Shown here piece after piece: positions 1-59,107 of a stretch of DNA of 59,107 bases. Positions within the stretch are counted from its first letter, which is position 1, and the number at the start of each line of letters is the position of its first letter. This DNA comes from a virus, in the IMG/VR virus record IMGVR_UViG_3300023184_000140, positions 1 through 59,107 of that record; one strand, 5' to 3'. The notes beneath the pieces are model-generated. The model saw only the letters and a list, made by a program, of their open reading frames with translations, was not told the DNA's origin and did not search any database. A program made the translations under genes and the position numbers.

Positions 1-84
1 CGTTTCAACAGCAGGGGAATAAATCATCCCACTACGGTGACTATCATAACTAACCAATACCCACGCTAAAATAAATGAACTCAT
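1..84 (-). CDS. Partial small protein, runs off the left edge
   Basis: An open frame starts at an ATG whose bases overlap the stop of the upstream gene (ATGA) and continues to the window edge. The 28 visible residues begin MSSFILAWVLVSYD and look hydrophobic at the N-terminus, so a membrane or exported protein is possible. The C-terminus is missing. The overlap and the SD-like GGGGAGG just before the start support it as a real gene. Function unknown. Confidence 0.45.
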   Translation of the reverse strand, partial: MSSFILAWVLVSYDSHRSGMIYSPAVET

Positions 85-275
85 AACTCCTCCCCATTCT
101 TCTCAGCTTCTTTGTTAAGATTTTTTAATTTATCAGTACATAACCATAATCCAACAAAAGTCATCCCGCCTACATCTTCAGTTAATCTACTAACTAAACC
201 CAATCCCTCAACAGACAAAACTTCATCAATTATTAACTCACCTACAAGATCAATTTTATTTTTTTGTTTTTTCAT
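81..275 (-). CDS. Small hypothetical phage protein (64 aa)
   Basis: The ATG at 275 is chosen because AGGGG lies just upstream and the start sits inside the tail of the preceding gene. The protein is mostly acidic and soluble, with a central glycine-containing stretch and the C-terminal ending EKNGEEL. The gene at 58698-58928 has the same ending, also preceded by a similar LNK-AEKNGEEL tail. That tail is encoded by the SD of the following gene, so the resemblance may be partly a junction effect. No function recognised. Confidence 0.6.
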   Translation of the reverse strand: MKKQKNKIDLVGELIIDEVLSVEGLGLVSRLTEDVGGMTFVGLWLCTDKLKNLNKEAEKNGEEL

Positions 276-510
276 TTCTACCCCTTTGGCGAATAGCATT
301 AGCTCCCGCAATTAACCCCATTCGCCACGTATCTACAACAGGAACCATCGTAGTCTGTGAGAAGTCTTCTAACAGTTTGATACACGCTTCGCGCTCTTCT
401 GCTGCGATTAATTCGGCAAATTGTTTAAGCTCTTTAATTGTTTTTTCCCAGCCTTCTACACTCCAACCATTGGCTTTTTTGTATAGCTCAATAACTTTTT
501 CGTCAGTCAT
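256..510 (-). CDS. Small EREAC-motif phage protein (84 aa)
   Basis: A helical charged protein with an N-terminal WEKTIKELKQFAELIAAEE region and an EREAC motif at about residues 38-42, followed by AGANAIRQRG. Similar EREACAK...AIR modules are common in small accessory proteins of phages and have no known biochemical role. Codons inside 382-480 are identical to those of the truncated gene at the right window end, but the C-terminal halves differ completely. It overlaps its neighbours at both ends, so it is translated as part of the leftward operon. Confidence 0.65.
   Translation of the reverse strand: MTDEKVIELYKKANGWSVEGWEKTIKELKQFAELIAAEEREACIKLLEDFSQTTMVPVVDTWRMGLIAGANAIRQRGRNEKTKK
382..480. 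repeat. 99-bp perfect direct repeat, internal copy
   Basis: These 99 bases are identical to 59009-59107, the last bases of the window. They encode the middle of the small EREAC-motif protein. The bases before the repeat differ (t at 381, c at 59008). The copy at the right edge cannot be extended, so the true repeat length is unknown. A repeat of exactly 99 ending at the contig edge is typical of a k-mer overlap in de Bruijn assembly. Confidence 0.95.
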
Positions 511-761
511 ACGTCAGGATCCTTTCTTTTAACTTTCTGTTTAAACCAAGACCTAATCTGCTCAATAGGTAATCCGGTGCGGTCGTATATCACCAGAGTC
601 ATCTTAGGTGTCAACCCCAACGTGTCGTTGTTAATGCGACTTATAGTTGACGGTGAGGAATGCAGAAACTTTGCAAGGTCTTGATCTGTTTCTAATTCAT
701 ATGCGTCTTTAATATGCTCAAACAATTTGTTTGATTTATAAGTGTCGTTAAGGTTGATCAT
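507..761 (-). CDS. Small HTH DNA-binding protein (84 aa)
   Basis: Residues about 18-65 fit a Cro/CI-type helix-turn-helix: an acidic first helix, then DLAKFLHSSPSTISRINN as the turn and recognition helix, then a TGLPIEQIRSW helix. The family is widespread in phages, often described as transcriptional regulators with a tyrosine- or serine-rich recognition helix. It is the only Xre-like regulator seen here and is a candidate to bind the inverted repeats at 6399-6420 or 13033-13053; that link is inference. It lies at the distal end of the leftward replication operon. Confidence 0.75.
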   Translation of the reverse strand: MINLNDTYKSNKLFEHIKDAYELETDQDLAKFLHSSPSTISRINNDTLGLTPKMTLVIYDRTGLPIEQIRSWFKQKVKRKDPDV

Positions 762-763
762 TT

Positions 764-1369
764 TTATTCTTTCAGTATCAATTTGTCTTGTTTAAACTTC
801 TCATTTTCAACTTTACGTTCTAATTCAGTAAAAGCTTTACTGGCTCTGAGCTTAGCAGTCAACGCATTATTTTGGTGAACACGGTCAACCATTATCTTAT
901 TCATCTCACCTACAGGGTACTTAATTAGAACGTAAGCTACATAACGGTCGCCTTCAAGCAGCAGCTTTGCGTCTTCCTGCTCAACTCCTGGTAGTTCAAC
1001 TAGCAGGGCATCCTGAGACGTAACGATAGAAGCATTATTTGAGACGTCTGGGTTATACCCCACCTCGTCCATGAACAAACGCATAGTAGCGTTAATCTCA
1101 CCTTGAATAGCAACCGCCAACTGAGCACGAGCGAGCATGTGAGCCTTGTTGACTGCCATTTGCATGTCACGACTGCGTGCTACAGCTTTCTCATAGACTG
1201 CGGTGTTGTCTTTAGGCGGTGTAAGGTACCACTTGGGCGTGTTGTCAAGAGTCTTAGCCATCTCTTTTTTAATCTCTTCTTTTTCAGCTTTAATAGCTTC
1301 TAAAGATCCTGGCTTAACTGAGCTGCAAGCAGCCAGTACGAGTATTGAGAGTAGTAATAAAGTTTTCAT
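764..1369 (-). CDS. LPP20-like envelope lipoprotein (201 aa)
   Basis: The start at 1369 is preferred because translation then begins with a type II signal peptide: MKTLLLLSILVLAAC, with lipobox LAAC and lipidated Cys at about residue 15. The mature part has a PKWYLTPP motif followed by an alanine-rich helix (MAVNKAHMLARAQLAVAI), which resembles the LPP20 lipoprotein family that includes FlgP-like outer membrane lipoproteins of flagellated proteobacteria. The C-terminus is a charged helix. The gene lies 16 bases after a second exported protein. A lipoprotein in a phage replication operon would suit superinfection exclusion or envelope remodelling; this is inference. Confidence 0.75.
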   Translation of the reverse strand: MKTLLLLSILVLAACSSVKPGSLEAIKAEKEEIKKEMAKTLDNTPKWYLTPPKDNTAVYEKAVARSRDMQMAVNKAHMLARAQLAVAIQGEINATMRLFMDEVGYNPDVSNNASIVTSQDALLVELPGVEQEDAKLLLEGDRYVAYVLIKYPVGEMNKIMVDRVHQNNALTAKLRASKAFTELERKVENEKFKQDKLILKE

Positions 1370-1385
1370 GTTATATCTTTCTAAG

Positions 1386-2168
1386 TTATTTAAGTTCTTT
1401 CTTCGGTACTGCCCAAACAAAATACGGCATTTTGATTATCCTACGGTCTTTCTTTGGAATCTCCTGCAACCTCTGGTTAAACTCATGCAGGGTAAAGCTG
1501 TCCCTGAATGTTACTTCTGTTTTTGTTGCTACGGCTATAATCGTTTCACTTGCAAGGTCACCTACGACAGCGTTTCTTTTTGGAAACCTGACGAGCATTT
1601 TGTAGTTCTCAGATGGAAAGTAAGCTTCCTTGAGTATACGTTGGCTAGGTTGATAACGACTAGGGTACAACAGTTTGACTTGGTCTCGCTCATCTTCATA
1701 GGGAGAATACAAGAACAAGTTCAAATACATCGGCTGGTTTGATTTAGCTTTTATGTTGAGTTGATCACCGTCATAAAGTTTATTTTGAACCAATCTAACG
1801 TCTGGGTCAAAGGTATTGTCAACAGGTGACTTGTCTTTGAAAATATCAACTTCCAAAGACACAGTGCAGGAACCGTTCAACACGAGTTGTTTTATGTTCC
1901 TAACCCCAGTGACCATACCGTCTGTTTGAGACATAGAAGTCTGAGCGTATTGGCATGCGTCTACGTTCTTGTCGTTGCAGATTTGAACCTTTGAGACCGT
2001 GATTGATTCACCGGCAACTTTAACTAGAGCATTCTCAATAGCTCGGTCTTGCGCAGCCTTACATGCTGCTTTCTCAGAAGTCTCCGGACCAAAAACTTCT
2101 TTACCTGCAGTAGCATGCCACTCAGCATGAGCGGTAGAGGCGAGTAGTAACAGTAGAATGTATTTCAT
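1386..2168 (-). CDS. Secreted DUF4384-like protein (260 aa)
   Basis: The start at 2168 follows AGAGGAG and its ATGA overlaps the stop of the preceding gene. Residues 1-15 (MKYILLLLLASTAHA) form a Sec signal peptide with an AHA cleavage site. An N-terminal part of about 20-90 with repeated alanine helices resembles the FlgT N-terminal-like or LPP20-like fold. Residues from about 135 to 215 (PMYLNLFLYSP, LLYPSRY, then SETIIAVATK) fit the DUF4384 pattern of a beta domain with a short uncharged strand set. It was probably acquired together with the adjacent lipoprotein. The periplasmic location is predicted; the role is unknown. Confidence 0.7.
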   Translation of the reverse strand: MKYILLLLLASTAHAEWHATAGKEVFGPETSEKAACKAAQDRAIENALVKVAGESITVSKVQICNDKNVDACQYAQTSMSQTDGMVTGVRNIKQLVLNGSCTVSLEVDIFKDKSPVDNTFDPDVRLVQNKLYDGDQLNIKAKSNQPMYLNLFLYSPYEDERDQVKLLYPSRYQPSQRILKEAYFPSENYKMLVRFPKRNAVVGDLASETIIAVATKTEVTFRDSFTLHEFNQRLQEIPKKDRRIIKMPYFVWAVPKKELK

Positions 2169-2368
2169 ATTCTCCTCTGGCATACGAAAGCTTCATGCGC
2201 TACACGGAAAGCACCTGCGTATTTGCAGTCACCAATAATACGACCTTCAATCTGCACTTGACCAATCCAAATACCTAAGCAAAATGCAATCACTGCAGCT
2301 AATGATTTAGCCCAGACGTTGTTAATCCAGTCAAGCACCTGCTTGTAGGTGAGTGTTTCAAGCATCAT
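2165..2368 (-). CDS. Small single-pass membrane protein (67 aa)
   Basis: The ATG overlaps the stop of the primase-helicase gene (ATGATG), so it is translationally coupled. One membrane segment lies at about residues 20-38 (KSLAAVIAFCLGIWIGQV), followed by a basic, Cys-containing tail. It leads directly into the two exported proteins downstream, so three consecutive genes here appear to act at the envelope. No family recognised. Confidence 0.65.
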   Translation of the reverse strand: MMLETLTYKQVLDWINNVWAKSLAAVIAFCLGIWIGQVQIEGRIIGDCKYAGAFRVAHEAFVCQRRI

Positions 2369-4476
2369 ATTCCGTATCTACCTTTCTCAATTGCTGCTAC
2401 TACATTTTCATCCACTTGCAAGTAATGATTTGCGCGTCCTTTGGGTACTTCTAATTCAACTCTTACGAGGCTACCGTCGTTTAGCAAACTGGTTATAGCT
2501 CGCTCTTTACGTTCTTGAGAACCTTTTACACCACCCTGATTAGCCGGTAGTCGTTCATAGTGAGAACGTGAGCGACCAGGATCTTTGCGTACAAGGTCAG
2601 TTATATCATCACAAAGTTTGTTCCATACTTCTAACTCTTTAGCTTCTTTACGATCTTCTTTGAGTTGCGCACGTTCACCCGTCTTGAGAGGTCTGGCGAC
2701 TGAGTGAGAGAACCAAATCTCTTTGTCGTAACCTAACACATCTTTATGCGTCTCTTTGTTTTGAATCAAGTCAAACGTCAGCTCATGGAAGGCTACAGGA
2801 AACCTGATCTTTAAAGCTTTTAACACACGTGGGGCATCGTTGTCTTCACCGTCTTTAAACACTGTGTAAACACCTTGAGCATCACCTGTCCAAGCAGATG
2901 CACCGCGAGGTGAGAGCAGGTCAGATTCACCCATACCGTGTGTTTTGGAAGTGTGACTGACGATGATGATTGGGAAAGCTGAGAAGGATTGCTTTATGTA
3001 AGCCATTGCCCGACCGACCTCTGCGTTGTCGTTCTCGTTTTCTAAATCAAACACAGCGTTAGCGGTGTCAAAGATTACGAGCGGTAAAGCAGAATACATT
3101 TCACCGTTAGCTTTCTTGTTGTCAACTGTCCATTCTTTATACTCATCTGCTACCTGCGAGACTATCTTAGGGTCTAAGCGTTGCGCAGCTATAACTCTAA
3201 CCCTTGAGTCAAAGTCAGCTGTACCCATGCCAGTGTAACCCCATGAGTATAACGAGTAAATGACACGTTGCACTTGAACTACAGACTCAGTTATGATGAT
3301 TACGTTACGCCGTACAGAGGGACGCAGAGCGTAGTCAGTTGGGCACAAGTGAGCGGTAGCCAGAGCCATCGGCACTATTAGAGTTGTCTTACCTACACCA
3401 GGAGCACCGGCTACGACATTGACGCCAGTTGACATAAAGTCGTCGTAAACATATTCAAAGACGGTAACGCGAGATGCACCGCTGTCTTTAGAGTTCTTAA
3501 GACTGAGAGGGTGAGTAGAGTTGTTACCGGCTTCAGGTTTACTATTACCTGCCCAACCGTTATCAATCGCCATTCTAAAGATTGAGCGGTAGGTAATACT
3601 GTGTGGTTGATCTAAGTCTCTTTCCCACTTTTTACGTTGAGCACTGGCATCAAACTTATCACTGCGCGCAGACCATTCAGTCCAGACTTTGTATCCGTTC
3701 TCACCGTATGACTTAAGCACCATACCGACGTTGACCCAAGTAGTGTAGTCATCAGCGTCAACGTGACGTAATGCTGAGCGTAAGTCGTCAAACGTCTGAG
3801 CGGTAGCGACTGGCACCCCTCCACGTTCAGTCAGGCTATAATCGACTGTAGCACGTGCCTTGCCCGCTATTAGCGAAGGGAGAGGGGAAGGTTTTGCCGG
3901 TTTAGATTGAGACAGCGGAGAGCGACCGGCTTCCCACCTATAAGCACCAGAGGGTCCGAGTGAGGGAGCTACGCAGATATAACCATTGTGTTTGAGGTCT
4001 AACCCTGCACCGAGCGAGCCAGGGAATGACAACTCTGGGTCAGCTACAAACAGACGATGTTCACCGCCACCTTGAGTTATAGCAGTACAGTCAGAATGCA
4101 GCACACCGTGTTCTGCTTCTAAGGTGGCTAGAGACTCCCGACCGCCGTTTTGTGGGTCAATGTCTAGGGCGATAAGTCCGGACGTAGAGAGGGATATTCC
4201 TATACCTGCGTCGGGATCTTCTGCCCACCAGTTGCGTATTGTTTGTTCGTCTACCGTTGAGTCTTGGTGTCCGTGGGGTACGAGGTTAGCTTGAGGATGC
4301 TTACCGGCTTTATGGCCAGGAGCATCGTTAGGCAGACCGCAGCGGCATTGACCATGGTCGTCAACTGACCAAACAGGCAACACGTACCAACCCAACTTAG
4401 AGTATGCAATAGCATAGTCTAAAGTTGTTGGAGCCTTATCAACAAGACCGAATTTATTCGTCTGCTTCACCACCAT
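2365..4476 (-). CDS. Primase-polymerase / RepA-like helicase (703 aa)
   Basis: The start at 4476 has GAGGAG at a good distance. The N-terminal half is a bifunctional primase-polymerase domain: GWYVLPVW, a Cys/His-rich insert, then catalytic D105 and D107 in ALDIDPQNGG, with QGGGEHRLF further on. A PriCT-2-like linker follows (about 230-305, ALRHVDADDYTTWVNVGMVL). The C-terminal part is a RecA-fold ATPase with Walker A GAPGVGKT (357-364) and a Walker B-like LVIFDTANA. Such proteins make primers and unwind DNA at the phage fork, and would work with the family B polymerase at 13842-15683. Confidence 0.9.
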   Translation of the reverse strand: MVVKQTNKFGLVDKAPTTLDYAIAYSKLGWYVLPVWSVDDHGQCRCGLPNDAPGHKAGKHPQANLVPHGHQDSTVDEQTIRNWWAEDPDAGIGISLSTSGLIALDIDPQNGGRESLATLEAEHGVLHSDCTAITQGGGEHRLFVADPELSFPGSLGAGLDLKHNGYICVAPSLGPSGAYRWEAGRSPLSQSKPAKPSPLPSLIAGKARATVDYSLTERGGVPVATAQTFDDLRSALRHVDADDYTTWVNVGMVLKSYGENGYKVWTEWSARSDKFDASAQRKKWERDLDQPHSITYRSIFRMAIDNGWAGNSKPEAGNNSTHPLSLKNSKDSGASRVTVFEYVYDDFMSTGVNVVAGAPGVGKTTLIVPMALATAHLCPTDYALRPSVRRNVIIITESVVQVQRVIYSLYSWGYTGMGTADFDSRVRVIAAQRLDPKIVSQVADEYKEWTVDNKKANGEMYSALPLVIFDTANAVFDLENENDNAEVGRAMAYIKQSFSAFPIIIVSHTSKTHGMGESDLLSPRGASAWTGDAQGVYTVFKDGEDNDAPRVLKALKIRFPVAFHELTFDLIQNKETHKDVLGYDKEIWFSHSVARPLKTGERAQLKEDRKEAKELEVWNKLCDDITDLVRKDPGRSRSHYERLPANQGGVKGSQERKERAITSLLNDGSLVRVELEVPKGRANHYLQVDENVVAAIEKGRYGI

Positions 4477-4762
4477 CGGTCTCCTCGTCAGGTGCATTCT
4501 TATTCTGATACGGTCTTACTGCGTGTAACGCACAAGACAGAACAGTACAGTGTGTTATCTCTTCTCGGTCATAGCTGCAACACTGCAGACATTTGACACG
4601 GATAGCCACACTGCGAGGCACTTGACCGAGCAGCGATCTTTGGGTAGCGAGCTTATGTTTTTCAGGAACACTCTTCTCAAGGTATATCTCAATGTACTGT
4701 CGTTGTTCCGGCAGTAGTGAGCGTTCCTCTTTGAATCGGCTCCTTCTCATTGTATCGGTCAT
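4454..4762 (-). CDS. Small Cys-rich, probably zinc-binding protein (102 aa)
   Basis: The start at 4762 is chosen for the CGGAGAAAA ribosome site. The C-terminal half carries AIRVKCLQCC followed by a second pair of cysteines (THCTVLSCALHAVRPYQ). This CxxCC...C....C..(Y/W)PYR-type pattern is known from many small phage proteins of unknown function that are probably zinc ribbons. It lies between the SF2 helicase and the primase-helicase and overlaps the latter by 23 bases, suggesting a role in replication or its control. Confidence 0.7.
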   Translation of the reverse strand: MTDTMRRSRFKEERSLLPEQRQYIEIYLEKSVPEKHKLATQRSLLGQVPRSVAIRVKCLQCCSYDREEITHCTVLSCALHAVRPYQNKNAPDEETDGGEADE

Positions 4763-4779
4763 TATATTTTTTCTCCGAG

Positions 4780-6327
4780 TTAGAAAAGTTCTTCGATTAC
4801 GTTCCAATACCGCCCAGACTTACGGGCGATAACCTGTTGGGGCAGTTTACTATTACGCACCTGCCAGACTACTTTTGCCGCAGGGGAGGGTAAGTATACC
4901 GCCAAATGTCTGTTTTTGAAAAATGCTTGGTCAACTCCTCTAGGAGTCTCAGTGTGTACAAACGTAGAGGCATCTATCCTTACGTTGTCAGCTGTAGTGC
5001 AAGCGTATTGAACAAGCAGCACTTGCTTAGAATGACTTTTTGTTTTAATCGGTACTGCTGAGACTGAGTTAACAGTCAACGTGAGGCAGCTACCGTCAAT
5101 AACTTCTTTGCCCGTCATAGGGTCAACCGGCACTAGGTTGCGGACTCCTGGCAACAACTTACGGGTCTTTTTAACGTATGGCTTTCTAATTTCATCAGCC
5201 GGTACCTGCTCAACTACATCTAACCCAACTTCACGGACGTAATTGTCAAGCATGTCAACACCGCCCAACCGTTGGTAGTTACCGACGTAATCCAGTACGA
5301 GGCAGTTCTTTTTGCCGTCGTGTAAGCGTGTACCCCGACCTTGTATTTGAACCCACAGAGAGGAGGATAGAGTAGGTCTCAGACACACTATGCAGTCTAG
5401 TGGGGGAAAGTCAAAGCCGGTTGTGATTGTGTCAACTGAGCAGAGCACCCGTAAGTTACCTGCGTACATGTCTAATAATATTTGATCTCGGTGCTGTTTG
5501 CTTGTACCGCCGGTCATAACGTCAACTGTCCAACCTGTAGTTTCACGTATCATGTCAGCAGTCTTCATAGCTGACTTTATAGTTGGGCAGTACACAGCAA
5601 TGTGCTTACGGTTATGGGCTAAGCTGTGAATAGACTCAGCTACAACCCTAAGCCATTTTTCAGTAGCAAGCTCTTCAACGTCTAGCTGAGAGAAGTCGCC
5701 GTTGTTAACGTCTGCTTTTTCTAAATCTAATTGGTATTCTGTTTCAACACCGATTAACGGTGAGAGGTAACCATCTTCAACCGCTTTGAGTACGGGGTAA
5801 ACGTAAGCTATCAAGTTAAATATGCAATGATTCTTTTCACCGTATATTAGACCATTATCCATTCGCCATGGGGTAGCAGTCATACCTAGACGTTTTGCGT
5901 TAGGGTATTCTAAAAAGATCTCACTATACATTGTAGCTTGATCATTACCGTGAGGCACCCTATGCGCTTCATCGATTATGATGAGGTCTGGGTTAGGTAT
6001 TAAGCATTCCGCAACAGGTTTACGTATGCTTTGAACTGTAGCGAAGGTTACACGGTTTTCATAGTTAGCCATACCCATTCCTGAGCAGACTATGCCAGGA
6101 CTGTCGCCGGTAAACTTTCTGTACGTTATAGCGTTCTGCCCGACGAGCTGTTGAACGTGAGTCAACACCCAGACGTTTAACTGCTTCTTTTCATAGTGAG
6201 AAGCTACCGCAGCGATGATGAGAGATTTACCCGTACCTGTGGCTAATTGCAATACAGGATTGTCACCGGACTCTAAGTGATGTAGAGCACGTTGATAGGC
6301 ATCTAGCTGATAAGGACGAAGTTTCAC
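4780..6327 (-). CDS. SF2 DEAH-type DNA helicase (515 aa)
   Basis: Translation starts at GTG (6327); the family N-terminal LRPYQ begins three residues later, so a later start would cut the Q motif. Motif I is ATGTGKS (29-35), motif II DEAH (119-122), motif III MTATPWR, and motif VI QGRGTRLHDGK. The order fits UvsW/RAD25-like superfamily 2 helicases that remodel branched DNA and recombination intermediates in phages. It is the first gene of the leftward operon, 30 bases from a strong promoter. No clear Shine-Dalgarno precedes the GTG; instead a TATAACTTATAACT element abuts it. Confidence 0.9.
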   Translation of the reverse strand: MKLRPYQLDAYQRALHHLESGDNPVLQLATGTGKSLIIAAVASHYEKKQLNVWVLTHVQQLVGQNAITYRKFTGDSPGIVCSGMGMANYENRVTFATVQSIRKPVAECLIPNPDLIIIDEAHRVPHGNDQATMYSEIFLEYPNAKRLGMTATPWRMDNGLIYGEKNHCIFNLIAYVYPVLKAVEDGYLSPLIGVETEYQLDLEKADVNNGDFSQLDVEELATEKWLRVVAESIHSLAHNRKHIAVYCPTIKSAMKTADMIRETTGWTVDVMTGGTSKQHRDQILLDMYAGNLRVLCSVDTITTGFDFPPLDCIVCLRPTLSSSLWVQIQGRGTRLHDGKKNCLVLDYVGNYQRLGGVDMLDNYVREVGLDVVEQVPADEIRKPYVKKTRKLLPGVRNLVPVDPMTGKEVIDGSCLTLTVNSVSAVPIKTKSHSKQVLLVQYACTTADNVRIDASTFVHTETPRGVDQAFFKNRHLAVYLPSPAAKVVWQVRNSKLPQQVIARKSGRYWNVIEELF

Positions 6328-6341
6328 AGTTATAAGTTATA
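6328..6341 (-). promoter_or_regulatory. TATAACTTATAACT leader element, leftward copy
   Basis: On the minus strand the 14-mer TATAACTTATAACT lies immediately before the GTG start of the helicase. The same 14-mer occurs on the plus strand at 6485-6498 before the first rightward gene, with near copies at 6827-6840 and 13084-13097. It may be a transcript leader or protein-binding element. Function is unproven. Confidence 0.45.
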
Positions 6342-6356
6342 AATTAAAGATCCCCA

Positions 6357-6385
6357 ATTATGCCTGACAAATGTAAAAATGTCAA
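6357..6385 (-). promoter_or_regulatory. Sigma70-type promoter, leftward replication operon
   Basis: On the minus strand TTGACA (6380-6385) is followed after 17 bases by CATAAT (6357-6362). The predicted start of transcription, near 6350, is about 20 bases upstream of the helicase GTG. The match to the host sigma70 consensus suggests transcription by host RNA polymerase early after entry. Confidence 0.75.
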
Positions 6386-6398
6386 AATTGGAAAAAGC

Positions 6399-6420
6399 AA
6401 TCAACTTTCTAAAATTGATT
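6399..6420. promoter_or_regulatory. Inverted repeat AATCAA-N10-TTGATT, possible operator
   Basis: AATCAA at 6399-6404 and TTGATT at 6415-6420 form an inverted repeat between the divergent promoters. A related TTGATT-N9-AATCAA lies at 13033-13053, and both sites share TTGATT followed by an AAAATACAAT-like stretch (16 of 18 bases equal). A regulator such as the HTH protein at 507-761 could bind both. This is inference from repetition. Confidence 0.4.
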
Positions 6421-6432
6421 CAAAAATACAAT

Positions 6433-6461
6433 TTGCCTTTTTTCCAGAACGTCTCCATAGT
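6433..6461 (+). promoter_or_regulatory. Candidate promoter for the rightward operon
   Basis: TTGCCT (6433-6438) is followed after 17 bases by CATAGT (6456-6461). The -35 box equals that of the leftward late promoters at 30671-30676 and 45798-45803, including the T-run after it in the latter. The -10 box matches the consensus at only four of six positions, so the call is moderate. The leader runs to the ATG at 6511. Confidence 0.45.
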
Positions 6462-6510
6462 TCAGTCCATAGCACGACCCGTTGTATAACTTATAACTAG
6501 GAGCCTCACT

Positions 6511-6816
6511 ATGAACATCATCGCCTCGCTCACCGCCCGCATCGAAGAATACCGCACTACAAACAAAAACCCTTGCAAGAATTATGCCTCAGAAGCTGCC
6601 GCTGAAAAAGCTACCGCTAAGATGGCACAAGACGCTGCTAATTATTTCAGCAAAACACCAGGTGTTGAAGCTCGTCCCGCTCAGTACGTTGTGTTTTACA
6701 ATGAAGCATGGGGTCGCTGGGTAGGTGGTATCAACATGAGCGAGTTGATTCAACGCTCAAGCAGCACTGGTGGTTACCTCGGTTTCTGTGGCGCTAAAGG
6801 TTTTTACACGTATTAA
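6511..6816 (+). CDS. Small hypothetical early protein (101 aa)
   Basis: The ATG is preceded by AGGAG after the TATAACTTATAACT element. The first half is a helical, lysine/alanine-rich segment (residues 25-48) and the second half is richer in aromatic residues and glycine (FYNEAWGRWVGGINMSEL). It is the first gene of the rightward operon, so it is likely expressed early. No family recognised. Confidence 0.65.
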   Translation: MNIIASLTARIEEYRTTNKNPCKNYASEAAAEKATAKMAQDAANYFSKTPGVEARPAQYVVFYNEAWGRWVGGINMSELIQRSSSTGGYLGFCGAKGFYTY

Positions 6817-6851
6817 TTTTAACTCAATAACTTAATAACTGGAGAATCATT

Positions 6852-7034
6852 ATGAACCAACCTGAAATCATCGTAAAAGTTAAAGACGTCTACGGTCAAG
6901 CAACCGTGTACCCTGTCTGCGTTCTTGCAGAAGAGTTTGCTAAACTCGCCCGTACAAAAACTCTCACCAAGGCTGCTTTGGACTCTATCCGTGCGCTCGG
7001 CTTCAAAGTCGTTCTTGAACAACAAAGTCTGTGA
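6852..7034 (+). CDS. Small hypothetical early protein (60 aa)
   Basis: A good Shine-Dalgarno (TGGAG) precedes the ATG, itself preceded by a variant of the ATAACT repeat. The protein reads like a compact alpha/beta domain: a beta N-terminus (EIIVKVKDVYG), a helix around EEFAKLAR and a final strand FKVVLEQQ. Short proteins like this occur in early regions of aquatic phages. No function known to me. Confidence 0.6.
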   Translation: MNQPEIIVKVKDVYGQATVYPVCVLAEEFAKLARTKTLTKAALDSIRALGFKVVLEQQSL

Positions 7035-7042
7035 GGCTAAAA

Positions 7043-7198
7043 ATGAATTCACAATTTGAAGAAGCCGTAGAAATATTGCGTCAAATATGCGATTTCAACG
7101 GACATACAGATTTATACAATTGGTACGCAGATCCTGAAACAAGTAAGCTTTTTGAAAAAATCAGAGAGTTTTTAAAAGAGGTGCGTCATGAAGTATAA
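7043..7198 (+). CDS. Small hypothetical protein (51 aa)
   Basis: An ATG-started frame of 51 codons fills the gap between two early genes and overlaps the next start by 11 bases. The sequence is acidic and helical (FEEAVEILRQICDF, then LFEKIREFLKEV). Its position and packing support it as a real gene, although the ribosome site is weak (GTGAGG). Confidence 0.5.
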   Translation: MNSQFEEAVEILRQICDFNGHTDLYNWYADPETSKLFEKIREFLKEVRHEV

Positions 7199-7457
7199 AG
7201 CAGAAGTTGTAGTTGAGCTGGGCGATGAGGACACTAAGTACATCGCCGGTGTGACGTATTATCACTACCAAAAGCCAGACCGTTATTGCAAAGATAGTGA
7301 TGTAGACTACCACGGCTACACTGAGTTGGAATGGGAGCTTCTCAACATAGACGGCACGCTAGCCCATGAGGTTGAGTCTGTTTTGACTGAGCGTGAGAAC
7401 GACTACATTGAAGAGAAAATTAAAGAAGAGATGGAGGGTTATGATGAGGATCGGTGA
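7188..7457 (+). CDS. Acidic hypothetical protein (89 aa)
   Basis: The start follows AAGAGGTGCGTC. The product is very acidic, with a tyrosine-rich middle (VTYYHYQKPDRYCKDSDVDYHGY) and a C-terminal charged helix. It resembles small DNA-mimic-like or host-takeover proteins only in charge; there is no specific match. It overlaps the next gene. Confidence 0.6.
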   Translation: MKYKAEVVVELGDEDTKYIAGVTYYHYQKPDRYCKDSDVDYHGYTELEWELLNIDGTLAHEVESVLTERENDYIEEKIKEEMEGYDEDR

Positions 7458-7641
7458 ACATGTGGCCATTAAGCCTAATACTGGGAGACATAGCTTTGGC
7501 AGTAATATTTCTCATCTGCGCGGTTTTGTTTATAGATTGGATGGAATGATTGCTGCAGTAAAATGGACTAACGGAGATGGACCAGATCATGTTTTAGTGC
7601 AGAACCTTATCCCCGTATCTAAACTTGGAAAATCTCAATAG
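7444..7641 (+). CDS. Small hypothetical protein (65 aa)
   Basis: Of two tandem ATGs, the second (7444) has better spacing from GGAGGG. The protein looks like a small beta barrel (IGEHVAIKPNTGRH, RGFVYRLDGMIAAVKW, VLVQNLIPVSKL), a pattern seen in KOW or SH3-like domains. Function unknown. Confidence 0.55.
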   Translation: MRIGEHVAIKPNTGRHSFGSNISHLRGFVYRLDGMIAAVKWTNGDGPDHVLVQNLIPVSKLGKSQ

Positions 7642-7651
7642 AGGAACTAAA

Positions 7652-7786
7652 ATGACATTAGAAAAATTTGCACTGGCATTAAAAGTCGTGCTATGGGTTA
7701 TAAGCTGGTTGTGCTTGATTGTTGGTACTGGAGTGGCTTGTAAGCTTGTTTATAGGTTGTTCTCTTTGGGATGGAACTTTGCATAA
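7652..7786 (+). CDS. Small membrane protein (44 aa)
   Basis: A 44-residue frame after GAGGAACTAAA. Almost the whole chain is one hydrophobic helix (KVVLWVISWLCLIVGTGVA), so a single-pass inner membrane protein is likely. Its TAA overlaps the next ATG (TAATG). Its position among early genes suggests a host-interaction role; this is inference. Confidence 0.55.
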   Translation: MTLEKFALALKVVLWVISWLCLIVGTGVACKLVYRLFSLGWNFA

Positions 7787-7956
7787 TGCGTGATGCTAAC
7801 TGGTTTCGAAATATGGAAGAAGAGTATAACGAGCGTGAAGATCGTCTTGAAGAGATTCGCGAACGTATGCGTCAAGAGAAACGTAATAAAGAATCTGCGT
7901 GGCGTAAACGACAAGTAGAAAAGAAAGATGAAGATGACAACACACACCCTGTATGA
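7786..7956 (+). CDS. Highly charged coiled-coil protein (56 aa)
   Basis: The start at 7786 overlaps the preceding stop in TAATG. The chain is almost entirely Glu, Arg and Lys in heptad-like order (NMEEEYNEREDRLEEIRER), so a solitary coiled coil is likely. Function unknown. Confidence 0.55.
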   Translation: MRDANWFRNMEEEYNEREDRLEEIRERMRQEKRNKESAWRKRQVEKKDEDDNTHPV

Positions 7957-8104
7957 CCGTAAGTATTGTTCTACTTGCAACATGTTTAAACCGTTGGACG
8001 GTGGTGAGATGCGCATTATAAGGTATCGCTACCGCCGCTGGTTGTGCAAACCTTGTTCACAAAGAGCTAGTCCTTCGGAGTACAAGAAATGGAAACCTTC
8101 GTAA
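7934..8104 (+). CDS. Small zinc-ribbon protein (56 aa)
   Basis: The frame starts at an ATG inside the end of the preceding gene and gives 56 residues with C12-x2-C15 and C38-x2-C41 (YCSTCNMFKP and CKPCSQRA). Two CxxC knuckles 22 residues apart make a zinc ribbon. Between them the sequence is very basic (RIIRYRYRRW), fitting nucleic-acid binding. Similar small proteins occur among phage early genes. Confidence 0.65.
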   Translation: MTTHTLYDRKYCSTCNMFKPLDGGEMRIIRYRYRRWLCKPCSQRASPSEYKKWKPS

Positions 8105-8280
8105 TGTTAGTTTGGGCTGCAGGATTCTTGACAGCTCTAGGTGTATTTACAGGCGTAGTAGGTATAACTTTTTATCTTTGGAGTCAACATGACAAACCTA
8201 ACAGAACACTTGAAGAAATCAGGTCTAGCCGTTCCAGCCAACAAAAGAGTGTGGATGTACTTAAAAGACCACCCGCATAA
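8089..8280 (+). CDS. Small membrane protein (63 aa)
   Basis: One membrane segment lies at residues 3-31 (LVWAAGFLTALGVFTGVVGITFYLW), followed by a charged tail. The frame overlaps the preceding gene by 16 bases and the next by 92, which is long, so the C-terminal part may be shorter in function. The N-terminal hydrophobic helix argues that it is real. Role unknown. Confidence 0.45.
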   Translation: METFVMLVWAAGFLTALGVFTGVVGITFYLWSQHDKPNRTLEEIRSSRSSQQKSVDVLKRPPA

Positions 8281-8590
8281 GTCAGCTAAAGAGATAGCGT
8301 TGGGTTTGAATGTTCACCCCGCTCAGGTATATACAGCTCTAAACGATTTATCGTCTCGCAAAATGGTAGTTAACCATATTGAGTTAGAAAAGCGAGGAGT
8401 AGGTAGACGTAGTATTAAAGTTTATCAAGCCGCAGGAGACAGGTTTGAATTGAAACCTGTGAAAAGTTTTGTCAAGATTGAAGAGCCTGTGGTAGTTCAG
8501 CCTGTCAAGCCGGTTGAAATAAACATAGACACGTTAAATGTTAAAGAAGCTAAAGCGTTATACGACAAATTGAAGGAGATATTTGGATGA
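8189..8590 (+). CDS. Winged helix-turn-helix protein (133 aa)
   Basis: Residues 18-75 read as a winged helix: VWMYLKDHPHKSAKEIALGL, then VHPAQVYTALNDLSSRKMV as the recognition helix, then a wing with GVGRRSIKVYQ. After a proline/valine-rich linker a short C-terminal helix follows (VKEAKALYDKLKEIFG). It ends four bases into the PLP enzyme gene, so it heads the hypermodification operon and may regulate it or bind modified DNA. Both are inference. Confidence 0.7.
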   Translation: MTNLTEHLKKSGLAVPANKRVWMYLKDHPHKSAKEIALGLNVHPAQVYTALNDLSSRKMVVNHIELEKRGVGRRSIKVYQAAGDRFELKPVKSFVKIEEPVVVQPVKPVEINIDTLNVKEAKALYDKLKEIFG

Positions 8591-9546
8591 GTGACACAGT
8601 GTTTCCTGAACTGTCTCTTGATAGAAATAAAGTTCGCTGGGAAGAACATTTAGGTATCCGTACCCCGTGGGAGAACCATAAAGGTATCTGGTTCAAGCGT
8701 GAAGATTACTTTGCGCCTCTCGGTTACGGTGGTCCGAATGGTTCTAAGATGAGGCAGCTGATATGGTACGTAAACAAATTCAAGACCAATCGTACTCATA
8801 TAGTGACCGGAGCGAGCATCCAGTCTCCTCAGCTGTCTATGTCTGCGATTGTTGGAGCACATTACAACCTCAAGGCTCGCCAGATTGTTTACAGCAAACC
8901 AGAGACAGTTCTGAAACACGAAAACCCAAGAATTGCTTACGGTTTCGGTGCGGAGTTTGAATATGCTAACGGACCATATAATCCTATACTGCAGCGCATG
9001 GTTCAAGACTTAACTAAACCTACTTCGCTGGTCGTTGAGTACGGTATTACTGTACCGCATGACAGGTATCCGGCAGAGTACGTCCAGAAGTTCCACGAGG
9101 TGGGCGCTAATCAGGTCTCTAACATGCCTAATGACGTTCAGACGCTAATCATGCCTGCAGGTTCTTGCAACTCTCTTACCAGCGTTTTACTAGGTTTAAG
9201 CAGGGATAGTAAAAACTTAGAAACCTTGTTCACTATCGGTATCGGACCAGATAAGCGTAGCTGGGTGAAAGAGCGTTTAAAAGTTATGGGTGTTGACATG
9301 GACAAACTGCCGTTCAAAGTGCGTCATCATAGTCTGCACGATACCGGCTTCAGCAAGTACAGTGACAAGTTTAACGGAGAAGAATTTGACGGTATCAGGT
9401 TCCATCCAACGTATGAGGCAAAAATGTGGCGCTGGCTAAAGCAGACCAACATGTTTGAAAACGAACACGTAGGTTTTTGGATTGTAGGTAGTGCGCCTAA
9501 CTCTAAAGTTATTGAACCGTTCTACACGAGGAAATACGATGCTTGA
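8587..9546 (+). CDS. Fold-type II PLP-dependent enzyme of the hypermodification cluster (319 aa)
   Basis: The N-terminal WFKRED and GGPNGSKMRQL match tryptophan synthase beta/ACC deaminase-like PLP enzymes; K54 is the likely Schiff-base lysine. A glycine-rich phosphate loop is visible near PAGSCNSLTSVL. PLP enzymes in phage thymidine hypermodification act after an amino acid has been attached to the base in DNA and process its alpha carbon, for instance by decarboxylation. Because the gene overlaps the aGPT-Pplase-like gene, I assign it to that step. An independent amino acid lyase role cannot be excluded. Confidence 0.75.
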   Translation: MSDTVFPELSLDRNKVRWEEHLGIRTPWENHKGIWFKREDYFAPLGYGGPNGSKMRQLIWYVNKFKTNRTHIVTGASIQSPQLSMSAIVGAHYNLKARQIVYSKPETVLKHENPRIAYGFGAEFEYANGPYNPILQRMVQDLTKPTSLVVEYGITVPHDRYPAEYVQKFHEVGANQVSNMPNDVQTLIMPAGSCNSLTSVLLGLSRDSKNLETLFTIGIGPDKRSWVKERLKVMGVDMDKLPFKVRHHSLHDTGFSKYSDKFNGEEFDGIRFHPTYEAKMWRWLKQTNMFENEHVGFWIVGSAPNSKVIEPFYTRKYDA

Positions 9547-10534
9547 TTATCGCCTACCTGAAAACAGGGCAGAGTATTTTGATGACCTGTACATAATGAA
9601 TTTAAAGAACGGTGTCATGCCAGGACTCGTGTATCTTTACATGCCTATGTTGTCTCACCATAACAGCTGGGACAGTGAGCAGACACTTTGGTTCGCGTTC
9701 TTAAACGGTATGACACAGAACCCTATTACGTCGTTGCGTCTGTTTGAGCAGCTGCCTGAGGTTCCTCCTGCTGGAGCAAAGTTGACTCAGTTTGACACAT
9801 GGTTCAACGATAACTGGGACACCCTGCAGTTTGACACAGACCGCCGGTATCAGAAGCGAGATACAATACAGGCGATAAAAGTTTACGCAGAGCTGGTTAA
9901 ACAGTTCGGCTCACAAAGTAAAATGCTACTCGACAAAGACTACGCTACTTTGTGGAACATAGTACGTAACCATTACCATTCTTTTGGCAGACTGTCGTCT
10001 TTCAGTTACCTTGAGTACGTACACTTAAACGGGTTCGGTGCAGACTGTAAAGACCTTTTGTTTGAAGACAAATCAGGTAGCAAGTCGCACCGTAACGGTA
10101 TGTTCTTTCTGCTGGGTCAAGATGATTTAGTATGGGACAAAAGACTACCGAACGGGCAGGATGGTAATTACACAGACTTTAAAAAGATATGTAGCTGGTT
10201 GAGCGTACAAGCTGACGAGTATTTAGAAAAGTTTTACACAAAGAAATACCCGCACTGGGGTGTGAGCAAGTTTACTTTCGAGTCTAACCTGTGTACGTTT
10301 AAGAATCATTTCTTCGGTCGTCGGTATCCTGGTGTGTACGCTGACATGGCATGGGAGCGTATTGAGTGGGCAGAATCTCGCGGTATAAACTGTGACATTT
10401 TTAAAGAGATGCGAGCCGCTAAGTTACCTGACTGGTTGCGTCAGGAATGCGGAACTGACAAGTTGACGCTGAAACAAAAAGCTGCTATATTCCCTGAGAC
10501 GGGTTTTCCGTACAGAGGAGAACATTTCTTATGA
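9539..10534 (+). CDS. aGPT-Pplase / amino acid:DNA transferase-like enzyme (331 aa)
   Basis: The start at 9539 has CGAGGAAA upstream and overlaps the preceding stop. The all-helical sequence, with TLWFAFLNGMTQNP, DRRYQKRDTIQAIKVYAEL and GRLSSFSYLEYV, fits the alpha-glutamyl/putrescinyl thymine pyrophosphorylase group, probably clade 2. These enzymes replace the pyrophosphate of 5-pyrophosphomethyl-dU in DNA by an amino acid or amine. The kinase, HMUDK_hel and ThyA-like neighbours make this assignment coherent. The substrate is not readable from sequence; serine or glycine are the known cases. Confidence 0.75.
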   Translation: MLDYRLPENRAEYFDDLYIMNLKNGVMPGLVYLYMPMLSHHNSWDSEQTLWFAFLNGMTQNPITSLRLFEQLPEVPPAGAKLTQFDTWFNDNWDTLQFDTDRRYQKRDTIQAIKVYAELVKQFGSQSKMLLDKDYATLWNIVRNHYHSFGRLSSFSYLEYVHLNGFGADCKDLLFEDKSGSKSHRNGMFFLLGQDDLVWDKRLPNGQDGNYTDFKKICSWLSVQADEYLEKFYTKKYPHWGVSKFTFESNLCTFKNHFFGRRYPGVYADMAWERIEWAESRGINCDIFKEMRAAKLPDWLRQECGTDKLTLKQKAAIFPETGFPYRGEHFL

Positions 10535-11115
10535 GACATCAATTAGTCAATATTCGTGGCTGTAACGGTTCGGGCAAGACTACGATCGTGCGTAGGTTTT
10601 TAGACAAACTACCTACGCAGTCTTTAGGCGGTAGACCGGATAAACCTGTCGGGTACAAAGTAGATGCGTCTGGCTGGGGTATTCAAGCTCCCGTATTTAT
10701 CGTAGGTAGTTATGAGAACACTTGCGGCGGAGCTGACGGAATAAAGACTCAGGAAGAAATTGCAGAGCGTATCGTACAAGCTTTACCTTACGGACACGTG
10801 ATTGTGGAAGGTTTGTTGATGTCTAAGTCTAGCGACAAAGGACACACAGCGCCTATCATAAGAGACCATAACGGTATATTTGCATTTTTAGATACACCAT
10901 GGGACGTATGTTTAGATAGAGTATTGAACCGCCGCTTAGCAGCCGGTAATGACAAAGAATTTGATCCTGAGAAAACGATGCGTATGGCGTATAAACAATG
11001 TCATCGTAGCGCAGAACTCTTAACCGCTGCCGGTGGTTATGACGTTAGATGGCTAGATTGGCAAGACCCTATAACTGGAGTAGTAGGATACTTTAAAGAG
11101 GCTGAAAATGGTTGA
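10531..11115 (+). CDS. P-loop kinase, candidate 5-hmdU DNA kinase (194 aa)
   Basis: Walker A is GCNGSGKT (10-17), near the N-terminus. A conserved VIVEGLLM strand and a lid-like LDRVLNRRLAAG segment follow, as in small nucleotide kinases. In hypermodified-thymidine phages a P-loop kinase phosphorylates 5-hydroxymethyl-dU within DNA, activating it for substitution. Here it is a separate gene overlapping the helical-domain gene by 8 bases. A free-nucleotide kinase is the main alternative. Confidence 0.75.
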   Translation: MRHQLVNIRGCNGSGKTTIVRRFLDKLPTQSLGGRPDKPVGYKVDASGWGIQAPVFIVGSYENTCGGADGIKTQEEIAERIVQALPYGHVIVEGLLMSKSSDKGHTAPIIRDHNGIFAFLDTPWDVCLDRVLNRRLAAGNDKEFDPEKTMRMAYKQCHRSAELLTAAGGYDVRWLDWQDPITGVVGYFKEAENG

Positions 11116-12031
11116 GACCTGCCCGTACCCTAGACCGACTGCTGAAAATGTTTGCACGATGGAGTCACTGCTTTACTTCGTGTGGGAGAGAGAAGTCGTA
11201 AGGATCGTGAAAGAGCGAGGTGGTGAAAAGCCATGGACTAATGATCCCGTGTTTGAAAAATATAAGTTTACTAACATACACCGTAAAGACGACAGAGTAT
11301 CAAAGTGGATCATAAAAGAAATAATCAATCTAAACCTGAAAGATAAAAACCTTTGGTTCTCTTTGCTAATCGCGAGGTTAGTCAACTGGCCACCGACTCT
11401 TGAAAGGTTGCTCTATGAAGATATTATTCCATGCCCCCCAGAGGATTTCGACGGTAAAGCGTTCTCTAAAACTATTGAGAGCTTCAAAAAAGAATCGACG
11501 AAAGTTTACGGGGGAGCGTATATGGTTTACCCGACCAAGTTGGATATCGGTAAATGCAAATCGTATTCACTTTCGAAACATATTATCGGCGCTGCTATCG
11601 AGGCATCAGCAGAAATATATTTCTCTTTGTGGAGGAAGGATGAGAATAAGTCGGTTCAAAGCTTTGTCGATACGTTATCTAAATGCTATGGAATTAGCAC
11701 CTTCATGGCAGGGCAGGTCGCGGCAGATTTATCGTACGCCAGAGGTCATCTTGACGATGCGGAAGACTTATATACCTTTGCGCCGATGGGACCAGGTAGT
11801 ATGCGAGGGTTAAACTATTTACAGAATAGAAAACCTTTTGCTGGTTGGCAGCAAGATGATTTCAACCAGATACTGTACGACATAAATAAAAACATAGCAG
11901 AAGAATTACGCATAACTGATTTAACTTTACACGATGTACAGAACGTGATGTGTGAGTACGGTAAGTATTGCCGAGTTGTGTTAAACGAAGGTGTACCTAA
12001 AACATTATATAAGCCTGAAATGGAGTTCTAA
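11108..12031 (+). CDS. HMUDK_hel-like DNA base hypermodification protein (307 aa)
   Basis: FTNIHRKDDRVSKWI (54-68), ARLVNWPPTLER (89-100), GQVAADLSYA, MGPGSMRGLNYL and a final LHDVQNVMCEYGKY are the landmarks of the helical domain family associated with 5-hmdU DNA kinases (HMUDK_hel). The family, described in base-hypermodification clusters of phages, is thought to act on 5-hmdU in DNA together with the P-loop kinase. It sits between the kinase and the ThyA-like enzyme. Recognition is from motif memory, not a search. Confidence 0.8.
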   Translation: MVETCPYPRPTAENVCTMESLLYFVWEREVVRIVKERGGEKPWTNDPVFEKYKFTNIHRKDDRVSKWIIKEIINLNLKDKNLWFSLLIARLVNWPPTLERLLYEDIIPCPPEDFDGKAFSKTIESFKKESTKVYGGAYMVYPTKLDIGKCKSYSLSKHIIGAAIEASAEIYFSLWRKDENKSVQSFVDTLSKCYGISTFMAGQVAADLSYARGHLDDAEDLYTFAPMGPGSMRGLNYLQNRKPFAGWQQDDFNQILYDINKNIAEELRITDLTLHDVQNVMCEYGKYCRVVLNEGVPKTLYKPEMEF

Positions 12032-13030
12032 ATGGAAATAACTGTACGCAACGTCAACCAAGCTTTTTCTGAAGTATTCTGGAAGCTTAAAGCAGCTAAC
12101 TTACAACCTGAACAAACTAGAAACGGACCAGCGTTAGTGTTTCCAGAGCCTGTGATTACAACGTATCTACGACCAACAGAGAGGGTATTATTCCATGCCG
12201 GACGAGACGCCAATCCTATTTTTCACCTCATGGAAGCGATATGGATGCTTGCAGGACGCAATGATGTTGCATTCTTGGAACAATTTAATCGTACGATCGG
12301 GCAGTACAGCGACGACGGAAAAGTGTTTAACGCTGCCTACGGACACCGCTGGCGTAAACATTTTGGACATGATCAACTCATCGAAGTTATAAACCTTTTA
12401 CGTAAAGACCCTAAATCTCGACAAGCTGTGATTCAGATGTGGGACGATAAAGATTTAACGAAGGAAACTAAAGACAAAGCTTGCAATACGCAGGTTGTGT
12501 TCAGTATTCGCGGAGGTTTCTTTTTAGACATGACTGTGTTCAATAGGTCTAACGATATCTGGTGGGGAGCGTATGGCGCTAATGCTGTACACTTCAGCGT
12601 GTTACAAGAGTTCGTAGCTACTTCCGTAGGTATGCAGGTTGGCGTGTACCGTCAAATTAGCAATAATTTACATTTGTATACGGAACTGTATGATGCTGAG
12701 AAATACGTGAACTCTCCTCCGAACGCACACATATATGATCACTATAGCAACTACCTAGTTAAACCTTTGCCGCTCATGTTGGACGGTCATTACCAGAGCT
12801 TTTTATGGGACGCAGAAGAGTTTTGCACGAAACCTTTCAACGATAAAATTGTTTACCGCCACCCGTTCTTTCAAGGTGTAGCTGTACCTATGGCTACAGT
12901 CAGCGCGATGCGTAAAGGTAAAGTTACAGACGGAAGAGGTTACGCTTCAAAGATAAAAGCACCTGATTGGAAAAACGCTACGCTTCAATGGATCAATAAT
13001 AGAGAAGCTAAAAAGCAATCAAAAGTTTAA
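12032..13030 (+). CDS. Thymidylate synthase-like, probable dUMP hydroxymethylase (332 aa)
   Basis: The ThyA fold is recognisable: catalytic Cys151 in KACNTQ, phosphate-binding RS at 172-173, D175, and GAYGANAVHF where ThyA has LGxPFN. The shift around the dUMP-binding Asn and the absence of PCH at the active site point away from housekeeping ThyA and toward the variant seen in phages that make 5-hydroxymethyl-dUMP. Methylene-THF and dUMP would be substrates. The product feeds replication, after which the kinase and transferase modify it in DNA. Plain thymidylate synthase remains possible. Confidence 0.8.
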   Translation: MEITVRNVNQAFSEVFWKLKAANLQPEQTRNGPALVFPEPVITTYLRPTERVLFHAGRDANPIFHLMEAIWMLAGRNDVAFLEQFNRTIGQYSDDGKVFNAAYGHRWRKHFGHDQLIEVINLLRKDPKSRQAVIQMWDDKDLTKETKDKACNTQVVFSIRGGFFLDMTVFNRSNDIWWGAYGANAVHFSVLQEFVATSVGMQVGVYRQISNNLHLYTELYDAEKYVNSPPNAHIYDHYSNYLVKPLPLMLDGHYQSFLWDAEEFCTKPFNDKIVYRHPFFQGVAVPMATVSAMRKGKVTDGRGYASKIKAPDWKNATLQWINNREAKKQSKV

Positions 13031-13032
13031 TC

Positions 13033-13053
13033 TTGATTTGAAAATACAATCAA
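13033..13053. promoter_or_regulatory. Inverted repeat TTGATT-N9-AATCAA, possible operator
   Basis: TTGATT (13033-13038) and AATCAA (13048-13053) form an inverted repeat just after the hypermodification operon and before the nucleotidase gene. A perfect -10 box TATAAT lies downstream at 13072-13077. The same half-sites occur at 6399-6420. Repetition in front of two rightward units suggests a shared regulator. Confidence 0.4.
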
Positions 13054-13071
13054 CCAATGTTATTTTTAACC

Positions 13072-13097
13072 TATAATTCTTCGTATAACTCATAACT
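13072..13097 (+). promoter_or_regulatory. Candidate internal promoter and leader element
   Basis: TATAAT (13072-13077) is a perfect -10 box, but no good -35 box lies 17 bases upstream, so activation may be needed. It is followed by TATAACTCATAACT (13084-13097), 13 of 14 bases equal to the leader element before the first rightward gene, and then TGGAGAG as ribosome site for the gene at 13107. Confidence 0.4.
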
Positions 13098-13106
13098 GGA
13101 GAGCGC

Positions 13107-13604
13107 ATGAAAACCACCCTTGAATTCATTTTAGCCGGTGCTGCTGTAAAGCGATACCACACGGTGACTACGCTCATGACTGAGACCGTTGGTCATCATT
13201 CGCATGGTGTTGCTTTGCTGTGTATGCTTCTTGACCTTAACCCGAGTCGGGGGTTAATACACGCTGCTCTTTTCCACGATTTAGCTGAGCATCAGACGGG
13301 TGATATACCTTCACCTGCTAAGCATAAATACGGCATCGGTGATCAGGTTAGCCAGCTTGAAGAAAAGTTACTCAAAGAAGCTGGTATAGCTATGCCTCAA
13401 CTTCATCCTGACGACGCAAGAATTTTAAAATTAGCAGACGTGGCACAAGGTGCGTTGTTCTGCGTGAAAGAAATGTCTCTAGGTAATAGTAACATGAGAA
13501 GCATTTTCAATCGTTATATCGCGTATGCTGAAGAGATGATGCTTTACGGACGTGAAAAAGAATTGTTTAATCTAATTAAGGAGATGGCAGATGAGTGCAA
13601 ATGA
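13107..13604 (+). CDS. HD-domain 5'-deoxynucleotidase, YfbR-like (165 aa)
   Basis: HSHGVALL (H33), then HDLAEHQTGDIPSPAK (H57, D58, E61) and a later LKLAD give the metal-binding HD set; the second block closely follows the YfbR pattern HDxxExxTGDxPxPxK. YfbR removes phosphate from deoxyribonucleoside 5'-monophosphates. In this phage it may deplete dTMP or balance the pool in favour of the modified dUMP; that is inference from its place just after the ThyA-like gene. Length is slightly below that of E. coli YfbR. Confidence 0.85.
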   Translation: MKTTLEFILAGAAVKRYHTVTTLMTETVGHHSHGVALLCMLLDLNPSRGLIHAALFHDLAEHQTGDIPSPAKHKYGIGDQVSQLEEKLLKEAGIAMPQLHPDDARILKLADVAQGALFCVKEMSLGNSNMRSIFNRYIAYAEEMMLYGREKELFNLIKEMADECK

Positions 13605-13842
13605 CAAGCAGGTTGCAGGTACGCATTACCGCTCAGGTATTCAGCACTGGGACTACGTGGTAGCTAACGATCTTGATTATTTTCAAGGTCAAATTACTAA
13701 GTACGTCACCCGTTGGAAAAATAAGAACGGTATGGCTGATTTGTTGAAAGCTCAACACTTCCTTGAGAAGTATATTGAGATCATCAACACGCCGCCTGAC
13801 GATGGTTCCGAACCTACTAGAAATTACATTAATCAGGACTAA
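13591..13842 (+). CDS. DUF3310 protein (83 aa)
   Basis: The pattern HYRSGIQHWDYVVANDLDYF, then ITKYVTRWKNKNGMADLLKA and HFLEKYIEII, is that of DUF3310, a small helical domain found in many phage nucleotide-metabolism clusters and sometimes called nucleotide kinase-like. The start overlaps the nucleotidase end and the stop overlaps the polymerase ATG (TAATG). Function is unproven. Confidence 0.85.
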   Translation: MSANDKQVAGTHYRSGIQHWDYVVANDLDYFQGQITKYVTRWKNKNGMADLLKAQHFLEKYIEIINTPPDDGSEPTRNYINQD

Positions 13843-15683
13843 TGGCTACGTTTGTGTTTGATACTGAGACATTACCGAATCGTACTTTGTTCTGCGCTAA
13901 AAACGTAGATACAGGCGAGTGGTTTGATCTCTGGCAGCATGAGGAAGACTCAGCGCAGAGACTGTTGAAATTTGTTCAGCAACCTGACTCTACGTTTGTA
14001 GGTTTCAATAACCGCTCGTTTGACAACGTAGTGGTTGCTGCATTTTGTGCCGGACGCACTTCGTTAGAAATTAAACGTATAGCTGACGATTTGATTGTGA
14101 ATCGTGTAGCACACTGGCAGGCAATGCGTAAGTTCAGTCTCAGGGACGTAATGATAGACACTATAGACATTATTGAAGTGGCTCCGTCGTTCGTAGGTTT
14201 AAAAGCTTACGGAGCGCGTATGCACATGCCTATACTGCAAGACATGCCGATAGCTCATGATGCTCATATTACGCTTGAGCAGGAACCGCTGGTGCTTGAA
14301 TATTGTCATAATGACGTTGATACTACGCAAGAGTTGCTACGCCAGCTTGAAAAAGAAATCATGCTCAGAGTAGACATGTCAAAGCAGTACAAAACTGACA
14401 TGCGTAGTAAGTCTGATTCACAGATGGCTGAACAAGCTTACGTAACGTCTATGAAGCTTGAGCGTAGAGATAATGAAGTACCAGACACCGTAACATACGT
14501 ACCTCCTCAGTTTCTCAAGTTCATAGATACCGAGTTACAAGGTTTGTTGGATAAGGTTTCTGTGCATGTGTTTGATATGAATAAAAACACAGGGCACGTC
14601 ATACTGCCAGATTTTTTGGGTGGAACTACAATAAAATTCGGCGTAGGTGAATATCAACTTGGAGTAGGAGGAATACATAGTGTACACGACAAATCAATCT
14701 GCTACGTCGCTGGTGACGACATCATCTGCGACATCGATGCTGCCTCGTTTTACCCCTCGATTATCCTTGAATGTGGTTTTATCCCCAAGTCGCTCGGGAA
14801 ACCGTTTATCGATGAGTACAGAAATATTTATAACAAACGACTCGAAGCAAAGCGAACCGGAGACAAAGTAATTAACGAAACTCTAAAGATTTCGTTAAAT
14901 GGCACTTTCGGTAAACTGGCCAGCAAATATTCAGTTCTTTATTCCCCCGATCTGATGTTAGCGGTAACGCTAACTGGCCAGTTTACACTTTTAATGTTGA
15001 TTGAATGGTTGGAGAAAGCCGGTGCGGTAACTTTATCCGCTAACACCGACGGCATAGCGATTCGCTACTCGAAATCGCTGCACGAGACCGTTCAGAAGGT
15101 TGTGGCTAAGTTTAGTGAAATATCGCGGTTTGAGTTTGAATTTACGCCATATAGAGCGTTAGCTATGAAAGACGTAAACAACTACATAGCAATCAAGCCA
15201 GATCGCAGTCTAAAAGTAAAAGGTATATATGCGCCGTTATCGTTGCGGAAGAACCCCACAGCGCAGGTCGCTTCAGACGCAGTCGGTCAGTGGCTCGCGG
15301 TCGGTACGCCATTTGAGGAGACTATACGCAATGCACCGTTTCAAGATTTTATCTCGGCTAGGAATGTCACTGGAGGGGGTGAGCAGTTTGGCAAATTCCT
15401 TGGCAAAGTCGTTCGTTGGTACCAATCTAGTGATGGTGAAGTGGATCCTATTAGATATGTTTCCAACGGAAACAAAGTACCAAAGACGGATGGTGCGAAA
15501 GCGTGCATGATTTTAAAAGACAAAGTCATACACCCTAAAGATTTAGACTATGACTGGTATATCAAAGAAGCAATTAAGATAGCTATAGCAGTAGGTTGCA
15601 AGGATTATTTAACAGCGGAGCAGTTGGCTTTGGTTGCTCCTCCACCAAAACAGCCTAGGAAGAAGAAAAATGGAACAGGGTAA
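13842..15683 (+). CDS. Family B DNA polymerase with 3'-5' exonuclease (613 aa)
   Basis: Exo I is FDTET (D7, E9), Exo II contains GFNNRSFDN and Exo III YCHNDVDTT. Motif A is DAASFYPS (D299), motif B KISLNGTFG (K349, N353, G357). Motif C reads ANTDG (N401, D403) in place of the usual YxDTDS, so one of the two aspartates is replaced by Asn. At 613 aa it is compact. It is the only replicative polymerase seen and would use the Prim-Pol helicase as partner. The C-terminal tail is lysine-rich (PPKQPRKKKNGTG). Confidence 0.92.
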   Translation: MATFVFDTETLPNRTLFCAKNVDTGEWFDLWQHEEDSAQRLLKFVQQPDSTFVGFNNRSFDNVVVAAFCAGRTSLEIKRIADDLIVNRVAHWQAMRKFSLRDVMIDTIDIIEVAPSFVGLKAYGARMHMPILQDMPIAHDAHITLEQEPLVLEYCHNDVDTTQELLRQLEKEIMLRVDMSKQYKTDMRSKSDSQMAEQAYVTSMKLERRDNEVPDTVTYVPPQFLKFIDTELQGLLDKVSVHVFDMNKNTGHVILPDFLGGTTIKFGVGEYQLGVGGIHSVHDKSICYVAGDDIICDIDAASFYPSIILECGFIPKSLGKPFIDEYRNIYNKRLEAKRTGDKVINETLKISLNGTFGKLASKYSVLYSPDLMLAVTLTGQFTLLMLIEWLEKAGAVTLSANTDGIAIRYSKSLHETVQKVVAKFSEISRFEFEFTPYRALAMKDVNNYIAIKPDRSLKVKGIYAPLSLRKNPTAQVASDAVGQWLAVGTPFEETIRNAPFQDFISARNVTGGGEQFGKFLGKVVRWYQSSDGEVDPIRYVSNGNKVPKTDGAKACMILKDKVIHPKDLDYDWYIKEAIKIAIAVGCKDYLTAEQLALVAPPPKQPRKKKNGTG

Positions 15684-16017
15684 CGAAAGAACAGTGTACG
15701 TTGTACAAGTTGACAATAACAAAGATTTATCAGACGCTAAAAAATATGGGAAGTTACGTGCTATATTTGCTAATCCTCGTAAGCCTTACGATACTCATCA
15801 GTTATTGAATAAAGCTCGTAGGGAACTCAAAGACTGGCAGTCAGGAGATTATCTTTTGATAGTCGGTGATCCTACGCTTTGTGCAGTAGCTATGTCCGTA
15901 ATAACGGAATACCACTCACTGGTAAACGTACTAAGCTGGGATAGGAATCAATTTCAATATACAACTCAGCGTTGGGACTTCGGTATACTTTTCAACGATG
16001 AGTTTCAGGTTTTATAA
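15670..16017 (+). CDS. Hypothetical protein after the polymerase (115 aa)
   Basis: The start MEQGNERTV at 15670 lies inside the polymerase tail. Alternating strands and helices (TVYVVQVDNN, YLLIVGDPTLCAVAMSVI, VLSWDRNQFQY) indicate a small alpha/beta protein. It occurs between polymerase and the recombination ATPase, so a replication accessory role is plausible. No family recognised. Confidence 0.65.
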   Translation: MEQGNERTVYVVQVDNNKDLSDAKKYGKLRAIFANPRKPYDTHQLLNKARRELKDWQSGDYLLIVGDPTLCAVAMSVITEYHSLVNVLSWDRNQFQYTTQRWDFGILFNDEFQVL

Positions 16018-16059
16018 GTGCGGACGACAAACCGCCAATCTTCAGAAAGGAGAAACAAA

Positions 16060-16800
16060 ATGTCAGACTGGCAAAAGAGCCTTAGAAAAGGCAAGCAGGA
16101 AATACCCCCTCGTATTTGTATCTACGGAGGACACGGTATCGGTAAATCAACATTGGCGAGTCAGTTTCCTAAACCAATCTTCATAAGCACTGAAGACGGT
16201 TTAGATTCTTTGGACGTGGTCAGCTTCCCTAGAGCTGCCTCAGTCACCGATGTGGTTGAGAGCATTAAAACGCTTATTAAAGAAGATCACGAGTACAAGA
16301 CAGTTGTAATTGACTCGGTTGATTGGCTAGTTGAGCCATTGATCACGCAGAACGTAGAAAGCTCTCATGAGGCTAAAGATCTAGCTTACGGTAAAGGTCA
16401 GATGCTAGTAGCTGAAGAGTTCCGTGAAATTCTGCAAGGTTTAGACGTGTTGCGCACAAAACGTAATATGAATGTTGTGTTGATTGCACACTCAGCCGTT
16501 ATACGTTTTGAAGATCCGCGGACTGAACCGTATGATCGGTATCAACCTAAGTTACCTAACCGTTGCAATGCGTTATTGATGGAATGGGCAGACGTGTTAG
16601 CTTTTGCTGCTTTCAAAGTCATCATCCGTAAAGCAGACACCGGATTCAACAATACGAAGAATCGTGGTGTCACAACTGGTGAGCGATTATTACATTTCGT
16701 TGAGAATCCGGCGTATGCTGCAAAGAATCGTTACGCATGCCCAGACGAAGTCGAGATGACTATCGAAAATGTCGCTAAACTTATTCCTATTGCCAACTAA
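16060..16800 (+). CDS. Sak4-like RecA-fold ATPase (246 aa)
   Basis: The start at 16060 follows AGGAGAAAC. Walker A is GGHGIGKS (23-30), then PIFISTEDGLDSL and a Walker B-like TVVIDSVDWL, which is the AAA_24/Sak4 arrangement. Sak4 proteins are phage single-strand annealing/recombination ATPases, usually encoded next to a single-strand-binding partner, as here with DUF669. It probably acts in recombination-dependent replication and repair. Confidence 0.85.
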   Translation: MSDWQKSLRKGKQEIPPRICIYGGHGIGKSTLASQFPKPIFISTEDGLDSLDVVSFPRAASVTDVVESIKTLIKEDHEYKTVVIDSVDWLVEPLITQNVESSHEAKDLAYGKGQMLVAEEFREILQGLDVLRTKRNMNVVLIAHSAVIRFEDPRTEPYDRYQPKLPNRCNALLMEWADVLAFAAFKVIIRKADTGFNNTKNRGVTTGERLLHFVENPAYAAKNRYACPDEVEMTIENVAKLIPIAN

Positions 16801-16810
16801 GGAGATTACC

Positions 16811-17293
16811 ATGGCTAAATTTGGTTTTGATGTATCCGCTGTAGAAGTTTCGGCTCCTGTTTCTTATGATCCTATTCCTGAGGGGGAATATACTCTCAAA
16901 GCTGTGGATGCTGAAGAAAAAGCTACGAGCAAAGGTGATGGATCTTACATTAAGGTTAAGTTTGAAGTAGCTAAAGGTGACTATGCTGGTCGCTTGATTT
17001 GGCAAAACTTTAATCATAATAACCCTAGTGAAAAAGCTCAGAACATTGGGCGACAACAGCTCATTGCATGGGCTTCAGCTTGCGGTAAAGCGGATGCTGA
17101 AGACACTGACAAGCTTTTGGATAAACCGTTCTCAGCAGTCGTGGCGATTGAAAAAGGTACTGGTGGTTATTCTGACAGTAACCGCATTAAAGTTTTCTTG
17201 TCTGGCGCTGCTGAGTCTGCTCCAAAAGCTGCCCCAAAAGCAGCACCCAAACCAGCTCCGGCAGCAGCTAAAACAGGCAATCCTTGGGATTAA
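16811..17293 (+). CDS. DUF669 single-strand-binding-like protein (160 aa)
   Basis: Start at 16811 after AAGGAGATTACC. The core has PIPEGEYTLKAVDAEEK, YIKVKFEVAKGDYAGR and IWQNFNHNN, matching DUF669, an OB-fold-like family found beside Sak4 and proposed to bind single-stranded DNA. The C-terminus is alanine/proline/lysine-rich and ends NPWD, a short acidic/aromatic tip like the tails through which SSB proteins contact partners. Confidence 0.85.
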   Translation: MAKFGFDVSAVEVSAPVSYDPIPEGEYTLKAVDAEEKATSKGDGSYIKVKFEVAKGDYAGRLIWQNFNHNNPSEKAQNIGRQQLIAWASACGKADAEDTDKLLDKPFSAVVAIEKGTGGYSDSNRIKVFLSGAAESAPKAAPKAAPKPAPAAAKTGNPWD

Positions 17294-17310
17294 TGTAGCA
17301 ACGACACCCA

Positions 17311-17386
17311 GCCGGAGGTGGTGTAAAACACCGGCAGTGGGGGCTAAAGTATATCGTTAGGCAGTTTCCTTCTTTAGTGACCCCAC
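17311..17386 (+). other. Structured intergenic element, two stem-loops
   Basis: In the 114-base gap two hairpins are visible. The first pairs GGTGT (17320-17324) with ACACC (17328-17332) and GCC (17311-17313) with GGC (17333-17335), leaving GGAGGT as a bulge. The second pairs GTGGGG (17337-17342) with CCCCAC (17381-17386) and CTAAAG (17344-17349) with CTTTAG (17372-17377) around a 22-base apical loop. No T-run follows, so it is not a plain terminator. It could be a small RNA, a processing site or a leader of the nuclease gene. Confidence 0.5.
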
Positions 17387-17407
17387 ATCTACATAACAGG
17401 AGAACTT

Positions 17408-18247
17408 ATGGTAGCCTTACCACCTCGCCCAGAGCAGGTCGTAATAGATAGAATTTATGAGAGCATAAAACAAGAAAAATCTAATTCTGATTTATACCTC
17501 GGTCGTCTCGGCGCATCTTTCATAGGCGAAGATTGCATACGTAAAATTTGGTTTAGCTGGCGTTCATTTACTTCTTCGTCATTTGACGGTAGAATACTGA
17601 GATTGTTTGAAACAGGGCATCTTCAAGAAGATAGAATCGTCAATGATTTACGCCGTGCTGGTTTTCAGATTTGGGCAAAAGACGATGATGGAAAACAGTT
17701 TGAGTTTAAAGATGACACAGGGCATTTTGTAACTAAAGTTGACGGTATAATGAAGGGAGTGCCGGAAAGCGAAAACACGGCGCATCTGTTGGAAGTTAAA
17801 ACTCACAATAAAGACAGTTTCAACGGGTTAAACAAAAAAGGTGTTCAAGACTCAAAGCCAACGCATTATGCCCAGATGCAGTACAGTATGGCGCTCATGG
17901 GTCTAAACCGAGGTATGTATGTAGCTGTTTGCAAAGATAATGAACAGTTTTACGTAGAGCGTATCAGGGAAGATCGTGCTGAGCAGAAGAAGTTAGCTAC
18001 AAAAGTAATCAAGCTTGTAGAAGCTAGAATGCGCCCCGCCGGTATAAGTGACGATGCTTCATCTTTCGGTTGTAAATTTTGTGACCAAAAAGCTGTTTGC
18101 TTGAAACAAGAAAAGCCGTTAAAAACATGTCGTTCTTGCGTTAACTCTGCAGCTACTCAAAACGGCAGTTGGACATGTCTCAGAGACGAAACAGTACTAA
18201 CCCAAGATCAGCAAAGAGCCGCATGTGAACATTACGAGGCATTATGA
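17408..18247 (+). CDS. PD-(D/E)XK nuclease, Cas4/RecB-like with Fe-S cysteines (279 aa)
   Basis: The active site is VDG (D112) and LLEVKTH (E129, K131), followed by YAQMQYSMALMG, as in YqaJ/RecB/Cas4-type exonucleases. Cys43 plus C222, C225 and C231 match the C-Xn-C-x2-C-x5-C iron-sulfur pattern of Cas4 and AddB. Further cysteines (241, 244, 257, 273) may form an added zinc site. It likely resects DNA ends for the Sak4/DUF669 pair. SD AGGAGA supports the start. Confidence 0.85.
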   Translation: MVALPPRPEQVVIDRIYESIKQEKSNSDLYLGRLGASFIGEDCIRKIWFSWRSFTSSSFDGRILRLFETGHLQEDRIVNDLRRAGFQIWAKDDDGKQFEFKDDTGHFVTKVDGIMKGVPESENTAHLLEVKTHNKDSFNGLNKKGVQDSKPTHYAQMQYSMALMGLNRGMYVAVCKDNEQFYVERIREDRAEQKKLATKVIKLVEARMRPAGISDDASSFGCKFCDQKAVCLKQEKPLKTCRSCVNSAATQNGSWTCLRDETVLTQDQQRAACEHYEAL

Positions 18248-18720
18248 TAACAGTCGGCATTGACCCAGGATTAGATGGCGCTATAGCATTCCTCTCTGAT
18301 GGCGCTTTCTTAGCCGTAGAAGACATGCCGATTATAATCAAAGGTACGGGTACAGTTAAAAGGGAAGTTGATCCTGCAGGGTTGATTCGGCTACTCAGAC
18401 AGCATGTTCCAGCTGACGATAAATGTGCGGCAGCTTTAGAGCGTGTGAATGCTATGCCAGGTCAAGGAGTATCAAGTGTTTTCAGTCTAGGTGACAGTTT
18501 CGGCTGCGCCAGATCAGCTATAGCAGCGTGTAGTTATGAGATGCACGTGGTAACACCCGTCACTTGGAAAAAGCATTTTAAATTGACAAGCGACAAAGAT
18601 CTATCGAGAGCGTTAGCCGTAAAGCTGTTTCCTAACGCACCTATCCATCTAAAGAAGCATACCGACAGAGCAGAAGCTCTATTAATGGCACGCTGGTTAT
18701 ATGAGGTGAATCATGCTTAA
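18244..18720 (+). CDS. RuvC-like Holliday junction resolvase (158 aa)
   Basis: An RNase H-fold start VGIDPGLDGA (D7), then E66 in AALERVNAM and DRAEALLMARW (D141, E144) give the four acidic residues of RuvC. The length is right for a phage resolvase. It overlaps the nuclease gene (ATGA), completing a recombination set. It would cut four-way junctions before packaging. Confidence 0.85.
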   Translation: MITVGIDPGLDGAIAFLSDGAFLAVEDMPIIIKGTGTVKREVDPAGLIRLLRQHVPADDKCAAALERVNAMPGQGVSSVFSLGDSFGCARSAIAACSYEMHVVTPVTWKKHFKLTSDKDLSRALAVKLFPNAPIHLKKHTDRAEALLMARWLYEVNHA

Positions 18721-18973
18721 CGTAAAAACCGCAAGAAACGTAGAAACTCGTAAGATATTTGAGAAGCCTAAAAAGGTTCCTCATGTTACTACAAAAGAGC
18801 TTGTAATCCGCAGTGAAGAACTGTTCAACAGTGAATACGCTACTGATGAAATTAATCTAGCTAATCGTGAAAAATGGGTTAAATCTATTATGATTTTAGG
18901 TGATAGATGGCTATTTGCTAAACCTATTCCTAAACCAGAAATGCCGTTAGAAGAAAAAGAACCCCGAAATTAA
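18713..18973 (+). CDS. Hypothetical last gene of the rightward operon (86 aa)
   Basis: Start after GAGGTGAATC, overlapping the resolvase end. The basic N-terminus (NVKTARNVETRKIFEKPKK) and charged helices suggest a small nucleic-acid-associated protein. Its end contains one arm of the convergent terminator. No family recognised. Confidence 0.6.
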   Translation: MLNVKTARNVETRKIFEKPKKVPHVTTKELVIRSEELFNSEYATDEINLANREKWVKSIMILGDRWLFAKPIPKPEMPLEEKEPRN

Positions 18974-18980
18974 TCGGGGT
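18950..18980 (-). terminator. Terminator of the leftward late operon
   Basis: ACCCCG (18961-18966) pairs with CGGGGT (18975-18980) around an 8-base loop. On the minus strand the stem is followed by TTCTTTTTCTT, so it fits an intrinsic terminator for transcription arriving from 19005. In the plus direction no T-run follows. Confidence 0.65.
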
Positions 18981-19004
18981 AAACCCACTTACGTGAGGAG
19001 AAAG

Positions 19005-20999
19005 CTATTTTTGGTTAGCTTCTTCAGCTCGTATGTCATCTTCTATACTTGGTCCACCACTAGGTGATGCGATATCAGATTCAATATCGTTTTCTATAGG
19101 TTTAGGTGTTTCTTGATCTGACGGTGACGGGAATATTGCGCTTGAGGTTCCTGTCACTGTTCCTCTTTCTATAGCTGAAGCTTTGAGAGCTTTTGGACCG
19201 GCTTGAGCAGCATGGTTCTCTAAAGCTTTAACAGCTGCCGCTACTTGTTTAGGGTCGCTAGCCATCAACATATCTGCTAATTTATCAGCAGTAGCATCTG
19301 TCATTTGCGTTTTACGTAGACCTGTCAAAGCCGTTTTTGTCAAAGAATTCCAGAAACCGCCGGTAACTGCATCAGCAATTGCTCCACCTATCTCATTACC
19401 TTCTTCAAGCTTTTTACCCATCTCTGTACGCTTTGCAGTACGAGAGTTCGATAGAATAGTATTAGCTTGATGGAACAATTGAGATTCACGCTCTAAAGCA
19501 TTTTTAAACACTCTAAACTGTTTTGGGCTGTCAAACAAAGGTTTCAATTTGTCTTGCATTTCAATACCGCCGATGATACGTTGGGCAGCATTAAAGTTTG
19601 TTGAAGGATTCATAACACGGCTATAAAGGTCTCTAGCAACGCCTGTACGGAACGCATGCTTTTCAGCATCACTCATGTTTTTTACTAAACTAACTACTTG
19701 TTCATGATCCATACCGCCAAAATCATCCATACCTTTACGCATAGCATCTATGACTTCCATGTCGCCAGCGTAAGAACCACGAGCTGTTTTGTAATCAGGT
19801 ACAATGTTGTCAAGTCGGTCAACAAATCCTTTACGCAGCTGTTTTAAAGCTGTAGCTTCTGCTGTTGACATACCTTTAGCGCTTTTATAACCGGCATCGA
19901 TGCTAGCATCAATACCCCGTTTAATGTAGTCTAAAGTACGAACGTCTGGCAACTGTGTAACTTCAACACCTATAGGGTTTAGTTTATCATCCCTGATAAC
20001 TTTGTACAGATTTTGCAGTTCGTATTTAGACGGGTCTTCACCTCTAACCTTAGCAGCTAAAGCTTCCGCATCTGCGATCTCTTTAGCTTTATCAAAGAAG
20101 TTTTTAAAAGCAGGTGATTTTAAGACCTCGTTAATGACTGGATCATCGACCGTACCGTATTCGTAAGCTTGGTCGTAAAGAGTGTCAGCTTTTTTACGAA
20201 GTTCGCCAACCATTCTTTGTTCGTCAGCATAATAATCTCCTGGTTTTAAACCTTTTGAAGCCTGACTATATGTACGCTCTCTAATTCCTGCTTTTTGCTG
20301 AGTTAAACCTTTTTCAATCTTACGAGCCGCTTTACCGCTACGCTGAGCAACTGCTTCTGCTAAGTCTGTAACCGCTTCCCCGACATTAGCAACTTTAGAA
20401 GGTACGTTTAAAGCTCTATCCCGCTGCATGATACGTTTAATATCATTTGGAGACATTCCTGAATCAGACAAAGCTTCGGTAAACTTTTGCAAAGCTCGTT
20501 GCTCAGTTAATGCGTCAGTTGGACGTATTCTTTCTTTAGCCCAATTATAAAGACCTTTACCTGTTCGCATTGCTATAGGTAAAGTACCACCTAAAGTAGT
20601 ACCTATAACACCACCTGTAACAGCTCCAGCACCACGGTCTTCTTCAGCAGAACCAGCACCTGATATAGCACCTGTTACACCGCCGGTAGCAGCCAGCCTA
20701 GCAAGCGCATTAAGAGTAGAGCGTTGAACTTGAGCAGCACCGGCAGCTTGCCCACCAGGAACGAACATAGCAGCAACCCCAGGAAGAAAGCCGCCGCCGA
20801 ATTCGGCAGCTCCGCTAACATATGGGTTTTCTTTAGAAAATTGACCGTATTCTTTACGTATTTTATTCAGGTTCTGTTGGTAATCACCATCACCTGATTT
20901 AGCACGTAGCCATGCTTCAGCTTCATCACCCCAACCCATACCTAAACCCTGCCCAATTGCAGCTCGGGCAAGGTTTGTGCCGTAGTTCTTAGTAGCCAT
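19005..20999 (-). CDS. Putative DNA ejection protein, last late gene (664 aa)
   Basis: Residues about 60-150 hold long glycine/alanine-rich segments (FGGGFLPGVAAMFVPGG, GAVTGGVIGTTLGGTLP), likely glycine-zipper membrane helices. The rest is helical and charged, with YIKRGIDASIDAGYKSAK in the middle. Size, position at the end of the late operon and composition match internal virion proteins that leave the capsid with the DNA and cross the host envelope. No enzymatic motif seen. Stop overlaps nothing; a terminator follows 25 bases on. Confidence 0.65.
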   Translation of the reverse strand: MATKNYGTNLARAAIGQGLGMGWGDEAEAWLRAKSGDGDYQQNLNKIRKEYGQFSKENPYVSGAAEFGGGFLPGVAAMFVPGGQAAGAAQVQRSTLNALARLAATGGVTGAISGAGSAEEDRGAGAVTGGVIGTTLGGTLPIAMRTGKGLYNWAKERIRPTDALTEQRALQKFTEALSDSGMSPNDIKRIMQRDRALNVPSKVANVGEAVTDLAEAVAQRSGKAARKIEKGLTQQKAGIRERTYSQASKGLKPGDYYADEQRMVGELRKKADTLYDQAYEYGTVDDPVINEVLKSPAFKNFFDKAKEIADAEALAAKVRGEDPSKYELQNLYKVIRDDKLNPIGVEVTQLPDVRTLDYIKRGIDASIDAGYKSAKGMSTAEATALKQLRKGFVDRLDNIVPDYKTARGSYAGDMEVIDAMRKGMDDFGGMDHEQVVSLVKNMSDAEKHAFRTGVARDLYSRVMNPSTNFNAAQRIIGGIEMQDKLKPLFDSPKQFRVFKNALERESQLFHQANTILSNSRTAKRTEMGKKLEEGNEIGGAIADAVTGGFWNSLTKTALTGLRKTQMTDATADKLADMLMASDPKQVAAAVKALENHAAQAGPKALKASAIERGTVTGTSSAIFPSPSDQETPKPIENDIESDIASPSGGPSIEDDIRAEEANQK

Positions 21000-23248
21000 T
21001 ATTCTATACCTCCCGCAGGAGCAGGTGTAGTTTCACGATATAAACCTTGGTTAACTTCGTTAAGTCGTTTGTTATGACGTTGGCGAGTAGCTTCTAAAGC
21101 TTTGTAAGCGTCTTTCAAAATGAAGGCTCGTTCTTCTTTACTCTTAGCTCCAATACCTTGTACGCTTAAAAGTATAGCACGTTCGCCTTCTGTTGGGTTG
21201 CCTCCAAAAGCTGATTTCAGGGAGCTTAAAACTTGTTTAGCTAACAAATTTTCTTGTTCTCTAGTAGCTAAAACTTTTGGATCTTTAGAACCCGTTTCTT
21301 CAAGAAGTTTACGTTGAGCTTTATCTACAAAAGAAGAATCAAACGTATTTGGATTTAAAGCATACGCTTTTTTCAAGCTAGCCATTGCTGCGTCTGTAGC
21401 GGCTAAAGCGTCTTCTGTTTCAGACTTCATTTTAACTTCTACAGGAGTCAATTTACCCTGTTGGTTTTTAACATTCTCAAACTTCGCTTGCTCTAAATTA
21501 AACTTACCTTGAGAAAGAGCTAAGTTGGCTTGCGCTGTAGTCATACCAGCTAAAGCAGCGGTTATGCCAGCCATTTGTTTTTCGATATTAAGATCAGCGA
21601 TCTTTTCTACACGTTTCTGGAACTCAGGAGTGCCAGGAGTTAAACCTTCGTCCCTAGCTTGTTTACCAGCAGTAGACTGCGGTTCGCCTGATTTGACGTA
21701 TTCTTTCATCATCTCAACGGCGATAGCTCGTTTGTCTTTGCTTTGTTCACCAGCCAGCGCACGTAAAGAAGCAACCTCATCTTTAGCGGTTTGCATCTTC
21801 AACTTCTGACCTTCAATACCTAACTGTAAACCCAAAGTTCTCTTTTGAGTATTGGTTAGACGTTTTTCTTTCTCAATATCAGCCATCACATTACCGGCTT
21901 CAGATACGTTCTCGGTGAACTGACCTGTTTTAGTAGGTTTGCCGAAAGCAGATGCGAGTCTGAAATACATTTCAGCTTTGCTAGGTGCTTCGTCACCGCC
22001 TTTCATAGCATTGGTTATCATGTTTTGAAAAGCAGTTGCTTCATCAGATGCTCTTTTGTTAGCCGCTTTAATTTCTGTAGCGTAGTCTGTGTCTCCAGTA
22101 GAATATCTTGCTAACATTGCGCTGAGCATGTCTTGTTTAGGAAGAGTTTGTTCTTCCATAACTTTGTTGTCAGGAAGCATAGGTATATCTTCTACCGGAC
22201 TCACCATCTGTGGAGGACGAGGATAATTATCAAAATCTACTTTTTCTGCCCGTATGTCTGTATGCGTAGGAGAAGTCTCGGTAATTATAGGTCTATCTAC
22301 GTTAACCATAGAAGCATCTGGCCAATACTTACCTTGGAAATCTACTCCAGCAAGCTGCATTCCGTCAAGATCGTTTTCTCCACCCGTGTAAAAATGAGTT
22401 TTAACGGGACCACCATGAGCAAACCCTACAAACTTTTGACCAGGATTAGCGTCAGTATATTGTTTAATAAGACCAAGTGCTCCAGTGCCCAACGGAACGG
22501 CTGATGCAGGCACTGTGGTAGGTTTATCAGTGTAGTATCCGCGAACGCCACCAACCATAGTTAACGGTTCTCCATTTGGTCCGTAACCCCAAGAACCGTA
22601 AGTGTATGTAGGCGAGTTTACAGGTTGTACTTCAGGTTTGCTAAACTGCCCTTGCCCAGTATAATACTGAGCTTGGTTATACATGTTATTATTTGGGTTA
22701 GACATCGCCCCATAGTAGTTGTTTACGTAGTCTTTGTACGTAGTTTGATCTGTATTGTATTTGTTTAACAAATCTTCATATTTAGGCTGAGCAAAATTAT
22801 AAGCCGCTAAATCTGTTTGATATTGCTTAGCTACAGTCGGATAGTTTTTAACCGCAGCGTTATACGCAGCTAAATCCGTCCCGTATTGGCTTTTAGCTTG
22901 GTTGTATGCCGCCAAATCATCTTGGTATTTAAGCTGATTAGCAGCTATGACTTCTGGTGTAGCTTGTTGATAATCATACAGAGCTACTTGATAATTAGTA
23001 TCGGCTAAGTTGTAAGCGTCTTTTTGAGCCTGAGTAGCTTTTGACCCAAGAGGCTTAGGAGCTACAGGTTTAACTGGAGCAACGTATGCTTTTGGAGCAA
23101 CTTGTGTAAATGCTACGGGAGCTACAGGTTTAGTTAGCTCAGAAGGCTTAACAGGAGCCTCGCCAGGATCTTCAGCACCAGAATAATTAGCTAACGTAGG
23201 AGTGCTAATACCGTACTGCCTCATCAATTGATCAAGTTCGTATCCCAT
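20999..23248 (-). CDS. Putative internal virion/ejection protein with YNTDLAAY repeats (749 aa)
   Basis: After a proline-rich N-terminus with repeated (P/K)P(V/L)AP units, residues 80-170 contain heptad-like repeats of the type YQTDLAAYN. A GFAHGGPVKTHF motif follows at about residue 277, then a helical, lysine- and glutamine-rich half with long coiled-coil potential. The single GFAxGGxV box is shared with several other virion proteins here. A role as an internal core protein released during infection is inferred from position between two other such genes. Confidence 0.6.
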   Translation of the reverse strand: MGYELDQLMRQYGISTPTLANYSGAEDPGEAPVKPSELTKPVAPVAFTQVAPKAYVAPVKPVAPKPLGSKATQAQKDAYNLADTNYQVALYDYQQATPEVIAANQLKYQDDLAAYNQAKSQYGTDLAAYNAAVKNYPTVAKQYQTDLAAYNFAQPKYEDLLNKYNTDQTTYKDYVNNYYGAMSNPNNNMYNQAQYYTGQGQFSKPEVQPVNSPTYTYGSWGYGPNGEPLTMVGGVRGYYTDKPTTVPASAVPLGTGALGLIKQYTDANPGQKFVGFAHGGPVKTHFYTGGENDLDGMQLAGVDFQGKYWPDASMVNVDRPIITETSPTHTDIRAEKVDFDNYPRPPQMVSPVEDIPMLPDNKVMEEQTLPKQDMLSAMLARYSTGDTDYATEIKAANKRASDEATAFQNMITNAMKGGDEAPSKAEMYFRLASAFGKPTKTGQFTENVSEAGNVMADIEKEKRLTNTQKRTLGLQLGIEGQKLKMQTAKDEVASLRALAGEQSKDKRAIAVEMMKEYVKSGEPQSTAGKQARDEGLTPGTPEFQKRVEKIADLNIEKQMAGITAALAGMTTAQANLALSQGKFNLEQAKFENVKNQQGKLTPVEVKMKSETEDALAATDAAMASLKKAYALNPNTFDSSFVDKAQRKLLEETGSKDPKVLATREQENLLAKQVLSSLKSAFGGNPTEGERAILLSVQGIGAKSKEERAFILKDAYKALEATRQRHNKRLNEVNQGLYRETTPAPAGGIE

Positions 23249-23257
23249 TTTTATTCC

Positions 23258-24649
23258 TTAAATACTTGTCAGAGCTTTGCCAGTGTAGTAAGCAGTTGCC
23301 AGTTGAGACAACGGAGAAGGAGAATACGACGCTCCAGTAGTGCTTCCTGACTGAGTTTGTGAAGTAGGAGTAATCGGAGCCATACCGCGAACCTGCGTAC
23401 TGAGCCAATCTGCCTGTTGTTTCGGATAATCACGTTTATCAACAAACTGTTGGTAAGCCGCATCAAGAGTAGCTTGTTGTTGCCTTTGTTGAGCCTGACC
23501 AGCAGCTTCCAAAGATGCGACATCGGTATTACGCATAGCTTGTTCTTGCTGTTGCATCTGCGCATAACTACCTAACGCACCCATCTGACGCTGGTAATCT
23601 GCCGCTTGAGCTTGTTGAGCCGCCTGAGCAGCACTTAAACCAAACTGTTGTTGAGCTTGTCCAGCTCCTGTTTGCATCTGCCCGAGGTTAGCTAAATTCT
23701 GCTGTTGTTGAGAAGTCAATTGACCAGCAGTTTGGCCTAAATTAGTTAGATTCTGCTGTTGTTGCCCAGTGAGCTGCCCAGCCGTGCTAGCTAACTGAGC
23801 CTGTCTAGCGAGGTCAGCTTGAGACGCAGACAAAGCCTGTCCGTAACCTTGATTAGCTAACTGAGCTTGTTGATTTAAAATACCTTCTTGAGTATCCCTT
23901 AAAGCACGAGATCCGAACTCACCCATACGACCGCTACCGAACTGACCAGCGCGTATAAATGCGTCTGAAACTCCTGGCAGAAGGTTTTCAGACAGATTAC
24001 GGGCACCTTGTCTAGCCATAACGTCCATGACGTTCTGCTGATAAGGCGACATGTACTGGTTAATATTAGCAGCAGAAGACTGGGCAGCTGTTTGAAGATA
24101 AGGATCCGCTGCGCCCGTTATACTTTGTTGCCCCGCCTGAGCTAAGTAAGGTTGAGCGGCACCTGTTATATCTTGCTGACCGGCTCTGTTGTAATAATCT
24201 TGTCCAGCAGTTAGATTGCTACCTACAAGACTAGGGTTTAAATACCTGTCTTGCGCAGTGTTCAACTGGTCTGACGTACCTTTTCCAGCGTAGCCGTACA
24301 TGTCTGTTTGCGCAGCATCGATACCTGACTGCCAAAAACCTTGATTATTAGCTACGTTTTTATAAGCCTGTTGCTGTAACGGAGAAAGCTCAGCAACACG
24401 GGGAGCATTATACTCTTGATACGGTTTACTAGCAAGATTGCTAGCCATTTGAATCTGAGTATAAATGGCGTCTTGCATCCACTTCGGAGTCTCTGAAGTA
24501 GTTGTAACGTAAGACGTAGCGGTTTGCGGAGCACCTTGAAAAAGACTAGTGCTAGTTGAAGGTTTAGCCGCAGCCGCCGGTGCTGGAGCTGCAGTTGTTT
24601 TTGGAGCACTGTAAGACGCACCGCTCATTTGGTTTACAGTAGTAGCCAT
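23258..24649 (-). CDS. Gln/Ala-rich putative internal virion protein (463 aa)
   Basis: The start overlaps the preceding stop in TAATG. The middle is dominated by glutamine/alanine repeats (TAGQLTGQQQQNLTNLGQ and its near copy), predicted to be long helices. The N-terminus is alanine/proline/threonine-rich. This composition is seen in ejection and core proteins of short-tailed phages in aquatic samples. No catalytic motif found. Confidence 0.6.
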   Translation of the reverse strand: MATTVNQMSGASYSAPKTTAAPAPAAAAKPSTSTSLFQGAPQTATSYVTTTSETPKWMQDAIYTQIQMASNLASKPYQEYNAPRVAELSPLQQQAYKNVANNQGFWQSGIDAAQTDMYGYAGKGTSDQLNTAQDRYLNPSLVGSNLTAGQDYYNRAGQQDITGAAQPYLAQAGQQSITGAADPYLQTAAQSSAANINQYMSPYQQNVMDVMARQGARNLSENLLPGVSDAFIRAGQFGSGRMGEFGSRALRDTQEGILNQQAQLANQGYGQALSASQADLARQAQLASTAGQLTGQQQQNLTNLGQTAGQLTSQQQQNLANLGQMQTGAGQAQQQFGLSAAQAAQQAQAADYQRQMGALGSYAQMQQQEQAMRNTDVASLEAAGQAQQRQQQATLDAAYQQFVDKRDYPKQQADWLSTQVRGMAPITPTSQTQSGSTTGASYSPSPLSQLATAYYTGKALTSI

Positions 24650-26583
24650 TATGCTGCTCCCTTCAAATACTGTAATGGTGATTTAGCATTCGGGCTAAAC
24701 TTACCTTTGGCCATTTCTTTACCTTTTTGTTTACGTAACTGTTGGCGCATCGCATCTAAACGTAGAGCACCTTCTTTGTTAGAACCGTCTCCTAACAACG
24801 CTACTGTTTCAGCATCCATAACATATTCTCCGTCTGAAAGCTTTGCATCAATGGTGTCTTCTCGACCAGAACCCGCACCCTGTGCAAACCTACCTATCAT
24901 AGAAAGAGGACCACCTTGAGCTAATTTATGAACAGGCGTATTATAAGTTCCAGAAGTAATTTTATTCCAATTCGTAGCCATGTAAGAATCTAAACTTTGA
25001 TTAGCTCTGTTTGCATCTTGCTGCATTCTTGCCCAGTCCCATTGCACAGAAGGTCTGTTAAAATACTCTTGCTGACTAGGTGACATACCGCTTATAGCTT
25101 TTTGGGCATCAGGTGGTCTTTGCATTGATGAGGCTAAAAGAGCCATAGTTGCTAAGTTTCCAGCACCACCAAACCCGCTCAAGCCTCCCCCGCCTCCAGC
25201 TGTTTGAGTACCTATAGAAGCACCTATCGGATTATTATAACCCGCCGGAGCCATCAGATTATTTGAAATACCTCCGTTTGACGGAACAGTACTGAAATTA
25301 CCTGACATTGACCTAACAGTATCAGATGCGGCAGAAGGACTACCTAGACTATAATTTGCGTTTTGAGTTCCTGTGTCAACGTATTTTAAACCACCGGTGT
25401 CGCTATACGGATTTTGATAAAGCCCTGTAGGTACTTCAGAACCAACCGTAGAAAGAGAAGTTTTTAACCCGTCAACAGTCATGTCAGCCGGTTTCATTTT
25501 CAAGCCTAATGACGAATCCGGAGTGCCGCTCAAAGCGTTTGAGGTGTATTGAGTTCCTCCAGCAGCTAAAGCTGTCAATGCTGCCGCTTTAGGGTCGTAA
25601 CCTACGGTTAAAGCGTTACCGAAACTCCTACCCGCAGCTCCTCCAAACCCGCTACCAGTACCTACAGCATTTCCTATAGCTCCGCCAAGTGCTCCTTGCG
25701 TAGCACCGCCTAAGAAACCTTTACCTGTAGCCATGCCGGCGACACCGCCAACTAAACCGCTACCGAGAATAGATTCACCGGCTTTTCCTAAACCTAAACC
25801 TAAAGTACTGTTAGCAGCGTTTCCTACAACACCACCTAAACCGCCACCTAAGCCGCCCATAAGCGCACCTTGTAGCACGTTACCGCCAGTTAGAGCAGAG
25901 GAGGCTCCACCTATGATAGCACTACCTAACATAGATGCGCCTACACCTGTAGCACCTAAACTAGTTCCGATAATTGTTCCAAGTCCTGGGGCGATTACGC
26001 TTAAAGCGATAGGTAAAATAGCACCTAAAAGACCGCCGCCTTTAAATTCACGTAGTCCGGTGTTAGGGTTGATTGTCCCTGAACCACCCATTCTACGTAA
26101 TACTTCAGCTTCTCTAGGGTTGATATGAGCTAACATTGTGTCGCCACCGCGACCTTGGTTAGCTAAGCTCCTAGCAACAGCCAAACCACCGCGAGCGAAA
26201 CCTTGTTTAGTGAGTCGTTCTTCCACACCGTAAAGAGCAACTAGCAGAGATATAACGAACACTTGGTCAAACTGAGGAGGAGCTTGATCTTCTGTGACTA
26301 CACCGTCTTTAATAGCCGCAGCTCTGACCTGTTCGTAGTTTTCAGGATGTTGAAGAACATACTCTAGCATTTTAATGATTTCTTGAACGTCTCCAGCCAT
26401 GATGGGCATACCGGAGATTTGTTGTTCAATCATGTCAATCGCTTGCTGGAACCTTGGGTCTCGGTTTGCGATGTCTAAAATAGCTTGTTTATTCAAAGCA
26501 GGACGCTCACCACCTTGCATATCTGCAGGAGGAGGTTCAGCAGGAGCCATTTGCATAGGATCCATCATAGTATTCTCATTCAT
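24649..26583 (-). CDS. Glycine-zipper-rich putative ejection protein (644 aa)
   Basis: Residues 180-330 consist almost entirely of GxxxG-type segments (LGGVVGNAANSTLGLGLG, GGVAGMATGKGFLGGA), predicted to insert into membranes. Upstream is GFARGGLAVARSL, downstream LAQGGPLSM and SDGEYVMDAETVALLGDG. The SDGEYVxxAxxV motif near the C-terminus is well known at the ends of tape measure and injection proteins. Its overlap with the GNAT gene (ATGA) and downstream genes of like composition make a translocation-channel role likely. Confidence 0.65.
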   Translation of the reverse strand: MNENTMMDPMQMAPAEPPPADMQGGERPALNKQAILDIANRDPRFQQAIDMIEQQISGMPIMAGDVQEIIKMLEYVLQHPENYEQVRAAAIKDGVVTEDQAPPQFDQVFVISLLVALYGVEERLTKQGFARGGLAVARSLANQGRGGDTMLAHINPREAEVLRRMGGSGTINPNTGLREFKGGGLLGAILPIALSVIAPGLGTIIGTSLGATGVGASMLGSAIIGGASSALTGGNVLQGALMGGLGGGLGGVVGNAANSTLGLGLGKAGESILGSGLVGGVAGMATGKGFLGGATQGALGGAIGNAVGTGSGFGGAAGRSFGNALTVGYDPKAAALTALAAGGTQYTSNALSGTPDSSLGLKMKPADMTVDGLKTSLSTVGSEVPTGLYQNPYSDTGGLKYVDTGTQNANYSLGSPSAASDTVRSMSGNFSTVPSNGGISNNLMAPAGYNNPIGASIGTQTAGGGGGLSGFGGAGNLATMALLASSMQRPPDAQKAISGMSPSQQEYFNRPSVQWDWARMQQDANRANQSLDSYMATNWNKITSGTYNTPVHKLAQGGPLSMIGRFAQGAGSGREDTIDAKLSDGEYVMDAETVALLGDGSNKEGALRLDAMRQQLRKQKGKEMAKGKFSPNAKSPLQYLKGAA

Positions 26584-27035
26584 AACTTACCTCTACGCCA
26601 TGCGTGTGTGTAATATTCTTCTGCTAAAAAGCCGTATATGTGTAGATCATCATCTGCGAAAGATTTACGCATTATACCTTCTAGTTTGAAACCTAAATGT
26701 TCTACAAAATTCTTTGAAGCTTCGTTTTTACCTCTAATTAGACCAGTTACTCTAGCAGCCCCAAGCTGGTCAAACGTGTAGCTAAAAACAGCATTAAACA
26801 ATGTTAAAACTTCTTTCGGTGAATCAAACCCTTTAGGTTTTAAAGCAATGTTTATGTCTACGTTCCTAGATGAAAAATTTGTAAAAACAACAGCGCATGT
26901 AAATTCATTGTTTTCATCTACCACAGACATAACTCTGCAAAACCCTGTTATGTTTAGAGCACCTACACGTTCTTTTACCCATTTTTCAGCTTCTTCCTCT
27001 CGGTTAAAGCCGATGAATCTCATCATGTTAAACAC
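26580..27035 (-). CDS. GNAT-family N-acetyltransferase (151 aa)
   Basis: The pattern CRVMSVVDENNEFTCAVVFTNF, then FDQLGAARVTGLIRGKNEASKNFVEHLGFKLEG shows the GNAT core, with the acetyl-CoA loop near RGKNEASKNFVEHLGF and the final beta-bulge. It resembles RimJ/RimL-like enzymes. Acetyltransferases occur next to tail or injection genes in several podoviruses, so it could act on a virion or host protein early in infection. Substrate unknown. Confidence 0.8.
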   Translation of the reverse strand: MFNMMRFIGFNREEEAEKWVKERVGALNITGFCRVMSVVDENNEFTCAVVFTNFSSRNVDINIALKPKGFDSPKEVLTLFNAVFSYTFDQLGAARVTGLIRGKNEASKNFVEHLGFKLEGIMRKSFADDDLHIYGFLAEEYYTHAWRRGKL

Positions 27036-27253
27036 TGGCAGAGACGCTCTGCCCAGTCTAACCAGTTGTCATACTGGTACGGGTTTGGTGGGTTTCTACC
27101 GATGTCAGTATTGTTTAAAAACTGGACAGCCCAGTTTTGCCATTGCGTAACATCGTCAAGACGACCAAACGAACCATAAGAATCAAGATCTAAAACGATC
27201 TGGTCAGCCCAGTCGTTTAAAGACATATATGTAGGTCTAGTTATAGTCGTCAT
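27023..27253 (-). CDS. Small hypothetical virion-region protein (76 aa)
   Basis: A tryptophan- and aspartate-rich protein (SLNDWADQIVLDLD, WLDWAERLCQCL) overlapping the nozzle-like gene by four bases and the GNAT gene by 13. Such short W-rich proteins are found beside tail nozzle genes in aquatic podoviruses. Tail-completion role is a guess. Confidence 0.6.
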   Translation of the reverse strand: MTTITRPTYMSLNDWADQIVLDLDSYGSFGRLDDVTQWQNWAVQFLNNTDIGRNPPNPYQYDNWLDWAERLCQCLT

Positions 27254-28776
27254 CCTAGCATTGTTCCATCGCCGGTACTTACATGGCCAATGATTTGACC
27301 CATTTGATAATCACCATTAACCGCACTAGAGGTGAACCTAGCTCTTAACTCTCTACGTTGCTCTTTTAACATTACGACCTGTTCAAAAGGTAAATCTGCT
27401 TGCTCAGGGAAACTAAATACAGAACTATAGACTTCAGGAGCACGAGCATTTGCTCTACCCGTTATCTGAACTGTCATCGGACCAGACTGAATGAAGTCAG
27501 GTTCTATACTTGTCACCCGAGTGTAAACATTTCTACCTTGTACGAGCTGAGACAAATCTGCTGTTTCAAAATAAGACGCTATAGGGTTTATAACCTGTCC
27601 GTTAATTTCATTAGTACCACGTTCATGTATCCAAACATGATAACCTTCTGTAGTAGGAACCACTCCGGTTAAAAGCGGGGACATCAAAGAGTTGTTATAA
27701 ACACCTGCGCTACGTCCTAAATTAGGTAGTTCTGTGTCGTACCAGCTGTTTTCTCTAACGTTAAAAATAACTGCATGAGTACATTCTGTAGCGTCTCCTC
27801 TAGGGTAACACCACCAGATTTCACCAAAATGTGGTACTTTAAAAGCAAATACTTTAGACCTTTGAGTTGTGTTTAAACCGTCGTAAAAGTAATTGAGGTT
27901 CATCTGGTTAGGAACCTCTCGCACGACACCGTTAAACATTAAGAAGCGATCCATACCCGCCCAAAAGAAAACTCCATCGTAATCTACGACACAGTTTTCA
28001 GACATTATAGAAGTCTCAGTGGCTATAACGTCATATTGGAAAGTGGTTGCGCCGCCGGTAAACGTAGCACGAATCACAGCGTCGTATGCCCAAAATAAAC
28101 CAGCAGGAGCAGAACCCGCACCAGCTCGTAACGGCATACCTTTAACTATTTTTTGCCCCCACGGTCTAGAAATATTGGAACCTGAACCCGTAAGATCTGT
28201 AGGATCTCCGGCAACAGAATGACCAATAATACCATCAGTCCCATAGTAAAACAAATACGGATGAAGAACAACTATTCCTCCGGTAGCGTTTGCGCTAGCA
28301 GGTAATGTTATTTCTACTAAAGGATTCGTGTCTAACACATCTCCAATGAATATTTGACCGCCGGCATCGTTACATATGCAGCTAAGATTAGGTGAAACGT
28401 GGGCGACAACAGCGTTAAAACTGCTTGACGAATCGTATTGATAGTCAAACATCCATTGGTTCAAATCAGAATTAACTAAAGTTGACGGAGTTCTGTCACT
28501 TATGATAGACGTGTTACCTGAACCGTCAACAGTAAAACGCTCTAAGGTATTAGCACTACCAGAGTGACAATAAACAAAGTTCTGCTGAGTAAAAGAAGTT
28601 ATACCCCGACTTACTTCAGTGAGGTATTTACTGATTGAGCGGTATCCTCCTATTTTACGAGGTAAACCTCGCTGAAACCTAACCCACTGTCCGTCGGTAT
28701 AAAAGTTACCGTCAAATTTAGTCCCGTCCCGTTTAATTCCTGGCTCAGAACGTAAGACGATAGTAGTATCTGGCAT
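27250..28776 (-). CDS. Tail nozzle-like protein (508 aa)
   Basis: The start MPDTTIVLRSEPGIKRDGT at 28776 sits in TAATG with the preceding fibre gene; an earlier in-frame ATG at 28824 would cut into that gene. Many short beta strands and repeats (VRFQRGLPRKIGGYRS, MFNGVVREVPNQMNLNYF, VRENSWYDTELP) resemble the T7 gp12/P22 gp10-type tube or nozzle proteins that form the tail end. The size fits. The assignment rests on pattern and on the adaptor gene two genes upstream. Confidence 0.65.
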   Translation of the reverse strand: MPDTTIVLRSEPGIKRDGTKFDGNFYTDGQWVRFQRGLPRKIGGYRSISKYLTEVSRGITSFTQQNFVYCHSGSANTLERFTVDGSGNTSIISDRTPSTLVNSDLNQWMFDYQYDSSSSFNAVVAHVSPNLSCICNDAGGQIFIGDVLDTNPLVEITLPASANATGGIVVLHPYLFYYGTDGIIGHSVAGDPTDLTGSGSNISRPWGQKIVKGMPLRAGAGSAPAGLFWAYDAVIRATFTGGATTFQYDVIATETSIMSENCVVDYDGVFFWAGMDRFLMFNGVVREVPNQMNLNYFYDGLNTTQRSKVFAFKVPHFGEIWWCYPRGDATECTHAVIFNVRENSWYDTELPNLGRSAGVYNNSLMSPLLTGVVPTTEGYHVWIHERGTNEINGQVINPIASYFETADLSQLVQGRNVYTRVTSIEPDFIQSGPMTVQITGRANARAPEVYSSVFSFPEQADLPFEQVVMLKEQRRELRARFTSSAVNGDYQMGQIIGHVSTGDGTMLG

Positions 28777-29972
28777 TAGAATGTACCACCTGAAACTACA
28801 GGAATCGGACCTAAAGCTACCCACGCATCTAACTCTGTAGCTGCTGTGAATATAGGTATACCTACAGATGTTCCACCTAAATTAATAAGTGCGCCTCCAG
28901 CAGTAGTAGCCCCCGTACCACCTTGGGCAACACTAATAGGGAAAGCTACCGTTGAGGTGTCTGCGTCTATTACGTCGGCACCGTCACAATAAAGGATAGC
29001 TCTAGCACCTTGGTTTATAACAACACCTGTACCAGTTGTTGAAATAACCGTTAAGACGTAAGCGCCAGTGGTAGCGTTATCTACCCAATACTGTTGTACG
29101 GTGTCAGGTACAACGACATTTAAATCACCTGTTAAAGTTCCGGTAAATTTATAAACAATTCTATTAAGTTCGGAGCCAGCTAGTACATAGTCTCCGGATC
29201 CTGAAACATTGATAACGGTATAATCAAATATGAAAATAGCAGACTGACCGAAACCTACAGTGTAGTAATCCGTTCCGTCACTGACGATTACTGAAGAGTT
29301 TCCTGGCTGATAAGTTTTTGCGGATAATCCGTCTATGTTACAGATACCGTCAGGAGTAACAGTAACGTCACCACCGCCAGCATTGTTCAAATACATAAAC
29401 CAATTGTTTCCAACCGTAGCAGCGTTCGGTAGCGTTAAGTCTCCTGCACCGCTACCGTTCCAAACGTACATTTTAGCGCGGTCTGTGGCTCCAGCAGTAT
29501 AATTAGCGTTGAATTGAACAATAGGCATAGACTGCGAAAGCAGCGTACCGATAGCTATAATACCAGTTCCAGCAAGAGCTGAAGCGTTAGCTGCAGAAAC
29601 AGCAGCGCCATATTGAAGCGATACCCAAGAACCGGCTTCAGTAGAATTGTTAGTTAAATATACCTGCCAAACTGTACCAGGAGACAAAGAAACAATCTGT
29701 GTGCCCGTAGCGTTTTTAACTACAAACGAGTTTGCGCCGGTATTGTTAAATAATATCGTTTCACCGTTAGCTGCTTGAGAAGCGTTCGGTAAAAATACAC
29801 TTCTAGAAGCTACAGTAGCGTTAACGTCTATAATCCTAGTAGCTAGGTTCGTAGACGTAGAAGTTTCTTCTGGCCAACTTAGAACAACATCGGTAGTTAA
29901 AGTTAACGAGCTGTAACTTACATCACTTGGATATATGTTTGCGCCGCCAAAAACATCTGTGTAAATAGTCAC
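28776..29972 (-). CDS. Tail fibre-type protein (398 aa)
   Basis: Translation starts at GTG (29972) with SD AGGAG and overlaps the adaptor stop (GTGA). The chain is Thr/Asn/Gly-rich with beta repeats typical of trimeric fibres; a VAQGGTGATTAGGALINLG box near the C-terminus is widespread in tail fibres. It ends VVSGGTF, an ending shared with the fibre gene at 38375-38950. It probably binds the host or attaches a larger fibre. Confidence 0.75.
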   Translation of the reverse strand: MTIYTDVFGGANIYPSDVSYSSLTLTTDVVLSWPEETSTSTNLATRIIDVNATVASRSVFLPNASQAANGETILFNNTGANSFVVKNATGTQIVSLSPGTVWQVYLTNNSTEAGSWVSLQYGAAVSAANASALAGTGIIAIGTLLSQSMPIVQFNANYTAGATDRAKMYVWNGSGAGDLTLPNAATVGNNWFMYLNNAGGGDVTVTPDGICNIDGLSAKTYQPGNSSVIVSDGTDYYTVGFGQSAIFIFDYTVINVSGSGDYVLAGSELNRIVYKFTGTLTGDLNVVVPDTVQQYWVDNATTGAYVLTVISTTGTGVVINQGARAILYCDGADVIDADTSTVAFPISVAQGGTGATTAGGALINLGGTSVGIPIFTAATELDAWVALGPIPVVSGGTF

Positions 29973-30598
29973 GCTTCGCTCCTAGTAGCCGTACGATCTA
30001 AGATACGTTTGAGGTCTTCTCCGTTGAGAGCCTGTGCCGCACGATCGTACATAGCTTGCCATGTCTGTATCCGCTCGTCGTTCTTCAGAAACGGCGCAGC
30101 TTCTAGCAGAGTTGCATAAAGTAACGCATCTGGGGCATATTCAGTGACCCAGTTCGTTTGGAAATCTTCGCCTAAAAAGCGAGGTTGCTCGTAGTATAAA
30201 ATTTCTAAAGTCTGAGCTGTAGTCGGAGTCGGTGTTATCAACCAGTGTTGATAATCGTAATCTGCGTAAAACTCAGGTGTTCCGGTTTGAGCATCATCTG
30301 GCCAATAATAACGTAGGTATTCATAAGACCGACCAAATATAGGTTGACCGTCAACAGTCATAGAAACCGTATCGCGCCAACGATCAGGTTTAAGGTAAAC
30401 AGCAACGCCAGGAGAGAGGGGGGTCGTGACTGCTCGAATGAAGCCTGTTATCTTCAGTTCGCGGGAGATTCTACGCTCTCCCAAAGTTACTAAGCGTGGC
30501 AGCTGATCATAGACTATCGCATCGCTCTCGGCAGTAAAGCCTCGTTCGAGGTAGCGACGAACGTCCACCAGCAAGCTCTCGTACGTCATCGTGTACAT
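29969..30598 (-). CDS. Head-tail adaptor, SU10-like (209 aa)
   Basis: YDQLPRLVTLGERRISRELKITGF and the following strands (VAVYLKPDRWRDTVSM, LEILYYEQPRFLGED) with a final helical part (PDALLYATLLEAAPFLK) fit the tail adaptor family of podoviruses related to T7 gp11 and the SU10 adaptor. It would sit on the portal and take the nozzle. A second candidate head-tail protein lies at 41155-42135. Confidence 0.75.
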   Translation of the reverse strand: MYTMTYESLLVDVRRYLERGFTAESDAIVYDQLPRLVTLGERRISRELKITGFIRAVTTPLSPGVAVYLKPDRWRDTVSMTVDGQPIFGRSYEYLRYYWPDDAQTGTPEFYADYDYQHWLITPTPTTAQTLEILYYEQPRFLGEDFQTNWVTEYAPDALLYATLLEAAPFLKNDERIQTWQAMYDRAAQALNGEDLKRILDRTATRSEA

Positions 30599-30646
30599 TT
30601 ATATACTCCGTAAGTACTAGCAGCTGGTGCAGCTTGCGCCTGTGAA

Positions 30647-30676
30647 AATTATACCCTTGAAAGTCAATAGAGGCAA
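30647..30676 (-). promoter_or_regulatory. Late promoter TTGCCT-N18-TATAAT
   Basis: On the minus strand TTGCCT (30671-30676) and TATAAT (30647-30652) are separated by 18 bases, placing a start near 30640, some 40 bases before the adaptor ATG at 30598. The same -35 box is seen at 45798-45803. It starts the tail-to-ejection part of the late region. Confidence 0.7.
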
Positions 30677-30679
30677 GTT

Positions 30680-30838
30680 CTAATGCTTCATGAAAGCAAT
30701 GTTTATAAGCAGTAGCATGATTGCCCCCGCAGAACCGATAAGTATAGCCTCTATACGTTTAATACGGAGAATAGTTTCTTTCCATCGCTCAGCACAAACT
30801 GCTTCATGTGTTGCAAATTTTGTATCTATGGAGTCCAT
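30680..30838 (-). CDS. XhlA-like membrane protein, lysis cassette (52 aa)
   Basis: A 52-residue frame directly follows the endolysin gene. Its first half is a charged helix (ATHEAVCAERWKETILRIKRI) and its second half one membrane segment (EAILIGSAGAIMLLLINIAF). That is the layout of the haemolysin XhlA family, small membrane proteins linked to phage lysis. It is too short for many gene callers. Likely helps holin function. Confidence 0.65.
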   Translation of the reverse strand: MDSIDTKFATHEAVCAERWKETILRIKRIEAILIGSAGAIMLLLINIAFMKH

Positions 30839-30839
30839 T

Positions 30840-31319
30840 TTAACTTCCTAAGTAAATAGCACGTTCGTCTTTTCTGCGGTTTTCAAGACCTTTTAGAATC
30901 TTACCATTGGCTTTACAATACTTTAAAAACTCGTCGGCAGCACCAGCGTAATCACCGCGATTATGCCGTTGTCTGAGTGTACTGCGCTGTAGAGTTCCCA
31001 ACCCGACATTGAAACTGAAGCTAACAAGAGCGTCCATCCAAGCTTGGCGAGTGCTAGCATTAGGACAATATTTAAGAACTCCTCGTTCAAACCTTTCAAG
31101 ATCTTTTGCAAGAATAGCATTAATTTCTTCTACTGTAAATGTTCTGTTCCAACCTTCTGGAATTGACAAATTGTTTCGCTCTTCAAACGGCACTTTTGCA
31201 TGGTTAGGATCAATCACATGACCAATTCCAACCGTCCACAACCTAGCAGGGCAACGGTAAGGTTTAATCCTTACCCCCTCGTGGTGGGCAATCATCTTTA
31301 AAGCCTTGAAGCTTATCAT
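30840..31319 (-). CDS. Endolysin, GH24 phage lysozyme (159 aa)
   Basis: HHEG (E14), YRCP and WTVGIGH (T29) give the E-C-T catalytic arrangement of R21-like lambdoid lysozymes, which hydrolyse the MurNAc-GlcNAc bond. C-terminal LGTLQRSTLRQRHNRGDY and ENRRKDERAIYL are typical. No signal peptide is seen, so holin-dependent release is expected. The start overlaps the stop of a 25-residue membrane micro-gene. Confidence 0.92.
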   Translation of the reverse strand: MISFKALKMIAHHEGVRIKPYRCPARLWTVGIGHVIDPNHAKVPFEERNNLSIPEGWNRTFTVEEINAILAKDLERFERGVLKYCPNASTRQAWMDALVSFSFNVGLGTLQRSTLRQRHNRGDYAGAADEFLKYCKANGKILKGLENRRKDERAIYLGS

Positions 31320-31393
31320 TTTGGTAAATGCAAAATTAGATACACACTAGCTATTAAAGTAACAAACATTCTGAAATAAATTACGTAGATCAT
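31316..31393 (-). CDS. 25-residue membrane micro-protein in the lysis cassette
   Basis: Reading MIYVIYFRMFVTLIASVYLILHLPK, it is one hydrophobic helix. Its ATG overlaps the holin stop (AAATGA) and its TGA overlaps the endolysin ATG, so all three are coupled. Neither the overlap at both ends nor the hydrophobicity would be expected by chance in a spacer. It may tune lysis timing or simply carry ribosomes to the endolysin start. Confidence 0.5.
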   Translation of the reverse strand: MIYVIYFRMFVTLIASVYLILHLPK

Positions 31394-31905
31394 TTTTTAA
31401 ACTCACGACCGCCAAAATAAAACGCAATAATCGAAGCAAACAGTGCTTGAGTCTCGTCATCCCAAAGCTGGTCAGCCAACACATTAAACTCAATCCCACT
31501 AGTTACACCTTTGTAGGCTAAAACCGCATCTATAGCCACTAGCAGAAAGAAAAACCCATAGGTAATTACAGGGCGAACCGAAGCACGTAGGTCTTTCATC
31601 CACGTAGATGTACCTTCGTTTAGCGACATATCGTGAGCATAGATAGCACTCATCTCGGCTTGCTGTGCGCCTATTACCGCTTGTCGTTCATCTGAAGCAG
31701 TCTGGGTCTTTATTTCATCTAACTTAATAGCTTCAATTTGTTGCTGTGCTGCAAACCCTGCTGCAGCTAGTTGTAGTTCCCGTTCAGTTTGCATCTTGGC
31801 AAGTGCAAGTTCGTGCGACTTATCAGACTTGTCTTGAAAAAAATCCAGTATTTTGGGCAACCCACCCATTAAGAACGATACAAAAGTTGAGATAAGTGTC
31901 AGCAT
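31390..31905 (-). CDS. Holin, GTA_holin_3TM-like (171 aa)
   Basis: An N-terminal hydrophobic segment (LISTFVSFLMGGLPKILDFF), a long charged helix rich in Gln/Glu/Ala (30-95), then two membrane segments (PVITYGFFFLLVAIDAVLAY and ALFASIIAFYFGGREF). This is the layout of the three-membrane-segment holins used by gene transfer agents and phages. Located just before the endolysin. Function in timed pore formation is inferred from family. Confidence 0.75.
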   Translation of the reverse strand: MLTLISTFVSFLMGGLPKILDFFQDKSDKSHELALAKMQTERELQLAAAGFAAQQQIEAIKLDEIKTQTASDERQAVIGAQQAEMSAIYAHDMSLNEGTSTWMKDLRASVRPVITYGFFFLLVAIDAVLAYKGVTSGIEFNVLADQLWDDETQALFASIIAFYFGGREFKK

Positions 31906-32198
31906 TATTCCCCCTGCAATTCAAGCATTATCTTAGCGCGTAACTCACGCATCTTTCTTGTTTCTTCCATCGCCCTAGCCGTAGCGTTGTTCATGTCCAT
32001 ATACGCTATCCCCATGACCGGCAAAACTATGACTAGCACAATACACAAAACCAAAACGGTGATGAGTAAACTCCACGGTATGTTTGGCTCGTTCTTATCA
32101 GAATCATCACCCATAGAAACCACAATATTATGAACACGACCGCGAGTATTGACGTCATCTGCTCCGCGATTTTTCTTTTTATACTTGCCCGTCGCCAT
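31905..32198 (-). CDS. Single-pass membrane protein in the lysis region (97 aa)
   Basis: The start at 32198 has AGGTGG upstream; an internal ATG at 32114 would give the shorter MGDDSDKNEP form. The N-terminus is basic, one membrane segment lies at about 43-67 (SLLITVLVLCIVLVIVLPVMGIAY) and a charged helix follows. The first 166 bases lie out of frame within the upstream gene. The nested arrangement recalls spanin pairs, but neither product has a lipobox. Confidence 0.55.
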   Translation of the reverse strand: MATGKYKKKNRGADDVNTRGRVHNIVVSMGDDSDKNEPNIPWSLLITVLVLCIVLVIVLPVMGIAYMDMNNATARAMEETRKMRELRAKIMLELQGE

Positions 32199-32578
32199 TG
32201 AGCCACCTGTTGCTTTAGTAGTTCTTGACGCTGAACTTCTGCCCGTTCTGCTTTAACCCTGTCGCGCATTACTTCAAATTCTGTCCATATAGCACCGAGT
32301 TCTTTGGGTGCTTGGTACACCATCATTTCGCGCAACTCAGTTTCCAACCGAATCATTTCTTTTACTGCCATAACCCTGTTAAACGCTTCTTGGTTCACAG
32401 ACAACTCAGGGTCACGCGCCTTCTTAGTCTTTAATTCTTCTTCGTGTACATGCGTCTCTAACTGCTCATGCGCTTTAAAGAAATGACCAAGGTGTCCGCT
32501 TATATCAGCAACAACATCCTTGGCCTGTCCATACGCATCTACTAACTCCATCCCCTGCGCTTTGTACTCTTGGTACAT
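32033..32578 (-). CDS. Coiled-coil protein with C-terminal membrane segment (181 aa)
   Basis: Residues 1-140 are a charged helical region (MELVDAYGQAKDVVADISGH, ETHVHEEELKTKKARD) and residues 144-163 one membrane segment (SILAVVFIILWFLWVMILI). The frame stays open upstream of the ATG for 22 further codons, which read like a natural extension (PLVILAAAKTAAAAIRKG), but offers only a rare ATT start just behind the stop of the preceding gene. I keep the ATG. Likely an inner-membrane lysis accessory; no known family. Confidence 0.6.
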   Translation of the reverse strand: MYQEYKAQGMELVDAYGQAKDVVADISGHLGHFFKAHEQLETHVHEEELKTKKARDPELSVNQEAFNRVMAVKEMIRLETELREMMVYQAPKELGAIWTEFEVMRDRVKAERAEVQRQELLKQQVAQWRRASIKRKIAEQMTSILAVVFIILWFLWVMILIRTSQTYRGVYSSPFWFCVLC

Positions 32579-32647
32579 CTCACAGCCTTTGCGTATTGCA
32601 GCAGCTGCGGTTTTTGCTGCGGCTAGGATTACAAGCGGTTCAATGGC

Positions 32648-32962
32648 TTAGATTGACTGCGAAGTTATAGAATTCAAATCGGTAGTAATTTCTGCCGAGT
32701 AATCAATTGGCGTTCTTGCTTCAACAGTAGGAGCAACGAACACATTGTTTACTTCGTCATATGTGTCACCTATAGCAGCATATTTACCACGGAAACTACC
32801 ATTGTAACTTGTTTGTTTCCATATGCCGCCTAGTAAACGCTCACAGAATGCTGCGCCAATATATTCTTTTTCAACACCATTAGCGTCCGAAGTATCTTCG
32901 TTGGCTACTACGATTACACGTAGAACAACTTTATCACTATTCAATTCAGCAAAATGCGCCAT
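32648..32962 (-). CDS. Conserved fibre-region protein MAHFAEL family (104 aa)
   Basis: The pattern MAHFAELNSDKVVLRVIVV, then AFCERLLGGIWKQTSYNG and YAAIGDTYDE belongs to a family very common in aquatic phages, usually near tail fibres and seen in virions. The fold is a small beta domain. It probably decorates the tail or head. Exact role unknown. Confidence 0.75.
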   Translation of the reverse strand: MAHFAELNSDKVVLRVIVVANEDTSDANGVEKEYIGAAFCERLLGGIWKQTSYNGSFRGKYAAIGDTYDEVNNVFVAPTVEARTPIDYSAEITTDLNSITSQSI

Positions 32963-33570
32963 TATTCTTCTCCTAAATGTAACCCTGTCAAACTTTCATC
33001 TGAACCAATGTAACCTTTGACAAAAGTGTTAAATGATATACTGATACGAGTTCCATCGCTCTGTTTTGTTTGCACCATGTGCGTTAAATTGGATGGAAAA
33101 ATAATTAAGTCACCAGTGCCTGTTTCAAACCACCAGCTTTCGCTATTCCAATGGTTCCAGTTTTCAGTTGGAATCTTAATGCGCTCGTAACCGTCTTTAT
33201 AAAAATAAATTCTGTCTGTTTCTCTATCAGCTTGCGGGTAAAACACACCAGAAATAATACTGTTAGGGTGAGCGTGTTTGTGGTGATACTGACCTTTTTC
33301 TGTGAAATTAGCCCAGCTTTGAGTAATATACGGTGTTACATCATGTTTAGGCGCATACACAGATTTAAAATACTCCAACATCGCGTCTTCAATAAACTCA
33401 CGAATCTCTGTCATTTCAACAGACTGCAGCATTTTTCTATTTTCGCTTGTAGTATTACCATCATTTGGGTAACGTACTTGTTCTTTAATAAATTTTAATT
33501 CTTCTTCAGTTAAATCACGATCTAGTTTAGAAAAACCTACTGCCGTCGGAAAAAGATTATTTATATTCAT
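32962..33570 (-). CDS. 2OG-Fe(II) oxygenase-like protein (202 aa)
   Basis: The active-site region shows HHKHAHPNSIISGVFY (H97/H99 region), then H164 in SNLTHMVQ and R175 in TRISISFN, the order expected for a double-stranded beta helix 2-oxoglutarate dioxygenase (the TIGR02466-like group). Such enzymes are frequent among fibre genes of aquatic phages. It could hydroxylate a phage or host protein; the ligand pattern is only approximately the canonical HxD...H. No partner is identifiable. Confidence 0.75.
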   Translation of the reverse strand: MNINNLFPTAVGFSKLDRDLTEEELKFIKEQVRYPNDGNTTSENRKMLQSVEMTEIREFIEDAMLEYFKSVYAPKHDVTPYITQSWANFTEKGQYHHKHAHPNSIISGVFYPQADRETDRIYFYKDGYERIKIPTENWNHWNSESWWFETGTGDLIIFPSNLTHMVQTKQSDGTRISISFNTFVKGYIGSDESLTGLHLGEE

Positions 33571-33821
33571 GCGACCGCCTGATCATATATTTTTTGTTGA
33601 CCAAGCATTTGCTTTCTTTGCTCTTCCGTCCAGATCGTATTGATACTGTCTTCAAAAGCTTTTATCTTCTCCATCGTTTCTTTTACTTCTTCCATAGTCG
33701 GGCAAGGACGTGAGTCTTCCCAACGTGTAAACGTAGTATTGCTGATCTCCCACTTAGCTCCTGGGCGAAGTAAATGCATAGCTGTATCTATACCATATAG
33801 CTGATAAATTTTGTTTTCCAT
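33567..33821 (-). CDS. Small fibre-associated protein (84 aa)
   Basis: A tryptophan-aspartate/PTxEEV pattern (FTRWEDSRPCPTMEEVKETM) followed by a charged helix is seen in small proteins next to phage fibres. It may be an assembly factor. The stop overlaps the 2OG gene start. Confidence 0.55.
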   Translation of the reverse strand: MENKIYQLYGIDTAMHLLRPGAKWEISNTTFTRWEDSRPCPTMEEVKETMEKIKAFEDSINTIWTEEQRKQMLGQQKIYDQAVA

Positions 33822-33824
33822 AGA

Positions 33825-35585
33825 TTAACTGTAATTTAGTTTAAGAATAACTACACCTGAACCACCAACACCGCCAACAGAATAAAAATTGCCGGCTGAA
33901 CCTCCACCGCCACCACTGTTTGCACCGCCAGCACCTCCGTCTGCACCCGTAGTAGATGCAGAACTACCGTTACCGCCTGCAGAAGGATAAGCAGAACCTC
34001 CTTTACCAGCTCTGTTCAAATTAGAACCGTCACCACCACCGCCGCCGCCACCGATACCACCATTACCAGCCCTATCATGCGTTGAAGGCTGACGACTATC
34101 GGCAAAATCAACACATCCACCGCCTCCACCACCAGCATAATAGTTGCCGTCTATCCATTGAAGACCAGGACCACCGCTACCTTGTGAACTGGTCGTTGAT
34201 GCTGCTTCTCCATTACCACCAGGACCACCAGCGCCGCCACCACCGCCACCGTTACCTACCCAAAAACCGCTCGCTGCTTGTCCGCCAGAAAACCCTTGTA
34301 ACGGACTTGTAGCAGGAGTATTACCCGCGCCCCCAGCGCCATTGTCTGTACCGCCACCGCCACCTGAACCGCCGACGTTACCTGTACCACCGCTATAAGA
34401 CCCACCGCCGCCCCCGCCAGTAGACGTAATGGAACTAAAAGTAGAATCGGTTCCGTAACCGCCTTTAGTACCACTACCGTTTCCACCAGAAGCACCTGAG
34501 CCGCCAGCGCCAATTGTAATTGTATACGAGTTACCAGCTGTTACAGCTAAACTAGTGCCAGACCTATAACCACCCGCACCGCCACCACCACCGTGTTGAT
34601 ATCCGCCACCGCCCCCACCAGCTACAACTAAATAATCAACTGACGTTACACCTGTCGGCATCGTGTATGACTGCGTTGAAGTAAATCTAGCAAAAGTGCT
34701 TACAGGTTGTATGTACCTGATAACGACTAAACCAGACTGACCAGGAAACCCAAAACCTAAACCAGTAGTTGTTCCATTACCACCGTTTCCGCTTCCTGAA
34801 GCAATTGATGTTATTGGGTTTGGACCAGCACCTGATGACGCACCTTTACCTCCAGTTGCATAAGTTACAGACGGACCAGATAATGTAGAAGCAGTTCCAA
34901 TACCACCGGCTGCACCACCCCCAGGAATAGTAATTCCTGCAGTAGTACCTCCAGCCCCGCCTGAACCGCCACCGCCACCGGCAGTTGCGTTACCAGCGCC
35001 GACAGTAGAATTTGAACCGCCAGCGTTCCCTTGACTTGGGGAAGTAGAAGGCGTATTACCGCTACCACCTGTACCAGCATTAGGGTACCCGTACGAGCCG
35101 CCGCCAGAACCGCCAGAATTACCGTTGTACCCCCCAGGAGAAGCATATGGTCCCGCAGCGCCACCGCCTCCTCCAGTAGCGACTAAAGAACTAAATATAG
35201 AAGCAACACCGTCACCACCATACAAGTTACCGGAAGGAGCGTTAACTGTATACCCGCGATCACCACCAGTTCCAACAGTTACGGTATATGTACTACCAGG
35301 AATAACTGTAAAACCTGTGCCAGTGAGAAAACCACCAGCTCCCCCACCACCACCAGCTCCACCGCCACCACCAGCTACTACAAGGTAGTCAATTTGCGAC
35401 ACCCCCGCAGGGCAAGTCCAAGTGCCAGAAGAATAAAAACTGACTATTTTAGTATTGCCCAATCCTGGCCATATACCTGATTTAATAGCCTGTAAAGCTT
35501 GGTTTAACGTCCACACACCTGACGCTTGCGTAGTAGATATTGTTATTGGAGCTTTTGTGATGATTCGACCAGGATAATTACTCAT
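33825..35585 (-). CDS. Glycine-rich tail fibre/adhesin, two tandem domains (586 aa)
   Basis: After a short N-terminal segment (SNYPGRIITKAPIT) two homologous domains follow, about 45-290 and 295-586. Each opens with a W/Y-T-x-P-x-G...DYLVVAGGGGG strand and closes with SG(L/V)V(V/I). Between lie GGxGG runs that suggest polyglycine II bundles, as in the gp38-type adhesin and related glycine-rich modules. Very high G content in a low-complexity chain. Paralogue of the next gene (35594-37288). Confidence 0.8.
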   Translation of the reverse strand: MSNYPGRIITKAPITISTTQASGVWTLNQALQAIKSGIWPGLGNTKIVSFYSSGTWTCPAGVSQIDYLVVAGGGGGAGGGGGAGGFLTGTGFTVIPGSTYTVTVGTGGDRGYTVNAPSGNLYGGDGVASIFSSLVATGGGGGAAGPYASPGGYNGNSGGSGGGSYGYPNAGTGGSGNTPSTSPSQGNAGGSNSTVGAGNATAGGGGGSGGAGGTTAGITIPGGGAAGGIGTASTLSGPSVTYATGGKGASSGAGPNPITSIASGSGNGGNGTTTGLGFGFPGQSGLVVIRYIQPVSTFARFTSTQSYTMPTGVTSVDYLVVAGGGGGGYQHGGGGGAGGYRSGTSLAVTAGNSYTITIGAGGSGASGGNGSGTKGGYGTDSTFSSITSTGGGGGGSYSGGTGNVGGSGGGGGTDNGAGGAGNTPATSPLQGFSGGQAASGFWVGNGGGGGGAGGPGGNGEAASTTSSQGSGGPGLQWIDGNYYAGGGGGGCVDFADSRQPSTHDRAGNGGIGGGGGGGDGSNLNRAGKGGSAYPSAGGNGSSASTTGADGGAGGANSGGGGGSAGNFYSVGGVGGSGVVILKLNYS

Positions 35586-35593
35586 CGTTCACC

Positions 35594-37288
35594 TTAATAT
35601 AATCTAAGAACAACTAAACCAGAACCGCCATTATAAGCACCACCGCCTGAATTACCTCCACCGCCACCCGTGCCGGTGTTAGCAGTACCGTTACTACCTG
35701 TGTTATCGCCTTGGCCAATACCACCATTAATACTATTTGAACCGCCTTGCCCACCAGGACCACTACTACCAAGACCTTGGAAAGAACCGCCTCCACCACC
35801 GCAAGAATATACTGCAAGACGCCCAGCAGAAATAGCTAACGATGACGCTAAACCAGCACCGCCAGCACCACCGGCTTGACCAGTAACATTTGCTCCTACC
35901 CCACCAGCTCCACCGCCGCCAGCACCATGATAGTTAATCGAGGGAGAACCTGCGCTACCGCCATTATTTCCTTGAGACGGACTTGTGGTTGGAGAATTTC
36001 CTGTACCACCGCCAGCACCTGTACCACCACCCCCACCAGAACCACCGTTTCCACCGTTAACCGGATCAGCGCCACTACCGTACCCGCCGCCAGTAGAAGT
36101 AATAGATGAGAAAGTAGAATTAGAACCTGACGATCCAGCTGTACCAGTGCCAGTGTTAGTGCTGCCAGCACCACCAGCGCCTACAGTGATGGTGTATGTA
36201 CCAGAAACAGACAACCCAGTACCTGTTCTAAACCCACCACCGCCGCCTCCACCGCCATGACGCGAACCACCGCCTCCACCACCTGCTACAACAAAATAAT
36301 CTGCTTGTGTATATCCGGATGGTATCGTGTAAGTCGTGGTAGATGCAAAAGATACAATTGTAACACCTTGTTGCAAGTAACGGAGAATGACTATACCTGA
36401 ACCGCCTGTACCGCCGTAACCTTGATTGTCTGGGGCACCAGCATAATGAGCGCACCCACCACCGCCGCCACCTGAATTAAGGGCACCGTTGTTACCAGGA
36501 TTAACTGGTCCTGGTGGACCAACCGCAGTACCACCGTTACCACCTCCCCCAAGACCACCAGTGCCAGGATATGCGTTAACACCGCCGCGATTAAATATTC
36601 CACCACCGCCGCCACCGGCGTAGTAAAAACCAGTACCTGAAATTGCTGAAAGTGAACCATTTCCACCGTTACCAGAATATGGTGCGGTAGTTCCGCCAGC
36701 TTGTCCCGCCGCACCCGCTGCGCCACCGCCGCCCGTGTAATAAGGGTCGCTGTTTGAACTTTGTCCGTTTCCGCCATTGTTACCTTGGCTCGGGGATGTA
36801 CTTGGTGTGTTTCCAGCGCCACCGGTATTAGCAGCACCGGCATCTGTTCCACCGCCCCCACCACCGCAACCTCCGGCAGACCCAGAAGTTTTATACCCGC
36901 CAGCCCCGCCACCACCAGCTGAAGTAATTGAGCTAAATACAGAATTAGCTCCGTTAGATCCAGAAGCTGGAGCATTAACAGCACCTGAACCAGCTCCACC
37001 AGCACCAACAGTGACTGAATAAGAAGTGCCAGGAACAACAGCTAACCCAGCACCTGTACGAAAACCGCCAGCCCCAGCACCGCCAGTACACGCCCCACCG
37101 CCACCAGCGACGACTAAGTATTCTACGGATGTCACACCTTCAGGGCATACCCACGTGCCAGATGCAGTAAATACTTGTACTACAACATTGTACGTTTTAT
37201 TAAGACCCGAAAGCGTCCAAATACCTGAGCCTAAAGCTACCGGAGGGGTAGCGCTTAGTATTTGACCAGGATAACCATGAATTGCCAT
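35594..37288 (-). CDS. Glycine-rich tail fibre/adhesin, paralogue (564 aa)
   Basis: Built like its downstream neighbour: N-terminal AIHGYPGQILSATPPV, then two glycine-rich domains (about 37-305 and 310-564), each beginning with a DYFVVAGGGGG- or EYLVVAGGGGA-type strand and ending GGSGIVIL or GSGLVVL. Together the two genes contain four copies of one module, so an ancestral domain duplicated inside a gene and the gene then duplicated, or the reverse. Host receptor binding is likely; which surface structure is unknown. Confidence 0.8.
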   Translation of the reverse strand: MAIHGYPGQILSATPPVALGSGIWTLSGLNKTYNVVVQVFTASGTWVCPEGVTSVEYLVVAGGGGACTGGAGAGGFRTGAGLAVVPGTSYSVTVGAGGAGSGAVNAPASGSNGANSVFSSITSAGGGGAGGYKTSGSAGGCGGGGGGTDAGAANTGGAGNTPSTSPSQGNNGGNGQSSNSDPYYTGGGGAAGAAGQAGGTTAPYSGNGGNGSLSAISGTGFYYAGGGGGGIFNRGGVNAYPGTGGLGGGGNGGTAVGPPGPVNPGNNGALNSGGGGGGCAHYAGAPDNQGYGGTGGSGIVILRYLQQGVTIVSFASTTTYTIPSGYTQADYFVVAGGGGGGSRHGGGGGGGGFRTGTGLSVSGTYTITVGAGGAGSTNTGTGTAGSSGSNSTFSSITSTGGGYGSGADPVNGGNGGSGGGGGTGAGGGTGNSPTTSPSQGNNGGSAGSPSINYHGAGGGGAGGVGANVTGQAGGAGGAGLASSLAISAGRLAVYSCGGGGGSFQGLGSSGPGGQGGSNSINGGIGQGDNTGSNGTANTGTGGGGGNSGGGAYNGGSGLVVLRLY

Positions 37289-37300
37289 AGCAACCTCTTA

Positions 37301-37699
37301 TTAAGACGATATTTCTTCGTAGCTTATTGAGTAGGTGATCCCACTAGCTGTACCAGATGTGACCGAAATACTCGTGCCTTCTTCCAAGTAAATCGCTGTG
37401 GTTTTATCCGTAACGATCAACGAAGCTAGTGCAGGAACAGATACTGTGCTTACGATTGGGTAAGCTGTACCGCCAGCAGGAGCAGAGCCTTGAGCAACTG
37501 CGCCGTTCGTATAGAGAGACACGGTAGTGTTCACAGCAGCAGAACCATTAACATTGGCAGCAACAATCTGGTTGATCTTTAAGACCTTGCCAGATGCAGC
37601 AGCATTAGGTAACAGAACCACCGCAGAAGTACCTGATGGGGTGTAGTACGTTGTCTTACCGTAGATGGTAGTGACGTTAACAATATTTGGGGCTGCCAT
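37301..37699 (-). CDS. Small beta-rich virion protein (132 aa)
   Basis: Valine/threonine/alanine-rich beta sequence (TIYGKTTYYTPSGTSAVVLLP, LKINQIVAANVNGSAAV) of the type seen in head or fibre decoration proteins of aquatic phages. Short spacing to the fibre genes suggests the same particle. Family recognised only by style. Confidence 0.6.
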   Translation of the reverse strand: MAAPNIVNVTTIYGKTTYYTPSGTSAVVLLPNAAASGKVLKINQIVAANVNGSAAVNTTVSLYTNGAVAQGSAPAGGTAYPIVSTVSVPALASLIVTDKTTAIYLEEGTSISVTSGTASGITYSISYEEISS

Positions 37700-37708
37700 G
37701 ATTGCTCC

Positions 37709-38026
37709 TTAGAATCCAAAGATCATCGCCATAGCGATAGATTTACCTGTTGTAATACCGCCAGAAGATGTTGCAAAAGACAAGTTGCCGGCTCCATCAG
37801 TAGTTACAAACTGACCACTTGTCCCGTCTGCCGTGGGGTACTTTAAACCGGCAGGATTGTTTATAATACGTTTAACAGTTCCGGTGTTGTTTTTAGCGTA
37901 CAACGCCATGTCTGCGTCAGCGATGTTAAACCCTAATTCACCAGGATTCAAATTACCAGACGTAGGAGCAGCTCCTGCCGTCGTAGTACGATAAAGTTGA
38001 ATCGGAGTATATCCTGTTTGTGCCAT
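37709..38026 (-). CDS. Small tail-fibre-type protein (105 aa)
   Basis: MAQTGYTPIQLYRTTTAGAA and NLNPGELGFNIADADMALYAKNNTG form the N-terminal module found at the base of fibres in many aquatic phages; the C-terminus holds a GQFVTTDGAGNLSF box also common in fibres. Here the module stands alone, perhaps a base or assembly subunit. Confidence 0.65.
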   Translation of the reverse strand: MAQTGYTPIQLYRTTTAGAAPTSGNLNPGELGFNIADADMALYAKNNTGTVKRIINNPAGLKYPTADGTSGQFVTTDGAGNLSFATSSGGITTGKSIAMAMIFGF

Positions 38027-38030
38027 AATT

Positions 38031-38375
38031 TTACCTCAAATTTTCAAGTTTGTACAAGGTTTTCATGTAGTTCGCGGTCATTTCGTCTAATATATTCTCT
38101 AATGCTGGAATATTGCAAGCGATTTTTTCACGATTTTCATTTAACCAAACTAATTCGTCCCTCAAAACTTTAACGATATTGGGCACGTCCTCAGGCATAT
38201 CTCCAATTAAACCGTATGTTCCTTGGTAGGCTTCAACGTATTTATCAAGAGATTCTACTAAGTCTTCATAGAAATGACCTAAAGCTTTATGCTGAGCATA
38301 AGAGTTTGTCTTCCAATGTTTAACGTGGGTGACGTTTCTTACCTTAAACGCTCTAGCTATTAATTTTTCAATCAT
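38031..38375 (-). CDS. DUF5856-like, ferritin-like helical protein (114 aa)
   Basis: The start MIEKLIARAF at 38375 lies in TGATG with the preceding gene; a longer frame from 38405 would overlap it. RNVTHVKHWKTNSYAQHKALG, then FYEDLVESLDKYVEAYQGTYG are hallmark helices of the DUF5856/Dps-like group found in fibre regions of aquatic phages. The HxxHW and E/Y pattern resembles ferritin-like four-helix bundles. Metal binding is suggested, not shown. Confidence 0.7.
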   Translation of the reverse strand: MIEKLIARAFKVRNVTHVKHWKTNSYAQHKALGHFYEDLVESLDKYVEAYQGTYGLIGDMPEDVPNIVKVLRDELVWLNENREKIACNIPALENILDEMTANYMKTLYKLENLR

Positions 38376-38950
38376 CAGAACGTGCCTCCGCTGACACCAC
38401 CCCAAGTCGGAGCACTTGCCCCGTTACTAGTTAATACTTGCCCTGCGGTGCCAGCAGAAGTAAATGCGTAAGCTGTTCCAGTTCCGTAAGCTGACCCGCC
38501 CGCAGTTGGGGTTGCTGTAGCGTTTGTACCACCGTTAGCAACAGGTAAAACACCAGTAACTTGACTAGTTAAACTAATTACACCGAGCGTTTGCTTTATA
38601 GCTCCAGTCGTATCAAAAGTACAGTCAGTAGTCCACGTGTCACCTACCTGCAGAGTAACTTTAGCTATAGTTCTTGATGTTGCAGAATTTAAATACGTTA
38701 CCGTGATTGTTATAGCTGCTGTATCTTTGTTTTCAATATAGATACTTTTAACGATACGGCGAGTAGAAGCCGCCGGTGCGGCAACAACCGTAACCGCAGT
38801 AGTTCCGTTTAACGCTCCGTCTAGAGAGCCTTCAACAAAAGTTGTGCCGTTATTGTCTGAATACGTTGAAACAAAGTCAGGATTAGTCGTGGCTGCTGCC
38901 CCGCTCATCACTACTTGTATCGACTTACTGGTGCTGTCAAGAACTAACAT
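38375..38950 (-). CDS. Tail fibre-type protein (191 aa)
   Basis: A beta-rich N-terminal half (IQVVMSGAAATTNPDFVSTY), then VLPVANGGTNATATPTAGG and TAGQVLTSNGASAPTW, which are standard fibre boxes. Ends GGVSGGTF like the fibre gene at 28776-29972. Probably forms or extends a short tail fibre. Confidence 0.7.
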   Translation of the reverse strand: MLVLDSTSKSIQVVMSGAAATTNPDFVSTYSDNNGTTFVEGSLDGALNGTTAVTVVAAPAASTRRIVKSIYIENKDTAAITITVTYLNSATSRTIAKVTLQVGDTWTTDCTFDTTGAIKQTLGVISLTSQVTGVLPVANGGTNATATPTAGGSAYGTGTAYAFTSAGTAGQVLTSNGASAPTWGGVSGGTF

Positions 38951-38959
38951 GACTGATCC

Positions 38960-40849
38960 TTATGATATAAACCAAGCGTATGCTTGCGCTTGAGCTGCGC
39001 TACCACCTGCGCCCCAACGCAGTCCGCTAGCAGTGGTTGAATCTGCTGTAAGAACTAAATCGTTTGCGCCTACTGGAAATGCGATATTATTTGTTCCGTC
39101 AAATCCGATTATATCACCTTTTGCCGCGCTCGGTGATAAAGCATTAAATGCCGGAATCTTAGTACTTTGACCCGTACCGCCGTTACCTATAGGTAGCGTT
39201 CCAGAAGTTATCTGACTAGCGGAGATAGCGATGTTTGTTGATCCGGCGATAGTCAGCTGACCCTGAGCGTTGACGCTAAACGTACTAACCGACGAAGCCG
39301 AACCGTAAGCTGCTGCGGTAACGCCGGTGTTAGTTATGCTAAACGTAGTGCTAGCAAGGGTTAAACCTGTACCGGCAGAATACGTAATAGGTGCATTAAA
39401 CTGTACAAACGAAAGAGCAGTAGTACCAACTACGATAGGTAAAGCAGTCTGCTGAACCCACGCAGTGCTAGCTAAAGTTCCAGACAGAACTAAAACATAA
39501 TCACCTTGGTCTATTTCATTAGTACCCGTACCGCTAGAGTCATAATCTGTAGCTCTAGTTAAAATAAACGGCGTTCCCGCAGTACCAGCTTGCGTCACTA
39601 CATAAACACCGTTATACGGAGCTTTTGTAGATGTTTCATCTTTAACTAAGACACGCTGCGTAGCTGTAGGAGAACCCCCACCTAACGACAGGGCACCGTT
39701 TGCGCTAGCCGTAATCGTAGCACCAACACCACCCGTACCGTTATTATACGTATACGCAGGTAATGCTGCCGTAGAAGCATAGTTAACAGGTTGGTGATAA
39801 TTTAAACCTGATGCAATTGAGTCAGCATAATCTTTATTAACAATGTCAGTCCCGTTAGTCGGCGACGTCGTTATAGTACCTGTGGTTAACGCGATAGCGT
39901 TGATAGGCGTATTAGTTACAGAAGTCGCCTGACCTTTTGCGTTAAACGTAACCACAGGAACACTAGCAGAAGTTCCGTAGGTACTAGCAGAAACTCCAGA
40001 GTTAGGCAGATCGTTTATAACTAAAGAACGAAAACCTGTAGCTCCGCTCGGACCGGAAGACGGACCAGCGTAAACAACATTAGCAGGTTGGTCAGTAATA
40101 ACTAAAGCTGAACCCCACGTATACTGCCCCGTGCCGCCTGAAATTAAAACTTGTCCGGCTAAACCTTGAGGACCAATGTAAAGACCGTCTGCACCTGACC
40201 ATACGATCGCACCGGCAGCAGGTGTTAAGCTTCTAGCAGTACCACCGTTAGAAAGACCTAGAACACCGTCAACCTCGTCATCAACAGCTAGATTAACTGC
40301 CGGATGTTTATGGTCTGCTCTAGAAATATTAGTAGAACTTCCAGCAGAACCACTCTGAAAACCGGCTAAAGGTGTAGAATTACTTAAATTTGCGTTTAAA
40401 GTGACATTGGAACCAAGCGTGCCGCCACCATTTAAACCCGTCCCAGCTATAACTTGGCGGGAATCAGGCACATAACCTGAAATAGTAGCTGATACGGTGG
40501 TTGCCGCAGTAACTCTACCCGTAGAGTCTACAGTAAATACAGGAATCTGCGTAGAGTTTCCGTAAACTCCTGGTGTTACACCAGAACTTGCTAACTGAGT
40601 GCTTCCAACACCGCCTGCAGCAATGCTTAAAGTCACATTACTACTGAGTTGCCCACCGCCGGTCAACCCTGTACCAGCGATAACTTGTCTTGTGGTTGGT
40701 ACGCCGGCAACACTCAGCAAATCTCCGACGCGAATTTGATAATTATTGCCCTGATAGACAATCATCATCAAGCTGTTTTCGTCAGCTACAGGCGCAACTG
40801 GAAGCTGCGTTATTCTGGTCGGTATTAAATTGCTTGGAACGTCTGACAT
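38960..40849 (-). CDS. Tail fibre with internal repeats (629 aa)
   Basis: Two copies of RQVIAGTGL(T/N)GGG and three of a GVxxxxYG...(T/S)F(T/N)xxG(R/Q) unit (about residues 88, 284 and 503) show a beta-repeat shaft like long fibres of marine T4-like phages. GNGGTGQS and LTADSTTASGLRW lie near the C-terminus. It is probably the main fibre shaft. Ends AQAQAYAWFIS. Confidence 0.8.
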   Translation of the reverse strand: MSDVPSNLIPTRITQLPVAPVADENSLMMIVYQGNNYQIRVGDLLSVAGVPTTRQVIAGTGLTGGGQLSSNVTLSIAAGGVGSTQLASSGVTPGVYGNSTQIPVFTVDSTGRVTAATTVSATISGYVPDSRQVIAGTGLNGGGTLGSNVTLNANLSNSTPLAGFQSGSAGSSTNISRADHKHPAVNLAVDDEVDGVLGLSNGGTARSLTPAAGAIVWSGADGLYIGPQGLAGQVLISGGTGQYTWGSALVITDQPANVVYAGPSSGPSGATGFRSLVINDLPNSGVSASTYGTSASVPVVTFNAKGQATSVTNTPINAIALTTGTITTSPTNGTDIVNKDYADSIASGLNYHQPVNYASTAALPAYTYNNGTGGVGATITASANGALSLGGGSPTATQRVLVKDETSTKAPYNGVYVVTQAGTAGTPFILTRATDYDSSGTGTNEIDQGDYVLVLSGTLASTAWVQQTALPIVVGTTALSFVQFNAPITYSAGTGLTLASTTFSITNTGVTAAAYGSASSVSTFSVNAQGQLTIAGSTNIAISASQITSGTLPIGNGGTGQSTKIPAFNALSPSAAKGDIIGFDGTNNIAFPVGANDLVLTADSTTASGLRWGAGGSAAQAQAYAWFIS

Positions 40850-41158
40850 TTAAAACTCCAAGTAGCCGTTACCGTCTTCTGTGACGAAGAACTCATCACC
40901 TGCCTCTTGAATAACTCCAGCAGGACGTGTGTTGATCGGAGTGTCTGGACGCGTAAAAGGAAGAATGATTTGATCTTCTTTACGTGGTGCGAGACGGTAC
41001 GGGTCATAATCATCACGATCTTGTTCACAGACCATGAGATTAGGGTAATTAGGATCAGAAGCTAAATCTGCAAGTTTAAACTTACGCGAGCAACGAGCGC
41101 AAATACCGATGCCGAACGTCGGTTCTCCTTGTACGTCAAGATACAGAACATTACTCAT
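40850..41158 (-). CDS. Small Cys-containing virion-region protein (102 aa)
   Basis: GIGICARCSRKFKLADLAS followed by a later Cys in LMVCEQDRDDYDPYR suggests a zinc knuckle with three cysteines, one ligand unclear. The C-terminal half is acidic. This family lies between adaptor and fibre genes in other aquatic podoviruses. Function unknown. Confidence 0.65.
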   Translation of the reverse strand: MSNVLYLDVQGEPTFGIGICARCSRKFKLADLASDPNYPNLMVCEQDRDDYDPYRLAPRKEDQIILPFTRPDTPINTRPAGVIQEAGDEFFVTEDGNGYLEF

Positions 41159-42135
41159 GCTGTGTATACCCCGATCGAAGGCTGAATATAGGTAGGTGAA
41201 CGGTCACTGTCACCTTCCCAAGCTCGTTCCTCAGACACAGCTGATTCCTGTTGTAAAATAGGAAACAGCGTCATGTCTACTGCTGGTGTTTCTCTAGCTA
41301 CTTTGTAAGCTAACTTGTTAACTATAGCATCATACCAACGAGTAGGTATTTCAACCTGCTGCTGTAGGTTCTGAGTGTCCATTATCTCTCTATGGCGCCA
41401 AAGAATCAGCTGCGCATTTTCAGCAGCTAAAAACGGTGCTGGCCACAGGTTTACGACAGGATTAGGTAAATCTCTTTGGTACCAATAGTTACTTGGTCTA
41501 CCAGGGAAATATTTATTGCTCTGGTTAACATAACCGTCTCGGTTCAAAAGTCCTAGAGGGATCTCTTGAGGTAAGTTGCCGAGGGTTATCGCAGAGTACG
41601 AAATCGTAGCCGTAGAAGTAATACGGAAATACTGATAGGCAAGGGCACCAGAGATGTCTGTCCAGTTTATTTCGCCAGCTGAAGACGTGTCGTCTGCACT
41701 ACCTACGGTAATCCAAGTCGCCCCGTCAACACTAGTTTGGAATGTAAGCGGGACAGAAGCACCGCTCCATTTAATTCCTACGGTATCTACGACGGTAGAA
41801 GTGGTAAAGTTTACAGTATACGAAGTAGAAGTGGCTACGTATGCGCCGCTCACTGGTTGTATCTGCCGATAATTGAGATTCAAGATGTCGATTGTACCGG
41901 CTGGCATCGGTATAATCGGTTGATTTTCATACATGGGTAGAATGAGCTTTTGGATACACCAGCTAGGTGTACGCACATTCGACATGTCTGACAGAAGCAT
42001 GAACAATGAATCTAAAGCATAGTTCTGCATCTCGCTCGTTATAGCTTGAGCAGGCAAGCGACAACGTCTGTAGGCATGATCAATCACCTTCAGAGCGTTA
42101 AACGTCGTATTTCCTATGCTGCCAGAATAGGCCAT
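41155..42135 (-). CDS. P22 gp4-like head-tail protein with an inserted beta domain (326 aa)
   Basis: The helical frame (LKVIDHAYRRCRLPAQAITS, ALDSLFMLLSDMSN, and a C-terminal IPTRWYDAIVNKLAYKVARE) matches tail accessory/adaptor proteins of podoviruses. From about residue 97 to 190 an inserted beta-sandwich reads VDTVGIKWSG, TFQTSVDGATWITVG and AYQYFRIT, resembling discoidin/F5-8C or CBM32 domains. Such a domain could bind carbohydrate from the side of the connector. Uncommon for this protein type. Confidence 0.7.
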   Translation of the reverse strand: MAYSGSIGNTTFNALKVIDHAYRRCRLPAQAITSEMQNYALDSLFMLLSDMSNVRTPSWCIQKLILPMYENQPIIPMPAGTIDILNLNYRQIQPVSGAYVATSTSYTVNFTTSTVVDTVGIKWSGASVPLTFQTSVDGATWITVGSADDTSSAGEINWTDISGALAYQYFRITSTATISYSAITLGNLPQEIPLGLLNRDGYVNQSNKYFPGRPSNYWYQRDLPNPVVNLWPAPFLAAENAQLILWRHREIMDTQNLQQQVEIPTRWYDAIVNKLAYKVARETPAVDMTLFPILQQESAVSEERAWEGDSDRSPTYIQPSIGVYTA

Positions 42136-42192
42136 GCTAACTCCGGATAGTAGTCAGTATAGCCGCTGTTCCAGCGTGCCCGAGTTGACGAA

Positions 42193-42221
42193 ATTATAGT
42201 TCAATAATGCTAAAATAGCAA
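42193..42221 (-). promoter_or_regulatory. Late promoter TTGCTA-N17-TATAAT
   Basis: On the minus strand TTGCTA (42216-42221) and TATAAT (42193-42198) are 17 bases apart, with the start predicted near 42186, 50 bases before the gp4-like ATG. A 13-base inverted repeat (tgcta-aaa-tagca, 42208-42220) overlaps the -35 box, a possible operator. Confidence 0.7.
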
Positions 42222-42222
42222 A

Positions 42223-42660
42223 TTACTTCTTACTAGCTTTACGAGCCTCTGACATACCGATAGCAACCGCTTGTTTACGGTTAGTAACGACAGGACCAGA
42301 TTTGCTACCGGAATGTAAATCTCCAGCTTTAAACTCACCCATAACCTTGCCCATTTTCATCGAGCCGCCTTTTTTCATACCGATCATTGGCGCTTGCGGA
42401 GCTACAGGTACAGAACGACGCATAGCACGACCAGGAATAGCACCTTTAACTTCAGCACGTTGCATGACTTCTTCACGCTGCATGCGAGGAGTTTCCATCG
42501 CTTCGTGCTTCATCATAACTTTTTTGCTAGGGTAACGCTCGCCAGTAGCCTTCTCGACTACACCGCCTTTTGCGTAACCTTTTACTTTACCGCCATAGCT
42601 GTACTCGCAAGGTTTTACATTGAAGTCAAAATCTTTAACGTACTGTGGTCCTTTTGCCAT
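42223..42660 (-). CDS. KGG/DUF6496-like basic virion protein (145 aa)
   Basis: YSYGGKVKGYAKGGVVEKAT and GMKKGGSMKMGKVMGEF, with a C-terminal GSKSGPVVTNRKQAVAIGMSEARK, match the DUF6496 tail found in many aquatic phages. Strongly basic, so it may bind DNA inside the head or the genome end. The GYAKGGVV box is shared with ejection proteins. Confidence 0.7.
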   Translation of the reverse strand: MAKGPQYVKDFDFNVKPCEYSYGGKVKGYAKGGVVEKATGERYPSKKVMMKHEAMETPRMQREEVMQRAEVKGAIPGRAMRRSVPVAPQAPMIGMKKGGSMKMGKVMGEFKAGDLHSGSKSGPVVTNRKQAVAIGMSEARKASKK

Positions 42661-42669
42661 GATTTATCC

Positions 42670-43080
42670 TTACGCTGTAGCGTATGTTTTAATACATTCA
42701 AGTACGATAGTATACATATCTCCGTTACTAGCGTCTACAGTTGTAAACAACACATTACCTGTACTACCGGCTCCGGAATTGTTTGATATGCCGCCGAATG
42801 AAGAAAAATCCATAAGGTAGTTTGTGTTTTGCGGAAGCATCCAAGCAAAAACATCAGTAGTAGCATCCCAAAGAATTCTAACTTCCATGCCGTGGGTAGT
42901 AGCGTAAACTTTATTCAGTTTTACGCCATTACATGCTAAATTGAAAGCATTAGGTGCAAGCGTAGAAGCATTAATCTTTACGACCGCTGTCTCACCCGTA
43001 CCGTCTGAAATATTTGTAAATTTTGCGATGTATAGTCGTTCGCCATCAAGCAAAACTTGCGAGGTTACTGCATCAGCCAT
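42670..43080 (-). CDS. Small beta-rich virion protein (136 aa)
   Basis: Strands and turns (TSQVLLDGERLYIAKFTNIS, LNKVYATTHGMEVRILWD, NTNYLMDFSSFGG) suggest a jelly-roll-like subunit, as in head or fibre decoration. Follows a terminator-like hairpin, so its expression may be lower than that of the preceding gene. Family not named. Confidence 0.6.
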   Translation of the reverse strand: MADAVTSQVLLDGERLYIAKFTNISDGTGETAVVKINASTLAPNAFNLACNGVKLNKVYATTHGMEVRILWDATTDVFAWMLPQNTNYLMDFSSFGGISNNSGAGSTGNVLFTTVDASNGDMYTIVLECIKTYATA

Positions 43081-43091
43081 GTGTATCTCCT

Positions 43092-43116
43092 TAAAATGAG
43101 GGGGAGAACCCCCTCA
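43092..43116 (-). terminator. Intrinsic terminator between two virion genes
   Basis: On the minus strand TGAGGGGG (43109-43116 region) pairs with CCCCCTCA (43097-43104 region) around a 4-base loop, followed by TTTTAA. The 8-bp GC-rich stem would stop part of the late transcripts. It also lies just before the AAGGAG of the next gene. Confidence 0.7.
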
Positions 43117-43119
43117 CAA

Positions 43120-43539
43120 TTACGCTGTACGAGTAAAGACGTATGCGGTTGGGCTAGAGAACATGATTGTATAGCGAGCAACACCTGTTACGCCTGAAGC
43201 AACTGTCAAATCACCGAAACTAGTAGCACTGTCTGCGGCTGCTGTTGACAGAATAGCGTTTGTGTTAACGGCGATAGTTACAGTGTTTGCACCAGCTGTG
43301 TTATCAATATACAGATCCAGACTTGTACCTTGAGTCGCGCCAAGCAGGTTACCTAGAGCAGTACCTGTAGGCAGCGTGATGGTAGTAGCTGCTGCGGAAG
43401 TAGAAGTGATATAGCCGGTAGCAACCTGAGCTGCCGTAGCGGTAGCAGTTGCGTTGATAGCGTTGTTTGTTGTTACTTGGTGGCCAGGAATAAAACCGTT
43501 CAAAGACGATACCGGACCATTAAATGTAGTACGTGCCAT
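43120..43539 (-). CDS. Head decoration/fibre-type protein (139 aa)
   Basis: Short chain rich in Thr/Ala with regular strands (FIPGHQVTTNNAINATATAT, SFGDLTVASGVTGVARY). Such proteins directly follow the major capsid gene in related phages and decorate the head. Flanked on both sides by terminators, which would set its dosage. Role inferred from place. Confidence 0.6.
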   Translation of the reverse strand: MARTTFNGPVSSLNGFIPGHQVTTNNAINATATATAAQVATGYITSTSAAATTITLPTGTALGNLLGATQGTSLDLYIDNTAGANTVTIAVNTNAILSTAAADSATSFGDLTVASGVTGVARYTIMFSSPTAYVFTRTA

Positions 43540-43618
43540 TTTAATTTCCTCACATGCGAGTGGTGCGTATCTGTCTGCATGTCGTCAGCCGGAACTGTCA
43601 GATACACGGAATAATCCG

Positions 43619-43651
43619 GAAAAAACCCCCGCCTGTTTCCAAGCGAGGGTT
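43619..43651 (-). terminator. Intrinsic terminator after the major capsid gene
   Basis: On the minus strand AACCCTCGC (43643-43651) pairs with GCGGGGGTT (43624-43632) with one wobble, loop of 10 bases, then TTTT. It begins 10 bases after the capsid stop. Likely partial, because genes downstream have no other promoter until 42221. Confidence 0.75.
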
Positions 43652-43660
43652 ATTCTTGCT

Positions 43661-44575
43661 TTAGACTCCAGCAGTGCCGTAGACACCACGTGGGTCAGTC
43701 CAACCGAAAATGTAACGCTCGGTTGCTTTGTAACGCATCGAATCGGTCTCGAAATCACCTTCCATTGACTTCTCCAAACCACGACGCATCAACAGTTTCA
43801 GACCCTGTGGAGCATCAGTCTGAACCCACCATGCGGTAGTTGAAGTAATACGAGAAAGGTTAGCTTGACCTTCAGCCAACAGACCCATCGATTTAACAGG
43901 GTTGATGTCGTTGTCAGCTGTGCCAGCACGGAGAACCGACTTCAACAGAACTTCAGCTTGGAACACGTTAGAAGGACCAGAAACGATCTTCTTTGGTGTC
44001 AAACGGATACGCTTACCGTTGTTGTCAACAGCGTTGCGGATCTGAATCAGCATCTGCTCAAGCGAAGTTTGCGACAAAGCTGCGGCAGTAGTCAGCTGGT
44101 TGCTGAATGTGCCGTTGACGATTGGGTGGTTGGTAGCTACGAGAGCTACGCCATCACCGCCAGCGTAAGCAGCATTGAACGCACGGTTCAGAATGTTAGC
44201 GCCGAGAGTTTCTTTGGTTTCAACCAGTGACTGGGCGAGGTGCTCAGCATAGGTCTTACCGATACGGATGTGGTCGCCGTCTTCTACCAGAACTTTGGTC
44301 AGCGCGAAAGCCAAACCATAGACTTTGTAGAGGTAGCGTTGCAGGAACAGAACACCACCGGACTGATACGTAACAGCCATACCGTCAGGCAGTTCTGGAG
44401 CTGCGCCAAAACCGTACAGAACAGGTTCCTCGTGGTAATTACGTGGAATACCTTTTTGCTCACGGAAAACCATCTTCCACTCGTCTGCGCGCTGGTCATA
44501 AACACCATCAAAGACTTCGTTGAGGATAGGTTCAACTACCGACCGAAAGTCGGTACTTCTCATTGGAGTTGCCAT
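43661..44575 (-). CDS. Major capsid protein (304 aa)
   Basis: Full-length HK97-like chain: helical start (FRSVVEPILNEVFDGVYDQR), GALPELPDG-type loop, KETLGANILNRAFNAAYAGG spine-like helix, KKIVSGPSNVFQAEVLLKS and YIFGWTDPRGVYGTAGV end. It lies in the usual order scaffold, accessory gene, decoration gene, capsid. The terminator after the stop suggests strong independent expression. Assignment is by order, size and sequence style; no cleaved prodomain is visible. Confidence 0.85.
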   Translation of the reverse strand: MATPMRSTDFRSVVEPILNEVFDGVYDQRADEWKMVFREQKGIPRNYHEEPVLYGFGAAPELPDGMAVTYQSGGVLFLQRYLYKVYGLAFALTKVLVEDGDHIRIGKTYAEHLAQSLVETKETLGANILNRAFNAAYAGGDGVALVATNHPIVNGTFSNQLTTAAALSQTSLEQMLIQIRNAVDNNGKRIRLTPKKIVSGPSNVFQAEVLLKSVLRAGTADNDINPVKSMGLLAEGQANLSRITSTTAWWVQTDAPQGLKLLMRRGLEKSMEGDFETDSMRYKATERYIFGWTDPRGVYGTAGV

Positions 44576-44590
44576 TTAATCAACCCTCCT

Positions 44591-45184
44591 TTAAATACTA
44601 TTAACAGCAGCTTTGTAGGCGTGTTCGTTGATACGAACCGTAACCACAACATAAGCGTCTGTCAAAGAGTCATTGATGTTACCCTCAAAACCTGTAATCT
44701 GGAACTGGCCAGAGGTAGATTGGATAGCAGTCAAATAGGTATTGGAAAGACCTGTTTGGGTCGAACCACCAGGAGATGCTACAGTCCAGTCACATTCTTC
44801 ACCGACTGCTGTTTGCACAGTAGTACCGGCTGAAGGATTATTGTACTGAACAGCGAACAGCGTCTCAGGATCGTCATACACCCAAGCAGTGATTTCAGTA
44901 CCAGTTGCGCCCGTAGGCCAAAATGGCGAAATCGTTGGTTTACCAGTAGCATCAAGATACTGACAACCAGCAAAAATGCCGAGCAGAGTAACACCATCAG
45001 TAGTGCCCGAACGGGTACCATCTGAAGTGCCGAGTTGAATAACACCAGCGTCTACCAGCTTAACGGGGTCACCGCTAAAAATGTTAGCTGCATAGGTCGA
45101 AGCGATTACATAGGCTTTCGGACGCATTTGACCACTGTTGTGGTACGATGCGCGAAAACCAAAAGGTGCGCTAGTCGAAGACAT
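44591..45184 (-). CDS. Putative capsid decoration protein (197 aa)
   Basis: PFGFRASYHNSGQMRPKAYVIA, then NIFSGDPVKLVDAGVIQLG and AWVYDDPETLFAVQYN are beta-rich segments known from proteins encoded just before or after the capsid gene in aquatic podoviruses. Likely a head-surface protein. Function inferred from place. Confidence 0.65.
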   Translation of the reverse strand: MSSTSAPFGFRASYHNSGQMRPKAYVIASTYAANIFSGDPVKLVDAGVIQLGTSDGTRSGTTDGVTLLGIFAGCQYLDATGKPTISPFWPTGATGTEITAWVYDDPETLFAVQYNNPSAGTTVQTAVGEECDWTVASPGGSTQTGLSNTYLTAIQSTSGQFQITGFEGNINDSLTDAYVVVTVRINEHAYKAAVNSI

Positions 45185-45213
45185 GCTTGCTCCTAAATGG
45201 TTAAAAGGTTACG

Positions 45214-45744
45214 TCAGGAAAGATCAAAAAGAGCTTCCCGCTTTTGTCCCATTTCCGCATTACCTTCACCTATTGTCAACCTCGACTTAGACATCTTGGC
45301 TTGTTCTTCTAAGAACTCAGCTGTGTCTGTCAGTTTCTCTTCTTCGCGCATAGGAGCATCATGGTGAGCTTCCTTCATAAAACGCTCGTAAAGACTGATA
45401 GGCAACTTAAAAGCCAACATCTCGTTAACACCGATAAAACCTTGCCAGTCACCCGTCTTGAGTGTGGCATACTCCCAGCCAGGAACATCCTCCGGCTTCA
45501 CAGGTTCATAACCCAAACGAATTCTCGTCTGGATGGAGTCACGGGGATTAGTCGTGGTAAGCCAGCACGTATGCCAGCCAGGAATCTTAGGTAAGTCCGG
45601 AAGTGAGGACTGAAAAAACTGCTGACGGAACATTTCAACCCGCTCGTCTTCGGTTACTTCGCGATTTTCAGTGACTGGGCGATCTTTCATCACCCTGCTA
45701 TCACGGTTCTCTCCAGCGGATTTCTTTAGTCGTTCGTCGGTCAT
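45214..45744 (-). CDS. Capsid-region hypothetical protein (176 aa)
   Basis: An acidic N-terminal part is followed by IPGWHTCWLTTTNPRDSIQT, GWEYATLKTGDWQGFIGVNE and a C-terminal helical segment. Homologous small proteins sit between scaffold and capsid genes in related phages. It is the first gene after a strong late promoter (45775-45803), 31 bases from the start. Function unknown. Confidence 0.65.
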   Translation of the reverse strand: MTDERLKKSAGENRDSRVMKDRPVTENREVTEDERVEMFRQQFFQSSLPDLPKIPGWHTCWLTTTNPRDSIQTRIRLGYEPVKPEDVPGWEYATLKTGDWQGFIGVNEMLAFKLPISLYERFMKEAHHDAPMREEEKLTDTAEFLEEQAKMSKSRLTIGEGNAEMGQKREALFDLS

Positions 45745-45774
45745 AATACTCGCTCCTTTCAGCGATTAGTGCAA

Positions 45775-45803
45775 ATTATAGTGGGTAACTTCAAAAAAGG
45801 CAA
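45775..45803 (-). promoter_or_regulatory. Late promoter TTGCCT-N17-TATAAT before the capsid genes
   Basis: On the minus strand TTGCCT (45798-45803), 17 bases, TATAAT (45775-45780). A T-run follows the -35 box, as at 6433. Start of transcription is predicted near 45768, so the capsid genes have their own promoter downstream of the scaffold gene. Confidence 0.75.
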
Positions 45804-45811
45804 CTGATGAC

Positions 45812-46777
45812 TTAAGCTTTGTTAGCTTTATCATACTCAGCATACCTCTTAGCGTATCTCATACGTAAAACAGGGTCGTCCCATACTCCGGCATCAATAA
45901 GAGCTTGCTTACGGTCAGGGGACAGATAGATCTCTTTTCGAGTAGATGTCGGAGCATGCTCTCTGCCTGAACCAACTGCTGGTCCCCCTCGAGGTTTACG
46001 CTCTTGTTTATCTTCGTAGTCGTCGTCACGATCACGGGACTGTTTACCGAACCGCTCAGGTAAACGACGTGCGGCACGACGCTCTAACTCGTTCCAGTAA
46101 TCTTCAGTACGAGGGTCAAAACCGTCTTTTGCTAAAGCTTGATCAATCGCCATAACGATAGCTGAGTCCTCATTACGACCTTGAGGATCATACCATTTGT
46201 TATTTTGCATGAACTGTTTAGCATAGTACGCTGTTACGTCATCAATACCGTCAGACACTGGAGCTTTTTGCTGAGCTTGCTGCTTAGCATATGCCAACTG
46301 TTGAACCTTAGCAATAGCTTCGTCACGATAACGTAAAGCTTGAGTTACGTCTTCACCGTTACCGGCTTCAACAGCTTTAGCAATGATCCTGTCAGCCATC
46401 TGCGCTTCGTTCTGCGCTTTCTGGATTTGAGCATCAATACCGTTGACGTCTAGCTGTTGTGTACGCTGCTCTTGCACCGTTAACCGACGCTCAAGATCAT
46501 CGTTACGTTTACGTAGGAAGTCTAGCTCTAGTTTGTCTCTAGAGATAGCTTTATCGCGACGTTCTTTACGCTCTTGCTTTTCTTGCCGGCGACGCTCACG
46601 GATAGCTTCCCGTTCGTCTTCATCTCCGTCATCGGCTTTAGCCGAGCGTTCATCATCTTGATCATCGTCATCATGATCATCTTCTGCTGAAGCTTTCTTT
46701 GCAGGATCTTCTTCAACAATTATGACATCATCTTTGTCTTTGATGTCATCATCTTCTTCTTTCATTACGTCAGCCAT
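45812..46777 (-). CDS. Putative scaffold protein (321 aa)
   Basis: Highly charged: an acidic N-terminus (DVMKEEDDDIKDKDDVIIVE), then a long mixed-charge helix (REAIRERRRQEKQERKERRD, RNDDLERRLTVQEQ) and a lysine-rich C-terminus. This composition and the place between co-chaperonin and capsid genes fit head scaffolds of podoviruses. No protease domain is seen. A C-terminal segment (YLSPDRKQALIDAGVWDDPV) may contact the capsid subunit. Confidence 0.75.
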   Translation of the reverse strand: MADVMKEEDDDIKDKDDVIIVEEDPAKKASAEDDHDDDDQDDERSAKADDGDEDEREAIRERRRQEKQERKERRDKAISRDKLELDFLRKRNDDLERRLTVQEQRTQQLDVNGIDAQIQKAQNEAQMADRIIAKAVEAGNGEDVTQALRYRDEAIAKVQQLAYAKQQAQQKAPVSDGIDDVTAYYAKQFMQNNKWYDPQGRNEDSAIVMAIDQALAKDGFDPRTEDYWNELERRAARRLPERFGKQSRDRDDDYEDKQERKPRGGPAVGSGREHAPTSTRKEIYLSPDRKQALIDAGVWDDPVLRMRYAKRYAEYDKANKA

Positions 46778-46791
46778 ATCTCATCTCCTTA

Positions 46792-47199
46792 TCAGATGAA
46801 TGCTCGGATAGCTAGTGGGTCGCCAATGACCTCACCCAACAAATCCAAATCGTTAAACATAACAAACAACGCAGCTTCGTTGTCTTCTAAAGGTACTTCC
46901 CAGCGATCGCCGCCGTATTTAGCTACGCGAATATAATCTCCAACTTTTGCCCATGCACCTTCTGGCCATGGTTGCATAGTGTCTCGGTTGTGAAAAGCCA
47001 GAGGACCAATCGCGATTACTTTAGCGATTTGAGTATTCCACTTCTCAGTGTCACGAGAACCCGTATCAATTATGATACCACCCGCTGATTTCTTTTTCGG
47101 ACTACGGATTTGAACCAGAACACGGCTACCATAAGGACGTACTCCAGCATCTACTGCTGGAAATGCCTCATCTAGCGCATTCTCATAAGTCGTTGTCAC
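46792..47199 (-). CDS. GroES-like co-chaperonin (135 aa)
   Basis: GVRPYGSRVLVQIRSPKKKSAGGIIID is the GroES N-terminal strand with mobile-loop region; KVIAIGPLAFHN, KVGDYIRVAKYGGDRWEV and the C-terminal LDLLGEVIGD complete the barrel. Length is greater than bacterial GroES (about 97) and near that of T4 gp31. A GTG start at 47199 is chosen because GAGGAG lies 7 bases upstream; an ATG at 47214 has no clear SD. Phage co-chaperonins replace GroES to fold the capsid subunit, and the neighbourhood fits that. Confidence 0.85.
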   Translation of the reverse strand: MTTTYENALDEAFPAVDAGVRPYGSRVLVQIRSPKKKSAGGIIIDTGSRDTEKWNTQIAKVIAIGPLAFHNRDTMQPWPEGAWAKVGDYIRVAKYGGDRWEVPLEDNEAALFVMFNDLDLLGEVIGDPLAIRAFI

Positions 47200-47380
47200 T
47201 ATTTTTCTCCTCATCTAACATTGAAAGAAGTACATTGATTGCGGCTTCGTACCCTGCCACGACGCCTACACGATACCCGTACTCAAAAGCATCGCGATTC
47301 TGTGGCCTCTTCATAGACTCCATGGCGAACTCACCTTGCGCCGTTTTCAGCCTATTGAGAAGCTTTGTCTCTACATTCAT
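47183..47380 (-). CDS. Small hypothetical protein (65 aa)
   Basis: Start in ATGA with the preceding small gene. RDAFEYGYRVGVVAGYEAAINVLLSMLDEE is a helical motif found in small proteins near co-chaperonin genes in aquatic phages. Role unknown. Confidence 0.6.
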   Translation of the reverse strand: MNVETKLLNRLKTAQGEFAMESMKRPQNRDAFEYGYRVGVVAGYEAAINVLLSMLDEEKNSDNDL

Positions 47381-47514
47381 GCAGGTGTCTTAGGCATAAC
47401 CGGAGTTGAGGGCAGAGTTTGACCTGTGACGGGTACACCCGCTGCCATACGGTGATGCTGCTTGACTGCTGCGTTGTTCATCGGGACTGTGCCCGTAGTT
47501 GGTTTGTCTGACAT
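47377..47514 (-). CDS. Small hypothetical protein (45 aa)
   Basis: A 45-residue proline/threonine-rich chain (MSDKPTTGTVPMNNAAVKQH, then HRMAAGVPVTGQTLP) after GGAGGCAACA. Short HHRMA-type proteins occur beside portal genes in related phages. Probably unstructured, possibly a portal-associated peptide. Confidence 0.5.
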   Translation of the reverse strand: MSDKPTTGTVPMNNAAVKQHHRMAAGVPVTGQTLPSTPVMPKTPA

Positions 47515-47529
47515 TGTTGCCTCCTAAAG

Positions 47530-49989
47530 TTAAACTCCTGGGTTGACGCCAGTTCCTGTGCTAACGGCGACCTTCTCTCCGCTAGCGATTTCCGCTGCTG
47601 CGAGACGCATTGCTGTCTCGTTGTCATCGGTGTTCATTTCCAGACGTGCTTGCAGTTCGGCCATTGTACGCTGGTCTTCTGACTGCTGACGTAGCTGCTC
47701 GCGCTGCAACTCAGCTTGACGATCTTGGCTGCCGTCAGCCAGTTTCTGCTGTTCAAGTTGCAACCTAGCCTGATCTGTCTGAGCTTTCTGTTGCAATGCC
47801 TGAGTTTGTATCTGAGCGCCGATCTTAGCCACTTGTAGGCTGTTGTCTGGCGGCATAGGCGGTTCAGGTTTGAACTGCTGTGCTTGTTGATCGATCTGAG
47901 CCAGCTCTTGTGCAAACGAAGCCAACTGCTGTTCAATGAATCTTTGCACTTCAAGTATGACTTCTACTTGCTGCTGTGAGTCTTCTTCAATCAAATCTTC
48001 ATTTTGCGCTCTATCTACCGCATCATGCGCTTGAGAGAGGTAATAGTTCAATAGATGGTCGCGCAAATGTATAGACATAGGGTAAAGATATGTCTTTATG
48101 ATGGCTGGGTTCTGCCCAAACAGCGGAGACTTCAAAAAAGCTAGGTGCGTCATCAAGTGCGCCATGTGATCTTGTCCTGGTAGCACGTAAACTGGGCTAC
48201 CCATGGTAGCTGCTACGTTCTCAGACACCGGATCCATGTCTTCTGACGCTGGTTTAGGCTGAAGCACGTCCGTATCGCTGATTTTCAACGTGCGGAGGAA
48301 CATATCCTCCACTTTTCTAGCGTCATACAGCTGAGGCATCATAGCCGCACGCTGCATTACTGCTTGAACCTGCGCAAAACGCTGTGTTTCGCTGAAAATT
48401 GATGGGTCAGACACCGGAATGATGTCCATCGGACCATCAAAGTCACTAGGATCTATCTCAATACCAGCTGCTTGCGCTTTGATATCCTCTTCAGTCAGGT
48501 ATGCACTGTCTATTCGGTGCAGAATCTCAAACACTTTCTCCATGGATGAATGGAGACGTGCGTGGATGCTGCTGAACACCACCATACCTTGCTCAATTAG
48601 AGCTAAAGTAGTACCGACTGGCTGATTAGGGTTCTGGTCTGACAGCTTTTCAAAGCTCGTCTGTACTACACCTTTACCGGCATCAACTAAGAAGCCGAGT
48701 AATTGGAACAGAACAGGACTAGGTTGGTTAAACGGCATAGGCATGGCTAGCTTACGCACGTCATCAATCATCGCTCCACCGTCCATCTCAACAACTTCGG
48801 TAGGTTGTACGTTGATGGTCTGACCGGATGGTCCCCCTTTCAGCTTGAGCAAGGTTGGGATGTTCTGAATATGCGCTGAATCCATCAGCGCACGCAGTGC
48901 GCCGGTGGCTGCTCCAGACAAACCGCCAATCATATGCGTCAAGCCGATTGGGTAAGCACCACGCCAAGGTACAAACGGGAACTCAACAATCCAGTCTAAC
49001 TCTTCACGCTGCTCGTCATCTGCTTCCCAGTTACGATACAACGACAGAGCCTTGCTAGTTGTCTTGTCAATAGACAGAATGTACGGCTCACTACCGTCAC
49101 CGAAGTCCAAAAACGTATACACTTCGTAGATCGTACGTAGTCCGTCTTCGTTGTACGACGATGCTTGACGACCTTCAATCTTATCGTTAGCTACCGTTGA
49201 CTTACTGAACTCAGGATCTCCTGGCATACCTAAGTCAACGTCAATATACATCTCCTGCTTGACACGCTTCTGGTACTCCATCTTCGTGATATACTGCACG
49301 TGCGTCTTGCGCTCAGCAGAGTAGAAATTGGTAGCAGCGAACGGCAGGTATATATCGTCAATAGCGATGAACTCAGAAGCAGGACGCTTAAACTGAGGGT
49401 TCCACATTAACTTCATGTACTGCCCGCCACCCAGCGGGAGCTGCGTAGACAACTGCTCAAGCTCGGAGCGGAACTCCTTCATCTGCTTGGTTGTCTGCCA
49501 GTTCATGAAGGTAGCTTTACGGTCTGCCTTCGCCAGCTTGTCTTTATCTTTTGTGCCGTAGATCTTACTACGTACAGGACCATTTGGAGGGAAAATCTCT
49601 TTCATGAATCGTGCTGAGAAGTCTACACACGCCTCAACTAGCATTGGGTGTACGACCTTGTTTGCGCCGGTGAACTGCGCACCACCAGGAGCATCGTCAC
49701 CTAGTCCGGTACGACGGATACCTTCCTCATACTGTTTGTCACGCTTCTCACGTGCGGTCTTATCTTTGTCAATTTTCTCGAGTAAGTCGGTAACTGCCTC
49801 GTACAACTCTGACTGATCAACTTCTTCAACGATGTTTGAGAAATGACTCAGGTTACGCTTGAGGTCTACGTCGTTCTTTTCGCGCAGAATCGCGCCACCG
49901 TCTTCGGTATCTTCTACCTCGTTGTCTACGTCTTCTAAACGAACGGTTTCACCCTTTAACTCTTCATCATCCTTCATTTGCTCAGCCAT
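47530..49989 (-). CDS. Portal protein (819 aa)
   Basis: A long portal-size chain with RRTGLGDDAPGGAQFTGANK, VHPMLVEACVDFSARFMKEI and PLGGGQYMKLMWNPQFKRPA in the N-terminal half, then AATGALRALMDSAHIQNIPT, and a final 200-residue Gln-rich coiled coil (QALQQKAQTDQARLQLEQQK) like the barrel helices of P22-type portals. It overlaps the preceding large gene by eight bases. It forms the dodecameric DNA channel and binds terminase. Confidence 0.8.
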   Translation of the reverse strand: MAEQMKDDEELKGETVRLEDVDNEVEDTEDGGAILREKNDVDLKRNLSHFSNIVEEVDQSELYEAVTDLLEKIDKDKTAREKRDKQYEEGIRRTGLGDDAPGGAQFTGANKVVHPMLVEACVDFSARFMKEIFPPNGPVRSKIYGTKDKDKLAKADRKATFMNWQTTKQMKEFRSELEQLSTQLPLGGGQYMKLMWNPQFKRPASEFIAIDDIYLPFAATNFYSAERKTHVQYITKMEYQKRVKQEMYIDVDLGMPGDPEFSKSTVANDKIEGRQASSYNEDGLRTIYEVYTFLDFGDGSEPYILSIDKTTSKALSLYRNWEADDEQREELDWIVEFPFVPWRGAYPIGLTHMIGGLSGAATGALRALMDSAHIQNIPTLLKLKGGPSGQTINVQPTEVVEMDGGAMIDDVRKLAMPMPFNQPSPVLFQLLGFLVDAGKGVVQTSFEKLSDQNPNQPVGTTLALIEQGMVVFSSIHARLHSSMEKVFEILHRIDSAYLTEEDIKAQAAGIEIDPSDFDGPMDIIPVSDPSIFSETQRFAQVQAVMQRAAMMPQLYDARKVEDMFLRTLKISDTDVLQPKPASEDMDPVSENVAATMGSPVYVLPGQDHMAHLMTHLAFLKSPLFGQNPAIIKTYLYPMSIHLRDHLLNYYLSQAHDAVDRAQNEDLIEEDSQQQVEVILEVQRFIEQQLASFAQELAQIDQQAQQFKPEPPMPPDNSLQVAKIGAQIQTQALQQKAQTDQARLQLEQQKLADGSQDRQAELQREQLRQQSEDQRTMAELQARLEMNTDDNETAMRLAAAEIASGEKVAVSTGTGVNPGV

Positions 49990-52900
49990 TTTGTTCCTCT
50001 ATTAACTGTGCTGCCATCTCATCAATTTCATCAGGATTGAACTCTACCGCTCCACCCTTTGCGTACGGTACTGAGAGTTCGACTTTGCGTCCGGTACCAG
50101 GAGGCATCTTACGACCGCCATATAAACGAGCAAGAGCGTAAGGAGACATTTCTCCAAGGTAGTCACCATAGTGCTCGAGAGGAATGTCAATCTTCCTATC
50201 TTGGTACGTAGTCTGCTGCGGATTAAAATCATACTCATCAATAATTTTATACTGCTTAGTCTTTGGATCTAATTGGTAATTGAACTGCCCGAGTGCTTTA
50301 GACAAAGACGGACGGGGAGGCATGACACCGCCGATGAGATTCGCCACAACACCTTTACGTCGATTGCCGCCGGTCAGTTCGTCGTAGTCTTTGTACTCAA
50401 TGTAACCCTTACCTTTACCGCCGGACAGCTTCTCTTTCTGCCGGATCAGGTTCTGCAACTCTGACAATTCTTCTGCGTTGAAATCACTAGCAGTGATTGG
50501 GTCACGCTTGTCACGCGCAAACGTATCTAAGTATATCTTATGCGCAGCGGACATACGGTCGCGGTTAGACAGTTTATCGTAAAGATTGATAGCACCTTCG
50601 GTTACTTTGTCTGACACCCATGCGCCCATCCGGTCTCCGAACGTCGGCTCTAAATCATCAAACGGTGAAGGCTCTTTGCGTTTAGCGCTACCGCCTTTTT
50701 CCATATGTACCGCTCCACCCTGCGCGAAGCCGTAACGGTACATAAGGTTCAGCATAGTCTGCCGGCTGTCGGGTCTATGTGTACCGCCGACCATAAACTC
50801 GGAGCCATCGCTCAGTTGTTTACGGTACATAGCATTGAGAGTCTTCTCACGTGTCTCAGGATCCATGTTAGCGCTCAACTGATACCCACCGCGAGGATTC
50901 ATATCTTCGTAAGTGACTCCTAACTGAGATACTTTCTTCTGCCGAGGGTCTACGTCAACGTATCCCCGTAAATGGTCTGTACCTGCGCTGCCTCTCAGAT
51001 TGACACCTCTGTTGTTAGTCCAAGCGTCTAATGCAAATGGTCCGGCAGAGTAGTGCCCGCCTAGCGGACTCATGTTCCTCAAACTGTCAAGCAGGGAAGG
51101 TTCAGGTATGTCTCCGGACTCTGCCGCTCTCTCCTGTTGTACGTCAACCAGCTCTGCTGCCATCTGACGTATCAGGTCGTCATCGTACTCTGCGTGACCG
51201 CCAGCAGCGAAATTCACGGAGCCTCCTTGGGCGAAACCTTCTGGTTTGAAGTTGCGGATAGCTTCCAACACGGTGTTAGCTTGTTCTCCTGGCTCTATAC
51301 CGCTTCTTACTACGTTTGCCATTCCTCTCCAATACGCAATCGGTTCATCCCCTACGACATTTTCAGGATAACCGTGTTGCTGGGCAAGCTCACGTAAATC
51401 TTTTTCACTGAGGTAACTGTTTTCGATTTTAGCTAAATCTGCGTTCCTTAAATCGTTAACGTCTCTCCATTCACCACTACGTACGAAGTCTTGAACAAAC
51501 GGTAAAACTTCTTCAGAAGGTTTGCCGTTCCTTGAGCCTTTAATTTGCTCTATTCTTTCAAGCTTTGGTGTTTCTAAACCTTTACTCTGCAAAAACTTTT
51601 CTAACACTACGTCCATGTCGGGGTCGTAAAACGGACTGTCTTTCCCATACCCTCCCATTTCCCAAAAGTCTTTATGGAGTTCTCTGTATTTCTCATCACC
51701 TAAAGATTTGTGAATTGTGTCCCATGGTGAATTGTCTTTCACAGGCTGAACTTCAATAGTAGCATGAGGTCTACCCTCTGCGTCACGCAGACTGAATATA
51801 CGGGAGTAACCGTTCACTACGCTGTCGCAATACCCTCCCACGCAATGTTTGAGCGTGTCTCCTTCGTATTTGAGAGCGTCTTCTAAAGCTTTTTTACCGC
51901 CTTCACCTTCTGGTAATTTCAGTTCTACCCACTTTAATCCAGCGTTTGGGTATTCTTTATGAGTAACAGTAGCGGCATTAGCAGAGTGTGCTAAACTTGC
52001 TTCTGCTTGCTGAGTAGCTCGCCATGCATTGATTTGGTCAATTATGTCAACCACCTGCGGGACGCTCATCTTGTCAAGCTTCTTCGGGTCTACCCTTAGA
52101 TGTTCAGGAAGGTCGCTTCCTGGTCGCATAGCGTTTTGAAGCTCATCTGCAATATGGTCAAGACCCATATCACCTGTGCGAAATTGATCAATGTGATATA
52201 CCGGAGTCTCAAGAGAAACTTTTTCAAGCCATGGGTTTGTTTTTAAAACTTCTTCTCCGTATATAGAAGCAAGTCGTCCTTTGTCATTTGGATTAGTACG
52301 CGCTCTTCTGTATATCGTATCTAAAAGATCTCCAGAAAGATAAGTATCTATGCTTTTATCAGCAATATTCTCCCAACCTTCTGCCCTTGCTCTCGTGGTA
52401 GGATCCCCTTTGAAGTCTCTCCACGTATGACCCATTATAGGTTCTCCGGCTTTCTTTCTAGCCTCAGTAACGTCTTCTGGCACCCGTCCTTGAGCATTTT
52501 CTAAATGTTCTGCAGTTAAATGCGAACCTGTTCGGTTTTCAATTAAAGCTTTCTCTCTGTTCAACTCACGTATGCGAGCTTGAGACTGAGTCATCATTTC
52601 CGGAGTGAAGCCTCGCTTAGCACGAGCCTTCTCCATGTCAGATACAGCTTTGTCAATCTGCTTCTGCTTCTCAGCGAGCAGCATCTCACGTTTCTCTGGC
52701 CACTCTTGAATAGATAAACGTATCGGGTCTTCTGCAGTCGCCATCTCATTTGAGAGGTATTTAGTTAACTTACTCTCAATCCATTTGTTTAACGCTTCTG
52801 CCCTAGTATTTTGACTGATAACTTGTTGAGTTATTCCTGGTTGCATCTCTCCAGTAGCTTCTCTCCGACCTAAATCTTCTACGTATGCCGGTTCGCGTAC

Positions 52901-53356
52901 AAATTGTTTTAAACGAGACACAGACTCGTCAACATTACCCTTCAACCAGTTGCCACCTTTAGGCTTGATGACGTTCATGGTCGGTGACACACCGTATTTC
53001 TCAGCGAGGTTCACTGCGTGCCGAGCAGCATATGGCGCTGCCGCTTTAGCCAGAGGTTTGACCATACGTGCTGCCGCCGGTACAAGTGGTGCAAAGTTCA
53101 TCGCCCCCGTTAGAGCCTCTTTGGTCTCTCCCGTCAACCCGTAGGTCTCGCCTCTACCCTGCGTGATCGGTGTACCGTAATTGATGTTCTCCATCGTACG
53201 GTATATCGGTGGTACTTGTAAGAAGTCTGAGATGAGAGCCGCCGGTGGGTTCTCGTAGCCGAACGGCTTACGTGCGAACTCGTCAGCTTTCTGTAGGTAG
53301 CGACCCAGCGCACCTACGACTGGGTATTGCTCAGGACGGGAACGGAACTCAGGCAT
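49982..53356 (-). CDS. Large virion-region protein with PcfJ-like domain and GFAQGG motifs (1124 aa)
   Basis: The N-terminal third is helical with a repeated KAxAxxxAxR pattern. Near residues 500-540 LKHCVGGYCDSVVNGYSRIF and then a SLRDAEGRPHATIEV segment fit the PcfJ-like family (HCVGG-Y...I(F/Y)S(V/L)R...P...T(I/V)E). Three GFAQGGxV/PYAKGGAV boxes lie at about 725, 895 and 1105, the same motif as in the ejection proteins. Position between terminase and portal suggests a packaged protein. PcfJ itself is of unknown function in conjugative plasmids. Confidence 0.65.
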   Translation of the reverse strand: MPEFRSRPEQYPVVGALGRYLQKADEFARKPFGYENPPAALISDFLQVPPIYRTMENINYGTPITQGRGETYGLTGETKEALTGAMNFAPLVPAAARMVKPLAKAAAPYAARHAVNLAEKYGVSPTMNVIKPKGGNWLKGNVDESVSRLKQFVREPAYVEDLGRREATGEMQPGITQQVISQNTRAEALNKWIESKLTKYLSNEMATAEDPIRLSIQEWPEKREMLLAEKQKQIDKAVSDMEKARAKRGFTPEMMTQSQARIRELNREKALIENRTGSHLTAEHLENAQGRVPEDVTEARKKAGEPIMGHTWRDFKGDPTTRARAEGWENIADKSIDTYLSGDLLDTIYRRARTNPNDKGRLASIYGEEVLKTNPWLEKVSLETPVYHIDQFRTGDMGLDHIADELQNAMRPGSDLPEHLRVDPKKLDKMSVPQVVDIIDQINAWRATQQAEASLAHSANAATVTHKEYPNAGLKWVELKLPEGEGGKKALEDALKYEGDTLKHCVGGYCDSVVNGYSRIFSLRDAEGRPHATIEVQPVKDNSPWDTIHKSLGDEKYRELHKDFWEMGGYGKDSPFYDPDMDVVLEKFLQSKGLETPKLERIEQIKGSRNGKPSEEVLPFVQDFVRSGEWRDVNDLRNADLAKIENSYLSEKDLRELAQQHGYPENVVGDEPIAYWRGMANVVRSGIEPGEQANTVLEAIRNFKPEGFAQGGSVNFAAGGHAEYDDDLIRQMAAELVDVQQERAAESGDIPEPSLLDSLRNMSPLGGHYSAGPFALDAWTNNRGVNLRGSAGTDHLRGYVDVDPRQKKVSQLGVTYEDMNPRGGYQLSANMDPETREKTLNAMYRKQLSDGSEFMVGGTHRPDSRQTMLNLMYRYGFAQGGAVHMEKGGSAKRKEPSPFDDLEPTFGDRMGAWVSDKVTEGAINLYDKLSNRDRMSAAHKIYLDTFARDKRDPITASDFNAEELSELQNLIRQKEKLSGGKGKGYIEYKDYDELTGGNRRKGVVANLIGGVMPPRPSLSKALGQFNYQLDPKTKQYKIIDEYDFNPQQTTYQDRKIDIPLEHYGDYLGEMSPYALARLYGGRKMPPGTGRKVELSVPYAKGGAVEFNPDEIDEMAAQLIEEQNG

Positions 53357-53364
53357 AGCTCACC

Positions 53365-53616
53365 CTACCATTTAACTTTGTTAGCCCAGTACGCTGCGGA
53401 CATGGTGCCCTTGGCTATATTCTTTGCGTGTCGTGCTTTGAATGATTCATTGCGTGCGCTGCCCTCGGGAGAGCCTTTGACACCCTGCTGCCCGAACCGT
53501 ATGATCTTCTCCTGCCCATCGGCGCATGCCTTGACTACGTGAGACTTGGTGGGATGGCTAGGCGTGCTCTTTGGCTTATTGCAAGCCATCTTGCTCTTGT
53601 CGAGTAGCTTGCTCAT
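53365..53616 (-). CDS. Conserved small protein beside terminase (83 aa)
   Basis: PSHPTKSHVVKACADGQEKI, then IRFGQQGVKGSPEGSARNES and KNIAKGTMSAAYWANKVKW make a well-conserved small phage protein, very basic and probably a DNA-binding or capsid-internal peptide. It overlaps the preceding 54-residue gene by the ATGA junction. Function unknown. Confidence 0.7.
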   Translation of the reverse strand: MSKLLDKSKMACNKPKSTPSHPTKSHVVKACADGQEKIIRFGQQGVKGSPEGSARNESFKARHAKNIAKGTMSAAYWANKVKW

Positions 53617-53777
53617 TTCTTCCTCGCTGCGCGCATGTTGTCAACGAGGTTAGGGTACGGACGACCGGCAGACTTGGCAGCGTCCTTTGCAGAAGACTTC
53701 TGCTTTGATGTTAGAGGTTTCGATTCACCTAGCTTGGCGGGACGACTCTTGTCCCAAACAGGTTTCTTAGGCTGCAT
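53613..53777 (-). CDS. Very basic small protein after terL (54 aa)
   Basis: A 54-residue frame (MQPKKPVWDKSRPAKLGESK, ending NLVDNMRAARKK) begins inside the terL end and ends in ATGA with the next gene. Strongly basic. Short basic proteins of this type are common after terminase genes and may bind DNA or the capsid lining. Confidence 0.6.
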   Translation of the reverse strand: MQPKKPVWDKSRPAKLGESKPLTSKQKSSAKDAAKSAGRPYPNLVDNMRAARKK

Positions 53778-55338
53778 ATGGGTTTATCCTCTCACGTTTC
53801 TTCTGCGCTGGTTCATCAATGTCCTTTGCCACCGGCATCTGGAACCACCCATCGTTGCGTAGGTAGATGATAGCCTGTGTGAACGTATCAACGTAGTCAT
53901 CATGTTCAGCCACTGGGAACTTCTCAAGCTGCTTGAGGAATCCCTTTGCCCATGACACGTAGTGACCACGGTTCTTCTTTGACTCAGGGATCCACAGTAT
54001 GTCTTGCTCCAGCACGGGAGCTGCCTGATGGGCACGGGACACCTTGTCAGCATTACCAGGATTATAACCTACGACTGGCACATTCGCCAAGCGCAAATCC
54101 TGTATCAGGCTCTGACCACTTGCTTTGGCCTCTACAAGGACTCTGTTGGGTCGTCTCGCCCGTGCGTATGGGCTCTCGTCTGTAGCCCCACCATACTCCG
54201 TGTTCCACTCTGCTATCGCCTTCTTCCGCAGTGCGGGATAGCTGAGGTGCTCGTCCCATGCGTCGATGAGCATAACCTGTCGCTTGCCCTTCATCGAGAA
54301 CACAGCATAGGCTGTGAAGGCTGTCGGGTCTCCTGTGGTCTTCTCGGTGAACGCGCAGTCGTAGCTCTGCAGTATGTACTCAAACTGTGGCAGCTCTTTG
54401 TCTGCTGACCATTGCTGGAAGTGCTTGGTCTTGAGGATACCTCCCTCTACCGGTGTCGGGTCTTGCTGCAGCTGTCCGCTAGAGCCGTATACGCCTAGGG
54501 ATTGCTTGAGTGCGGTGATCTCTTTGTCGCCGAATCGCTCTGGGCAGATCAGCTCTCCCTTGACCTTACGTGGGTCGTAGTTGCCCAGCATTGTCGTGCG
54601 CGTCCTGCCGTCCCACTCTGCCGGTATGCAGATATGCTCCCATCCTTTGATGTCCTCAAGGATGTGTCCGCTGATGTCTCGGTCGTGCAGACGCTGCATG
54701 ATGGTCACCATGGCGTCACGCTTGGGATCGTTGAGTCGTGTCGCCCAGACTTGGTCGAACCACTCCAGTGCCGTGTCACGCATTGCGTCGGACTGTGCGT
54801 CCTGTGCGCCGTGCGGGTCATCGAGCAGGAGGCGGGAGCCACCTTCACCCGTCGCTGTACCACCGACCGAGGTCGCGATGCGGTAGCCGGTCTTGTCGTT
54901 CTCAAATCGCTGCTTGGCGTTCTGGTCTCCGGACAGTGTGAAGTTCTTGCCCCATCGCTCCTGATACCATGGCGACTGAATCAACCGCCGTGCCTTCAGG
55001 TTGTCTCGGGTTGACAGCACACCGGAGTACGACGCACACAGGAACTTCTCCTCTGGCTGTTCAATCCACTCCCACATTGGCCACATGACGGACACGATGG
55101 TTGACTTGGAGTGTCGTGGCGGGATGTTGATGAGCAGTCGAGTTATGTCCCCTGCCGACACTGCCTCAAGATGCTCGCAGATAGCCTCAATGTGCCAGCT
55201 GGGCACGAAGGGTACTCCTGGCTCTACTACGTGCCACGACTGCTTCACGAACTCGTATAGGCTTGAGGTAGCAGCTCGCCTGTCCTGTTCCTTCTTGATC
55301 AGGTCTAGCATTACCGTTGGTGAGAGCGGAGCGTTCAT
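53767..55338 (-). CDS. Terminase large subunit, TerL (523 aa)
   Basis: Walker A is PPRHSKST (73-80), in the position of the adenosine-binding arm; VSVMWPMWEW and LLLDDPH (Walker B with D/D) follow. The nuclease half shows YDCAFTEKTTGD, then VEAKASGQSLIQDL and DDYVDTFTQA, with the acidic residues of the RNase H-like fold. It cuts and translocates the DNA during packaging. The start overlaps the preceding gene (ATGA). Confidence 0.92.
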   Translation of the reverse strand: MNAPLSPTVMLDLIKKEQDRRAATSSLYEFVKQSWHVVEPGVPFVPSWHIEAICEHLEAVSAGDITRLLINIPPRHSKSTIVSVMWPMWEWIEQPEEKFLCASYSGVLSTRDNLKARRLIQSPWYQERWGKNFTLSGDQNAKQRFENDKTGYRIATSVGGTATGEGGSRLLLDDPHGAQDAQSDAMRDTALEWFDQVWATRLNDPKRDAMVTIMQRLHDRDISGHILEDIKGWEHICIPAEWDGRTRTTMLGNYDPRKVKGELICPERFGDKEITALKQSLGVYGSSGQLQQDPTPVEGGILKTKHFQQWSADKELPQFEYILQSYDCAFTEKTTGDPTAFTAYAVFSMKGKRQVMLIDAWDEHLSYPALRKKAIAEWNTEYGGATDESPYARARRPNRVLVEAKASGQSLIQDLRLANVPVVGYNPGNADKVSRAHQAAPVLEQDILWIPESKKNRGHYVSWAKGFLKQLEKFPVAEHDDYVDTFTQAIIYLRNDGWFQMPVAKDIDEPAQKKRERINPYAA

Positions 55339-55580
55339 CCTCGTATCACCGCACCTAGCAGGTCACAAGCCATTGCCGAGGTCTCCCGCACTTCTCGGCT
55401 AAAGCTCTCGTTACCTCGCCAGCTCTTGGCTAGCATGTCTGCCTTCTGGGCACAGCGTTCACGCTCGTCCTTGCGTATCTGCTCCATGATGGCGTACACC
55501 CGTGTTGCGTTGATGTCAGCGGACACCGGCGATGCCGAGAAGCAGAGCATGATCTCATGAGCGAAGTCATCATTTGTCAT
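55335..55580 (-). CDS. Small protein between terS and terL (81 aa)
   Basis: The start MTNDDFAHEIM at 55580 has GGAGGACC upstream; a longer frame to 55676 lies inside terS and is unlikely. DERERCAQKADMLAKSWRGN repeats the (R/E)E(R/A)CA motif found in the accessory genes at both window ends. Helical. Function unknown. Confidence 0.65.
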   Translation of the reverse strand: MTNDDFAHEIMLCFSASPVSADINATRVYAIMEQIRKDERERCAQKADMLAKSWRGNESFSREVRETSAMACDLLGAVIRG

Positions 55581-56160
55581 TTGGTCCTCCGGCTTTACCG
55601 AGCAGCTTCTGCATCTGCACCAGCTCGTCGTCAGATAGATTGGTGAGGTCAATAGCAGCCATGGTAATCGGTCCACCGTCCTTGCCTGTGTGCTCCGTGG
55701 TCAGCTTGTCACCGTAGATCTTCGGCAGCACCTTACTGAGCATCCACTTGCGTGTGTCAACACGGAGCCGGTTCCGAGCAATCGCGTCGGACGAGAGGGG
55801 CATAACTATGCTTTTGCGTATGCGGTTGCCGGTGGCGTCCAACATCGGGTTGCCGTCTGCGTCCAGTGCGTCGCATTCGATGAGCGTGTGGTTTTCGTCG
55901 GAGATGGCGACAATTTCTTCCGCCAGCAGTTTGTAGCCGATTTCGCGCGCATGCGCGTATTGCTTGCCAAGCCCGTCAGGGTCTTGATTTATCCAATCCA
56001 AAAACCCCGCAGGGGAAGGCATGCCGGCATCAGAGACCAGAATATTATTCAGACTCCGACCTTTCATAAGCTCCGAGCAAACGTGGTTACCGACAAGCTC
56101 CCTGTCGAACTTTCGTGGAGCACCGTTGGGTTTCTTTGGTTTAATCATCATGTCAGACAT
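55570..56160 (-). CDS. Terminase small subunit, TerS-like (196 aa)
   Basis: N-terminal DNA-binding helix region (GRSLNNILVSDAGMPSPAGF), then a helix-rich central part (GLGKQYAHAREIGYKLLAEEI) and a C-terminal LSDDELVQMQKLLGKAGGPN. This resembles phage terminase small subunits of the family that carries the QYAxAREIGxxLLAEEI box. It recognises the packaging start; the array upstream (56188-56382) is a candidate target. SD GGAGATAAG. Confidence 0.8.
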   Translation of the reverse strand: MSDMMIKPKKPNGAPRKFDRELVGNHVCSELMKGRSLNNILVSDAGMPSPAGFLDWINQDPDGLGKQYAHAREIGYKLLAEEIVAISDENHTLIECDALDADGNPMLDATGNRIRKSIVMPLSSDAIARNRLRVDTRKWMLSKVLPKIYGDKLTTEHTGKDGGPITMAAIDLTNLSDDELVQMQKLLGKAGGPNDK

Positions 56161-56187
56161 TATAGCTTATCTCCTTAAAAACACCAA

Positions 56188-56382
56188 AAAAGTAATCGTT
56201 CGGTTTAATCGTTCGTTCTATAGAGAACACAGCCGAACGAACGATTACTTTTACTCACTCTGACGAGCTACGGAGAGAGGCTAAATTGCCCTCTCCTCCG
56301 TCCGTCGAGTCGTTTTAGACTGTGATCTACGCCAATCGTTCGGTCGGTTCTTTTTGTCGAACGATTACCCGAACGAACGATC
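56188..56382. repeat. Inverted-repeat array, six copies of AATCGTTCG
   Basis: Copies of the 9-mer: AATCGTTCG at 56194-56202, 56207-56215 and 56334-56342, and its complement CGAACGATT at 56238-56246, 56358-56366 and, with a final mismatch, 56374-56382. The first and third lie in a 15-bp perfect inverted repeat (56188-56202 and 56238-56252). Two groups of three are separated by about 90 bases that hold a stem-loop (56271-56300). No gene lies in this 228-base gap. Candidate pac site, replication origin or operator. Confidence 0.85.
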
Positions 56383-56388
56383 ACACGA

Positions 56389-56637
56389 TTAGTTACGTTG
56401 AGACGGAATCCGGTTACGGATTGCCTCTCCCAGTTCTTCAATATTGGTACATTCATCAGCCAATTTAGCACAGGCTTCCCGCTCAATCATAATCGCTGTT
56501 TTTGTTGTTTCGATTGCGACTGCCATAATTTCGGCTTTGGCTACGGTTAGAGCTTCATCAAACTCAGTTTGGGTAAACAGCTTTGCACCCGTACCACGGG
56601 ACATAAATTGTTTTTGGAAGTCAGACATCTCGCTCAT
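56389..56637 (-). CDS. EREAC-motif accessory protein (82 aa)
   Basis: The chain TLTQTEFDEALTVAKAEIMA-like helix is followed by MIEREACAKLADECTNIEEL and GEAIRNRIPSQRN. Same module as at 256-510 and 58925-59107. Gene starts after GGAGATAAT, and the stop precedes the inverted-repeat array. Function unknown; such proteins are usually nonessential accessory genes. Confidence 0.6.
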   Translation of the reverse strand: MSEMSDFQKQFMSRGTGAKLFTQTEFDEALTVAKAEIMAVAIETTKTAIMIEREACAKLADECTNIEELGEAIRNRIPSQRN

Positions 56638-56642
56638 TTGTA

Positions 56643-56786
56643 TTATCTCCAGAAAAGATCTAAGTAATCATCGTACGCTGCCCAGCATAGCAGGTATTGC
56701 CAACTACGTTGGGGCATACCCATCTCGTAATAAATTTCAGCAAGGTGCAGGCATAACTCCTTTGTAGGTGGCGGTCTGCTATTCAT
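56643..56786 (-). CDS. Small aromatic protein (47 aa)
   Basis: A 47-residue frame whose ATG overlaps the preceding stop (ATGA). Sequence MNSRPPPTKELCLHLAEIYY, then a W-rich helix (SWQYLLCWAAYDDYLDLFWR). Two CxxxxxxW-like elements and high aromatic content are unusual. No homology recognised. Confidence 0.5.
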   Translation of the reverse strand: MNSRPPPTKELCLHLAEIYYEMGMPQRSWQYLLCWAAYDDYLDLFWR

Positions 56787-57205
56787 GTATTCTTCTCCTT
56801 TAGCTTGGCTTGTAGCATACGACCTAAACTATATTTGAAACCTTCATGAGGTTGCGCATAAATCATTAGCATCTCATCATCGGTCAGCTCTTTCCATTTT
56901 TTGCCAATATCAAAATTACTATCTATCTCTTCTTCAAGGTAAGCTTTATTAATATAAATTATTTGCCCTTTAGTAGCGCCTCTTTGCTTTTCCCGAACAG
57001 TGAACCGCGCACGAACTGCGTATTCCTGATCGTGCTCTTCATGCGATTTTGGTAGTGTAGAAATTTCTACATTTGTGCGCATAATAATGTCGCACTCATG
57101 TGTTAAACAGTTAAGCGCTTCATGAACGCCAGTGGCCACTCCACGGGCGTGATCAAGAGTTGGGCATCTAACTAAAAAAGTATTAGGTACTGAGCGCTTA
57201 ATCAT
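56783..57205 (-). CDS. Accessory protein with KLKEKNT tail (140 aa)
   Basis: The first 80 residues form an alpha/beta domain (RSVPNTFLVRCPTLDHARGV, HECDIIMRTNVEISTLPK). It ends with KKWKELTDDEMLMIYAQPH and MLQAKLKEKNT. The W-x-x-LT-D/E tail module is shared with the next two upstream genes. Function unknown. Confidence 0.55.
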   Translation of the reverse strand: MIKRSVPNTFLVRCPTLDHARGVATGVHEALNCLTHECDIIMRTNVEISTLPKSHEEHDQEYAVRARFTVREKQRGATKGQIIYINKAYLEEEIDSNFDIGKKWKELTDDEMLMIYAQPHEGFKYSLGRMLQAKLKEKNT

Positions 57206-57534
57206 GTGTTCTTCTCCTTTAGCTTGTCTTCAATGGCTTGGGCAAAAGGCTTTACACGATACAGAACATCTCCTTTGCTTTGACTCCACGCCGCAGCCGT
57301 TTCTTCTTCCGTCAGCCCTACCCATTCTTTCTTTTGTGGCTCGGTTATTACTTCAGCCATTTCTAAGCATTCTGGAGTTGCTATGGATAGTTCACGATCA
57401 ATCAAATCATCAAGCTGTTTCTTGTAACCTTTAACAGTTACCCATTTACGTGCGCTGACAATATCAATAATTACATTCTCACTTCTATCACGTAACCAGC
57501 GATACCTATTTGCGTCTGCAATTATTTTATCCAC
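57202..57534 (-). CDS. Accessory protein with WVGLTEEE module (110 aa)
   Basis: After a short N-terminal domain (ADANRYRWLRDRSENVIIDI) comes KKEWVGLTEEETAAAWSQSK and the tail AIEDKLKEKNT. The same EWVGLT(E/D)(E/D)E...AIExKLKEKN module ends 57717-58343. The tail overlaps the SD of the next gene. Role unknown. Confidence 0.55.
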   Translation of the reverse strand: MDKIIADANRYRWLRDRSENVIIDIVSARKWVTVKGYKKQLDDLIDRELSIATPECLEMAEVITEPQKKEWVGLTEEETAAAWSQSKGDVLYRVKPFAQAIEDKLKEKNT

Positions 57535-57724
57535 CGTTCTTCTCCTTATGCGTATTGATCTGCGTTATTGCTTGTGTTGCGCAGGGGTACACTAACTGTC
57601 TTTGGTCTATTGTTAAATCATTTGTGTAACGCAAAGCACGAACAACAGCAGGTGTTAACGCCGTGAACTGTTTAGGGTTTGGCTCGTCTGGGCAAATGGT
57701 GATTGTGTATGGTAATTTAGCCAT
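57527..57724 (-). CDS. Small hypothetical accessory protein (65 aa)
   Basis: A short beta/helix protein (AKLPYTITICPDEPNPKQFT, VVRALRYTNDLTIDQRQL) ending THKEKNGG. The end encodes the SD for the next gene. No family recognised. Confidence 0.55.
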   Translation of the reverse strand: MAKLPYTITICPDEPNPKQFTALTPAVVRALRYTNDLTIDQRQLVYPCATQAITQINTHKEKNGG

Positions 57725-58343
57725 TGTTCTTCTCCTTTAGTTTGGTTTCAATCGCATTAGAAATGTCGTCAAACTCGTAATGCGCTTGCTCTCGAATTTT
57801 ATCTCGCTCATCATCCGTCAGCCCCACCCATTCGCGCTGCGGTGGGGCGGTGTACAGCGGAACCTTATCCATCTTCACGACTGTCGGCGTTTCCCATTTA
57901 ATAGGCGTTGCCCATTCCAACTTGCGCTCTTCTACGTTGATGTACGCTACTGACTCAGGCTCAGGTTCTTTGTAAATTTTAGTAGGGTCAATGCGCTGAT
58001 CTCCTTGGCTAATCGCCGTGTTGTATCTAATAGCATCTATGAAATTGTCAGGAGGTGTAGGCAATCCTGAGTACAAAGGCCAACCGTCTATTGTTGGTTC
58101 AGACTGCACCATACTTCTCAACGCTTCATTCGTAGCTTTTTGTTCAGCAACAAACTCAGGCTTTGTTACTTGAGAGTCGCCCCAATTGTCGGGGCCATAT
58201 TCTTGAAATTTAAACTGAGCTATTTCAGGTTCGCTTAGTTTAGCGCGAAGGATAACTCGCATACCTACAAACATTTCATTGTCGTAAGCATATTCCAAAG
58301 CATCCAGTATTTTCTGCGCTTCTTCGCGTGTAAGAGTAATCAT
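57717..58343 (-). CDS. Modular accessory protein, ea22-like tail (208 aa)
   Basis: The N-terminus is a helical segment (TREEAQKILDALEYAYDNEM). The middle holds proline-rich linkers and VPLYTAPPQREWVGLTDDER, a module seen at the ends of many enterophage accessory proteins (ea22/DUF551-like). The tail AIETKLKEKNNG includes the next SD. Such modules are shuffled between genes; no catalytic residues are visible. Confidence 0.6.
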   Translation of the reverse strand: MITLTREEAQKILDALEYAYDNEMFVGMRVILRAKLSEPEIAQFKFQEYGPDNWGDSQVTKPEFVAEQKATNEALRSMVQSEPTIDGWPLYSGLPTPPDNFIDAIRYNTAISQGDQRIDPTKIYKEPEPESVAYINVEERKLEWATPIKWETPTVVKMDKVPLYTAPPQREWVGLTDDERDKIREQAHYEFDDISNAIETKLKEKNNG

Positions 58344-58516
58344 AGTTTCTCTCCATTCTCTTCAGAGAAGCGAACAGCGTTCTTCAAGTGCCTGTCTTGT
58401 ATTTGCTTGGCAATCTTAAAGTCTGCAATCAGATCTTCTAAATCTTTGATGGTGTACATGCCCTCTTCCAAGTAAAAACTAGCCATCTCATGTGTTGTGT
58501 GTTCGTACTCGCTCAT
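58340..58516 (-). CDS. Small hypothetical accessory protein (58 aa)
   Basis: The start MSEYEHTTHEM at 58516 follows GGAGAAGCC. A mostly helical chain (YTIKDLEDLIADFKIAKQIQ) with tail RFSEENGEKL. Its stop overlaps the next ATG. Role unknown. Confidence 0.5.
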   Translation of the reverse strand: MSEYEHTTHEMASFYLEEGMYTIKDLEDLIADFKIAKQIQDRHLKNAVRFSEENGEKL

Positions 58517-58701
58517 GGCTTCTCCTTTATCCACGCAGCAACCTTGTAGTACCCATCGGGAGTAATTTCATCTTCAGCTAGTCTGGCGCGAATAGCATCA
58601 ACACATTCTTGATCGGCTAAAGACCAACCATGTCCTGAAGATTCTTTTTCCCATGCTAATAAACAATTCAACGCCATCTTAAATAATTCGCGGTCAGTCA
58701 T
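58513..58701 (-). CDS. Small hypothetical accessory protein (62 aa)
   Basis: Helical N-terminus (TDRELFKMALNCLLAWEKES) and DGYYKVAAWIKEKP at the end. ATGA overlaps at the start with the preceding EKNGEEL gene. No family recognised. Confidence 0.5.
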   Translation of the reverse strand: MTDRELFKMALNCLLAWEKESSGHGWSLADQECVDAIRARLAEDEITPDGYYKVAAWIKEKP

Positions 58702-58928
58702 AGTTCCTCCCCATTCTTTTCAGCTGCTTTGTTTAAGTTGTACAACGCCTCTTGTCCTGCACCTTTGAAGTACATTGGGACAAAGTCTTTTGCATCAATC
58801 CAACCTTGTCTTCCATCATCCATCAGCTCCACAAGAATACGATCACCTTTAATCTCAATAATCTTGCAGTCGTTAGCAGGCGTAGTGCCGCCAAACCACC
58901 CTGTGTACCCAACTACTACGCCTTTCAT
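58698..58928 (-). CDS. Small hypothetical accessory protein (76 aa)
   Basis: A compact beta protein (KGVVVGYTGWFGGTTPANDC, IIEIKGDRILVELMDDGRQG, WIDAKDFVP) reminiscent of small SH3-like barrels, with a tail LNKAAEKNGEEL shared with 81-275. The start overlaps the preceding EREAC gene (ATGA). Confidence 0.5.
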   Translation of the reverse strand: MKGVVVGYTGWFGGTTPANDCKIIEIKGDRILVELMDDGRQGWIDAKDFVPMYFKGAGQEALYNLNKAAEKNGEEL

Positions 58929-59107
58929 TCTTGCCCCCTTGCGCGTATGGCTTTAGCATATTCAACGCGGTCATCTAAACTCCAATGTGCGTTTTCACAC
59001 ACCTTCGCACACGCTTCGCGCTCTTCTGCTGCGATTAATTCGGCAAATTGTTTAAGCTCTTTAATTGTTTTTTCCCAGCCTTCTACACTCCAACCATTGG
59101 CTTTTTT
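58925..59107 (-). CDS. EREAC-motif protein, truncated at the window edge
   Basis: The frame enters from the right edge without its start and reads KKANGWSVEG, then EREACAKVCENAHWSLDDR and a final AIRARGQE. Its visible first third is encoded by the 99-base repeat and equals part of the protein at 256-510; the rest is different but keeps the REACA...AIR pattern. If the genome joins 59107 to 481, the full gene would be the N-terminus of 256-510 plus this C-terminus. Confidence 0.55.
   Translation of the reverse strand, partial: KKANGWSVEGWEKTIKELKQFAELIAAEEREACAKVCENAHWSLDDRVEYAKAIRARGQE
59009..59107. repeat. 99-bp perfect direct repeat, terminal copy
   Basis: Identical to 382-480 over all 99 bases to the window end. 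The base before differs. See 382-480. Suggests that the contig closes on itself at position 480 rather than at position 1. Confidence 0.95.

Follow-up and report, generated by a model that had tools for sequence, protein, structure and literature searches.

The closest described counterparts of the locus reported here are the thymidine hypermodification systems of Salmonella phage ViI and of Pseudomonas phages M6 and PaMx11. In ViI, serine is attached through its oxygen. In M6, Lee 2022 reportedly found glycine bound through its nitrogen, with a radical-SAM enzyme rearranging the adduct before the PLP step. The ViI base, 5-(2-aminoethoxy)methyl-dU (5-NeOmdU), occupies 43% of the T positions in ViI DNA, and the kinase has been proposed from restriction data to set the TG/TC context of the modification (PMC6449724). 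Among podoviruses, PMC9599517 describes pelagiphages of clades V, VIII and IX that carry a smaller toolkit, a thymidylate synthase and an aG/PT-PPlase1 near the polymerase.

Here, we analysed the record IMGVR_UViG_3300023184_000140 of an uncultivated phage, the whole 59,107 nucleotides of which are called the window. The terminal 99 bp are a second copy of bases 382-480, as in a looped assembly of roughly 58.6 kb, so the record looks nearly complete. It carries a compact operon predicted to hypermodify thymidine.

Results

A reading of the DNA letters by themselves (the sequence-only reading) had placed five genes at 8587-13030, in the order of a PLP enzyme, a transferase, a kinase, an HMUDK_hel-like protein and a synthase. 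The ORFs are indeed found there in that order and on one strand, and the region is laid out as follows.

8189-8590, plus strand: TrmB/MarR-like winged-helix protein (TrmB 0.0045, weak)
8587-9546, plus strand: predicted fold-type-II PLP enzyme, predicted decarboxylase of a DNA-linked amino acid (phrog_3650 3.7e-76)
9539-10534, plus strand: predicted amino acid:DNA transferase, ADDT (PF18724 4e-17, over the cut-off)
10531-11115, plus strand: predicted P-loop 5-hmdU DNA kinase, class A (phrog_800 1.2e-19; HMUDK_HMUD1 2.3e-4, below the cut-off)
11108-12031, plus strand: HMUDK_hel, the helical subunit that pairs with the kinase, aGPT-Pplase1-like (PF18723 1.8e-39, over the cut-off)
12032-13030, plus strand: predicted dUMP hydroxymethylase of the ThyA fold (phrog_5131 1.9e-106; PF00303 3.5e-21)
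13107-13604, plus strand: HD-domain 5'-deoxynucleotidase, YfbR-like (PF12917 5.8e-12)
13842-15683, plus strand: phage DNA polymerase (phrog_1252 5e-164)

Successive operon genes overlap by 8, 4 and 8 bp, and the HMUDK_hel and synthase genes abut. The sequence-only reading had depended in particular on the products of 9539-10534 and 11108-12031, and in the profile search both have significant family matches, the former, called there an aGPT-Pplase-like enzyme, to ADDT and the latter, as it had said, to HMUDK_hel. Its other assignments are borne out as well. A fold-II PLP enzyme agrees with the phrog_3650 match, the PALP matches of aligned proteins and the structure model, a P-loop kinase with the phrog_800 and subthreshold HMUDK_HMUD1 matches, and a ThyA-like dUMP hydroxymethylase variant with the thymidylate synthase matches and the active-site signature of SPO1 gp29.

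We scanned IMG/VR with the PLP protein as query and obtained 65 loci, 52 of which have at least 4.5 kb downstream and were used for the gene-order test. The order of PLP, ADDT, kinase, HMUDK_hel and synthase on one strand is kept in 51 of these 52, the exception being L038, where the PLP gene lies ~7 kb away from ADDT on the opposite strand. Some relatives have extra genes between PLP and ADDT, and in most loci the HD nucleotidase, a DUF3310 protein and the polymerase follow downstream. We measured dN/dS between the window and the locus L018 for the PLP, ADDT, HMUDK_hel and synthase genes; the values for these four are 0.04-0.08, so the operon genes are under strong purifying selection. Hence, by the kept order and the selection, the five genes are one module rather than a chance grouping.

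The portal gene of the window is also present in 17 of 18 long ADDT-bearing records. In three records whose portals share ~50% identity with that of the window, ADDT and HMUDK_hel have no match. No close DNA relatives of the window were found among phage records, nor any bacterial or prophage homes of ADDT in genome contigs with the patterns searched.

The PLP enzyme has its putative PLP lysine, K54 (codon 8746-8748), within GGPNGSKMRQ. This lysine is invariant across the 23 aligned PLP proteins of the window and its relatives, and, when the sequences are aligned, falls on the lysine motif found in D-cysteine desulfhydrase and ACC deaminase. In Pfam, the window protein alone gives no match and 9 of the 23 match PALP. 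The AlphaFold2 model (pLDDT 84.7) matches fold-II D-cysteine desulfhydrase and ACC deaminase with an E-value of about 1e-10, the nearest solved folds being desulfhydrases and deaminases and no decarboxylases. The protein is 33% identical to ViI gene 182 (E 3e-61), and its search matches ViI at 4.9e-50 and has no match in M6 or PaMx11. Its profile aligns with M6 gp52 over 31 columns, around the PLP lysine only.

The ADDT similarly leans to ViI, with a search match at 1.5e-24 and none in M6 or PaMx11. Its profile finds ViI gene 199 at 6e-25 and M6 gp51 at 0.095, which is noise level. The identity is 27% to ViI gene 199 and 36% to the homologues of mycobacteriophage B4/Zemanar and Montesquieu, and the ADDT has residues that are invariant among the aligned proteins. 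Searching the PDB by sequence gave no useful match. Structurally, the model (pLDDT 88.6) has one good match among the 350,542 PDB chains searched, 8z2m, the 5-PmdU glycinyltransferase gp46 of PaMx11, with a probability of 1.00, TM of 0.49/0.55 and an E-value of just 0.065, the runner-up having a probability of 0.07. As to the Zemanar relative gp2, labelled as a 'queuine TGT', Pfam returns a weak Tet_JBP match instead.

The kinase and its helical partner are nearer to the Pseudomonas phages. The kinase, with its Walker A motif GCNGSGKT at 10558-10581, is 33% identical to those of PaMx11 and M6 and 23% to that of ViI, and HMUDK_hel is 30% identical to M6 gp55 (E 3e-33) and 21% to its ViI counterpart. 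PaMx11's own kinase likewise falls under the Pfam cut-off. The family phrog_800 is described as 'terminase small subunit', and the M6, PaMx11 and ViI kinase genes bear the same label.

The synthase is 44% identical to M6 gp58 and 34% to the ViI enzyme. It retains the E. coli ThyA residues Cys146, Arg166, Ser167, Asp169, Asn177, His207 and Tyr209, the catalytic cysteine being C151 (codon 12482-12484) and the uracil-selecting asparagine N184 in its own numbering. The His147 position is Asn both in the window synthase and in SPO1 gp29, which is annotated as a dUMP hydroxymethylase, and in the multiple alignment both have a gap in place of Trp80. In mutant work, Trp80 is important for the hydride transfer that yields the methyl group, so its loss fits hydroxymethylation.

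We compared the kinases of 34 non-redundant operons and found two classes, with identities of 71% within and 44% between them. The other genes are hardly divided along these lines, the identities within and between the kinase classes being 66% and 63% (ADDT), 61% and 58% (HMUDK_hel) and 65% and 63% (synthase). Mapped onto the synthase tree, the class requires 7 changes, at least 4 of them forced by well-supported branches, yet it is clustered, as only 1 of 500 shuffles is as low. The kinase swaps are thus recurrent but not constant. In one pair of loci (L020 and L061) the kinases are of different classes and the remaining operon proteins are 83-94% identical; at the DNA level they share about 80% identity, which drops to about 54% inside the kinase gene and is regained at the gene ends. 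Both classes keep Walker A and weakly match HMUDK_HMUD1. A kinase swap could change which sites are masked.

Around the operon, the HD gene is 32-33% identical to the HD genes at the same position in M6 and PaMx11, and is predicted to be an accessory gene reducing the dTMP pool. The winged-helix gene overlaps the PLP gene by 4 bp, is present in few loci and possibly encodes an operon regulator. No radical-SAM protein (PF04055) was found within the window, and M6 gp53 has no match in the window or its relatives. A GNAT gene elsewhere in the window (26580-27035) is disfavoured as a base-tailoring enzyme, as the operon-less Roseobacter phage CRP-902 has a GNAT gene at the same position among its virion genes.

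The terminase, portal, GroES, capsid, SU10-type adaptor and ejection protein genes are all on the minus strand. The portal is 58% identical to that of Caulobacter phage RW and 31-37% to those of Roseobacter phages CRP-901/902 and pelagiphage HTVC023P, and the order of the virion genes agrees with HTVC023P and CRP-902. CRP-901/902 and the HTVC023P-type phages form one family (PMC10149686), and the latter are classed as Podoviridae (PMC9599517). Tape-measure, tube and sheath proteins were not recognised among the ORFs scanned, which are a subset of all ORFs. A 1124-aa ORF contains a PcfJ-like stretch, and a relative, MW202545, carries Siphoviridae in its record title. By homology and order of its virion genes, this uncultivated phage is podovirus-like, as the sequence-only reading had it, and likely has a short tail.

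Discussion

The full route named by the sequence-only reading, from hm-dUMP through incorporation, phosphorylation and amino-acid substitution to PLP tailoring, stands as a prediction from families and order. From these together with active-site residues, conservation and selection, we infer a post-replicative thymidine hypermodification, and the version through O-linked serine and its decarboxylation to 5-NeOmdU or a close analogue appears rather likely. The synthase (12032-13030) would convert dUMP into 5-hydroxymethyl-dUMP, with the HD nucleotidase helping to clear dTMP, and 5-hmdU would be incorporated by the phage polymerase, which would have to accept hm-dUTP. The P-loop kinase and its helical partner would then phosphorylate 5-hmdU within DNA in preferred sequence contexts. 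The ADDT would swap the phosphate for a side-chain-linked amino acid, most likely serine through its O, and the PLP enzyme would bind the free alpha-amine as a Schiff base and decarboxylate the adduct.

PLP enzymes require a free primary alpha-amine and the radical-SAM enzyme is absent here, so attachment through the side chain is predicted. The product would be 5-NeOmdU, as in ViI, or its close analogue, and would shield the DNA from host nucleases. Modification of many thymines probably hides the phage DNA from bacterial nucleases in this way.

The known ViI-type base seems the likeliest product because the transferase and the PLP enzyme are ViI-like and the radical-SAM step of M6 is missing. 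On the same grounds a new final base, which the sequence-only reading had held possible, is disfavoured though possible. It would arise if the amino acid transferred by the ADDT were not serine or if the PLP enzyme carried out another reaction such as elimination, deamination or racemisation. Elimination and deamination are the commoner reactions of fold-II PLP enzymes, the fold is closest to D-cysteine desulfhydrase and ACC deaminase, and the ADDT is closer to the Zemanar and Montesquieu homologues than to ViI, all of which leaves some doubt about 5-NeOmdU. The genes intervening between PLP and ADDT in some relatives point the same way. However, ViI, the closest characterised system with both the ADDT and the PLP types, ends at 5-NeOmdU, and the window operon holds no further tailoring enzyme, so we regard a new base as rather unlikely. 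More speculatively, such an undescribed base, from a non-serine amino acid or by a reaction other than decarboxylation, might be joined with interchangeable kinases through which sister phages come to modify different sequence contexts, in effect a masking code that swaps fast; we hold this combination to be doubtful.

An M6-type route, in which N-linked glycine is isomerised and decarboxylated to 5-(2-aminoethyl)-dU, might be expected from the kinase, helical subunit and synthase, which are closest to M6 and PaMx11 by sequence and order. It is nonetheless very improbable, as its isomerase is lacking in the window, gp53 is unmatched in the relatives, and gp51 and gp52 meet the ADDT and PLP profiles at noise level and around the lysine, respectively. 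Equally, the pathway could end at 5-hmdU or phospho-5-hmdU with the ADDT and PLP enzyme serving other substrates, and Zemanar does have an ADDT relative without a hydroxymethylase or HMUDK_hel match. The low dN/dS of both genes, their invariant residues and the order kept in nearly all loci speak against this early stop, to which we give little credence. Thus, the ViI-like route to 5-NeOmdU or a close analogue is preferred.

Pathways of this kind are known, and podoviruses are not entirely new ground for them. The sequence-only reading had called such a system notable in a short-tailed phage; the podovirus-like character stands, but the smaller toolkit of the pelagiphages, as described in PMC9599517, is a precedent. 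We found no report of the full five-gene operon in phages of this lineage, of the mosaic of M6 and ViI parts or of the kinase swap, and all three appear to be undescribed, although the metagenome survey of Lee 2022 may list the lineage. A complete and compact predicted amino-acid DNA-modification pathway, M6-like in its first half and ViI-like in its second, is therewith a conserved module in a widely sampled lineage of uncultivated podoviruses. Its five genes span 4.4 kb and could be co-expressed in a laboratory host, so that the chemistry is open to direct test. Moreover, the kinase swap is a natural experiment on which enzyme determines the modified sequence context.

Comparison with known systems

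The HTVC023P-type pelagiphages share the portal and the order of the virion module with the window and are reported to have the two-gene toolkit, whereas the ADDT, PLP enzyme and kinase are not named for clades V, VIII and IX in the available part of PMC9599517. HTVC023P itself lacks the operon when searched with the operon proteins. Glutamicibacter phage Montesquieu has an ADDT beside a PLP gene, P-loop kinases, HMUDK_hel and a TS/pyrimidine hydroxymethylase, but it is a 47-kb phage with long-tail-type genes, its ADDT-PLP order is reversed, and the genes for its synthase and helical subunit are located away from this pair.

PaMx11 resembles the window in its kinase, helical subunit, synthase and HD genes and provides the best fold match of the ADDT. 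It differs in that the PLP enzyme has no match in it, and its FAD enzyme and GNAT acetyltransferase are unmatched in the window. M6, in its 5-NedU pathway (gp051-gp058), has the kinase, helical subunit, synthase, HD hydrolase and polymerase ordered as in the window. In contrast, its radical-SAM-type gp053, annotated as a photolyase, is without a counterpart there, and its ADDT, presumably of the glycine type, and its PLP enzyme barely align with those of the window.

ViI (Ackermannviridae) has all five enzyme types in common with the window, encoded by genes 060, 061, 130, 182 and 199. They are scattered over a 157-kb phage, however, and its kinase and helical subunit are only 21-23% identical to those of the window. 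By sequence comparison, the window module is hence a mosaic with an M6/PaMx11-like kinase, helical subunit and synthase and a ViI-like transferase and PLP enzyme.

Operon variation among relatives

The predicted P-loop 5-hmdU DNA kinase of the thymidine hypermodification operon falls into two divergent classes, which are swapped among close relatives (window 10531-11115 and, in two relative loci, L020:2849-3424 and L061:8552-9130). The swap boundaries are sharp and lie at the ends of the kinase gene, while the flanking genes on either side still share about 80-90% DNA identity.

The layout of the operon also varies. In some relatives, extra genes for DHH/DHHA1-like proteins or a 250-aa protein stand between the genes for the fold-II PLP enzyme and the amino acid:DNA transferase (ADDT).

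Insertions between the PLP enzyme and ADDT genes, by relative locus
L045:8951-9772, insertion
L048:6857-7795, insertion
L063:2916-3662, insertion
L075:8948-9715, insertion

The L063 copy of the inserted 250-aa protein had no match in the Pfam search. In IMGVR_UViG_3300045999_002215, the PLP gene is close to the terminase genes and the ADDT gene lies about 7 kb from it on the opposite strand, both nonetheless being retained.

Mycobacterium phage Zemanar (gp2-gp3, L009:785-2826) has an ADDT homologue with 36% identity to the window protein, adjoined by a gene labelled queuine transferase. This neighbor weakly matches the Tet_JBP oxygenase (26.1 bits, below the cut-off), and the phage has neither a hydroxymethylase nor an HMUDK_hel match. 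These matches and absences suggest a different route to a hydroxymethylated base.

Record structure

The 101,830-bp record IMGVR_UViG_3300047121_000347 carries HMUDK_hel and ADDT twice each, with the copies about 57 kb apart. This doubling could come from an assembly gone round the circle or from two joined phages. In the window, the record end (59009-59107) exactly repeats 99 bp near the start (382-480), a pattern as left by an assembly loop, and bases 1-381 may be an alternative end.

Virion-region genes

A 1124-aa ORF (49982-53356) flanked by the terminase and portal genes contains a PcfJ-like stretch. Two adjacent large ORFs have in common a 65% identical stretch (34294-34637 and 35970-36301). 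Both match phrog_2295 and one also matches Gly_rich_2; the pair is perhaps a duplicated tail-fibre gene. A GNAT acetyltransferase gene (26580-27035) lies amid the virion genes, and Roseobacter phage CRP-902, in which the operon is absent, has a GNAT at the same place.
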